A stretch of 57,500 bases of DNA, from NCBI GenBank assembly GCA_018398765.1, contig JAHBMJ010005736.1:1-57500 (forward strand), read 5' to 3'. Origin of the DNA: Chromera velia (lineage: Eukaryota > Sar > Chromeraceae). The notes below the pieces were generated by a model that made no database searches, had not been told where the DNA came from, and saw only the letters and a list, made by a program, of their open reading frames with translations. The first letter of the stretch is position 1; each line of letters begins with the position of its first letter. A program made the translations under genes and the position numbers. Shown here one piece after another: positions 1 to 57,500 of this stretch.

Positions 1-24
1 CCCCCCCCCCCCCCCCCCCCCCCC
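1..24. repeat. poly-C run at window edge
   Basis: The window opens with 24 consecutive C residues followed by a short (GA)n tract. This looks like a homopolymer at a contig edge or gap and may be partly an assembly product. A telomere unit is not visible. Confidence 0.7.
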
Positions 25-352
25 ACAAACACAGAGAGAGAGAGAGAGGTTTTCCCATTCCTTCAGTCTCTTTGTTTTGTCCGGAATTCCTTCTCTGGGC
101 CTTTCTCCTTCCCCTGCTCCGCTTTTCCGACCCATTCCCCCGTCACTCATTCTTTCCTCCTGCGGCATCAGGCTCTTCTTTTGCTCGTCTCATTTTTCTC
201 TCTCGCGTTCTTGAGTCTAACAGCTAAGCACACAGCTAATACGTTGGATCGATCTTTTCAAAGAGCAATAATCCCAGCAGCAAAGCACACACCTCTCGAC
301 CAATTATCATGAAACAAATACAGAACCGCTACGCAACGTAGGCAGACCTCAC

Positions 353-1746
353 CTCAACAAGCCGGTTGTACCCATCGGGGATGTACGGCATGCACGCGCG
401 TGCGGTGAAGGACGAGACTGCATCCTCCAGTTTGTCCACCACCGGCTTCGTCTTCACTGTGTTCATGATGGCGAGCAACTTGTCGCAGGGGTAGCGCTCG
501 TGGGTCTCGCGCTTCCCGCTGCCGAACCACCTGAAGATACAAGAAGCCAGCATTCACACACAGTCAGTGTGTGTGTGTGTGTGTGTGTGTGCAATCATAC
601 GCACAGAAAAGGAGACCAGACTTTCTCGGATACCAATTCGGACCTACGCAGGAACTTCTGCTGTTTATAATCGCGGCTTGAGCAAGGAAGTGTAGAATGA
701 AGGAAAGGAGACAGTACAGCGAAGCTGAGTGGAGCTCTGAATGCAGTGAAGGGAAGGGAAGGAGAGTGTCGACAGAGCCAAGCACGACAGGGAACGATTG
801 ACAGAAGAACGCCTCAAAAGGCTGGAGTGTCGAGACCCAACAGATAAAAGTGGGAGGACGCAGCCTGCCAGAGGCATGCAGGGGGGAGACTCAGGGGAAA
901 AGGCCAGAAGGAAATCTAGGCCGAAGAAGGAGGCAGGCTCCATTCGAAAATGAGAAGTGGATCGAGAGAGGAAGAATGACGAGGGAGGCGAGAAGACGGC
1001 AGAGGAGACAAAAAAAAAACAGCGACTGTCAAGGGGGAAAGAAGGCTTCACAAAACGAGGGAAAGAGGATGCAGAAACAAAAGAAAGAAGTAAAAGGGAG
1101 ACGGATGGAGGGATGAAGACCAGGAACGGGGAGCTGGAAGGTATGGGATGGGAGGCAGAGGGCGCAAGGCGGGAGAGTCTGAGAGGCAGTAAACCCTTCA
1201 ATAGAAAAGAGGGTGGGGGGCTAAAAGGAGAAGTGGAGAGGTCGAAGAAATTCGTAGAGCAGTGCAGGACTGCATACTCACCACAGGCAAGCGAGGTGGT
1301 CATTTTCGTCGCTTGTGATTTGAAGAAATCTGATTGGATCCTCCTTGGGGAGGTCAGCGAAGAGAACCACGTTGTCTCCTTCCACTTTCTTGTGGACTGA
1401 GAACGCAAAAGAGGGGCAGCATGAATCTGGAAAAAAGAGTCTGAATCCAGAAAACAAAAAGGAGAAGGAAGCAGTGGCAGGTAGTGGCAGCCTGCGGCGG
1501 AGGAACTGACTAGGGGGTGGAAAGAAGTACAAGAAGCTTGTATGGAATGGAGACGGCGAAAAATATCCACAAGAAACCCGTCCACCAAAAAAAGCAAACG
1601 GCAGTCCCAGCCCTTCCACCCCATAAAACTCCACCGGACTTACGGGGGGCCTCCATGATACATCCCTTCAGTCTCTTCTCCAGGCCATCATTATCCTGAA
1701 CGGAAATGCGCATGAAGCCGCAGAAAGGCAGTTCCTTCTTCGCCAT
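353..1746 (-). CDS. unrecognised conserved-looking protein, 5' part, three exons
   Basis: Three exons join in phase on the minus strand: 1644-1746 (starts MAKKELPFCGF), 1282-1396 and 353-530. Donors are GTAAGT, GTGAGT and GTGAGG, and acceptors are TCAG. The 132 residues read as a folded protein with alternating hydrophobic segments (VVLFADLPKEDPIRFLQI, LACLWWFGSGKRETHERY, MPYIPDGYNRLVE) and no low complexity. I do not recognise the family and see no signal peptide or membrane segment. The donor after 353 implies at least one more exon. A short possible last exon lies near 150-230, reading LLDSRTRE to a TGA, but its splice site is weak, so the gene may instead continue past the edge. ATG 1746 is chosen because the frame is open from it and the upstream DNA is promoter-like. 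Confidence 0.6.
571..592. repeat. (GT)n microsatellite
   Basis: About eleven GT units lie just outside exon 3 of the leftmost gene, within its intron. Confidence 0.9.
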
Positions 1747-2297
1747 TTTTGAGGTTTTGCAGGCGTTTCGATCAAGCTTTTAGAAGGGCAGACACACTCA
1801 AGAAATCGAAGGTGGATCGGACGTGTAGCAGAATGAAGCAGAGACGCCTTTTAATTGCAAAACAGAGAGACGGTGTCATGACAATGACAGCAGCTGGGAC
1901 TCAGGACAGATCGAGAATAGCAGAGATTGACGGAGAATCAGAATGGATCAGATTATTGCACGGACATTGAAAGTGGCCCCGGAAAGCGAAGCGTGCATGG
2001 GGCACTTTAAAATACGCGCGCCCTTAGCCGCCGCTTTTCCCGCGCGCGCACGCGCACGCGTGCACACTGCGGGCGCGCGGCATCGCGTGCGTCACTGAGA
2101 TTTCAGCGTCTGCATGACAAGTTGGACTCACTTGGATTCCAGTGCATTGAAATGACATTTCTGTGTGGAAATGACTCTCTGCATCTCTGTGCGGAGTCAC
2201 TGTTCCGTGCTGACGATGACGTGCACGAGGTCGTACTCATGGTGGAAAAATCTCCACGAAACTTCCCGGCGAAAAGGACAAGTGGAGTGACTTGAGA
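1747..2297. promoter_or_regulatory. divergent promoter region with alternating GC tract
   Basis: This 551-bp interval separates the start of the minus-strand gene at 1746 from the plus-strand start at 2298. Its middle (about 2011-2092) is rich in CGCG and GCGCAC alternating purine-pyrimidine sequence, including a CGCGCGCGCACGCGCACGCG run. No TATA box is evident. The only coding-like minus-strand sequence here (about 2130-2280) carries an in-frame stop. The promoter role is inferred from position. Confidence 0.45.
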
Positions 2298-3041
2298 ATG
2301 AACCGAAATTTTGGAGGAGGCAACCGGTTTGCCGTCCTGAGTCAACCTGCAGGGGGTGCAGGTGTTGCGGCAAACGACCCCAAAAAGGCCCTCACAGACT
2401 TTTCTGTTCCCGGAACTTGGCCGCTCTCTCAAGTCGGAACAGGACCTCCGAACTTTCCGGACCCAAGTAATCAGAACCTTCTTCCCCAGGGTCAGTCGAT
2501 CAGGTTCTGAAAATCTTCTTCTTGATTTTCGCGATTTCCGTCTCGTCTAGATAGCTGACCTTATTCTCTTTCTGTTCATCGGGAAGGGCACAGAGTGTGA
2601 ATGATTTGGGAAAGACAGGAGCAACTAATTTGGGCAAGCGTGGAGTGTCTCCCTTCACTTTCTTGATGAAACGGACTGCAATGCAGAAAATGATACTGAG
2701 TGGTCCTATGTATGTAGACGGATAGGGAATAGTTCCGCACACGTAGGGAAATTTTCTGCTAGCAGCACTGATGAAGTGGTCCAGGAAAGGAGTTCGTCAG
2801 GAAAGAAAGATCATCGGTCGAATCAACAATTTGATCAACAGAGTGAGTGAGCGACAAAGGAGGGGATTTGGGGCGGATGCGCATGAGAGGTGCAGCGAGA
2901 GGGCGTGTCACTGACCAGCTTGCCGGCTGGGTCAAGGAGCCAATGTGCTAGCCAGTGAGATGGTGAGGAGGGAGAGCACAAGCGAATGAATGATGAATTT
3001 GGCGCGTCTGGTGTGTGTGCGTGTGTGCGTGTGTGTGTGTG

Positions 3042-3082
<41 letters not shown>

Positions 3083-3539
3083 GCGTGTGTGTGCGCGCGC
3101 GCGCGCGCGTGTGTGTGTGTGTGGTTGTGTACGTGCGTGTGTGCGTGTGCAGGCGAGTTCAGCCCCGAAGAAGTGCGATGGGAGCTATCGAGGGTTCCCC
3201 AGAACCAGTGGGGAGTGCAGTGGAAAAATCTCGTGTCAGTCAGTCAGTCAGTCAGTCAGTCAGTGAATGAGAGGGTGAGCGAGGTGTCAGTGACTGTGAG
3301 GCTGAGTGACGGAGTGAGTGAGGGAGAGTTAGCAACTGCTATGGATGGGTGAGCCAGTGAGTGAGTAAGCAAATGAGTGGGTGAGTGGGTGGGCAAGGGA
3401 GCGAGCGAGGGAGAGAGAGAGAGAGGTGATCGGTGAATGGAGCGTTTCCCCCTTTTGCCTCTTTGCCTGCATTGGTTCCTTTTTTCTTCTTCTCTTTCCT
3501 CATAGCTTTTGCGTCTCTTCTTCTCTCTCTCTCTCTCTC

Positions 3540-3570
<31 letters not shown>

Positions 3571-3886
3571 CCTTGTGTATGGGTCCGTTCAGTGACATGC
3601 AAGCCCAGAAGATCCGGCAGGTCCACCCTCAGCTCACCCTTGGACCTCAATTTTCAGCAATGGGCGGAGGCCAGTTTCTGCGTCCTTCCTTTTCTCTTCA
3701 TGCCTTTGATTGCGACTTCGTGACTTCATCTGGCTGGGTCGCCTTTTGACGCACGCAGAGATAAAGAGGAAGAGGGAAAGTAGGGCCTTGTTTTGCGGTG
3801 CTGTGGGATGGCCCCTTTTGTGATGGAGAAGGAGGCTGGCAGGCCCAGGCGGCTTTGGGGGCGCTGGTGGAGCCAAAGGGGAATAC

Positions 3887-3917
<31 letters not shown>

Positions 3918-6605
3918 CCGCTCCCTCTCTAGAAGAGTATATCTGTTGGTGCCGCTCTCTCTCTTCGCCTGTCTCTCCGTCCGTCCGTCCGTCTGTCTTT
4001 CTTTTCGTCTGTTGTGTTCATGAAGAAAAGAGGGAGAAGAAGAAGAAACATATAGTCTGTCTGTCCGTCTGTCTGTCTTTCTTTTCGTCTGTTGTGTTCA
4101 TGAAGAAAAAGAGGGAGAAGAAGAAGAAACATATAGTCTGTCTGTCTGTCTGTCTGTCTGTGTGCCTGCCTGAGTGCCTGTCTGTCCGTGTGTGTCTCTT
4201 GTGTCTGTTCTGCACCTGAAAAGGAAAAGAGAGGAAAAAGAAAGATCATTTTGTGTGTCTGTTGTATTTGCCATGAATCCTATCGTCTCCGTGTGTCTCG
4301 ATCTGTTTGTATGTGAGAGAAAACGGAAGAGAGAGAATGGGGGTGGTCAGAAAAAAAGGAGAGTTCTCACACTAGTGCAAGCCATTGATAGTTCATCGGT
4401 ATTTTCCTTCTTTTTGGAAGGACAACGTTTCTCTCTTCTCAGTGGAGCCTTCCTTCTTCTGGCTTCACTGTTGCTGCGCTTTGGCTGACTTCCTCTAGCT
4501 CTCTCTCTGTCTGCTCGTCTCTCTGTTTGGCCTTGCAGGTGGAGGATTCGGCGGTGCAGCAGTTGCGTATCCTTTCGCGGCAGGCGCAGGAAGGGGAGGT
4601 GGTGGTCTTCCCTCAAATCCTTTTGGGGGCGATGGGGGGTCTGCAAGTGTGAGTCGACTCCCTTGCCCGTTTGTGTCTCGGTTGCGCATGCATGCATGCA
4701 TGCATGCATGGATGTTCTGTTGGTTTCTACATGCAGGGACTTTTTCGTTGTCGTCGCATTTTCTTTCAACATCCCTTCCCGCTAGCTACTTGCGTTTACT
4801 TTCATACAGAATTGCTCTCTGTATGAAAAAGAATTCTGTATGAAAATAAACGCTTTCACCATCCACTGCGCGTGCCCCCTTCCCGCTAGCTACTTGCGTT
4901 TACTTTCATACAGAATTGCTCTCTGTATGAAAAAGAATTCTGTATGAAAATAAACGCTTTCAACATCCACTGCGCGTGCTCCCTTCCCGCTAGCTACTTG
5001 CGTTTACTTTCATACAGAATTGCTCTCTGTATGAAAAAGAATTCTATATGAAAATAAACGCTTTCAACATCCACTGCACTTCTTCCCTTCCCGCTAGCTA
5101 CTCATGTTCTCCGGTGTCGGCTCCTTTCTTTCCACCCAACTCAGTCCGTCTGTCTCTGTCTGTGTGTCCGTTCGTTTCTGTGTGTATGTGCGTGCATATG
5201 TGAGTGAGGGTGTGTACTTGTGTGTAAGCTTTCGTGCTCGCACTCACAGCTCCCGCTTTGGACCTTCAACCATCTGACACTGCGCAAAACAGGAAACTCT
5301 TTCATACAGTCTTTTGCTTCTTTCCTTTTCCTCCCCTTCTCTGCCCTTCCCCGCCTGCCTCAAAAGAACATACCGCCTTTGGTATTGCCCCCTTGCCTCT
5401 GTATCACCCAACTAAGCCTCTCTCTCCTCTCTGTTGACTGCCTGCCAAATTCTCAGATCACAGCGCTCCCCCTCCCTGTCCAGATAATGACGAACGCATG
5501 TCCAAGCTGATCTTTCTCTTCTCTTTTCTCTTCTTTTCTTTTCCTTTGCTTTCAGGGAGTTCCTCCAGGTGCCGGGCTGATCTCAATGGGGTCCCAGCCA
5601 GTCAACCCCTTTGGAGGGGGGGTGGGCTTGCAATCGCAGGCCACTGCATTCGGTCAGCAGCAGCAGCAGCCGCAGCAGGCTTTCGGAGCCGGACGGGGGG
5701 GGGCGATCGCTTTTGGTGGCGGCGGTGCGGGTCCAGCTGCTGCATCGGCTGGGCCTTTCGGGGCGGGGGGCGGCAACGCTGCTTTACCGGCTAATCCTTT
5801 CAGTGGCGGCGGCCTCGCAGGTCCCTCTCCCGGGGGCGTCTCTCCAAATCCGTGGGGGAACTCCCAGGCTCAGGCTGTCCCTCTGCAGCCTCAGCAGTTT
5901 CAAAATACCCCCTCATTCGCTACTGGACCATCGCAGCATGTTCAGCAACCGCAACAGCCTGGAGGAATGGGAGCAGGGGCAGGAGGAGTACAGCAACCGC
6001 AACCGCAGCAGCAGCAGCAGCCCGCCTCAGTCCAACGGTTTTCGACGGCACCACCCCCACGGGCGGTTGAGACAACGGTCGGGGGGACGGGCGAGCACGC
6101 TTTGGTGCTTCCCGTTGAGCCGCAGACTGTCGATGCTCAAGTGGCAAAGGGAGTCCCTCAAGCTCTGGCTAAAATCGGGTACACTGCTTTCATGCTGACT
6201 GCCCACCAAGCTCCAGGCTTTGACGTAAGCAGCGGGGAAGAGAGAAGAAGGGTGAAGACAGTCATTCTTGTGGTTTTTTTGCTGTCATACTTTCATCCCT
6301 CCTGTGAGTGTTCGTTCATCTGTACCCGTACAGAAAGGAAGATCGGGGGGGAAGTTGAAGGCACTAACGAGTGTGAAAGTCAACTGGCAAGTCTCGGAAG
6401 TGAATGACTGCTTCTCGATGTGGCCCTGTCTCTTGCTGTGCGTGTATGCTTCCGTTTGTTATCTGGGTTGGCGGATGAAATGGATCTCGTTTCTCTCCAT
6501 CTCGGTGTGCATGCTGGCTCCGAGGGCATTTCCTGCTTTGGTTCCCTTCTTCACCCTTTCTTTGCCCTTTGCTTCGAACTCGAAATATGCATTACAGACA
6601 GGCGC

Positions 6606-6655
<50 letters not shown>

Positions 6656-6754
6656 CCAGATCTTTGTGTATGTGTGTTTCAATGTGGCCCTTCGATGCAG
6701 TATGGGCAAGTTCCGGAGCTGCCGCCAGTTCTGCCTAATGTTTGGCCACGGTAA
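2298..6754 (+). CDS. Gly/Gln-rich protein with NPF motifs (endocytic-adaptor-like, tentative)
   Basis: Solid exons are 4539-4648, 5556-6224, 6334-6399 and 6701-6754, which join in phase with GTGAGT, GTAAGC and GTGAAT donors and (T)CAG acceptors. They encode Gly-rich FGG repeats, NPF motifs ([24 protein letters not shown]), an NPW and poly-Gln stretches. The C-terminal part (residues [20 protein letters not shown], then [20 protein letters not shown]) looks folded. NPF tripeptides are known ligands of EH domains in endocytosis, but no ENTH or ANTH domain is visible, so function stays open. Weaker 5' exons fitting phase are 2298-2503 ([11 protein letters not shown] start), one starting at 3588 ([13 protein letters not shown]) and a 24-nt exon 3843-3866. 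The stop TAA at 6752 overlaps an AATAAA signal. Confidence 0.55.
3010..3153. repeat. (GT)n/(GC)n microsatellite
   Basis: A long GTGTGT array is interrupted by GC dinucleotides. It lies in the first long intron of the modelled NPF gene. Open frames through it (Cys-Val repeats) are artefacts. Confidence 0.9.
3235..3266. repeat. (GTCA)n microsatellite
   Basis: Eight or so GTCA units are followed by degenerate GTGA repeats to about 3400. They are intronic in the NPF gene model. Confidence 0.85.
3990..4150. repeat. 81-bp tandem duplication flanked by (CTGT)n
   Basis: The block containing TTCATGAAGAAAA, GGGAGAAGAAGAAG and CATATAGTCTGTC occurs twice, with starts 81 bp apart (about 4018 and 4099). 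It is embedded in CTGT microsatellite sequence within an intron. Confidence 0.85.
4773..5100. repeat. 104-bp tandem repeat with internal hairpin
   Basis: Units begin at 4773, 4877, 4981 and 5085 (CCCTTCCCGCTAGC), giving three full copies and a partial fourth at an exact 104-bp period. Each full unit contains the inverted pair CATACAGAATT / AATTCTGTATG about 18 bp apart, able to form a perfect 11-bp stem; copy 3 has one mismatch (ATTCTATATG). The array is intronic, between exons 4539-4648 and 5556-6224 of the NPF gene. Confidence 0.92.
6601..6653. repeat. (GC)n(GT)n microsatellite
   Basis: A GCGC run passes directly into a GTGT run. It sits in the last intron of the NPF gene, some 50 bp before its terminal exon. 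Confidence 0.9.
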
Positions 6755-8860
6755 TAAAAAATATGATGGCGAAACTATCGTCGTGTACAATTCACTGTAA
6801 CAGTCGCCGTTTCAATGGTGACGTCGTGCGAGTTCAAGTTGACGTCTAGGTTGGCGTACAGAGGCCCTGTCAGAGGGACCTAAGCTATCAACAGAGGCGT
6901 ACATTTCTATCAGATTCTCTGACACTAGGATTCTCAATGTGTCATAAATTCTATGTTAGATTCTACGTTTTGTTTTAGCTTAAGGTCCTAGTAAGTTCCT
7001 ACAGAATACCTGGTAGAATACACTATAATATATAGATTTTGATCGTTCAAGTTTTTTATCTGACAGATTCGTATAGTACGACGTATACAAATACAATTTT
7101 TTAGATAATTAAAAAAAAAAAATGACTTTAAGTTTTCTCAGCTTTTTTTTTTACAGCCTAGTTTAATTCTCGTAAATAAAGTTATATAGGGTGATAATAG
7201 TGATAAATCATAATTGTGTGATATTTACAGACCATGCATGCGGTATAGACATGCAGAGTATAGTATAACATGACCATCATCATATACGCCATCGCCATCG
7301 GCCTATGTGTAGGCGTCTAGCGCTCACTAAGTTCTGTCAGGTCACATTAAACATGCAAGGCAGAATCTACTATAATAAGAACAATAAGAATGACTAATGC
7401 AAGCGTAGATGCAAGCCGTCCCCCAGCAGTGGACCTTGGGACAAACACGGAAGCTAGTCCGGAAGTTGGGCCGGAACATAAATCGTCATCCTAATCCTAA
7501 TAGAAACATGATAACTACACTACTACTAGTAACACTAGTGATTACAATATATATACATACATGGTGATAGACACGTGTAGAGACATGTGTAACATGTAAG
7601 TTAAAAAAACAGTGAAAATCTATCATGCATGACATTATACGATTGTATATGCATGATTCCAACGGTGTTTTTGTTTTCTTTTCTTTTTTGCTGAGCAGTT
7701 TTTAACAGAGTCGTAACTCATTTAATTTGCTTGACTTCAAGTAATCTCTACACAGGAACTTCGACCACTTGCGATGGAACACACTCAAGATTCAATGCAA
7801 CTGCTAGTGCAACTGTGCGGATTGCTCCAAGAACTCACTGGCAAGCAGAGACCGGTCTGAACAGTCGGAGGACTGAATGTGCAGATCAGATCTGGATGTC
7901 TAATTAATGTCCCAGATCAGCGTGCGATTTGACAAACAATTCTGGAATGAACAGGGATGCCAAATGACAAATGTTGCAATCAAGTAGGGACCCTTGGTCA
8001 AGAGCATCGCGCACATATATCTGTCATCGCTGACGGACGTTCCGTCGTTCCGTCCGTCTATGTGTCTGTCTGTCTGTCTGTCTGTCTACCTGTTTGAACG
8101 TGTTTCTACTTCCTTGTCTATGTGGTCTCTTTCTCGATTCGTCAATGTCCCTCTCTCTGTGCCCCCATTCCCTTTGATTCATGGATTGATTTGCAGTCGG
8201 TTGACAGATTTTCCTCTGATGAAGAGGGCAGAAAGGACTTTAAGAGGAAGAAACGGGAAATGAGTCTTGGTTAGAAATCAGGGCCCAGGACTCCTTCCTT
8301 TCCTTCTTTCCCTGTCCTCTCAAACAGCTGGGGGTTGCGCGAGAGGTACACAGCTTGCCTCTCTTCTTTTCACCATCATTTCACGACTCCTGAACAGTGC
8401 AGAGCAGTGCAAGGAGAGGACAAGACAAATCTACGTGTGTGTTGTTGGTGAAGAGCAGTGTGTGTGTTGGGGTAAGAGAGACGGGAGAGGAGAGCATCAG
8501 TTGAGGCAACACGAAGGCCGGGTCTTGAGAGCGAAGAGGGACGGACGCCTTGCAAAGAGTCTAAACAGAGCTAGAGGAAAAAAGTATTTGATTTTGAGCC
8601 CAATCCAATGAATCAGAATGACAAATGGCTGCGTCTAGTACGGGACAAAAGACCTCGAGGCCCCACGCGATGAGTGAGAAGGAGGGGACGGAAAGCTCCT
8701 CCAAGAAAGAAATGAGCAGGCAAACGAAAAGGGACACCAGAACAGACTGAAGGAAGGGAGAAGAAGAGAGACCGAAGGGAGAAGACAGGACTTTTGTCCT
8801 TCTCACTTCTGCTTTCTGACGCGGTTGCTTGACCCCACACCTCATCCCTTCCTTCATTCT
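6755..8860. other. gene-free intergenic interval
   Basis: From 6760 to about 7980 the DNA is AT-rich with poly-A/T runs, stop-dense in all frames, and contains a dispersed repeat near 7273-7324. From 8040 there is a short (CTGT)n tract, then mixed sequence to the stop of the next minus-strand gene. I see no convincing exon; open frames here lack folded-protein character. Confidence 0.6.
7273..7324 (+). repeat. dispersed repeat copy A
   Basis: The segment CATCATCATATACGCCATCG...GGCGTCTAGCGCTC recurs in reverse complement at 54129-54180 with a few differences. The CAT/ATG triplet run at one end is reminiscent of a retroelement tail, which is inference. Confidence 0.65.
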
Positions 8861-11800
8861 TCAATCGTCTTCGTCATAGTCCTCCTCGTCTTCGTCTTCT
8901 TCCTCCTCCTCTTCTGACTCGGAGGACGCGGAGTCAGCAGACGATTCTTCTTCTTCTTCTTCTTCCTCTTCTTCACTTTCATCTTCCCCTCCCTTCTTCT
9001 TCTCATTCAGCGATCCATCCTCACTCTCGGAGTCGGCCACACTCTCCTTCGCGTCGTCATCGGCAGAATCCAGAGCTGCCGCTTCCTCTTCTTTCTCTTG
9101 CTCTTCCTCTTTCTTCTTCCTCCCTCCCGCCTTCTCCTGCCCAACGTTTCCCCTTCCAGGATGCACAGCTGCTTGGGCTTTTGCCTTCGCCGCCTTCGGA
9201 TTCGAGGGGGGGCCCTTCGAAGCCGTCGCGTTTGCTTTCTTCGAGGTGGCCTTTGCAGCCCCTCCTCCCCTTCCGTTCTTTCCCTCTGCAACTTCTTCTG
9301 CTCCGGTTACCCTCCTCTTTGCTTTGTTCTTGTCCTCCTCCAGCTCTGCAATCGCTCCTCTCTCTCTCTTCCCGGCAGGAGCAGGAGCTGCAGGGGGGGC
9401 GGCTTTGGGGGCTTTGCCCTTGCTGGCACCCTTCTCCTTCTCCTTCTCGACAGCTGGAGGGGGGGCCTGAATGGAAGAGGAAAGAATGAAGGGAAGAGAA
9501 GAGGAGAGTGAAGCCCGCCCGTTGAAAGCACGAGCGAGGGAAAGAAGGAAAGCGAGGAGACCAGGGGCAGGCCGTCTAACAGGCTGAGAGAGACACTGCG
9601 GATTTTCAACCAACGGCAGTGATCGAGAGGATATGACAGCACTCGGAATGTCATGTGGAGAAACAAGGAAGGAAGGAAGGAAAAAAAGAATGCATGCCGA
9701 CTCTCGAATGATGCAGACTGTCGAGAGCCGGAGGGAGATAAATGAGGCAGAGAAAAACAAGACGGGATTTGAGGGTCTTTCTCTGATTCGGATTCTTGCA
9801 GGGCGTAGCATGTCACCTTCAATGTCCGCGGAAAGAGTATTTTGGGCGCATGTCAAAGGAAAGGTGGGTCTCTTGGGGAATGCGTCCAGAACCTTCTGTA
9901 AATTCCTTTCTGAATTCAACGAAGAATCGACTGACTGTTGGTCAGACCGACCTGTTTTTTCGGCCCTCCCTTGTCCAAAAGCTTCTTTTTCTGCTTTTCC
10001 CCAGCTCCAGCCAGGCCGTCTTCTTCCTTCGTCAATTTCTCTCTCTCTGCCGCAGACAAAATCAAAAAAGGCTCAAGAGGAACCCGGGAGCCCTCTCTGC
10101 ATGCATCAGTGACAGAGAGAGAACAAGAGGAAAGGGGACTGCAGTGGGGAAGCGGGGACTTTCGCACATAATCCAGAGCTGGGAAACTCGCTCGATCGAA
10201 AGGATGATTGCAGACAGACAGACAGACAGACAGACAAACGGAGAGCAGAAAAAGGAGAGAAAAAGGAAAAGTGACACGTTCTGACGGAATCAGTGCCCTC
10301 CGCACTGTCGCCCGGCTGCTTTCCCCCCTTCTCTTCCGTTGACTCTGCTTCACTGAATCAACTGGCGAACCATAAACGCTTTTCGGCTTTCTCCCCGCCT
10401 GTACACTCCCACACCTTTCCGAACTGACTCACTCACTCACTCACTCACTTGATGCAGTTGATGATCCACAGAGGAGATACGATCTTCTCCTTCTGTTCCT
10501 TCAGGAGCGAGGCGGCACTGCAGAAACGAGAAAGAAAAAACAAAAGATAAAACAGCGAATGCGTGACGGGAAACCAATTGCAAATACACTCCTGTGAATT
10601 CCACGAGTGCGACCTCAACCCCTTGCCCCGACAGATCTCTCTGGCGGAATCCCTTTTCTTCACCCTCTCCTTTCCTTTCTTTGAAGCCGGCCCTCCCTTC
10701 CTTCACTCCCTCCTGACTCACTCTGGATCCCCCTTGGCGGCCTCCATTCCTTTCTTGGCTGCCTTCCTTGCTGAGATGAGGTCTACACACACGACAACAT
10801 CCTCAAAGAGGCCGTGAGAAGACGTGGAGACAGAGGCCCCGAGGAGACGGGCCTGCAGGCAGAGAGAGAAGCGGCACAAGAGGGAAAGGGTGAGAAAAAA
10901 AAAAAACAAAAATGCAGGAGAATCACAAGTTCACCCAGAGAGCTTGAGACCTCTTGCTGGAAATAGTCGAAGAGGGACAACGGCAGACTGAAAAAGTCTC
11001 CTCTCTCTCTCTGTCCATACAGACTCGTCAGGGAGGGCCACTGCATGTAAGTTTGCGATCGGATTCGAATAGAAGGGAGTGCGATGGATCATCCTAGCTG
11101 CGCGTCTTTTGTTCTTTCCCTCCACTGCGTGCTCTTTCTGTTTACTCTATTGACACCCGATGTACTCACACCCCCACTGAGTGACGGACCAATTCGAGGG
11201 ACAGTTTGGGTGAGAGCGTCTCGTGGGCCGTGAACGTGTCCGGCTCTTCCACGACGCTGACAGAGGATCCCTTGAAAAGGGAGGACAGCAGAGCCCGTCG
11301 CTCAGAGGCAGAAGAAAAATTCGGGTGTTCATGCTCACTCTCGAGGGGCCACCCCTGCAAGCAAGGAGAAGAGAAAAGGCTCTCTCTGCAGAGTCACTCA
11401 CAGGAAATTAAGCGACAGTTCTCTTGTCTCGCAGGCTTCGGGCACTTGTTGTCTTCCTGATTTCCGCAAAGTGAACAAACACGCATAAGTGTATGCAAAA
11501 AAAGGGCAATTTCAGAAAAGAGAGAAGAAAGACCCATGCACTCACTCACTGCGCCCAGGCAGGCCCACCTGTGCATCAATCGCTGCCGTGAGATAAGAAG
11601 GCGAGAGAATGAAGGCACCCGATGCAAGAGCCACCAGCATCTGCAAGCAGGAGACGAGACGTTTTCTCCGAAGCCATGAAAAGGGGACTAGGAGACGATT
11701 AGAAATCGTGAATCTGAATGGAAAGAGGGGGCGTGAATTGGCTTGTCGGTCTTCTTTACTCATGCAGATGCTATAGATTAAGCGTCAACGAAAAGGAGAA

Positions 11801-14800
11801 AGTAGCGGAGAAACTTCTTTTTTCTCCTCTTTCAATTTTGCTTTGAAAACAGCGTCCCTTTCGACACGAAGAGTCTGTCGCGGAAGCATGAACATCTGAT
11901 TGAGGCAGTGTCTGTCATTTCTGGGATGGGACTGGCATTTCTTCCCCTCGATGCTCTTTTCTGCTCTCTCGTTCTCCCTCCTGTCTTCTTGCCACGCACC
12001 TATGCGATCAAGCATTTCTTTTCTTTCTTTCTTTCTTTCTTTCGTCCTTCGTTCTTTTTCCCTTGCTGCATGCCCTCATGAGATCCTTTCGCACCTTCTC
12101 GGTGAGTCCTTTCTTGAGTTCCTTCTCGGCAGGCAAGACCAAGTGAGTGATGCGAAGAAGAGACTGCACGTCACGCTCCCTGATGAAACGCGAACCGTCA
12201 TCGAGACGCTGACGGACCCAGGGGACCAGCTGCAGACTCACACAAACACACAAGGAGGGAGCGGGAGAGAGGCATCATGATGCTTCTTCTTTTGCGTTTC
12301 TTTCTCTCATTCGGGGGCAGAGTGAAGGGAAAAGGGAAAACAGGAAAGGGAATGGAAGAGGATATACACCGGAAACTGCATCACAATCAATCATTTCATA
12401 TGCATGTGACTTCAATCAACGGTCAGTTCGAAAATGAAGGCACCGACCAGCAAAAGGAAAAACTCAAACCACTTCATGCACCAGCCAGACAGCCCCCCCC
12501 TTGATGAAGAAAGAAACCCAAAGCCCCCCCCCCCACCTCGCTGCTCAGATCTTCTTCCCACGCCCTCGACCCCGAGATGGCCAGACACACACCACGCCCC
12601 TTCCGACCACCTTCTCCTGCTGCTGCCGCAGCTTGAGTCTCTTCTTCTTTCTGCTTTGCCGCGCCTTGTCTCCTCTTCTTTGCTGCCGAAGACACGCAGG
12701 AGAGCGAATGGAGGTAGGTGCGTTTAGCCATACCGTCTTTAGACTCTCGATTGCCTAGGCAAAAAAACACTTGACGCATGTAGGCGGTCTAGATGCGAGA
12801 AAGCAGGAATGTGTAGGGAAGGAAAAAATCAGCGCCTCGAAATACACCTGCAAGTCTTGGTTGTCCTTCACTTCCGCAAAGGTGCAGGCAGGAAAGCGAA
12901 AAGCACCCAGCTGGAGGGGGAAGGGAAAGCTGACAAGCAGATTGATTGATTGATTGATTGAATGAATGAATGAATGAATGAATGAATGAAAGAATGAATG
13001 ACCGACCTGCACGGCGATCCTCCTCTGCAACACCGGTGACGGAATTAGGAGGGGGCTTCCTTTTCTCTGCTGCCTTTTTGTCCTCTTTCTTCTTCGCCTG
13101 TGGCTTCACTTTCGAGTCCTTCGCCCCCTCCTTTTCCTTTCCAGTCGCAGATTCTTCTGCCCCCCTCCCTCTGCGGGACCGCCCGTTGCCTCTGCCCTTC
13201 CTTTCCTGGCCTTGCTCCTCTCCTTCCTTTTGTTGAACTTCGGCCTCTTGCTGCTGGGTCTTCTTAACACGCTTGGAAGGTCTCTTCTTCCCCCCTTCTT
13301 GTTCTTCTTCTGCTTCTTCAGGAGGGTCCTCTGCTCTCTCCTCCTGTCCTTGCACCTTTTTCGCTTTTCGGGGGCGCTTTGCGAGGCCCTGAAGGGCTGC
13401 AGGGGCGGACACTGGAGGGGGAGCGCGTCTCTTCCTTGCAGGTGCCTGCGGGNGGGGGGGGGGGGCGGATATGGAGGGGACAGAAAGGAAAAGGGGGAAT
13501 GAAGGAATGGACATATAAATTAACTGACATGAGCAGAAGGATACACACAGAATTCAGAATAGAAAAGGACAAGCTTTGAGGCATCAAGAGGCAGAGCGAG
13601 ATGAGCTAGGGATTCTCAATACCCAGACGGCCAGAAGCATTTGCATGCAATCGGTGAGCTGCCCATCAGAGAGAGCCTTCTGGCAACGTCTGCCTGCTTT
13701 TCTGTCTGTCTCTCTGTTTGTGGAGAGAAGGAATTGAGTTTGTGTTTGTGCGTTGATTCGATATGTGCTCCTTCCTTCCTTGTGCCGGCTGACTTTTTCC
13801 TTCTGCTGCGCATTTTCGTCCTCATTGATCCCCTCCCCCTCCTCTTCCTCGGCCGGCGGGGCGGCGAGGTTTGCTGTCTGGTCTCCTCCTGTTGGAGCAG
13901 CGCGGTCGTCCTCCTGTTCCTCTTCTTCTCTCTGTGCAGCTGCAGGCTTCCGGCCTCTTCCTCTGCTGTTGTTGCCACTCGGCTGACTGGCTTTGGCTTT
14001 GGGGGCTGCCTCCTTTACGTTGCCTCTCCCTCTACCCCTTCCCTTCTGTGCTTGTTCGACAGCAGCTTCAACTCCAGGGGGGTCGAAGTCTTCCGTCTCT
14101 TTTCCCTCTTCTCCTTCCTCCTCTTTCTCTTTCTCTACTTTCTGCTCCTTCTTCTTTCGCCCCCCGGAAGTCTTCCCCTTCTGCTGCTGCGGCTGTTTTC
14201 TGTCAGGGGGCCTGGCGGCAGTGCCGTTCCCTGCTTCTGCGGGGCCCTCCGGGGCCTCATGAGGATCCGCAGAGGACTCAGGGGCTTGGGCGACTGCGGA
14301 AGCCTCTGGGTGGGGCACGGCAGCGGGTTCGCGGGGCTCTGAGGCGGCAGCTGCAGCTGGCTTCTGTATTTTCTTTTTGGATTCCTTTTTCTTCTGCGGC
14401 TGCACCGGGGGTCTTTCGTTTTCGTCGTCGTTTTCCTTTCCATTCTCAGCAGCGGCCGCCTCCACTCGTTTCTCCGGCTTTTCCTCTTTCTCTTTCTGCT
14501 TCTGCTTGCTGCTTTCCTTCTTGGGCTTTGCCGGGGCCGCAGAGCAGTCAGGCTGCACTTGATCAGCAGGACCACCCTCGTTGTTTTGCTTTTCTTCTCC
14601 ATTCTTCTTTCTCTTAGACTCTTTGCCCCCTTTCTCCTTGTCTGCCCTCCCCGCCTTCTCTTTGGCCTTGGCCTCTTTTCCTTTCTGCTCCTCTACTTGA
14701 GGCGGGGCAACAGAAGAGGAAGATCCCTCCTCTTCTTGCAGTGAATTACGAGACTGAAGAGGCTGACGCTCCTCATCTGGCTTCTGCCGTTTTCCCCCTC

Positions 14801-15863
14801 TCTCCTTCTCTTTCTGCAAGGCCGCACGGTTCTCACTATCCCCGTCCTCCGCATTTTCATTTTCTTCGTCATCTTCCATGATGGCCTTCTTGTTTGTCTT
14901 CTTGTACTTTGCATTCGGGAAGGGGACCTGGAGATCCAGGTCGCTCTCCTGAGAACTCATGTCTATGTGGAAACCTCCAGGGGCTCTTCCTGCCCCAGCA
15001 GCAGCAGGAGGAGGAGGTGGTTGCTTCTCCCCTGCCTCCTCAGATAGATCTGCTGGGTCTGCAAGAGTCAGGCAGGCAGGCAGGCAGGCAGGCAGGAAGG
15101 AGGAGAGGCGTTCAAATAATCGTTCTTATGGGCTCTCAATCAAGTACTGTTTAACCTTATGTGCTGCAAATGCATTCTGAGTCCAGATGAGACCGCATTC
15201 GAGCTCGACAAGCGTTTCCTGCCTCTCCGTGTCTGTCGACAGACCAGCAAGGCCCATTCCAGATGGTCCCGGAAAGGAGAGTGTACAAGACAGTCAAAAA
15301 GAAACGTTTGTCTCTCAAGTTTTCGACCGACGAAGAAGAGACCGGCAGTAACCGCCAATCCAAGGAAGTCTCTCTCCTGCCTCACCAAACACAAAATGGG
15401 GAACTCAAAAATGCCCATTCTGGAACTCCCTCTTTCTGCATGTCTGCGTCTCTTCTCTCTTTCTTTCCTTCGAACAACAACAAAAGGAACTTCCAACTGA
15501 CTAACCAGGCTGGGAGTTGTCGAATGTGAGGTTGAAGTCGTCCTCTTCCCCTCCCATGCCGTCTCCAAGGAACCCCCCCCCTCCCTCGGGGGGAAACTCC
15601 AAAGAACCCCCTCTCACCCCCTCATCCCCGGCAGCACCCCTCCGCGACACTCCAGAAGCCCTTTCTCTCCTGTTCTCCTGCGAAGCATTCTCGTTTCCCT
15701 CCTGACAGACACACAGATGGACAGACAAACGAACAGACAGACACACATGCAGGCAGGCTGGCACGTAAACCAACGGACAGACTATTTGACTTCTTTTTTT
15801 CTTCAATAAACAGTCAGAAAGGAAGGAAGATAGGTGCAAAGAAAGAACCCCCCCCCAAAACAC

Positions 15864-15898
<35 letters not shown>

Positions 15899-16756
15899 CA
15901 TTTAAATGATCTAGGCGCTCGCTTCGCTTGTTCAGAAAAGAACAGAAGTGCATTAGGCCTCGAGGGTAGGGTCTCCACATCCATCAGGTGAATGAAGCGC
16001 CAGCAAAATCAACCGCACGCACACGCATGCACACACACACGTGGCCGGCTGGCCGGACGCGCGGCCCGAGAAAGGGGGGAGTGGCGGGACAAGGGGGAAG
16101 GAAGGGACGGGACTGCAAGAGAAGGCGCGGTGATGGAGCTCAGAGAAAAACACACAAGGCAATCATATAGTCAAATTGCACAAGATAGAAGACATCGAAT
16201 GGACATTCAGTCATGCCCCCCAATTATCCCAAAGGAAAAATGAGTGAGTCACAAGATCTGAGTTATGACAAGGAGATGGCAGAGAGGAGAGGAAGCGCCC
16301 CCTCCGGAGGACTCTCTTCTGTCTACCTCTGCCTGATCGAAGAGTTTGCATGCACATCCTTGCAAACCGCCTTTCTTTCTGCACGTTTCTGCTTCCTCGA
16401 CACATTAAAAAAAAGGCAAAGACGCACACTTGTCCCCCCCCCAAATGACCTTTTGCTTCTCCTTGATGATGTGAAAGAGAGCCACCAGGATCTGTCTGCA
16501 CTCACCAGACACAGAAGGAAAGGAAAGGAAAGGAAAAAACAAAGAGACCGACAGACAGGGAGGACACCGAGGGGAACATTATTTTGACGAAAGAAGTGGA
16601 AAAGAATCAGTCACATAGACGGTGAACCAAACAAAAAGAAACGGGGGAAGTACTTGCTCCCTAGAAAGAACATGAATGTGTGTCCCAAAGGCGAAAGGAT
16701 CAAGAGGTCGCGTGTCCCTCGGTCGGTCAGATCGACCAGTGACTGTGGACAGAATT

Positions 16757-16805
<49 letters not shown>

Positions 16806-18050
16806 ACGGACAAGCGAAATATTAAACAAGGAAGCCCCTACAGGACCCTCCTTGGGTTTCCTCTCCGTAGAATTACTTCCTAAGACATGAACACAAAGAC
16901 AAGCGGGCGCACCCACCAACCCACCGACCCACCCAGGTTCCGACTGAGGGTCCAAGTGAAATTTGGTCCGGAAGTCCTTGCTGCAAATGGCATCACCAAC
17001 ATGAGAGCGGTGCTATTGGAGCATGAACGAACGATTCGGAGGTGTGCAAAGAGCAAGAGCCGAACTATCTCACTCGAAAGAATCGTGTTCTGCCAGGGGA
17101 CTTTACTGTGACTGAGTAGCGTTGTTCAAAGTGGTCTGGTTTTTCTAGCGCGTCGTCACTACAGGAGGTGAAAAAATCAGAGACAAGCAGACTTGACTTG
17201 CAGAGAGCGCCTTGAGGAAAGACAGTAAGAGAGTCCAGCAGAGAACAGAGACAGAGAGCGAACAACTGACGGCTTGAAGTTGAGGAAATCCTCCCCGTTC
17301 ATCTGCATGTATGGACAAGGAAAATCATGGTTTTGGTTTTGCTGCAATTATTTTGTTAGCGTCTAGACTGAAATTGAGAAAGCCCATCAATTAACCACTT
17401 TCAAAGACCAGTCTTCTGACCCTTCCACAATTATTCTTGTTCTCTCATCCTGATGCTAGAACATAAATGCGCTGAAATTGAGAACCGCCCAATCAGGAGA
17501 GAAGCAACTCCACGTGCAAAAAGGAGGCGGGACAGGATCAAACACAACAGTCGTGGATGGACGGACGCTCAAACGAAGGGAAGAATCAATGGAGGCAATT
17601 AAGAAGTAATGAGGCCTTACCTCATCAATTTTCACCGCGCTCCTGACATCTTTCAACTCAGCACCGGTGAACAGTTTGGCGATGTCAAAGTACTCCCAAT
17701 CCGGAAAGTCTGCAAACAAAAAGATGGATCCTCAGTAACAGCAAACAAAAAGATGGATCCTCAGTAACAGCAAACAAAAAGATGGATGCTCAGTAACAGC
17801 AAACAAAAAGATGGATCCTCAGTAACAGCAAACAAAAAGATGGATCCTCAGTAACAGCAAACAAAAAGATGGATCCTCAGTAACAGCAAATCAGAAACAC
17901 GGAAAGTCTGCAAACAAAAAAAGGATCCTCAGTAACAGCAAATCAGAAACAGGAGAGGAAACAAATGCGAGAGAGACCGCTCCTGTTTGACTGACTTTCG
18001 AGGTCAGTGCGGACGCCCGGCTTTTCCAGAAGCGCTCTTGCAGCCTCCAT
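8861..18050 (-). CDS. nuclear protein with AT-hook-like regions, tandem BRCT domains and acidic tail
   Basis: In-phase N-terminal exons are 17996-18050 (MEAARALLEKPG), 17621-17709, 16933-16980, 16654-16742, 16450-16495, 15506-15701, 13794-15058 and 13007-13445. The N-terminus (LTDRGTRDLLILSPLGH, QILVALFHIIKEKQK) looks folded but is unrecognised. The 13794-15058 and 13007-13445 exons are Lys/Glu-rich with KGRGRGRG and SRGRGRKP AT-hook-like cores. BRCT 1 reads RITHLVLPAEKELKKG (12095-12229) then LVALASGAFILSPSYLTAA (11569-11640). BRCT 2 ends IVSPLWIINCIK (10449-10517), with the WxxxC signature. The last exon 8861-9466 is basic, then ends in a Glu/Asp/Ser tail. Linking exons between 9466 and 13007 are incompletely resolved. 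BRCT pairs commonly bind phosphopeptides in DNA-damage response, so an MDC1/PTIP-like role is inference. It could be two genes. Confidence 0.6.
13453..13465. other. ambiguous base beside poly-G
   Basis: A single N at 13453 lies in a G run immediately upstream (on the minus strand) of the acceptor for exon 13007-13445. It marks a sequencing or assembly uncertainty in the polypyrimidine tract and does not affect the coding frame. Confidence 0.9.
15868..15896. repeat. (GA)n microsatellite
   Basis: An uninterrupted GA run in an intron of the BRCT-domain gene. A longer second (GA)n run occurs at about 16760-16802, forming the minus-strand CT tract just before the 16654-16742 exon. Confidence 0.85.
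17712..17955 (-). repeat. 29-bp intronic tandem repeat with duplicated splice acceptor
   Basis: The 29-bp unit starting GCAAACAAAAAGATGG repeats about six times from 17712, then degenerates. The sequence GGAAAGTCTGCAAAC, which spans the exon 17621-17709 acceptor (minus strand TTTGCAG/ACTTTCC), recurs at about 17903-17917. The array therefore abuts the true acceptor and carries a second copy of it. Confidence 0.88.
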
Positions 18051-19036
18051 GCTGCCTCTGCACCTCGGTACCGAGAGAGGTGTGATGGAAGGATACAAGG
18101 GGTGAAAAAAAGAAAGGAAAGCCTCAAACTCCCATACTCTATGGCGACGCCCAAACGCGTGCAAAAAAAGATCAAGAAGTATCAGCAAGTGCACCAGACA
18201 CACGGAAGATGAAAGAAGGCAGGACGCCGCAGGAGAACGTGTATAGATTTGAAAAATCTTGATCGGAAATGATTTGAGCAAGACGTATATAGAGTCAGAA
18301 TGAGTGAGATCGTAGTCAGGCATAGTCAGAAATTAGTCAGAATTAGTCAGACAAGGAGACGGCTTCTCGCTCATCCGGCCGCGCGGAATGGATCGATCCT
18401 TCACAAAATTTTGTCGCAAAATGCGCGCGCGCGCGCGCGCTAGCTTCGAGCGCGCGGGGCGAGATGGCTGGAGTGATCGACTTGAGTTGATCAAGCGTGA
18501 GTCGATCGACATGTCCCGACCGCCCTTACCTACAGATGAAGCCGGCCTTTGTATTAAAAAAAGACTGTCTAAGCCGCCTTTCTGCGTTGTGGAGTCTTCA
18601 GGAAAAGTACCTGAGTCCGTTTGTCGAGCCCTGCTACGCTTTTGCTCCGATCTAGTGGCAGTTGGAAGCTGCAAGTCCAACATTTCTCTTCTAGCTCAGT
18701 CTGCAGTGACACATTCCACCTGTTTTACTGCCGTCCCACTGGACGAATGTAGTCGTTTGATTGCTCCTCAGCCTACAAGACCTCGATAACCCTTTTGATT
18801 TCTCTTTCTGTACGCCGTTTAGCTGTCACAGCACCGTTTTTGGCCTTCATCGTTGTGTTTTCTTTGGCTCCCTTGGTCCTTGTGCTGACACAAATTTCGT
18901 TTTCTCTCTCGTCCCTGACACCGGACAGACTGGGTTGAGCGAATGCGTGTGGAAGCTCTGATTCGTCTCTTTACTTCCATTCCGCTCTCTGGTGAACTCA
19001 AGTCGAAGAGTTTGTCGAGCTTGCTGAAGCAAAAGC
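18051..19036. promoter_or_regulatory. divergent promoter region between BRCT and trehalose-synthase genes
   Basis: This interval separates minus-strand ATG 18050 from plus-strand ATG 19037. It holds an (GC)n run at 18424-18441 with nearby GAGCGCGCGGGG and the palindrome ACAAAATTTTGT at 18404. Some of it is probably 5' UTR with introns. A plus-strand frame at 18388-18789 is open but resembles nothing known and is not called. The promoter role is inferred from position. Confidence 0.45.
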
Positions 19037-21785
19037 ATGCAAAAACCAGCAGCTCTCACGGTTCCCGCTTCCTCCCATTTGCTCGATGAAGAGAAGACGG
19101 CAGAACGAATTGGACCCCTGTCAGACGACCACAGCAGAGATGAAGCCTCTGAGGATGAGTGCTCCACTGCCGGGTCAGAGGATCAGGCTCAGGAGCGCCT
19201 CCTGGTGGTTGCCAACCGTTTGCCAGTCACAGTCCGGCAGGATTCCAACGGAGACTACCATTACACCGTCTCCTCCGGTGGCCTGGTGTCTGGGCTCTCC
19301 GGCATTCGTGGTTTCGATATGAGTTGGATCGGGTGGCCGGGAGCGGAGGTTCCTGAGCAGGACCAGCCGAAAGTCATTGAAGAGACTGGGAAGAGAAACT
19401 GCAGACCTGTGTTTTTGGATCAGTTGACTATCGACCTGTACTACAACGGGTTCGCCAACAACGTCCTGTGGCCGCTCTTCCACTACATCGCCCCGCCCAT
19501 TGACACGGACGTGAACGAGAGGACTACGGAAGAGTGGCATGCCTACTGTAAGGCCAACGAGCTGTTCGCAGACGCGATCATGGAGATCTACCAAGACGGC
19601 GACCTGGTTTGGGTTCACGACTATCACTTGATGCTGGTGCCGCGCATGTTGCGGGACAAGAAGGCTGATGTGAAGGTGAGAGAGGAATCCTTGTTAGATG
19701 GGGGACTGGGCGTTTTGTGTGAAGGGTGCAGAAGCAGTTCCTCGAGGATGCATGGGTCTGAAGAGACAGCCGGGGAAGGCGGGGAGAGGGAACGGGAAGT
19801 TACCATCCGAGAGGAGACGCAGGTGTTCGTACCGCTTCGTTCGTCCTTCTGCTTCTTTTCTTGCTGTCCCTTTAGGCCTTGGTCTGTCATCGTTCTACAC
19901 AGAGACGAGCGCGCCTTCTGTGCCTTTTCTTCACCAGAGGTGTCCTCTTTTGCCTGCCTGCAGGTTGGTTGGTTCCTGCATACCCCTTTTCCTTCTCACG
20001 AATTCTTTCGGATGCTGTCGGTACGGACGGAAATCTTGACGGGGCTCCTGTCTGCCAATTTGGTCGGTCAGGAACAAGGGTGGTGGGTTTCCTCCGCGGA
20101 GGGGAGGACTTTGTGTCTGTCTTTTTGATCGCAATCTGTCTATATTCTTTTTGTATATGTGAAAAGTTCTCTTTGCTACTAGAGAGCTGGTCAACAGAGC
20201 TTTACAGTCTGATGAGGGTACAAAAGGTGAGAGAGAACCAGAAGGAGGGGGTTTCATCAGACGGACCTCCCTGACTCTTCACATTTCGATTTTGACCTTT
20301 CCCGCCTTTTTCGTCCTCCGCGGAGCTTCGCTTTCATTCCTGCGATTACAGAAGTCGCGTCCTTTGATCAGACGAAGAAGGTCCGCCAGAGGGGGGCAAT
20401 AAATTCCCATTTCTTCATTTTTTACGACATTCAGCCTGCTCAGCTGACACGTGCAAGTCACCGACACCGAGTGAACTGAAACGAACCTCCCCCCTGCCCT
20501 TCACCGAATTCAGGTCGGATTTCACTCCTACGACTACAACCGTCATTTCCTGAACTCGTGCGGCGCTCTGCTTGGGCTGGAGACTTCGGCCGAGGGTGTG
20601 GATGCCACACCGATTGGTGGGGTGTTCGCGTACTGCTCCACGATCCCGATCGGCATTGAGCCCTCTCAGTTCACTGAGAAGCTCCAGCAGCCCTCTGTGA
20701 TTGCTGCGATTCAGAGGTTGAAGGAACAGTTCGGGGAGAAGAAGGTTCGTGGATCGATCTGTTGGGGGGACAGGCAAACAGACGGGCAGCCCGACGGACA
20801 GACAGACAGAGGAAGGGACAGGAAGAAGAAGAACGGGGAGACAGCAGGCAGGATTTGTGCTTCCTTCCGCATGTAGAAAAGGTGTAAGAGGAAAGAAGGG
20901 TCTGAAGGCAGGGCGTTATCGCGACTCTGTGCGTACCTGGATATCTTCTTGGCATCCTCACTCACAATTGTCGAAGAGTCCCACGAGAAGAGAAGAAAAG
21001 AAAAGAGGATTCGAAAACGACCAATCTTCTCCAGTCGTCTGCCTTTTCTCCTTCTGTGTCTATTCCCCTTCCCACCTGTGTGTTTGCTCTTCTTCCTTTC
21101 TAACTGTGCCTACAGGTTCTCCTGGGAGTTGACAGGCTCGACTACATGAAGGGCATTCCGCACAAGCTGAACGGCTTCGACAGGTTCCTCGAACAGAATC
21201 CCGAATGGGTCGAGCAGTGCGTCCTCGTCCAGCTGGCAGTGCCCTCTCGAACGGTGGTACCGGAATACCAGAGACTGAAGAGCAAGGTCGGTCAGCAGAA
21301 TGATTTTTTTTCGACATGCACTTATGCTCGTGTCGTTGCTCTGTTGGAGGTCGATGGGTTGGTTCAATCATATCTCTTTGGATCTTTGCTCTCTCTCTCT
21401 CTCTTGCAGGTCCATGAGATGGTCGGGCGAATCAATGCAAAGAGGGGGAAGCTGGCGTCGGTGCCGATCCACTACCTTGACAAGAGCCTGTCCTTCGATC
21501 AGGTGAGGAATGAAGGAAGGGAGGCCTTCTTTCTTTGTGTTTCTCTGAAGTGCTCTCCTTCTCATTTTTCCTTCCTGCCTCCATTTTCCTTTCTTTCTTT
21601 TCTTTTCTTTATTTCTTTCTTTCTTTCTTTTCTTTCTTTCTTTCTTTCTTTCTTTCTTTTCTTTCTTCCTTCCTTCCTTCCTTTCTTTCTTTCCTTCCTT
21701 CCTTTCTTTCTTTTCTTTCTTTCTTTTCTTTCTTTCTTTCTTTCTTTCTTTGTCTTTTCTTTTCTTTTCTTTTCTTTTCTTTTTT

Positions 21786-21817
<32 letters not shown>

Positions 21818-24800
21818 TTCTTTCTTTCTTTCTTTCTTTCTTTTCTTTCTTTTTTTCTTTCTTCCTTTCTTTTCTTTCTTTCTTTCTTTCTTTCTTCCTT
21901 TCTTCCTTTTCCTTTTCTTTTCTTTTCTTTTCTGTCTGTCTGTCTGTCTTTCTTTCTTTCTTTCTTTTCTTTCTTTCTTTCTTTCTTTCTTTTCTTTCTT
22001 TTTTTCTTTGATTCTTTCTTTCTTTCTTTCTTTCTTTTCTTTCTTTCTTTTCTTTCTTTTTTTCTTTGATTCTTTCTTTCTTTCTTTGATTCTTTCTTTT
22101 CTTTCTTTTTTTCTTTGATTCTTTCTTTCTTTCTTTCTTTTCTTTCTTTTTTTCTTTGATTCTTTCTTTCTTTCTTTCTTACTTTCTTTTCTTTCTTTTT
22201 TTCTCTGACTCTTTCTTTCTTTCTTTCTTTCTTTGATTCTTTCTTTCTTTCTTTCTTTCTTCCTTCCTTTCTTTCTTTCGTTCTTTCGTTCGTTCGTTCT
22301 TTCTTTGATTCTTTCTTTCTTTCTTTCTTTCTTTCTTTGATTCTTTCTTTCTTTGATTCTTTCTTTCTTTGTTTTTCCTTGCTTTCCTGTGAGAGAGACT
22401 CTGTCGATCTCAACGCTTCTCCGATGGAAAAAAGACGTTCGTTGCCTTGGTGGTTGGCTTAGGTGGAGAGGTGCGTCGGAATCTGCGTCATTTGCCTTGT
22501 CTCATCGTGATTCGGCTTCTTTCATTTTCTCCCTCATGCTTTCCGCCTATCTTTCTGTCTGGGTTGTGCCTTCCCCTCCATTGCCTTTGTCGTCTCTCTG
22601 CCAGTTGGTCGCTCTGTACAGGGTGGCAGACGTCGCTCTGATCACGTCTCTGCGGGACGGCATGAACTTGGTGGCTTTCGAGTACATCGCCTGTCAGGAG
22701 GAGAAATTTGGCACGTTGATCCTTTCTGAATTCGCTGGAGCTGCACAAAGCCTGGGTAGGAAGGGGGCTAGCTGGATTGATTTCAACATGATACTCCTCC
22801 ATTTTTTTCTTTCCGTTTTTTCTTTCTCTCTCTCTCTCGCCCGTTCCCCTTCTCTGTTTGCTTCCTCTTCCGTTTTTCGGGTTTCTTTGCTCGCTGATGC
22901 CAGTTTCATCTTCTTCATTGTGACAAGGCTGTGGTCACGAGCGGAAGACATCTCACGTAGGCTTCTTTCTCTGTCAACACGAAGGAGCGGTCTGTCAGTT
23001 GCGTCCAAACGGGCACCGGCATGTACCTCACCCGTCGATATTTACATGCGTTCGTGGTTGGGCTGATTGGCAAATACAATACACCTTTATTAAGTACACA
23101 CTACAAACAAATGCGCGGCAGGTGCGGGATCGATCCGCATCAACCCCTGGGCTCTCGACGAGGTGGCGGGTGCGATCAAGCAGGCCCTGTCGATGTCGTC
23201 AGAAGAGAGAAAGAGCAGACATGAGTACGCATTCCGGCATGTCCACACTCACACGAGCCAGGTAGGTACGAAGAGACAGAGAGAGAAAGAAGAAAGAAGG
23301 GGGGGAAGTGGCGGGAAGGGAGCAGAGCGGGAGAGAGGGAGTACCGAGATGCTTTTTTCTCCCCTGATCTTGATTGTACTCAACCGGTGCATGATTGTCG
23401 TCAAACTTCCTTCGTATTTGACGTTAGTTAGTGAATGTTCTCTCTCTCTCTCTCTCTCTCTCTCAGTCGATCTTCCCCCCCGGCAGGCAGGCAGGAAGGA
23501 AGGATCCTTTCTCCCTCTCTTCTCCCAACGCCCCGGGGCAGTCTCCTTGTCGATTCTTCCTTCGTGCGGTGTTCTTCCTCCTTCGTGATTCGGTTCTTTC
23601 TGCTGTCGTTGTTCAATGGTGTCCGCCTGTATGTCTTTCTACCTGCAGGCTTGGGCAGAGGCGTTCATCGGGGCGCTTAAGGACGCCTCTGACGACTGTG
23701 AAGAGGTGAGTGCTTCTGCAAAGAGACAGGATGGAAAAAACATACTCACACACAGACACAAGGGGGGGGGGAGAGACGATCGTGCCTGTTGCTATGCGCG
23801 CTGAGTGCAATGAGAGGAGATCCAAATGGCCTGAAGGAAGGAAGGGGGGGACATGCACCGCGTCGTCGATCCCAAATTGTAGCGTCATCCCGTGTGATCC
23901 CGTCTGTCTCTCCGTCTGTTTGTGCGATGACCTCCTGCTTGCTTGCCAAAGGGTGCAGTAGTCTGATGCAGCCATGTACTTCTTTCTGTCCATGTTCTCT
24001 CTACGAACCTTGCAGGTGTGTGCGGCGGTTCCTCCCATCCTCCCCTACGAGCTGGTGCTGGACGGCTTGCAGGGCAGCAAGAGGGCTCTGATAGTGGTGG
24101 ACCTGTTGGACTCCCTCGTTGCAGCAAAGAGCCAGAGGGGTGGGTAGGCGGGTGGGGGGGGGGCTGGGACGCGGTTCTTGTCTGTCTGTGAAACTTTGAA
24201 TTCGACGTTTCCTCCTTGCAACGTCTTTGTTTCCTGTTTGCTGTGCGTCTTCCTCCAGCAGACAGTCGGGCTTCAGTAGGCACTCGTCACTGCATCCTGT
24301 GTTGTTTGTGATTTGCTTATCCACCTTTTGCTTCTTTGGTGTTCAAACGACTGCTTGCAGGTCTGCCGGTACAAAAATTCAAAGCGTTGATGTCCCTCCC
24401 GGGGGTCCTCAGACAGGCGTTGATTACTTTAGGCTCCCATCCGAACACAACAGTGATAGTGACAACCACCCACATGAAGAAGACCGCAGAGAGGCTCCTT
24501 GCTGGCATCCCTGTGTGCGTTGCTGCTGAGAACGGGGTCTTCTTCAGGTGGGTCGGTGAATGCGTCTCTCTCTGTCCATCTGCCGTGAAGTTCCTCTGTG
24601 CTATGCGTGAGCGTTTGTGCATTTGGTGAGCGAGCGAGCGTTGTGGTGGTGGGAATGAATCTATGGGAGCCTAGATTTTTTTTTGTTGCCGACCGTGTGC
24701 CGCCACGAAGCACTTCCGGCCTCTTCGTTCGTTGGTGGACATTTCGTGTGCATGCATCATGTCTTCCTCCCTCCCTCCCTCCCTTCTGGGATAAAGAAAG

Positions 24801-27800
24801 CGTGGTTTTTGGGGGGGAACACCCGTTTGCCTGACCGCCAGTCCGTCGGTCAACCGGGCACAGATCACTCCTTCCTTCTCAGGCTCTTCGCGCCGTTTTT
24901 ACGTTGCAGGGATGCTTCTTATTGATGTGCATTGGTTGGTTTGCTTCCCTTCCCTTCCTAATGTGTTGATGTACGGCTCGTTTTTCTTCCTTCATCTTTG
25001 TTCTTTCTGTCCTCTGGTTGGTTTGATATATTTGTTTTTTTTCTGCTTCTTTCAGAGGGAAGGACGGGGAGTGGCAGCAGATGGTGAGGGATCTGGATAT
25101 TGACGTCACCCAGATGGAGTGGAGAACTTCTGTGGCCGAAACGTTTGAATACTTTATGGTGGGTGGGTGAGTGGGTTTCGCATCATCATCGTTCTTGCCC
25201 GTCCCTGCCTTCTTTTCTGTTCTCTCTGTTTCTTGAGCCTCTAGAGAGACTAAATTCTCCTTCTCTTTTTCTTCAAAGTTCTGTGAGAGAAGTCATGGTG
25301 TGAGTATTCTGTTGGTCCGCTTTCTGGCTCCCTCCGACTGGTCTGCCCTGGCTTGCACTTTGTCTCCACCTGATCTACGCAGCCAGATCCATCTCTGTCT
25401 TCACATGAGGGACGGATCCCGTGCAAATCTGGCTGGCTTCTCACGTCTGTCTATCTGCCTGTCTGTCTGTCTGTCTGTCGACGTGCGTGTGTGTGCACGT
25501 GAACAAACATATCTCCGTGCCTAGTTATCTGTCTGCTTTTCCACTCTCTCAACGGGATGGTGGGTGGGTGCAGGAACGAACTCCGGGGTCGTATATCGAG
25601 GAGGCTTCTTCGTCCCTCACATGGTCAGCCGTTCCGTTCGGTCATTGGCTTTCTTTCTTTGTCGGTCAGACCCTTTTCTCGATTCATGACTGAGTCTCGG
25701 CGTTTGAGACTGGGGAGGCGTGACACATTCGGCGAGTCAGTTATTCGTTTGTTTGTCGTGAGGAAGGAAGGCTATTCAATCGTCACTTTCTCTCTCAGTT
25801 CACCATTTATCTTTCTCGCCTTCACTTATTTCTTCTTCCTCTGTCTGCCCTGCCCCCTCGATCCATCCATCTGCAGGTACTGGGACGACACGCATCCGGA
25901 CTTTGGGCGTCAGATGGCGAGGGAACTGTTGGTCCATCTGTGGGCAGGGCCGCTGGCGTCCTCTACTGCCGACGTCGTGCTCGGACCCCGAACGGTCGAA
26001 GTGCGCCCCCCCAACTGCAGCCGTGCAAAACTGATGGTATGTATGTATATGCGCTTTTGTTCATTCAGATGCATGTGTGCATGTACGCACGCATACCCGT
26101 GAACACGTAAGTTGCGGTGGTTTACATTTACGAGACTTCGTGTTTGCCTTTTCACGCATGGTCTTTAGGCATCCCTGCGCTCTCTCTCTGCTGGGGGAGC
26201 ATCTTACAGACTGACTGATCTGTTCCCTCCCTCTCTCCCCTCCTGGTGTCCGTCTGCTTTGCAGGAGAAGATTCTTGCTGCCGAGTTCAGCAACGACGAC
26301 GACCCGCTGCCGATCGATTTCATTGCTTGCATCGGTAAGCAGTGGTGGGCATAGGAAAATTGGAGGAAGGTCGCTTATTTTCGCGTCCTGCGGGCACACG
26401 GACACGACCAAATGAAGAGAGAGGCAGAGAAACAGAAGGGGGGGGACAGCGCATTTCAAGGGGGGAGAAAGGCTGAAAAGAAAGAAAGAGAATGGGCCTA
26501 CCCGTTGCCTGCCAACTAATCTGCTCCCTCATTCTTCTCGCCGTCTTTCTTGTTTCCTTCCCCCCTCCTTGCTCCTCTCAGGCAACTATCCGTGGCGTGA
26601 TGAGGACGTGTATCAGGTTTTTGAGTCTCTGTGTCAAGACGGCGGGAGGGGGTTTTCGCAGTCGTTCCTCCCCCTTTCTGCTGCATCCGACACTGCGATT
26701 TCAGGGGAGGGGTGCTTGAGTCCCAAAGCAGCACAATTGGACAAGGAAAGGGGGGGAGGGGGGAAGGGGCCGAGAACGCCAGCGGACTCTCAGGCAGTGC
26801 CGAGAAACCCTGGGTTGTCTCTGCCCCTTGCAGTCGATGGAGGAGTTGGGGTGGGGGGAGGGGACGTTTCGGGAAGTGGAAAGAGGGATGAGGGGGGGGG
26901 TGCACAATCTGTTGCTGTAGGGTCGCCAGGAAGAGAAGAAGACGGTAGTAGTAGAAATAGAGGGGGGACAGAGTTGGGCTTGCCACTTGAAACAGAAGTT
27001 CTTTCGACGTCTTCAGGAATTCCCGTTGGGGTGGAGACAGTCGTGTTTAAGAGAAAGGGTGGGGGGGGTGGGGGGAATTCAACAACTGCCGCAGCGTCCT
27101 CGACTCAGCAACCGAGCTTTGGCCTTCATCATAGCTCGTCCCCTGACCTGGTGGACATAGACTCATCAGCGGGGGCATTGCAACAACAACAACCCAATGC
27201 GGGGGGCCTTCCCGACTCTTCATCGCCTATGCCGCCGCTATCAGCTGCTGCTGCCATGCAGCAGTCGAGCAGCTTGAGAGAGACTCTTCAGACAGCCGAG
27301 GAGAGTCCGGCACAGAGCGTGTTGACGGAGACGGCACAGAAAACAGGAATCACTTCCATCTTGACGGGCCCCGGCGCAACAACTGCAGGGGGGCCTCCTC
27401 AAACTGAGCGAGTGGGGGGAAGCGAAACCTCCGAGCCGGTGGGGGTGAGCGCTGCGTCTGTACCGTCCCCTGTGTTAACGGCCTCGAGGGCGAACCACTG
27501 TTCTCCCTCTCAGTTGTCTCAGGCTGAGCCTCAGGATAAAGAAAGGGAAAAGGAGAGGTTGCAAGCAGAGACATCTGCAAGCTGCTTGGATGGAGGAGGA
27601 GGAGGAGGCGGGGCGGCTGGTGGAGCCGTGGGTGCATCGTCAGGGTTGCAGGGGGAGATTGTAGGGATTGATGTGAAAAAATTGGGCTCCGGGGTGGGAG
27701 GACAGGGGGGTGTTGCGGGCACCGATTCGGCAACACCTAGTGGAGGGGGGTACGTGAATGTTTGTATGACTGAAACAAGTGTAGTGCGGGCAATCACGTC

Positions 27801-27974
27801 GGATGACTGTCAACTGTACACCATTTGGTCAGTCAGTCAGTCAATGGAAGTACAGTCCTTTGTTTTTTTTGACATCTGACTGAGTCCAGCAGTTTTTCCT
27901 TGTCTCGCTTTTCACTCTCCTCTGTTTCCCATTTTGCTGAGCTCGTATTCGAATCATCAAAATTCCCCTGCGTG

Positions 27975-28007
<33 letters not shown>

Positions 28008-31000
28008 GACACTGAAGTCGTTTCTTTCTTTACGGGGAAACTGTCGTTGACTGCTCTTGTTTGTCTTTTGCGTCCCCAGCCATCATGGGTAGTTGGTTAC
28101 AAAACGGTTTCGCAGCCTACGGTGGTTTTTCTCTCAAGTCAACAGAGGCGAGAGATAGACAGAGGGTCTCGTCCTCTTACATTTTCTTGCTCACCCGTGC
28201 ACATGCTTCACCATTCCCTTCGTGTTTCCTTTGTTTTTTTTTTTTTTTCGCCCTGCAGCGTCGGTGTGAAGATGTCGAAGGCGAGGTACTGTTTGCCGAA
28301 TGCCGTGCATGCCCAGGTGAGGAGAGGAGAGGAGAGGAGTGCGGTTTTATGAAACCATGAATTGTTGGGCATTAATGAAACTTGGAATGAATGAGAAAGG
28401 TGTGCGTATTCCTCCCTCACAATGCTTTTCAGTCGGCTTTGTATCGGAGCTGCATAGCTACAAAAGATGGGGATCTAAAGGAAGTCGTTTGGATGACGCG
28501 TCTTCTTCCTCCTTTCGTGCTCCTGGCCTCTTTTCCTTCTCCCCGTTCTTGCGACTGTGCTTCATGTGTTCATTTTCTTAACCCATCTGTGTGACTGATC
28601 GACTGTCTTCTTCTCTTCTACTCCCCATGATTGCACATGCAGAGCTTCATTAAGGCACTTGCGTCCAAGCTACCTCGACCTCCAGCGGAGTCCTACCAGA
28701 TGAGGGTGGTGTTGGGACTTGTCCCGCCGCAGTGGGGCCTCCAACAGCAGCATGTGCATTATCATGCGGTGAGTGCCGCCCTCCCAGAGGTCAGCACTGC
28801 GCCTGGACATCTGGAAAGGGGGGTGACTGCTTCGTTTGGTGTTGACAAGGAGAGGGAGTCGTTCGGGTCTGTGGCTGGGGTGAGTGCCTTAACAGGCGGG
28901 GGGGGTGAGTCTGCCCTTCCCTTTGGGGGCAGTGCCATCTCGTCTGTCGACCCGACGGGGATGCTGCGGTCAGTTGCTCCATCCCCACTTCCGATGGTTG
29001 CTTCCGACTCCCAGATCTATGGATCCCAACAGCAGCAGAGCAACAATCTTTCCTCCCCCGTCCCTGCGACTAACACCTCATGCCCAAGCCCCCTGTCGCA
29101 GATACCTCCAATGGGAGGGGGCCCCTTTGCGCACCTAGGAGGGGTGGGGGTGCAGATGTTCGCCTCCACGCATTCACGCACCACCACAACAGGCCCTGAC
29201 CGGGCGACCACCAGCTTTCAAGCTGCGATGGTCACCGCGCCCACGATGTTCAGCCAGCCGAGGCACGGAATTCCGAGAGGCACCTCGGGTTATACAGCAG
29301 CCGCATCTCTTGGGATCCCCGCTGACTCGACCGTCAGCGGCGCATCCTCTGGCATAGTTCCGCCCCCGCCTCTCTCGTTGATGGACCTTTCCTTGGACGA
29401 ACTCAGAGCGCGTCCCCCTCCAGTCGCAGTTTTGGCAGAAAAGCGCCACGCGCGTTTGCAACAGCAGCTGCAACTACAGCTGCAACCCCCAAGCAACCCG
29501 CATGACTCCCAGCAGCATGGGGCGCAACAGACCTCGTTGTCTGTCACGAAGACTGTGCAGACCCTGGGAGTGGGTGCGGCTGCAGGCGGTGCAGGAAGTG
29601 CTGGTGGGAGTGGAGCAGGTTCACACCCTTCTCCGTCCATGGGTGTGTTCAACCAGGGGGACGCGCTCCCTCCTGCACGGCTGGTCGCTATGGGTGCACT
29701 CAAACATCCAAATTTATTGCAGCAAGGGGGCCGCCGTGGGTTGCGCCCTCAAGACGGGGGTGTGGTTCCTCTCCCGTCTCCGACAGGTTCGACTTCTGGG
29801 TCCGTGCAGGCGGTGAGGGATGAGGGGAACCAGTTGAGGGGGGTGCATCAACAAACCCAGCAGCAGCAGGAGAGAGAGACGGCACCCTCGTTGCAAGCTT
29901 TGCCTGAACAGCATCCAGTAACCGTACCGCCGGAGGGTGGAGATAGAATGCAACAGCCCCCCTCTCGCTCCCCTGCCCCCTCATCCGTTGGCTCAGTAGA
30001 GGCAGCTCCCTCTGGAGTAGACCTCTACATTCGTTCTCCTCCAGCACGCAGATCGGTCGCTTTGCCTCAGACCGGCCCTGTAGTGCATCAGTCAGCGCCA
30101 AGCAGCGGGAACGGTGCGGCACAACAACCTGCGCACACCCACTTCCCCACGGTCCCTATAGGGCATCTAGGCCTGTCTGGGGGTATGGGCTACCCTCAGA
30201 GCTCCTTTGGGTTGATCAGCCCTGTGACAATGGTCACAAGAGCGAAACCGTTCCGAGCTAGAACAAAAGGCACGTCTGGCGAGAGGCCGGAAAAAGACAG
30301 CAGGCAAAGACACCCTTCGTTTCCGCATCCCCACCCCCACACGCTGACAGTAGGTAACACTCAGGTCCTGTCCTCTGGAACGGCGCATGGGCCGGGGTTC
30401 GGTTCTCATCTCTACAGCCGTCTTCATCGCAGGGATCGGGACAGGGGTACTCGGGGAGATCAGGGGGGAGAGGGCAAATCTGTGCGAGAAAGAGGGCACC
30501 AGCAGTCGAAGAGCGTGACTCTGGGCGAGTCGACAGTTCTCCCTCCTCGTCCTCCGGCGGGGGGGGGAGCTTCGGGTGTTGCTCCCTCTTGCGAGATGAG
30601 AGAGAGGGAGGCAGACAGGGAAAGGGAAAGGAGAGAAAAGGTACCCTCAGCTGGGGCTGGCGCGTCCGGCCAGCACCATACCCTTCATCACTTCCAGAAT
30701 CAGTCGATCGGGCGCTTATTGCAAGGGGGGAAGGAGGGCAACGTGACTTTTGCAACGGCCGCTTTCGGTCATCAGCAGCCCCTGTACATACACACTGGTA
30801 GTGGGGCGAGTGGTGAAGCTTCGGGGAGGCCAGTAGAAGGGGACAGGGAGAGAGAAAGGGGAGCTGGAGGAGAAGGGAGGGAAGCAACAAGTCGCCATCC
30901 TTTCCCTTCTGCTTCTTCCTCGTCATGGGGGGCCGGGCCCCTTTCCCGTGTCGACACGGAAGGGGGTCCTTTGAGCATGTCCGACACGAGAAGCGCCAAC

Positions 31001-32935
31001 CCCTCCGTTGCGCTCGGGCTTTCTCAGGCGTCTGCGTCCTCATCCTCCGCCCAGCAGCAGCCTGCGCAGCTGTCTTCTCTTGAAGGGGGTGGAGGGGGGA
31101 GGGGAGCTTCCGCAACACTCGCTCCCCCTGATCAGCACCGACAGGCTGGGCGTGGGGCAATGGGCACGGGGGTTGGCAGCAGAACCCGGCCGCGGTGGTC
31201 CACAAGGGCGTCAGAGGACACAATGCACTCCGAGGCTCTGGCATCTCAAGGCTCTGCGGTTGGATTCGGGGTCGCTTCGCAGGTCCGTCCATGTCTGTCT
31301 GTCTGTCTGCCTGTCTGACATATAGTCTGTCTGTCTGTCTGTCTGTCTGTCTGTGTCTGTCAATCTGTTCGCATGCGGCTGGGTGAAGTTGAATGTACAG
31401 TCTTTTCTGATGCCCGCCGTGTTTTCTTGCTGGTACTTTTCCTCACAGAACGTAATTTTCCATTCAGACGCCAGTCTGCTCTGTTTCACGGGTTGCATTG
31501 AGCTTTTTCGAGGTCCTTCTGACTCATTTCCGATATGTTTTCACCCTTTCGATAACTTACACCGTTGCATGCAGAGCCCGTCTGTGTCTGCTGACCCAAT
31601 CGGATTTGAAGCTTCTGGGGAACAGGTAGGGGGTGCAGGAAGGGAAGGAGCCGGAACGGGACCCCCTCGTGTGTGGGAGGGCCAGGACAAGGCGACAGGA
31701 CGTCCCACCCTTCCAGTCGACATAGGGGGGACCGGTGTTCCGCACAGCCTCCCCCCAACGACGACTTTACAGAGCAGCCCAAGTGCCGATCAGGACGAAA
31801 TGCACTGGTCACTTACAAGAGGAGAGGTGGTGCCCCGACAGCAGCAGCAACAGCAGCCGCAACTACAGTCGACGCTCCCACCTTCAATGCCTCCCATCTA
31901 CCCTCAAGCCACCGGTTCGACAGTCCTCCCGTCGCAGTCACCCCCGTCGGACGTTCCACAGCCGCAGTATCATCAGCAAACAGGAGCAAGCGACGATCCA
32001 CTCCCGTGGAGTGGGGGTGCAGCCCCCTCAATGGGCTCTGTGGCGTTTCCATCCTTCAGCACCCCGATTGCTACTGATCCTACTTCAGGACTCCCCGGAG
32101 GTTTGGGTTTGGACAGAGGGGGCGGAGGTGGCATTACGGTCTTTCAGGAATTGGGAGACGGGGAGACGGCACCCCACCAGCAGCAACAGCAGCAGCAACA
32201 ACCCCGTCTCCCTGTCGGTGCGCAAGAAGATCAGTCCCAGGTAAGAAACAATACTTATCCTTCGTGGTCCACCCTCTTTCGACCGTCTCCGCGTGCAGGA
32301 GCCTTCTTTGAAGGGGGGGCCGCCGGGGGTGTGAGTCAGTCAGGGTACTCGACGATGTCGCCTTCCGCTCTGTGGGGTGGGGAGACAAGCCACCACGCCG
32401 GCATGCTCGATTCCCGGCCGTCCGTTGCGGGCCACCTCGCTGCTGCTGGTCAAGAAACAAAGGGTTGGACGGACGTGCCTCCTTATGGGATGGGGATGGG
32501 GAGGTCTCATCCTCGAGAGGTCTCCCCGGCACCCGGTGGGGTTTTTAGGCATCCAGCTGCCGTGTCGTCCTCTGGTGGGGCGGGGGACAGCGGAGGAGAG
32601 GGAGAGCCTGAGAGGGGAGCTCAAGCAATTCGACGATTTTCGGATGTGCGCAGACAGGTGCAAGAAGGAGGTCAGATGCAGACTGTGCCTAGATTCCTCC
32701 AACAGAATCCTATGACCGCGAGTGAATACGCCACTCCATTGCCTGTCCAGTCAACTTATAATTCTGCATCCCCATACCCGATACCTGCCTCTGCTGCTCC
32801 ATCGCAACCACAACCAATCCCCTCACCCCCTCTTCCATCCCTTCCAACCCACTCGTTTTCGTCCATTGTGACCAGCGTTCAAGCACAGCCATCCTGCAGT
32901 ACTCAAGACGGCCGGATTCCTTCTTACCATTTGTC

Positions 32936-32968
<33 letters not shown>

Positions 32969-35900
32969 CGAACGAAGTGCATACCCTCCCGCTGGCCCCG
33001 CCCCCTCTGCTCCTTCGGCCTCTTCAGCCTCACACGTTGTGCCCACATCCCCCTCAGGCGTCCTACACACCCCACCCCATGCAGCAGGTCCCCCCCACGT
33101 GCAGATGTCCCCGTCTCTTCTGCCCCATCTCCCCCCCTCGACAGAGCCCCCCCTACCTCCGTCTTCTGCAGCGTGGCCAAGGAAGCTCTCGTCTTCCAGC
33201 CCCACAGCCGTCGTGCATCACCAGGGTTCCCACCAGAGATTTTCCAATCCTTCCGTTCCCCTTGGCGGGGGGGTTGCGGGAGGGATGCACACTCAAGGGC
33301 ACCCCCAATCCCAACCACAGCCAGCAGCAGCATCGGGGGTGCAAATGCCCCCATTGCCCAGAGACCCTACAGCTGAGAGTGGAGTCGGAGTCCCCCATCC
33401 CCATCCGAACCGTGATCGTGACACTCCGACAAGCCGACGAGTGATGGTGGAGAGGGACATGGATACACTCCCTCCGGGTGCCGCCATCAGTTTTGCCCCC
33501 CCTGCCCCATCCGTGTTAGCGACTGTGCCTCCCGGTTCCTTCGTTTCGCCGCATGGGGGCCAGGATCCCTCCTTGTGGCAGCAGCAGCAGCAGCAGGCCC
33601 GCCGACAATCAGCGTCCGCTTCTCTCCCCCCTATGTATGCAGGGAGTGCGCCTTCAGCGTCCTTCGAGAGCAGTGCAGAGCCCTCCGGTCAGCAAGATCT
33701 GCAAGGGCAGGGGGGAGGGCAGGCTCAGACGCAGTCCGCGACCTCTCACGAAGATCTCGCGTTGGCTTTTGGACCCTCGATGTCGACGGAAACGGGGGCA
33801 GTGCACGTGCCGCTCTCAGCTGGTCAGAGGGCGAGCCAGAGTAGCCAACGGAGTGGAAATGCGAATGCACATCATCCTTCTTCTTCTGGCTCCCCTTTGC
33901 TCCCGCCTATCAGCAGGGGCGTTGAAGTAGCACAACAGCAACAGCAACTGCCCTCAGACCAACACCGAGCAAGAGCATCCTCACGCGACACGCCCCATTC
34001 GCGTATGTCCACTGCCTCGGCGTCTGTCCAGCATGCAGCTCCTCACGCTGCTGTGGAGGCTGGGAGGTCTGCCCTCCCTCCCCGGGGGTTCTCTGCAGCA
34101 GCCATGCAGCACCAGCAGCAGCAGCAGCAGCTCGATCCCAGAAGTGGGACGGCATCGGAAGGCGCAAGCAGTCACTCACAACCGCCGTCAACGCAGCAGG
34201 CACAGGCACAGCAGAGTCACCCCCCCATCGGATACAGCGCCCCGGGGATGGCTGTGTCGATGCAGCAACCTCCGCCCTTGCAGGAGCATCAAAACCCCGC
34301 ACAGCAGATCGCGTCTCCAGGAGCACGAGGGAAAGACCGAGAACCGCCGACTGTCGACTTGATTCAGTCGGATTTCAGACAAACGCATGCAGGCATTTCC
34401 ATGCAGCAGCAGCAACAACTCGGAAGTCCACCCAGGCCGACCGTGAGGCATCCGCTGATGGATCATGGGGCGGTCGCCCACCCATCCGCAATCCAGCTGG
34501 CTCAGCAGACTCAGGCTGTAGCAGCAGCAGTCGAGCAGCCGCATCAGCAGGAACCGCATTCACACCACATGTCTGCCGTTGCTGCCCCCCCCCCTCCACT
34601 TCAAACACAGGGTAGCGACAACATCCACGCTTCAGGATCCAGACCGACCAGCCCCATTGACGTCCAGAGGCAGCCACTCCCTCTCCCCCTTCCTCAGCTC
34701 CCTCCTGCCGCGCCCCAACCCCCTCTCCCTCCCCCCCCGATGCAAGCTCAAGCTCATCCCCCCCACGCACCCCACCAACACCAACCGCATCATCACCCAC
34801 CCCCACCCAGCAGCCACAGCCAGACGGAGACATCACCTCACGGCCCATCTGTTGCAACTGCAGATGCCGCTTTCGGTTTGGGGGCTTCAACATCTGCATT
34901 TCCCGTCCCGTCGCAGCAGCAGCAGCAGCAACAGACACCGAGTGCCCACACGGCGTCTGTCTCTGCTTCTGCTCGCCTCCCCCCCGTCCACCCACAGTCC
35001 TCTCCTCCATCTCAAATGGTGCCCCCCCGGGTCCCGCGCGTGCCCCAACCGGATCAACTACCGAGACCGCAGAGCTCTGTAACAAGTGCTGCAGCACTAA
35101 CACACTCAAGCCATACACCCCCCTTGCCGAATTCTCACTCCATTCCGATGCTTCCTCCAGCTGCAGAGAGAGATGCGACCCTGCCAATTCCCCCAGCCGG
35201 TCCACACGTACCGCGCCAGAGGACTTTCGCCAATGACATCCTGCCTACTGAGACGATCTCTTCCCGTGCAAACACGGCGCCCCCCCCGGCCTCTTCTTCG
35301 TCTATGCACATGCAGTCGCCGCCCCCGTCGATCCATCAGATGCACCCAGTGGCGGGAGGAGAAGGTGAAAGCAACATCTATCTGGCTGAGGTGCCCGGCC
35401 AACCTGGTTTCTACATGCAGGTAGGTAGGTGTGTCTGCATGTGCATGGGTTCGGCCTGTCGTTTCAATTCCTTCGGAGACCCGTCAGGAGTTGGCTTTCT
35501 TGACGCACTGATTTTTTATTTAAGTCCTGCCATCCAATTGACCGAGAGTTGCATGAACTGAATGATTTCTCTCTCTTTGACCGAACATTTGCAAATCCCT
35601 CTCTTCTCTTCTGTTTTCTTCCTGCAGGTGCGGCTTGTTGGTCAGATCGCCAGCCGCCCATCTCCGTCGGTGACGCACGCACAGTCATACCAGGGTGCCC
35701 CCTCGAGCGTGGCTGCTGCCGGGGCCGGTGTAGACCAGCAGTCTCTTTACGGGGACATGGACGGGGTCTCTGTTGCCCAGGCTTCTGAGTTTGCTGACGT
35801 CGGAGGGGCCCACAGAGGACAGCAGCCAGCCTCCGCCACCACCACACCAGCACGCATGCGTCCAACTGTTTCCGGAGCCACGCCCCAAAATCAGCAACAG

Positions 35901-37139
35901 CAGCAGCAAGCCGCCGTGCAGATGCAGACAGCGCATGCGGCGCCGCTTTCTTACAGCTCTACACAGCCGCCAGGATTCGTGCAGCAGCAACAGCCTGGCC
36001 ACGGGCCTCCTCAGCAGGCTGTCGGGACGGTATCTCATCCAACAAGTCAGATCGTCCCTCCAACCCAAGACTCTCTCACCATGCTCCAGCCTCAGCATGC
36101 ACCAGCCCCCTCCCCTCCCCAGCCGCAGTCACTCGGCATTCTACAACTCCAGCAGCAACAGGAACAACATAACGTCCACTACGCTGCCCCCCCCCCGTCT
36201 GCACGACCCCCACCGCATCAGTATGCACCCCCTTCGGCGCATCTGCCTCCGACACCAGTTGCCCCCCACGCAATACCCATGCAGCAGCAGCAAACGCAGT
36301 CTCAACCGCAACCGCAGCCAGCGCCTCCCCACACACCTCCCCAGAACCCCCTGACCCCTCCCCTGGTCCCTGTGCAACAGCAACAACCCCTGCCTCTCCA
36401 GCATCAGCCTCAACCGCAGGCAGTGCACGCTGCCCCTCTCCCTCACGGCCAACCTCAACAGACTTCCATCCCTCCCACACCACAAGCCGTGCAGCAGCAG
36501 CAGCAACAGCAGATGCACTACGCACCGCAGCCTCAACCTCCTCAGCCTCAGTTCGTGCAAATGGCGTCTGGACCTCCGGCAACTTCTGTCCTCTCACCCT
36601 CCCTACCACCAAGCACTGTCGGTGCCCCTTCCCAGGAACCGTCTCTGCCTCACCCGCATTTGTCCCTTCCTCCACAGCCACAGCAGCAGACCCAGGCTCA
36701 CCCTCTTCCCCTTGTGTCCACCTCCCACCAGACTGGACAGCAGGGACAGGGCGGAGGAGGAGGAGGGCCGCCTCATGCATACGCCCCCTCTTCGCACCTT
36801 CCCTCAGTAGAGCTTCAGCACGCGCCGCCTGCCACAGCATTCCACGTCCACATGCCGCCGCATCAAGTCGCCCCTCCACCTCAGTCAATGCAGCAGCAGC
36901 CGCCGGAAATGCAGCAAATTTACCAGCAACAGCAGCAGGCAGAAGTGCCTCAAATGTACCAGCAACAGCAGCAGGCAGAAGTGCCTCAAATGTACCAGCA
37001 ACAGCAGGCGCTGCCGCAGACGACGATGGATTTGCAACAGCCAAACCCTCAACAAGCGATGCCGCCGCAGCCACCGCAAGAACCTCACCTCTCTCAGCAG
37101 CACGTCGCATCTGCAGAGCAGCAGCAACAGCAGCAGTAG
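19037..37139 (+). CDS. giant trehalose-6-phosphate synthase / phosphatase-like fusion protein
   Basis: Nineteen exons join without phase conflict: 19037-19675, 19964-20062, 20514-20744, 21116-21286, 21410-21502, 22605-22755, 23122-23261, 23649-23705, 24016-24139, 24361-24547, 25056-25158, 25574-25623, 25877-26036, 26265-26334, 26582-27827, 28259-28316, 28643-31282, 31575-35420, 35628-37139. Residues about 55-527 are a GT20 synthase making trehalose-6-phosphate from UDP-glucose and glucose-6-phosphate: [49 protein letters not shown] (R330, K335) and [13 protein letters not shown] are intact. Residues about 528-1080 are HAD phosphatase-like, but motif I is VVDLLDSLV instead of DxDGT and motif III is GNYPWRDED instead of GDDxxDE. 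This suggests an inactive, regulatory domain, as in plant class II proteins. About 390 residues interrupt it. The remaining ~2,750 residues are Gln/Pro/Ser/Gly-rich. Transcript data could still split the tail off. Confidence 0.88.
21590..22378. repeat. about 790-bp (TTTC)n polypyrimidine array
   Basis: Almost pure TTTC/TTTTC repeats, with CTGT and GATTC variants, fill most of the intron between exons 21410-21502 and 22605-22755 of the trehalose gene. The strand is essentially all pyrimidine. Long Phe/Ser or Lys/Glu open frames here are artefacts. Confidence 0.95.
32938..32966 (+). repeat. coding (CAG)n poly-glutamine tract
   Basis: A CAG run encodes nine or so consecutive Gln in the long tail of the trehalose gene. 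Many shorter CAG/CAA tracts lie on either side, consistent with slippage-driven growth of the tail. Confidence 0.85.
36921..37010 (+). repeat. 36-bp in-frame coding repeat
   Basis: The 36-bp unit starting TACCAGCAACAGCAGCAG occurs at 36921, 36957 and 36993 (last partial). It encodes [12 protein letters not shown] in tandem near the C-terminus of the trehalose gene product. Copies are nearly identical at the DNA level, so the duplication is recent. Confidence 0.9.
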
Positions 37140-39576
37140 GTGAGGAGGCAGAGGGGCGGTTGACTGACTGCGTGCTTCTGTGTACAGCGCTGGTGGTCTC
37201 TCTCGGTACTTCCACGTTGTCGTGGCTTGCTTGATTGTTTGTCCGTTTCTGTATAAGAGAATTGGGGGGGGTGAAGGAAAGGAAGTTGAAATGGGTGGGG
37301 GTGCAGGTTGGTCAGGTTGGTCAGGTTTGTTTGCTTCATTTGACACGACAGGCACACACACACACACACGGGTGGGTGGTGTAGTGCAGGGGGCCGCAGA
37401 GATCGGGATCAAGGGGTGTTTGCGAAAGGAAGGAGAAGGAAGACAGCCAGGGAAAGGGGGGGCAGCGGGGGAAGGCTTGCCGATTGGCTGCTGCAAGGAA
37501 GATGGACGGAATCCAGTTCCGATTGAGTTCGTTTAGGGTGTATGTGCGTATGGACACCGGGGGTGTTTTCTCATCTCCACTTCCCTTTTTGTGCCTCTCC
37601 GGGTTGGATACAAGGAGGGGGGGGAGGGGGATCCTTGGGAAGAAAGAGAGAAAACGAAGTTGAGGGGGCTGCAGAGGCAGAAGGGTCGAGATGAGACGGG
37701 GGGGCAGATTGGTTTGGCTTATTCGGTGTCTCTGGTGACTGACTGGGGTGGATTGATTGAATTGCTGACAGCAGAAGGGCGGAAGGGGGGGCTGGGACCC
37801 GATTCCGGGTGCTTTCTTGTACATAAATTTCCTCCGCTGTCTTTTGTCATTCCAACGTGTGCTTCATGCAACTGGGTTCATCAGCGCCAGGAATGAAAAA
37901 TGGTTGTGCTGTATCGCTCTCTGTTTCCTGGCAGGTGGCAGTTTGTCTGTCACACATTGAGCCGAGGGACGGGTGGACAGAATCAGGGGGCAAGAGGCAG
38001 AAGGGGAGGGGGGGAAGTCTTCGACGTTTAGTTCTTCAGGGCGTGCATGAGGAGGGGCTGTTGAGGATCCCATCCGATCGTGCGACCCTCGAGAAGTCTT
38101 CTTATTCCTTCTTCTCCTTCGCATGCGACGATGATCGATGTGCCACAGTCCGCGAAGGAAGCCATTGAGGGCTGCATGGGTGCGGGGGAGGGGCGGAAGG
38201 CGTCCTTTTTTATGATGGTCGCAGGGATTGGTGGTTGTAAACCGTCCCCTGAATTACAATTGACAGGAATGTTGGAGCGAACGATGGCCGCTGCACTGCT
38301 GTTAACAAAATTCATTGCGCACATGCAGCTGTTTCCGTGAATCAATTCGCGGTTGTTGTGACTAGATGTATTCTACCACAATAAGTGAGTCGGTTCGGTG
38401 GCCGAGGAAGTCGTGTTACATCGTGCAGCTTGTTGTGGAATGATTGTGTATATTTATGCTCAAACTTACAATGCTCAATGGAATTAATGCATTGCATAGT
38501 ATCTCTGATTTCTAGATCTATCATCTATTTGCATCTAGCATGCACTATATGCCTTGCAAATTCCTAGACATTCAAAGTAATTCAAATAGCCTGAGAAATT
38601 TAGAAGATTTTCAAATTATAAAAAAAAATTGAAATATATTTTAAAAAATTGGAAGAAAACCTAGAAGAAAGCAATATCAAAACATTACTACCTATATAGG
38701 ATATGATAGGATGCTTTTGTCCTCCTTCATCCTTTTCGTAATCGTGAACGCTTTTTAACTCAAAACTAGACTCAAAAACGAAAAAAGGCATATCTCCATG
38801 ACTTTTCCAATCTAATAATCTGACCAGACAGCGTTTGGTTATGCACCTTCTGAGTGAATTTAAAGGAAATGGCGTTCGAGAAGTGAAATAATAGAGTGCA
38901 GGGTTGAACCTCTGCCAAAAAGTCTGTTAACTGCAGTCCTCTGCAGGCTTCCGTACACTTTTCAGGGCTCTCACAGGGGGGGATATAGATAGAACCCAAC
39001 CGGAACGGCTGTATGATAAATGTTTATCCCCATCTCGTATGATCAAAGATGACGTTCATGTCCTGAAAGCTGAAGGAATGTAAGGGCTCAGAAAGGGGGC
39101 GAAGCAGGCTGAAAAAACTCTACGAAATTGTAAAACAGAAAACGCCGATTGACATAAGAATATATACAGATTGCACAATGCGTTGCTGGTGCAACAGAGA
39201 GGAGCACTTCAGATAATGATGAGAAGAAAGTAAAGGAAATAGTGTCGGTGTTGTATGTGCACAATCCTGCCTAGAAGCGGTTCTAAAGCGCTAGCCGAGT
39301 ATCTCAAGAAGGTTCATCGTCTCAATCATGCAAGTTGAGGCGAATCGATCTAATAATTTGGTATGCAGGCTTCCTCATCCCCCCCCCATGAATGTGTGCA
39401 TGCTCTAGGTTCTCCTCAAAGCCTTGTTAGTGACTTGGGATTTCGCGTCACTAGATCTAGGATTTAACCCTCAATCATCATCATTATCATATCATAGCAA
39501 AAAAAAAAAAGAAACAAGAATCAGCGCTAGGCGCATTACAGAAAAGAAAAAAAAAATAAGAATGGGCATTAGGCTC

Positions 39577-39614
<38 letters not shown>

Positions 39615-40185
39615 GCAACATCAGGTAACACCAGGGGTCCTATAAGCAACAGTTGTGCAACACCAGAACTAGCACTAGAACAACAGGTACACAACACTTA
39701 AACAATAATACATTGTTTGTCACTTAACGTCGTTGACTAAAAAAAAAAAAACTTAAAAAAAACGAGAATTCACTTTATATATTTTCTTTTTTTTACTGTG
39801 GTCTTAGACTGTGATAGGTTTAGCTTTTTGGAACGTAAATTAGTTATTTTTTTTCTACTATCACTCAAACTTGCACAAATATTGTTTCAGCTATCAGCTG
39901 TTAGATGCTGTTAGTTGAAGTAGGCTAACAGATACTGACAACTGTTTAAAAACTAGTTTTAAGAGATTTTTTATTTAATTTTTTTGCGTTAATTCTAGAG
40001 TTAATTGTATGTGTTACGGTACGTAAAGCATGCCAATGGTTCCATTGGTTCCAAATGAAACAACTCGTACTCCAATTTCATGAATTTGTTATTCTTTTTG
40101 AATAGACTGTTTCACTGACTCGGATGTAGCAGTTTTCTTTGAATTACTTTAATTATATATTGAATTGATGATGAGTCAGGCCGCC
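37140..40185. other. intergenic interval, AT-rich in its right part
   Basis: 37140-38340 is probably 3' UTR and downstream sequence of the trehalose gene, with G-rich stretches and no exon-like frame. From 38340 to 40180 it is strongly AT-rich with poly-A runs and an (AT)n array at about 39582-39611. A minus-strand frame at 38600-39000 is broken by stops and looks like relic repetitive DNA. No gene is called. Confidence 0.6.
39582..39611. repeat. (AT)n microsatellite
   Basis: Some fifteen AT units in the AT-rich intergenic island. Confidence 0.9.
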
Positions 40186-43100
40186 TCAAGCGTATGCCTC
40201 GTCTGTGCGCGTCCTCCTGTACAGCCCCCCTGTGCCACTGAACATGTACCCCATGCCTGGTCGGGGTGTTCGGCCTTCCTCAAACTCATGAAGGTCCCCT
40301 TCAGGGGGGGGGTCGGGGGTCGTGGGCATACCAAAAGAGGCCCTTCGTGCGTGTGCGTCTGCAGCACCCCTCCAGTCGACATTCATCGTGCTCAAGCGAC
40401 GCCCGTGCTGAGGGTTGACGTTGGGAGACAGACGGCTCGACTCAGGAGCGCCTCTCCCATTTCCATGCTGCCGTCTGCCTCGGGAAGATGCCGAGTAACG
40501 ATCTTTTTCCCTCTCCCTCTCGCTGCCGTCATCCTTCCTTCGACCTTTTCGACTTCCGGGACGAAAGGAGGTACCGTGTGGGTGGTGTGAATCCCTTCCC
40601 CCCCACTTGGTGCTCCTTTGAGACTTCTCTCCTCGACTCCTCTCCATGTCTCGTGCGCTGCGTCGATCATAATAAGATCTCGAGGGGGGAGAGAAACCGT
40701 CTCCCTGACCGCTCCACACAGCCAACTTCCGTCTCTGCAACGCTGCTTCCTCCTCCCATACGTCTGCATCCTCGTCCTCGTCCCCGTACCCGCCTCCACC
40801 ATTCCACGCACGCCTACTCGTCCCCCCTCCCCACCCTGAGGAGAAGGTCCGGTTCTGCATTCCCGTCTGTCTCATCTGTGCCCTCCCCCCCCTAGGCTCT
40901 GGCAGCAATTCCTCGTAGTCGAATTCTAGTTCGGGGGAATCGTCCTCTAGTTGGGGGGGGATGCGGTCAAAAGTCTCGTTCACCAGATGGCGGTTGGCCA
41001 GAATGGCGGCTGCACAGAGAGAGCAGAAAGCGAAGACAAATTCAAAAATGTGCAAGTCTGTGAATGTTCTTACGTGTGCGTGTTTCAGGGCGAGGCAGAC
41101 AGTCCGTCGGAGAGGGAAGAAAGAGAGAGCATCGATTGCTTGAGAGCACTCACTTCGCTGGGAGGGGAGAATGGACAGATGGATGAATCGGTCCATGAAC
41201 AGACAGACGAGACGACGCTGGGAGAGTGTCAACCTCAAAATGAGACAAGGTGAGACAATCAGGGAAGATTCTGCATCTCTTGCATTTCCCCGCATGCAAA
41301 CAGACAGAGTTGTTTCACCGTTTCTTGTTTTTTGAAGGAGTAAGACTTCCTTCGGTGTGAATTTCTGAAGTCAAACCGTGAAAGAACCACAGAATGAGTA
41401 TCCGTCTATTTGGTAATCAAGCTGCAAGCCAAAGGACGTTACAAATGTCCACACGCATACACACATGTCTGTGTGTCGATTTCCTGACCTTCTCCCCCCA
41501 CGAACGGTCGAGGTTGGTGGAAGCTGAAGAACCCCCCTGCGCCTCCCCCATCTGGCCCCCCTCCCTCGAAACTGAAGGAAGGGTGGTCCCCCCCCAGACT
41601 CTTCACTTCTCCCTCTCGATGATGAATCTGCAGACAGCATTCCAATAAACAACCCCGTGTGTGCGTGTGTGTGTGTGTGTGTGTATGCGCGCGCGTGCGT
41701 GGGTGTGCGTGGGTATGGGTATGTAGGTGTGTGCAAAGTTGAGAAAGATGACATCCACGGGCATCCCAGCTGTGGAGTGCACACTGGGGGGGTCAAATTC
41801 CCTCCGTGCTTCCCCCTTTCTTCCATCCATCCAGCAGTCCTTCGTTTCCTACTTCCTCCCTTTCTTTCTGTCCGATTTCTTTTTTTTCTTTGTTTTTTTT
41901 TTCTTCCTTCATTCGATTTGTTCGCCCGGTCTTTCGTTTGTTTGTCCTTCCTTCCCTCTCCTTTTTGTCTCTTTATTCTTCTGTCCACAGTTAAACGAAC
42001 CTGCCGAGCCAAGAAGAATTTGGCCGTCTTAGACCCGATCAGAAGCCGCACTGCACGGTAGCTGCATGAAAGGCCACACACATGTATGAGAGAGAGAGAG
42101 AGAACAGATACGGAAATCGTCCACAGAGAGAGATGTGAAGGAGCTGATGCAGAGGTTTATGGGTCTTTTCGTGCACGCACACGCGCGCTCTTAGACGCAC
42201 ATGGAGACAATAGAAACGGGAGAAAACTAATGGGGAAAGAGGGGGGGGAACAAATGGCAAAGGACATCCAAAGAGAGAGGGGCAGCACAGAAGACAGAGA
42301 GACAGTCAGTCAGAGAGAAGAAGCAGAAACACAGAGAGAGGGAGAACGCTCAGCAGACCGACCCAACGAGTGCCTCTGTGACGTAAAAGAAGAGCTGAAT
42401 GCAGTAGGCGGCCCTCTCAACGTCCAGGATGTTGAACTTTGGAAGCAAGAGCAGGAGAATGACTGCGGCCCCTGAGGGGAAGAACGAGCACATCAGGTAG
42501 AGGAACAGTTGGGGCACCTGCAGAGGACAAAAGAGGAGGGACGATGTACGCGTCTTTGATTTTTTTTTTGTCCGCTTTCATTAAGTGAAACCATTTGGTG
42601 AGTATGGGTCGTAGAGACAATGCATTTGTTACCTTGCTGGACTCGAAGAGAAGGAATGTAGACGGGCGAGAAAGGAGGTTAGGTGAAATAGAGCGGCAGG
42701 GCTGGTATTTCGGAGAAAGGAAGGACGAAAGTGGAGACAGCAGAATACGAGGAGAGAGGGTGGGCAAGACAGAAAGGAGGGCGCTTAGTTCAATGGCAGA
42801 GGGGAGATATGAAGGATCACTCCGAAGTTCCCCTGTTGCATTGCTTGCTCTGAGATCTGCCTCATTTGGTCTCCATTCGTTCATCCAGAGTGCAGGAAGG
42901 ATGAGCAGGGAAAGGTAGTGTCAGTGCTGATCGAGAGCAGTTGAGAAGTATACCTTGTGGAACAGTTCGTTTCGCGGGGTTGTTTGCGTTTGTTCTGGTT
43001 CCTTTCTCGGGTGCCCATGCATTGACTCAGTTCATACAGTGGTTCGTCTTTGCGCAGGGTAGGGTTTCTTCGATTCCTGGAATACCAAGAACTCAGACAC

Positions 43101-43525
43101 GCCATGTGCCGCACATAAGCACTCCCCACCACACATCCCTCCCTTCGTAACCCAAGGAGCCGACCTGTTCCTGGAGGTTCCCTACGTATCCAATCCACAG
43201 CCGTAGAGGCTCCAGGGCTGCCAACAGAAGAGCGATGGCAACTGCAGAAGGACGCCAGCCTCTGGTGGCAAAGTAGTCGTCACGGGGCAGCACCTCATAC
43301 TGCAGTGAAAGCAGACAAAGGCATGTGAAGGAATTAGAGTGAGCAACAGATGAGAAGAGGAAGTTTGGGACACTCTTTGTCAAGGCTGCTGACCTTCCAG
43401 ATCGCAGTTGCAATTACAATGACGAAGAGAGGAATTTTGTACAATACGTCATAGAAGAGAAGGGATTGCAGGAGCACTGAGCTTTGGGGCACCGTCTCAA
43501 CAACAGTAGGTCTGAAGCCGTTCAT
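40186..43525 (-). CDS. TMEM17-like ciliary transition-zone membrane protein with long C-terminal extension
   Basis: Seven exons join in phase on the minus strand: 43394-43525 (MNGFRPTVVETV), 43165-43299, 42363-42517, 41753-41783, 41489-41627, 41154-41270 and 40186-41009, giving about 510 residues. Four hydrophobic segments occur in the first ~145 residues (YKIPLFVIVIATAIW, AIALLLAALEPLRLWIG, LFLYLMCSFF with AAVILLLLL, and QLFFYVTEALVG). The sequence RLWIGYVGNLQEQVPQL matches the strongly conserved core of the TMEM17/TMEM216-type family, known from the MKS/B9 complex at the base of cilia. The family is usually about 200 residues. Here an extra ~350 residues follow: Gly-rich, then Arg/Ser/Glu-rich and probably disordered. 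Several donors are GTC-type. The small exon 41753-41783 is the least certain. Confidence 0.72.
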
Positions 43526-43854
43526 CTCTCTTCCTCTTGCTGCATGAGAAGGAATTGGGAAGCAATTACGGTTGATCAGCTCGTGTCAGTGTGCAGTTGT
43601 CTGTGACAGGATGGGTTCTTGACAGGACAGCCTAACACATGATTCATCTGGAGCTTGGCAATAACAGTCGAAAGATCTATGTATAGAAACAGGAGGGCAA
43701 GATCAAGGATCGAGGTGATCAAGGGATCGAGCTTTGTCACTCAGCTGTACGATAGCTGTACGTTAATTGCCTGTTGCAATGTGTTGCATAATAATGCATG
43801 AGGGCCGGTTTCACAGCGATGCGCCTGTATATGGTCGTCGGGTGAAGCCTCGCA

Positions 43855-44525
43855 AAAACTGAAAGTCGGGGCGCAATACAACACCCGGACCTGTTCATTC
43901 GATCCGGACCTGTTCATTTTTGATGCAAAACTGAAAGTCGGAACGCAAAAAAACACCCGGACCTGTTCATTTTTGATGCAAAACTGAAAGTCGGAACGCA
44001 AAAAAACACCCAGACCTGTTCATTTTTGACGCAAAACTGAAAGTCGGAACGTAAAAAAACACCCGGACCTGTTCATTTTTGACGTAAAACTACGCAAAAC
44101 TGAAAGTCGGAACGCAAAAAAACACCCGGACCTGTTCATTTTTGACACAAAACTGAAAGTCGGAACGCAAAAAAACACCCGGACCTGTTCATTTTTGACG
44201 CAAAACTAAAAGTCGGAACGCAAAAAGACACCCGGACCTGTTCATTTTTGATGCAAAACTGAAAGTCGGAACACAAAAAAACACCCCGACCTATTCATTT
44301 TTGACGCAAAACTGAAAGTCGGAACGCAAAAAAACACTCCGACCTGTTCATTTTTGACGCAAAACTGAAAGTCGGAAAGCAAAAAAACACTCCGACCTGT
44401 TCATTTTTGACGCAAAACTGAAAGTCAGAATACAAAAAAACACCCGGACCTGTTTATTTTTGACGTAAAACTGAAAGTCGGGGCGCCTAGCTATAAACCC
44501 TATGGACCTGTTCATTTTTAACGCA
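43855..44525. repeat. 53-bp minisatellite
   Basis: About twelve copies of a 53-bp unit (ACCTGTTCATTTTTGA...GTCGGAACGC, then poly-A and CACCCG). Starts include 43908, 43961, 44014 and 44067; one later copy has an 8-bp insertion and the right end degenerates. The period is not a multiple of three, and the open frames across it are artefacts. It lies 330 bp upstream of the TMEM17-like start. Confidence 0.93.
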
Positions 44526-48327
<3,802 letters not shown>

Positions 48328-51068
48328 AAAGAGGAAGACACAACGCTGAAGGTAGAGTAGGAGGGGCACACACCAGACGGCATCTATTCATGAGCTTGGC
48401 ACTTTCTGGTGATTTCTTTTGTTTCTTTGGAAGACTTTTGGACGAGGTGCAAAGGTGTGAGACAAAGGCACCTCCCTAAATATCTCATGTGTCCAATAAT
48501 TTGTATTGCAGCAGAATCTCTTTAGCGAAGAGATGATTTGATCGATTCTGATGTGAAAAGCACCTGGAGGGCCAAAAATATGTCTCTCCATGCTTGAGCG
48601 TCTTTTTCTGTTTTTTTTTTTATTGATTGATTGATTGATTGATAGTTGCTAAACCCTGAGTGGAGCGCTTGTACAGCAGATCACGCCTTGTGGGTGAAAT
48701 GATCCAGCTTCAAAATTGAGCGTTCTTCGGTGAGGACGCTGTTTTGAGTGTGTTGAACCACAGATGACTACAACATGGGAGACAGCATGTATGTCTCCCC
48801 TGGCAGGCATGGCAGAGACGTAATAATGTATAATAATGTTGCAATCTTACTTACATGTTCTGACAGCATGTCTTAAATACTTTTAAAGCATGTTCTGACT
48901 GTTATATAGTCTAGCTGTTACTCTACTACTCTATCTGGGTAATTTTTTTGGGGGGGGGGGCATTGACTTAAAGTTTGTTCCTAGCGTCTGGCCTATGCGT
49001 CTTTCGTCTCTTCCTTCTGTCCTAGTTGCTGCTCTTGCTGCTAGCTCTCTCTCTCATGCAACCTCATACTTGACGCTCCTCTATCTAGGTAATAGTCTTT
49101 ATATTGTAAATCATATGACTAATCAATGAATTATATATATCTTATAGTACTAGTCATAGTATTATACAGTATTATACCATATATCGGCTCACAAATAGTT
49201 ACAAATAGTTAAAAATTATATGAATCCCAATTAATATGCAGAGATCTTTTTAAGAGAGGTCCCAAACGTATGAAAAAGATAAATTAAAGCGCATATGACA
49301 TAGATCAGTAAGTCATCAACCACCTCCACCATCAGTTTGGGCAGCTAGGTCCACTTTTGTCTATCTCTAAAGTACTTATTAATAGATTAAAACTTTTCTA
49401 GGCGACTAATACAAAAAAAAAATAAAAAAAAATCAGAGCATTTACCCTATTTAGTTTTTTTTTTTTGTTTCTAAACGTGTTCACGCTGACAAAAAAAAAT
49501 TGAAGTCAACACCTAGGTCAACACTGACATAATTTCACTTAGTCTCTAAGTCAGTCTGAGAGTCAATGACGTATTAAGTCGCTTGTGAGGAGACTTAAGA
49601 AAAGGAGATAAAGCTTCTGAGATACAACTATTAGTGGGTGAAAAAATATAGGCGCTTGTAGATCTAGCTTGTAGACAGGACTTTCGAACGGTTGAAGTTA
49701 TGGTTCTGAATTGGAAATTTGAAGCCTGATCGTATGTTAACCTCTTTTTTAACCTTATGAATTCCAAAGCCGCTGAAACGCTTTTCTACCCTTTTGAACG
49801 TGAAGGCAGCCTCAAGTAAAGGTGTATAGCAAGGCAGATAGATGGCTTGGCGCACTAAGTAGCTTACAGTAGGCTGCTAGATTGAAGTTGATATTTGAGG
49901 TAAAAAGACCGTAAGGTCAGACAAACCACTGCAGACGTTCGACTGAATTTAAACGAAGTTGCCGGCTGAGGATGCACGCATGCAACTGGCTGGTTAAGCT
50001 TTGCATGCATACGCAGCGCGTGGAGGTCCTGCGGCGGGGACTCAATCAAGTGCCCACGGGCCGCTAGCCACGGCGTGCGACATAATCATACACATGTAGA
50101 GCTTTCCAAAAAAAAAAAAGAAAACTAAAAATGAGATTTTGACATTTATTTATTATTTTTTTTTTGTAGTGGTCGCCTAGAAACTTTTCTATATATCATC
50201 ATCAAAATCATCCCACCTGAACCAAATGTAAATCATAGCAAATCATTATAGCCAAGCTGCTCCAAGCACGCGTATTAAACAAACTAGAACAAACTTGTTA
50301 TATTACTGTGTGTAATTGTGTCTATAACTTTAACATGACGGTCAGTGTAGATTAATATGGCCTATAGACCGATTAATAATAATAATAATAATAATACAGC
50401 TAAAAATGTTGATACTACAGACACACACCAACGGTAACCCACCCTCAGGTGAATGCCTTATTGGGTGTTCACTGAGGCAGCAGTATATGAAAATCACATG
50501 CACGGAGAATCTTTATGCGAAAATTCTTTTTGTGAATTTCAAATACCTTTTAGGGTATCGGATTTATACCCGACCTGCCCTCCGAGGACGCAAAAACTTA
50601 ATTCTCACACCGGAATGGCAGGGCATGCCTTCGCGCGCAACAAACTCGCGGACCTAAGAAGCCAAACCATATATATAATTGCATGCATGCACGCAATATA
50701 CAAAAAATATGCACGTTACTATTAAAATACGTACAACTTAGTATATAGTTTTCATATACATCTTGACCGATTCTGTGTCAGATCAGCTCGCCTGTTTTGG
50801 ATCAAGTGGACGGAGCTTGCATACAAACGGCAAAGCGCTCTGCAGACTGTGAAGTTGGGATTCAATCAGACGCTTCAGCATCTTCAGTAAAGACGACAGT
50901 CAGTCTGCAACTTGAAGGCTGTTGTTTGGAATCAATTGTATACATTTTAGACGCACCCGTTTGCGGTTCGTTGAGACTGTCAGTCTTTTAGTGGACCCTG
51001 TGCGCGTGGACAGAGAAAACGGTTCAGCCAGAGCCCCCAAAACCGAAGCACCGAAACAACAAAGAAAA
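48328..51068. other. AT-rich gene-free interval
   Basis: Contains an (ATTG)n tract at about 48623-48643, a G run near 48950-48960, many poly-A/T runs and an (ATA)n tract at about 50377-50396. All frames are stop-dense to about 50900. The last 150 bp may be 5' UTR of the CCDC81-type gene. No gene is seen. Confidence 0.65.
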
Positions 51069-52051
51069 ATGCCTCCCGTGGAAGTTCGCGGCATTGTCAG
51101 CCACCTGCTGAAGAACCCTCATCACTACCCAGGGAAACACAACACGCCACAGTCCCGAACGTCCCAAGGCACTAACCCTCTGGACTCCACTCGCCAGCTC
51201 CTCCTGATATGGGACGCTATGTGCAACTACATCCAGGAACAGTTGGAGCAGTCAAGAAGCGTTTGCATCCAGGGGCTCGGCACGTTCACATTTGAGCAAC
51301 ACGTCACTCCCACCAATACAGATTCCCATTTCTGCAAGGACCGCACCATTCTTCGACCCTGCTTTGTCTGTGACCCAAAACTTCAAGACAAGCTCCACCG
51401 ATTCAGACCCAAGGAGGAACTCAGGGGCGAGTACACCAACCCAGGCACAGTGTATCAGATTGGCAGAGAGGTTCAGTATCTGAACTTTGCGCCGATCGCT
51501 GCCGGTTGCTACGTCCGACCGGATGTTGTGAGGGATGCAATCAGGGCGATGGTGAAGGCTGTGTGCAACCTGGTCTCGAGGGACTACAGCCTTGTCTTGG
51601 ACTTCAAGTTCTGCCAGGTATGCATTTGCACTGTATTTGTTCTGTATGCTCTCTTCTGCATGCTATATATGTTGTGAGATGCCTCAATTTCGGTCTTCCT
51701 TATCAGGATAGTCTTGTGAGGTGTAGAAGTGAGCAGAGGGATGTTGCGTAGAGCACGGAAGAAGACCTATGGCGGATTTTGAATTTGAGACGAATGAAAT
51801 AAGACTATGTGTGTGCATGACGACGCATGAGTCGATTCTAAGGGGAGTCTGACGGTGGACAGGAGGGGTCGTTGGGAAAAGTGAAGCAGTAGAGGAAGTG
51901 AGGAGGAAACAATGAAGTGAACGCCTGCGGGATGAAAGGAGTGACGGAAGCGCTCCTGCCGGTCCGTTTGTCTTCATGACCGAAAGCAGAAATCCATCGA
52001 AACTACACATATACTTGTTTCTCGCACAAAAAGCCTCTCTCTCTCTCTCTC

Positions 52052-52085
<34 letters not shown>

Positions 52086-52792
52086 NGGGGGGGGGGGGGG
52101 GGGGGGGGAGAGAGAGCCCTGTCTGCCTGCCTGCCTTCCTGCCTTCCTGCCTTCCTGACTGACGGACTGACTGACCACTTGCTTGGCTGCTTGATGTTTC
52201 TTTCTCCAACCACAATGATTTCATTTTCGTATAATAACTCCCCCGCCTTCCGGTGATGAGTGTGCTTGGCCATCCGCAAAGCGATTGTTTCACGCGGTGG
52301 TCATGCCGACGTCCGTCTTTCTGTAAGCACTCTCCCATCTCTCCTGCTTTCTTCCTGCAGGTCCGAATGTTGGACCGTGGTCTGTCCTTCACCTTCCGTC
52401 AGAGCATCAAGGGTACTGCACAGAACTTCCTTGACACAAAACCCAAGTGCGGCCCCGAAGTTGCCGTCTCACGCCGTTGGACGACTTCCCATCTTAGCAG
52501 GTCGATGATGAACTACCTGCCCCGCCCCGACAGTCCGAACGTGACACGAAAGAGAAGTCTGACTGCGCAGATCGGCCAACTGAGCCTTGATCTGAACTCA
52601 GTCGACAAGACTTACTACAGCGAAAGAAGGGACTACCAGCCTAACATCCAGTTCGAAGCCACATTCGGCATCACCGGGAAGGGGTTGGGGGGGGCTCTGG
52701 GGGGTGACACGATGAACAGCCTGAACATTGCACCTGATGCAATGCCTGCAGGAGGACAGACCGCAGCCCTCCTGGCAGGCGTTGCAGACTGA
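51069..52792 (+). CDS. CCDC81-type protein with two HU-like domains
   Basis: Two exons, 51069-51617 and 52361-52792, join in phase 0 (GTATGC donor, TTCCTGCAG acceptor) to give about 326 residues. Near residues 40-75, LLLIWDAMCNYIQEQLEQS followed by VCIQGLGTFTFEQH and RPCFVCDP matches the HU-like domain of eukaryotic CCDC81. A second similar unit follows: YVRPDVVRDAIRAMVKAVCN, LVLDFKFCQVRMLDRGLSFT. CCDC81 proteins are centrosome or cilium associated. This one ends soon after the second domain, with no coiled coil, so it is short for the family. ATG 51069 begins the conserved part (MPPVEVRGI); an in-frame ATG at 50922 would add 49 Arg/Lys-rich residues and is not preferred. AATAAA signals follow in the (AAAT)n run near 52842. 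Confidence 0.85.
52041..52107. repeat. (CT)n(GT)n, N and poly-G tract
   Basis: A CT run, a GT run, an N at 52086 and about twenty Gs lie in the single intron of the CCDC81-type gene. The N and G run mark a sequence of doubtful length. Confidence 0.9.
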
Positions 52793-54309
52793 GAGATTCA
52801 GCTGAGAAGACAGTGGGGGTGAATGGATGGATGGGCCGGTGAATAAATAAATAAATAAGTAGATAAATGAATCAATGAATGCTCAATTGAATGGATGAGA
52901 GAGCCGGGTGGAGGGAGACCTCCGAGTTGTATTAATTAAAAACAAACGTGTAAGAAGGAAGGGGGGGAATGGTAGGAGTCGAGGAGACAGGAATTGAATC
53001 AGGGAGAGAATGGGGGATTGGAGACACTCAAGGGAAAGTTGATCACTTGCTCGATCAAAAGAGAGTAGAGATTGGAGAGCAAAAGAGTGGACATCAAAGA
53101 GGGAGTGATGGGAGCGAGGAAAAGTCTTTTTCTTCTCTCCCGTGCGCTCCGTGTGGAGACTTCTAGGCTGGACAAATTTGGCGATGGTCCATCAAATAGG
53201 ATTGGGAGGCTCCTCGACCAGAGACCCTCCTTTCTTCTTTCCCTTCGCTGAAGTCTCCGGTTGTCAGGCAGAGGCTCACCATTGATGCTCTCCTTACTTC
53301 CCTCACTTCGGTTCGAAGGATTCCTGGGAATGAAAAGGATTTTCTAAAGATTTCAGATGGTTGATCGCGTCTTTTCTGGGTTGCCCAGTCACTTTGACAA
53401 GCCTGAGCGTGTGCGCATTCATGTTTTGCATGGATGTGTGGGTGGAAACTGTTCAGTTTTGCACTCTGGTTTCCTGTTCATATCAACGCACTGACAATGC
53501 CTAATAACATTGCTATCTTTATCTGGTATAGGCAGCCAACTAACTAGCTTAATTTCATCTGGAATTTCAAATTCACTTTAAATGATAATAATTTAATTAT
53601 TTTTCTTGGTAGTTGTTTTTATATTTGCAGATGCAACTTTATAATGCAAGGCCTATATATTTTTAAGTTAATTAGTGAACGGCATTCAAACTTGATTGAT
53701 TTCGTATAATTCATAAAAACTAACCAAGAGATTGAAACTATTAGTAAGACTGATCGTACCTCAATTAACGTTGTTATGATTGATTGATTTGCTCAGGTAT
53801 CATTACTTAGAAGTTAGAGTCAGAACTTTACTTTGATAGGCTAGTTGATAGGTTTACTATAGTACTGATCGCAATGCCAGTACACGTATAGCATATAATA
53901 ATAATTTGAATTGAACTGAATTGATAATAATAAATATATGTATAGTATTGGAACTCCTCTAGAAACTTGTAGCAATTTGTTTTTCAATCTTTAAAAATAT
54001 ACTGTCCCAGTAATACACATAAAACTGAAGAAAAGCTAGATTCTTTACCTAGTTTTTTGTAAGATTCTACATATTGCATAGCATATTGCTAAGATGATTA
54101 CTTACTACTGCCTCGTACGTTGCTACCGAATGCTAGACGCCTATTTATAGGCCGATGGCGATAGCGTATGATGATGATGATAAAGTTAAATTGAAATTAA
54201 AACTTTTGATCATTTAAATCATGTCCAAAAACTTTTGATCAGTCTAAAAGCGAGGAAAATAGAGGGGTAAAACCGTCTGCTGATTCATTTTCTCAATTCT
54301 AGGCCCGGG
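52793..54309. other. AT-rich gene-free interval
   Basis: The start is probably the 3' UTR of the CCDC81-type gene, with AAAT and AATG tandem runs. From 53500 the DNA is AT-rich with no exon-like frame. It includes a dispersed repeat copy at 54129-54180, just upstream of the reverse-transcriptase relic. Confidence 0.6.
54129..54180 (-). repeat. dispersed repeat copy B
   Basis: Reverse complement of the 7273-7324 element, with few changes over about 50 bp (shared CATCGGCCTAT and AGGCGTCTAGC). It ends in an ATG triplet run. Confidence 0.65.
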
Positions 54310-56430
54310 CCCATGTGTTTAAGGGAGATGGACTCCCTCCTGCCCCTACTGGCCCTGTGTTCCCCCCTCTTTCTTCTCCTGCTTTTTCTCTGCACATATT
54401 ATTGATAGAGGAAACCCTAAAAAGAATAAACGTGAATAAGGCTGCCGGTCTTGATGACATCGCCCCTAAACATCTCGCTCTTTGCTTCAAACGCTCAACC
54501 CTTTCTTGCTTTTTCCTCTTTGTCTTCTTTAATTTGTTTCATTTTTTTTCCTTTTGGCCGTATAGATGGAATGTTCTGAGGATTGCTCCCGTACCAAAGG
54601 GTCCCCCTTCCCTTGACTATAAAAATGGAGGCCCATTTACATTGTTGGTCTCCTGGGTAAGGTTTTTGCTCTTCTTATGGACGTCTGCCTTCGTAAAGAG
54701 ACAAAGATCGATGAGAGACAGCTAAACTTCAGGAGGAGCGTGGGGACATGGGAAGCGTTCGTATCCCTCTCTTCTCTCATTCTCTAGTCTAAGCATAAAA
54801 GGAAACCCCTCATCGCAGCGTTTGTAGACTTCTCCAAAGCCTTTGATACAGTGCCCAGAGAGAAAATGTTAGAAAGACTTAAGGATGAAGGGGTCAGCCA
54901 GGCAGACATCTATATGATTCATTCCATGTATTGTAATGTTACAGCAAGGGTTGATGGGGGAGACAAGTGCTTGTCAAAGGGAGCGGGCGTGAAGTAAAAT
55001 GATCCTCTTTCTCCTCTTCTTTTTCTTCTGTTTATAAATAATTTGCACAAAGCCCTAGAGCTCAGCTCTGAGAACGAACAGCCGGACAGTAATGAAGGAA
55101 GGAGCGTTTTGGAACCTGTCGAGCTTTCCAAACTTTAAGCTCTGATACTATTAGAGAGCATTGGATATGCTGATGACCTTATGTTGTTTGCCCACAGCGC
55201 TGTAGACCTAGCTGTAGACTTGCAGGAGAGACTCCGGCGCCTCAAAGTATACTGCAATGAGCACAGTCTCACGGTAAACTTGAAAAAAGCAAAAATTCTT
55301 CAACTATCTTCCCCTGATCCCCTCATTGAGCACACTTCTCCTTTTGTTTTTAATAGAAGGCTAGTTGAACATGTTGATAAATACAAATACCTCGGCAACT
55401 GGAATGTAACTGGATCTTTAAGGGGGTGGATCTATCTAAAACTGTGAAAGCAAGAATTGAGTTGGTAGAAAGGGCTCTGGGGGGTGTATTTGGAACTCTT
55501 TTTTTAATTGGTTTTGTTTCTCCTTTTTCTCGAATTCAACTGTTCAAAGCCCTTTGGGTACCCGTTATAATGTTTGGTCTTGAAGCTCTCCCTCTCAGGC
55601 AGTCAGATGTCCAATGTCTCAATGCATTGCAACTCCGTTTTATTTGCTGGTCATTTGGTTTATCTCATAACTCTTTTGTTTCTCTCTCTCTTCACTCTTT
55701 TGGTGTGGAACCTTTTGGTTGTCTGCTTACAAAACAAGTAGCTAGCTTATTTCAGTCTCTCAAATCTATATAACGCGCGTTGCCCACGGCTGTATGGGAG
55801 GCCTGCATCGCTGGTTCTTGTGCTCCCTTTGTCTCCTCCACCAAACGTCTGGCTGTGCCCCTTGACAGTTCTCTCCTGGCAGACACAGATGAGCCACGCC
55901 AAGAAAAACCAAAAAAGAAAGGAAAATTCAAATGGAAAGAGGCGTGTTGCAAGATCCAGATGAATCAATGGCTTAGTGAATGGGCTAGAAGACAGGAAAG
56001 CAGCAGGAATAGAGACAGAATCTTCCATCTTCTTGCTGTCCTCACTGATTTTCAAAGAGAGAACCCCTCCCAACAGAGGCTTTCTATGTTCCTTCTTGCT
56101 GAATCTTGCAGAAAAGAAATGGTAGTCACGTCCATCAAACACAGAAAACGATCTGCATATACGCACGCTGTCTCCTTGTCTTCTTAAATCCTCTGTAAAC
56201 ATCTGCCTTTTCCTGAGAGCGATGACGGATGGTTATGTATAGCGGAGGAAGCTGGAGAAGACCTGCCCGGCTTGGCCGGGCTTGCTCTGACAGAAAAGTT
56301 CATGATGAGATCCATCTGCTCACGGAATGTGCGAACACAGAGAGAGAGAGACGGAAGCTTGATGAAATCATCTGCAGAGTAAAGGAGCGTGCGCCCATTG
56401 AGAATCGGGTGGAAATTGCGTAATGGGTGG
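54310..56430 (+). mobile_element. decayed LINE-like non-LTR retrotransposon (reverse transcriptase)
   Basis: Reverse-transcriptase blocks appear in order but in shifting frames: INVNKAAGLDDIAPKHL (54430), AFVDFSKAFDTVPREKMLER (54819), GYADDLMLFAHS (55167) with the YADD catalytic motif, LTVNLKKAKILQLSS and KYKYLGN (55270-55400), and a thumb-like SRIQLFKALWVPVIMFGLEA (55530). A C-terminal HLLTECANTERERRK region near 56310 recalls the Cys/His end of such ORFs. Frameshifts near 54620-54790, 54990-55150 and 55440 and internal stops make it inactive. A short (ATTC)n run at 56693-56712 may be the element's tail. No endonuclease domain is seen upstream. Confidence 0.82.
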
Positions 56431-57047
56431 CAGCTTCCGCTGGTAGCGGAGTGGGGGAGAATGAAAAGAAAGTCCGAAAGGTGATCGTTCTTATATCATT
56501 GTTCCAGCCTCTGGCGGATATGAGGGCGGTAGAGGAGTGCCTAGCGAAATTAGCGTCATTTCGTGTTGTCATGTGTGAATGGGTCAATACGCTAGGTTCA
56601 AAGTTAACAAACCAACATTGCATGTCATGCCCCGTGGTTGGCCAGAGCCTAAGTGGTGGCTCACCGGCTTTAACCGCCTCAACTAGCGCCTCAATTCATT
56701 CATTCATTCATACATGCTAAAATTATGATTGAATAATGATTCAACTGATTGAAACATAATTCAAACATCTGCAGTTTAAAACATCCATGCTAACATTGCA
56801 TTTTAGGCGGTAAAGACATTTTTTCAAGACTGTGACAAGACATGTTTTGCTCACGGCTTGTCGGTCAGAGGGGGCCATACAGAAACCCAAACAGAAACTC
56901 AACGGCAGACTTTGTGCTTCATTTGGTAACGAGCTCTCTCGAATCAAATTCTGCAATTTTTCGAGAAGCTTACAGAGAGACGGATCTCAACAAACAGAAA
57001 GACATACAGACAGACAAACCAACGCCCCACCCCCCTCCTCTTCTGCA

Positions 57048-57050
<3 letters not shown>

Positions 57051-57085
<35 letters not shown>

Positions 57086-57112
57086 TGTGTGTGTCTGTGT
57101 GCGTCTGTGTGT
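57051..57112. repeat. (CT)n(GT)n microsatellite
   Basis: A CT run passes into a GT run upstream of the possible terminal exon. Confidence 0.85.
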
Positions 57113-57222
57113 GTGGCCAACTACTGGGTTGACTCACAGCCCCCCCCCAATTTAAAGCGAAGCGGGGAGAAGAAACTAGGTGTAATTTCCTTTCTTTTTT
57201 GGCTTATTTGCAGATCTTTCTT

Positions 57223-57409
57223 TCAGCAGGAGTGCCGGCCTGCCTGCAGACCACCTCCGCCAACGACTCCCTCCCACGTCCTCAGGCCTGAAAAGCGCCT
57301 CTCCCGCTCCTCGCCCAAACGTCTCCTTTTTCGAGTCAGGCAAAGGACCGGCGCAAGCAGGAATACAAAAAAACAAGTGCCGAAAAGAAAGCGAATTAAG
57401 TGTGCATGA
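57223..57409 (+). CDS. possible terminal exon, basic protein end
   Basis: After a pyrimidine tract and TTTCAG, a plus-strand frame reads Pro-rich then Arg/Lys-rich sequence (RPEKRLSRSSPKRLLF, KKQVPKRKRIKCA) to a TGA at 57407. No upstream exon could be tied to it in the window, and the minus strand is also open here. Treat as weak. Confidence 0.25.
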
Positions 57410-57500
57410 AAGAAGGATCCATGCAGAAAACAGAAAATGAGAGAGAAAATGAGTGAAACGACCCATTAATTGTCCCAACAACCGCCGCCCTCCGACTGCA

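Follow-up and report, generated by a model that had tools for sequence, protein, structure and literature searches.

A predicted Chromera velia trehalose-6-phosphate synthase gene with a degenerate phosphatase-like module and a very long low-complexity tail

The window analyzed here, a stretch of 57,500 nucleotides from a contig of Chromera velia (GenBank JAHBMJ010005736.1, positions 1 to 57,500 of the forward strand), carries an intron-rich gene predicted to encode a trehalose-6-phosphate synthase (TPS), followed by a trehalose-6-phosphate phosphatase (TPP)-like domain and a long low-complexity tail (Table 1). A splice model built independently runs on the plus strand from the ATG at 19037 to the TAG at 37139 over 19 exons, which join in phase into a single frame of 3,858 residues, a coding sequence of 11.6 kb for a protein of about 400 kDa, and all 18 introns are of the GT-AG type. 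A preliminary description of this DNA had arrived at the same exon count and about the same length, and the junctions it singled out (27827/28259, 31282/31575 and 35420/35628) are exon edges in the rebuilt model as well; the long tail that it reported also stands, at a size of 2,665 residues (1194-3858) rather than the earlier figure of about 2,750. The fusion of a TPS enzyme gene to a Gln/Pro/Ser-rich tail far longer than the enzyme is confirmed. A search of the window against Rfam at gathering thresholds returned no matches.

Table 1. Exons and protein regions of the predicted TPS gene, in positions of the window
Feature	Positions	Strand	Extent or remark
53-residue N-terminus and GT20 TPS domain	19037-23681	+	exons 1-7, exon 8 to 23681
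TPP-like domain, catalytic motifs lost	23682-26646	+	exon 8 from 23682, exons 9-14, exon 15 to 26646
Low-complexity insertion, 376 residues (781-1156)	26647-27774	+	within exon 15, inside TPP domain
TPP domain resumes	27775-28672	+	3' end of exon 15, exon 16, first ~10 codons of exon 17
Exon 1	19037-19675	+	
Exon 2	19964-20062	+	
Exon 3	20514-20744	+	
Exon 4	21116-21286	+	
Exon 5	21410-21502	+	
Exon 6	22605-22755	+	
Exon 7	23122-23261	+	
Exon 8	23649-23705	+	23649-23681 TPS part, 23682-23705 TPP-like part
Exon 9	24016-24139	+	
Exon 10	24361-24547	+	
Exon 11	25056-25158	+	
Exon 12	25574-25623	+	
Exon 13	25877-26036	+	
Exon 14	26265-26334	+	
Exon 15	26582-27827	+	
Exon 16	28259-28316	+	
Exon 17	28643-31282	+	tail part 1, 880 codons
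Exon 18	31575-35420	+	tail part 2, poly-Gln, 1,282 codons
Exon 19	35628-37139	+	tail part 3, 503 codons and TAG

The TPS domain is recognized by the Pfam profile PF00982 at residues 54-519 (profile positions 2-472 of 473, E 1.2e-173), and it matches the PDB entry 5hvm (E 3.1e-153). Measured against a reference of 84 bacterial TPS-TPP proteins, 78 of the 89 TPS columns that are at least 95% conserved are kept, and four of four motifs (NRLP, HxPFPS, DRLDYxKG and RDGMNLV..E) are present, whose residues we take, from OtsA structures, to have active-site roles. By domain match and motifs, the window protein would be a GT20 trehalose-6-phosphate synthase. The domain that follows matches PF02358 (E 3.5e-29, profile positions 24-205 of 235) and retains fewer than half (15 of 32) of the highly conserved TPP columns; the catalytic motifs of a HAD-type trehalose-6-phosphate phosphatase (DxDGT, GDDxxDED) are lost, DYDGT reading DLLDS and GDDxxDEDMF being replaced by a sequence that contains GNYPWRDED. 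The insertion that splits this domain is rich in Gly (18%), Ser (14%) and Ala (10%), and the idea that it represents an unspliced intron was ruled out by its exon-like base composition and by an open run of 487 codons that spans it. When the insertion is cut out and exon 16 is added, the Pfam TPP match grows from profile position 205 to 230, and, of the 1,911 ORFs in all six frames of the window, the exon-16 ORF scores highest against a C-terminal TPP profile (whole-sequence E 6.5e-4, best domain 0.0081). Additionally, the NCBIfam model NF011071 matches residues 53-770. The title of the preliminary description left out the TPP-like domain and the insertion, and its text was silent on the degenerate state of the domain and on its being split.

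Whether the enzyme runs into the tail depends on the junction of exons 16 and 17, where the preliminary description had pointed out that a gene boundary would assign the tail to another gene; the outcome is against a boundary, as the TPP fold spans the junction, with its last strand in exons 15-16 and its final helix finished by the first ~10 residues of exon 17. For ungapped completion of this helix, acceptor 28643 ranks first of 586. Paralogue C aligns over the TPP end (YTVTVGRKPSQARS...FLNDSEEVSELLEGLASQQ), and opposite the 11-residue junction-side stretch of this gene it has SELLEGLASQQ. Moreover, in tblastn searches, five of five matches to plasmid-borne TPS/TPP sequences cross the junction (query position 298), ending at position 307 or 315 of 318. 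In the splice matrix, the donor and acceptor of intron 16 rank 10 of 463 and 55 of 681, respectively, and the intron is T-rich relative to exons. In weaker tests, the start of exon 17 brought no profile-score gain in a local HMMER search (rank 45 of 587, with exon 16 alone at rank 6) and none in the Pfam TPP score. A pyrimidine-tract filter, passed by 55 of the 586 candidates, excludes acceptor 28643. The HMMER exon-17 test, the pyrimidine filter and the codon-usage test discussed below all ran counter to expectation. A gene boundary at this position was rejected on homology, namely on the exon-16 profile rank, the rank of acceptor 28643 and the paralogue alignment; the predicted TPS-TPP reading frame is continuous over exons 15, 16 and 17.

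The tail is rich in Gln, Pro, Ser, Ala and Gly, with 12.5% Gln overall, 126 His and 17 Lys. Its parts have low-complexity fractions of 0.77-0.99, compared with 0.12 for the TPS domain, and fractions of order-promoting residues of 0.16-0.19, compared with 0.39; by these two measures it is a low-complexity arm, presumably disordered. In charge-hydropathy terms, the last of the three tail parts (residues 3356-3858) lies on the disordered side of the boundary and the other two do not. Exon 19 encodes 24.5% Gln plus Asn, with poly-Gln at its end, and bears a 36-base in-frame tandem repeat at 36890-37007. Perfect period-4 repeats of at least three copies number 0 in the 7,998 nt of tail exons versus 40 in the introns (6,526 nt), where a CTTT array of intron 5 accounts for many; the repeat exceptions in the tail exons are one dinucleotide run, 16 homopolymers of at least 7 and one imperfect period-16 repeat (2.1 copies). 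The three tail exons have no match in Pfam at E<=1 or in NCBIfam at E<=0.1, exons 17 and 18 have none in the PDB at E<=0.1, and a 303-residue tail stretch of exon 17 found none among plasmids by tblastn.

Four TPS-type genes were found in the genome, the window gene (A) and paralogues B, C and D; only A keeps all of the TPS motifs examined. A first scan of the genome contigs with the window protein had yielded 21 stretches that matched a pattern, none of which was confirmed. Low-complexity sequence occupies the site of A's TPP insertion in B, C and D also. Paralogues B and C retain the TPP motifs GDDRS and DEDMF, and B ends ~50 residues after its TPP domain. Paralogue D, on the minus strand of contig C430, is the closest TPP-domain match found (45% identical over a 42-residue segment) and resembles the window gene in its degenerate TPP motif IV, in low complexity at the insertion site and in a low-complexity tail, into which its TPP end passes unbroken inside one ORF and which is visible for 188 codons. 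It differs from the window gene in that its TPS motifs are degenerate too (IDTLDYIK, NTVFPS) and in that its tail is not alignable: tblastn of the whole tail and insertion of A against the paralogue stretches gave no match. Further Gln-rich exons of D are surmised, with no in-phase splice chain established. The genome also has a stand-alone TPP, on contig C1892.

How much of the tail is genuine coding sequence, and of this gene, can be judged from the frame and the splice signals. It is extremely improbable that the tail frame is spurious, with non-coding sequence open by chance or an annotation drawn across unrelated DNA, although GC-rich, CAG-rich DNA is poor in stops and the region also holds antisense ORFs of 411 and 394 codons. 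Nor does codon usage give a coding signal: synonymous codon choice in the tail is unlike that of the enzyme domains (per-codon log-likelihoods of 0.003, -0.033 and -0.018 versus 0.173), and in each of the three tail exons some other frame outscores the tail frame. Against chance, however, stand 2,665 codons with no in-frame stop, where 72 would be expected from base composition and the other forward frames have 44 and 39 (25 and 16 in exon 17, 15 and 20 in exon 18, and 4 and 3 in exon 19, whose only in-frame stop is the terminal one). The longest stop-free runs, of 1,411 and 895 codons, exceed the maximum of 712 in 200 order-2 Markov sequences modelled on 28643-37139, and all 20 (CAR)>=4 runs of the tail exons fall in the Gln frame, although their Ser and Ala readings are stop-free too. 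On these stop counts, simulations and Gln-frame runs a chance open frame was rejected, and the earlier proposal of selection on the open frame is supported. It is unlikely that exons 18 and/or 19 encode low-complexity proteins of their own, as one gene or two downstream of the TPS gene, with the latter ending in exon 17 (stop 31316) or after exon 18 (stop 35559). In-frame ATGs lie just upstream of exons 17, 18 and 19 (28637, 31569 and 35562), so that later translation starts may be possible, and no domain homology in Pfam or NCBIfam ties exons 18-19 to TPS; yet the ATG at 31569 sits inside the acceptor context, the splice signals are good (donor and acceptor ranks of 9/463 and 12/681 for intron 17 and of 2/463 and 1/681 for intron 18), the T contents of the two introns (0.38 and 0.37) are intron-like against 0.15-0.19 across exons 17-19, and both introns keep phase 0. 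Because of these splice-site ranks, composition and phase, the evidence weakly suggests that the TPS transcript includes exons 18 and 19.

We regard as probable a single gene in which a class-I-like TPS is joined to a dead TPP module, split by a low-complexity loop, and to a very long low-complexity arm. The sequence shows a TPS domain that keeps its active-site motifs and, after it, a TPP-like module devoid of phosphatase motifs, whose final helix leads directly into the arm. Beyond this, the enzyme would make trehalose-6-phosphate (T6P) and would be the principal, if not the sole, T6P synthase in this genome, the dead module might be regulatory, and the arm could be disordered and could have grown as repeats expanded in frame, in a genome that readily accommodates Gln-rich coding sequence. 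The role of the arm is less certain. That it is real coding sequence yet neutral ballast, built by in-frame trinucleotide and longer expansions while selection removes only stops and frameshifts because these would destabilize the message, comes close to an even chance. Genome-wide, overlapping (CAR)6 matches number 1,707 and 1,874 versus 67 and 58 for the reversed pattern, and because Gln runs are this common the tail could be an expansion that the genome tolerates. Three further observations point the same way: paralogues B, C and D have low-complexity sequence where the TPP domain of A has its insertion, the A and D tails fail to align, and the tail lacks enzyme-type synonymous codon bias. 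The length of the stop-free frame and the mixed CAA/CAG composition of the Gln runs (16 of 20 contain CAA) suggest instead long-standing maintenance. The tail's (CAR)6 density is also ~100x the genome mean (17 overlapping matches versus 3,581 in 177.8 Mb), a ratio that is no test because the window was chosen for its Gln-rich tail. A flexible, unfolded arm that makes weak multivalent contacts, through self-association of the enzyme or with the tailed pseudoenzyme D, is the reading that we tentatively adopt, though the odds that the arm is for the most part tolerated ballast are equal or higher; condensate formation or the scaffolding of partners by the tail, raised in the preliminary description, would be conceivable. 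It is doubtful that T6P synthase assembles specifically through its Gln/His-rich arm, perhaps in response to pH or starvation. Such an assembly would have a precedent in yeast SNF5, whose Gln-rich, His-containing region (42% Gln) acts as a pH sensor (PMC8890752, in part), and it would accord with the Gln and His content of the tail and with the existence of a second tailed paralogue. However, the likeness to SNF5 is one of composition only, that of a Gln-rich, His-containing, low-complexity sequence with far less Gln overall, and His makes up 4.1-5.6% of the tail parts, a proportion near that in the TPS domain (3.4%). More doubtful still is the idea that the active A and its inactive relative D assemble through their arms, so that T6P synthesis would be organized apart from the phosphatase reaction and might respond to pH or carbon state; this notion builds on the long, unfolded Gln/His-rich arms after dead TPP domains in A and D and on a paralogue whose TPP motif IV is intact and which has no arm.

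In plants, T6P is known for sugar-related signalling. Should the window gene prove to be the one T6P synthase in a photosynthetic apicomplexan relative, with a 2,665-residue unfolded arm and a tailed pseudoenzyme partner, it would be a well-defined system in which to ask if giant low-complexity arms on metabolic enzymes are regulatory or tolerated, a question that is testable because tailed (A, D) and short-ended (B) paralogues share one genome; if the arm is neutral, the gene would be a useful example of the extension of a core enzyme without loss of active-site motifs. New here are the restriction of a full set of examined TPS motifs to A among the four genes, the tail that likewise follows a dead TPP in D, and the short end of B. 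In the collection of papers searched, none joins trehalose-6-phosphate synthase and Chromera. Judged by title and abstract opening, none of the 15 papers listed out of 1,131 on TPS with polyglutamine or disorder, and none of the 11 on TPS with condensates and phase separation, deals with a TPS that has a long low-complexity tail; PMC6668581 holds no passage on trehalose.

The bacterial bifunctional TPS/TPP proteins of Hymenobacter and Spirosoma (NF011071) have in common with the window protein the domain order and the C-terminal TPP strand-helix, whereas the four examined are 739-757 residues long, carry DYDGT and GDD(R/T)TDED motifs and lack both insertion and tail. To our knowledge, plant class I TPS proteins have neither a 2,665-residue tail nor a 376-residue TPP insertion. 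The Cryptosporidium and Toxoplasma T6PS-TPases combine TPS and TPP in one large polypeptide, apicomplexan ones typically exceeding 1,400 residues (PMC2935371, in part), and are described as class II bifunctional enzymes; the window protein departs from them in having kept its TPS motifs and lost the TPP catalytic motifs. The Toxoplasma enzyme also carries a CBM20 domain, for which Pfam gives no match in window residues 1-780, and its gene product TGGT1_297720 is phosphorylated at sites outside the enzymatic domains (PMC11414933, in part). TPS proteins have been grouped into classes I, II and III (PMC1769515, in part), and the window protein appears class-I-like by its motif states. In plant class I TPS proteins such as AtTPS1 and tomato SlTPS2 and SlTPS8, an active-type GT20 domain precedes a TPP-like domain that is missing some active-site residues and is presumed inactive (PMC9569751, in part), and it is this pattern of intact TPS and degenerate TPP motifs that the window protein shares.

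The window gene (gene A) was modelled from splice sites and homology, independently of the exon list of the preliminary description, of which three junctions were given. The model runs from an ATG at 19037, with a TGA in frame upstream at 19025-19027, to a TAG at 37139 through 19 exons and 18 GT-AG introns (11,577 nt, 3,858 residues), reproducing the exon count and length first proposed (19 exons, about 3,858 residues). The GT20 (TPS) profile matches residues 54-519 (E 1.2e-173) and the TPP profile residues 585-774 (E 3.5e-29), the latter match stopping just ahead of a 376-residue low-complexity insertion in exon 15 (residues 781-1156). Exons 17-19 encode a low-complexity tail (residues 1194-3858). 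We regard this unusually long gene model as confirmed and well framed, very likely through exon 17 and likely through exon 19.

A profile of the TPP C-terminus was built on 83 bacterial TPS-TPP proteins, drawn from a set of 84 (80 plus four from plasmids) after one that was too short there had been left out, and was searched against the window's 1,911 six-frame ORFs together with two spliced versions. The top-ranked sequence was the ORF of exon 16 (E 6.5e-4 for the whole sequence, 0.0081 for its best domain), and the TPP fold therefore picks up again in the last part of exon 15 (YTI) and in exon 16. With the insertion removed, the Pfam TPP match lengthens from position 205 to 230; adding exon 17 brings no gain in Pfam TPP score. 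When the profile's final helix (8 residues) was extended without gaps over 586 candidate acceptors from 28340 to 37000, the exon-17 acceptor at 28643 (SFIKALAS) came top with 4.5 bits, the runner-up reaching 0.3. A pyrimidine-tract filter passes 55 of the 586 acceptors, 28643 not among them, and by local HMMER score this acceptor comes only 45th of 587, with exon 16 alone at rank 6. In tblastn against plasmid-borne TPS/TPP, using a 318-residue query with the insertion cut out and the exon 16/17 junction at position 298, all five matches span the junction and end at 307 or 315; the end of the TPP domain in C, a TPS-type paralogue in the same genome (YTVTVGRKPSQARS ... FLNDSEEVSELLEGLASQQRQ), aligns with that of the window gene. 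From the profile and acceptor ranks, the tblastn matches and this alignment, exon 17 is therefore taken as part of the window gene. A gene boundary between exons 16 and 17, which the preliminary description had named as the refuting case, was checked, and the final TPP helix was found to continue into exon 17.

Homology gives no support for exons 18 and 19. The introns before them are T-rich, as are the other introns of the gene, preserve phase 0, and have donors ranked 9 and 2 of 463 and acceptors ranked 12 and 1 of 681 by a matrix trained on introns 1-15. The proposed one-gene tail thus stands by homology for exon 17 and by splice signals, intron composition and phase for exons 18-19. In-frame ATGs, candidate alternative starts, lie upstream of each tail exon (28637, 31569, 35562).

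The long open frame originally noted in the last three exons is borne out: its 2,665 codons hold no in-frame stop, where base composition predicts 72 and the two remaining forward frames contain 44 and 39. In 200 order-2 simulations no stop-free run was longer than 712 codons, whereas the sequence has one of 1,411 codons (which takes in intron sequence at both ends) and one of 895 codons; these are also the two longest in 133 kb compared from the genome, N-containing runs excluded. All 20 runs of at least four CAR (CAA/CAG) codons in these exons lie in the Gln frame, the Ser and Ala readings being likewise stop-free; CAA is present in 16 of them, and not all are independent because three fall within copies of a single 36-base repeat. 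Perfect period-4 repeats number 0 in the tail exons and 40 in the introns (many from a single CTTT array), and homopolymers of 7 or more number 16 and 20, respectively; the tail exons also hold one dinucleotide run and an imperfect period-16 repeat. Synonymous codon choice counts against the tail frame as coding: the tail departs from the usage of the enzyme domains, exons 17, 18 and 19 having per-codon log-likelihoods of 0.003, -0.033 and -0.018 where residues 1-780 reach 0.173, and the tail exons score higher when read in other frames, up to 0.247 (exon 19, reverse strand). The insertion has a tail-like score of -0.030, though TPP sequence flanks it on both sides within one exon.

The tail is rich in Pro (14.6%), Gln (12.5%) and Ser (12%), with Gln+Asn climbing from 9.0% (residues 1211-2073) to 24.5% (3356-3858), and strongly Lys-poor (17 Lys vs 125 Arg, and vs about 54 Lys codons predicted by base composition; other forward frames 71 and 44). 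Its low-complexity fraction is 0.77-0.99 vs 0.12 for TPS, its maximum 19-residue mean hydropathy is 1.04, and a charge-hydropathy test of its parts is equivocal; a contact or assembly role for this arm can be proposed only tentatively. Over its first 2,000 bases, exon 17 occurs only once in the genome. Overlapping (CAR)6 matches number 1,707 + 1,874 genome-wide, the reversed pattern 67 + 58, an excess from which long Gln runs are concluded to be a habit of this genome; the (CAR)6 density of the tail is about 100x the genome mean, in a window selected for this feature. Further low-complexity ORFs occur in the window. Three plus-strand CAR runs lie outside the window gene, at 5655 and 6006 in the Gly/Gln-rich ORF and at 14996 opposite the Glu/Ala/Lys-rich ORF. 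The CCDC81-type HU domain family is cilium/centrosome-associated, and the reverse-transcriptase match marks a putative retroelement, remnant or copy.

Features of the window and of TPS/TPP genes elsewhere in the genome
Feature	Location	Strand	Detail
Gly/Gln-rich low-complexity ORF	5511-6404	+	298 codons
Glu/Ala/Ser-rich low-complexity ORF	8864-10072	-	403 codons
Glu/Ala/Lys-rich low-complexity ORF	13587-15125	-	513 codons
Degenerate CTTT array, intron 5	21589-22386		~800 bp
Other period-4 arrays	25445, 27967, 31292		likewise intronic
Tail exon 17	28643-31282	+	
Tail exon 18	31575-35420	+	
Tail exon 19	35628-37139	+	
Transmemb_17 sub-threshold match	43153-43320	-	22.3 bits, cut-off 26
CCDC81-type HU domains 1 and 2	51129-51608	+	PF14908 E 1.5e-20, PF18289 E 4.8e-6
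Reverse-transcriptase match	54617-55396	+	PF00078 E 1.7e-20, stops read through
Paralogue B	C1180:1-2374 + C1612:25222-27604		same TPS exons at contig ends
Paralogue C	contig C4017		PF00982 match
Paralogue D	contig C430		PF00982 match
Stand-alone TPP	C1892, 14599-17077	-	DYDGT and GDDVTDED motifs

In the assembly that holds the window (177.8 Mb, 4,040 contigs), a PF00982 search matched at least 16 exons, spread over five contigs (C3808, which carries the window, and C1180, C1612, C4017 and C430), and a PF02358 search at least five matches, adding C1892; the latter did not list the window gene's own degenerate TPP exons, so degenerate TPP copies elsewhere may be missed. The C1180 and C1612 ends are probably an unmerged overlap of a single gene, B. 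TPS motifs are degenerate in B (RCDSLAG), in C, where the K of the corresponding motif is replaced, and in D (IDTLDYIK, NTVFPS). TPP motif IV is retained in B (GDDRSDEDMF) and C (GDDRS and RSDEDMF), B having DHEGT in place of the usual DYDGT, so that it may or may not be a working phosphatase; the TPP motifs of D are degenerate (VGNFLMRDEEIF). By its motifs, the C1892 protein is a likely trehalose-phosphatase of the genome. Among the genes found, the window gene alone retains every TPS motif examined, because those of B, C and D are degenerate and C1892 encodes a stand-alone TPP. In A, B, C and D the DED helix is followed by low-complexity sequence. The TPP end of D (LLTRLAR) leads into 188 low-complexity codons until the first donor scoring above 4, and additional Gln-rich ORFs lie downstream, two of which hold 3 CAR runs, all Gln-frame; an in-phase splice chain through these ORFs was not established, and the A and D tails gave no alignment. 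A donor (9.4, phase 0) and acceptor (7.8, phase 0) predict that B ends about 50 residues past the domain, or 34 if unspliced, and C is interrupted by a run of N.

In an alignment to the 84 bacterial proteins, 89 TPS columns show conservation of 95% or more, and the window protein retains 78 of them, including the motifs of the OtsA active site. Its TPP part retains 15 of 32, with the catalytic motifs lost (DYDGT to DLLDS, GDDxxDED to GNYPWRDED). The window enzyme is likely to combine active-type TPS motifs with a degenerate TPP, and the protein would represent a new class-I-like TPS variant of unusual length. Passages of the published Chromera velia genome study (193.66 Mb, 5,953 scaffolds) report introns longer than those of Vitrella and an absence of trehalose synthesis in Plasmodium only, among the species compared (PMC4501334). 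The window protein's pattern of TPS motifs kept and TPP motifs lost is the one described for class I TPS of plants, in which the TPP-like domain is taken to be inactive (PMC9569751), whereas the apicomplexan TPS-TPP proteins, described as class II bifunctional (PMC2935371), differ from it in that its TPP motifs are lost.
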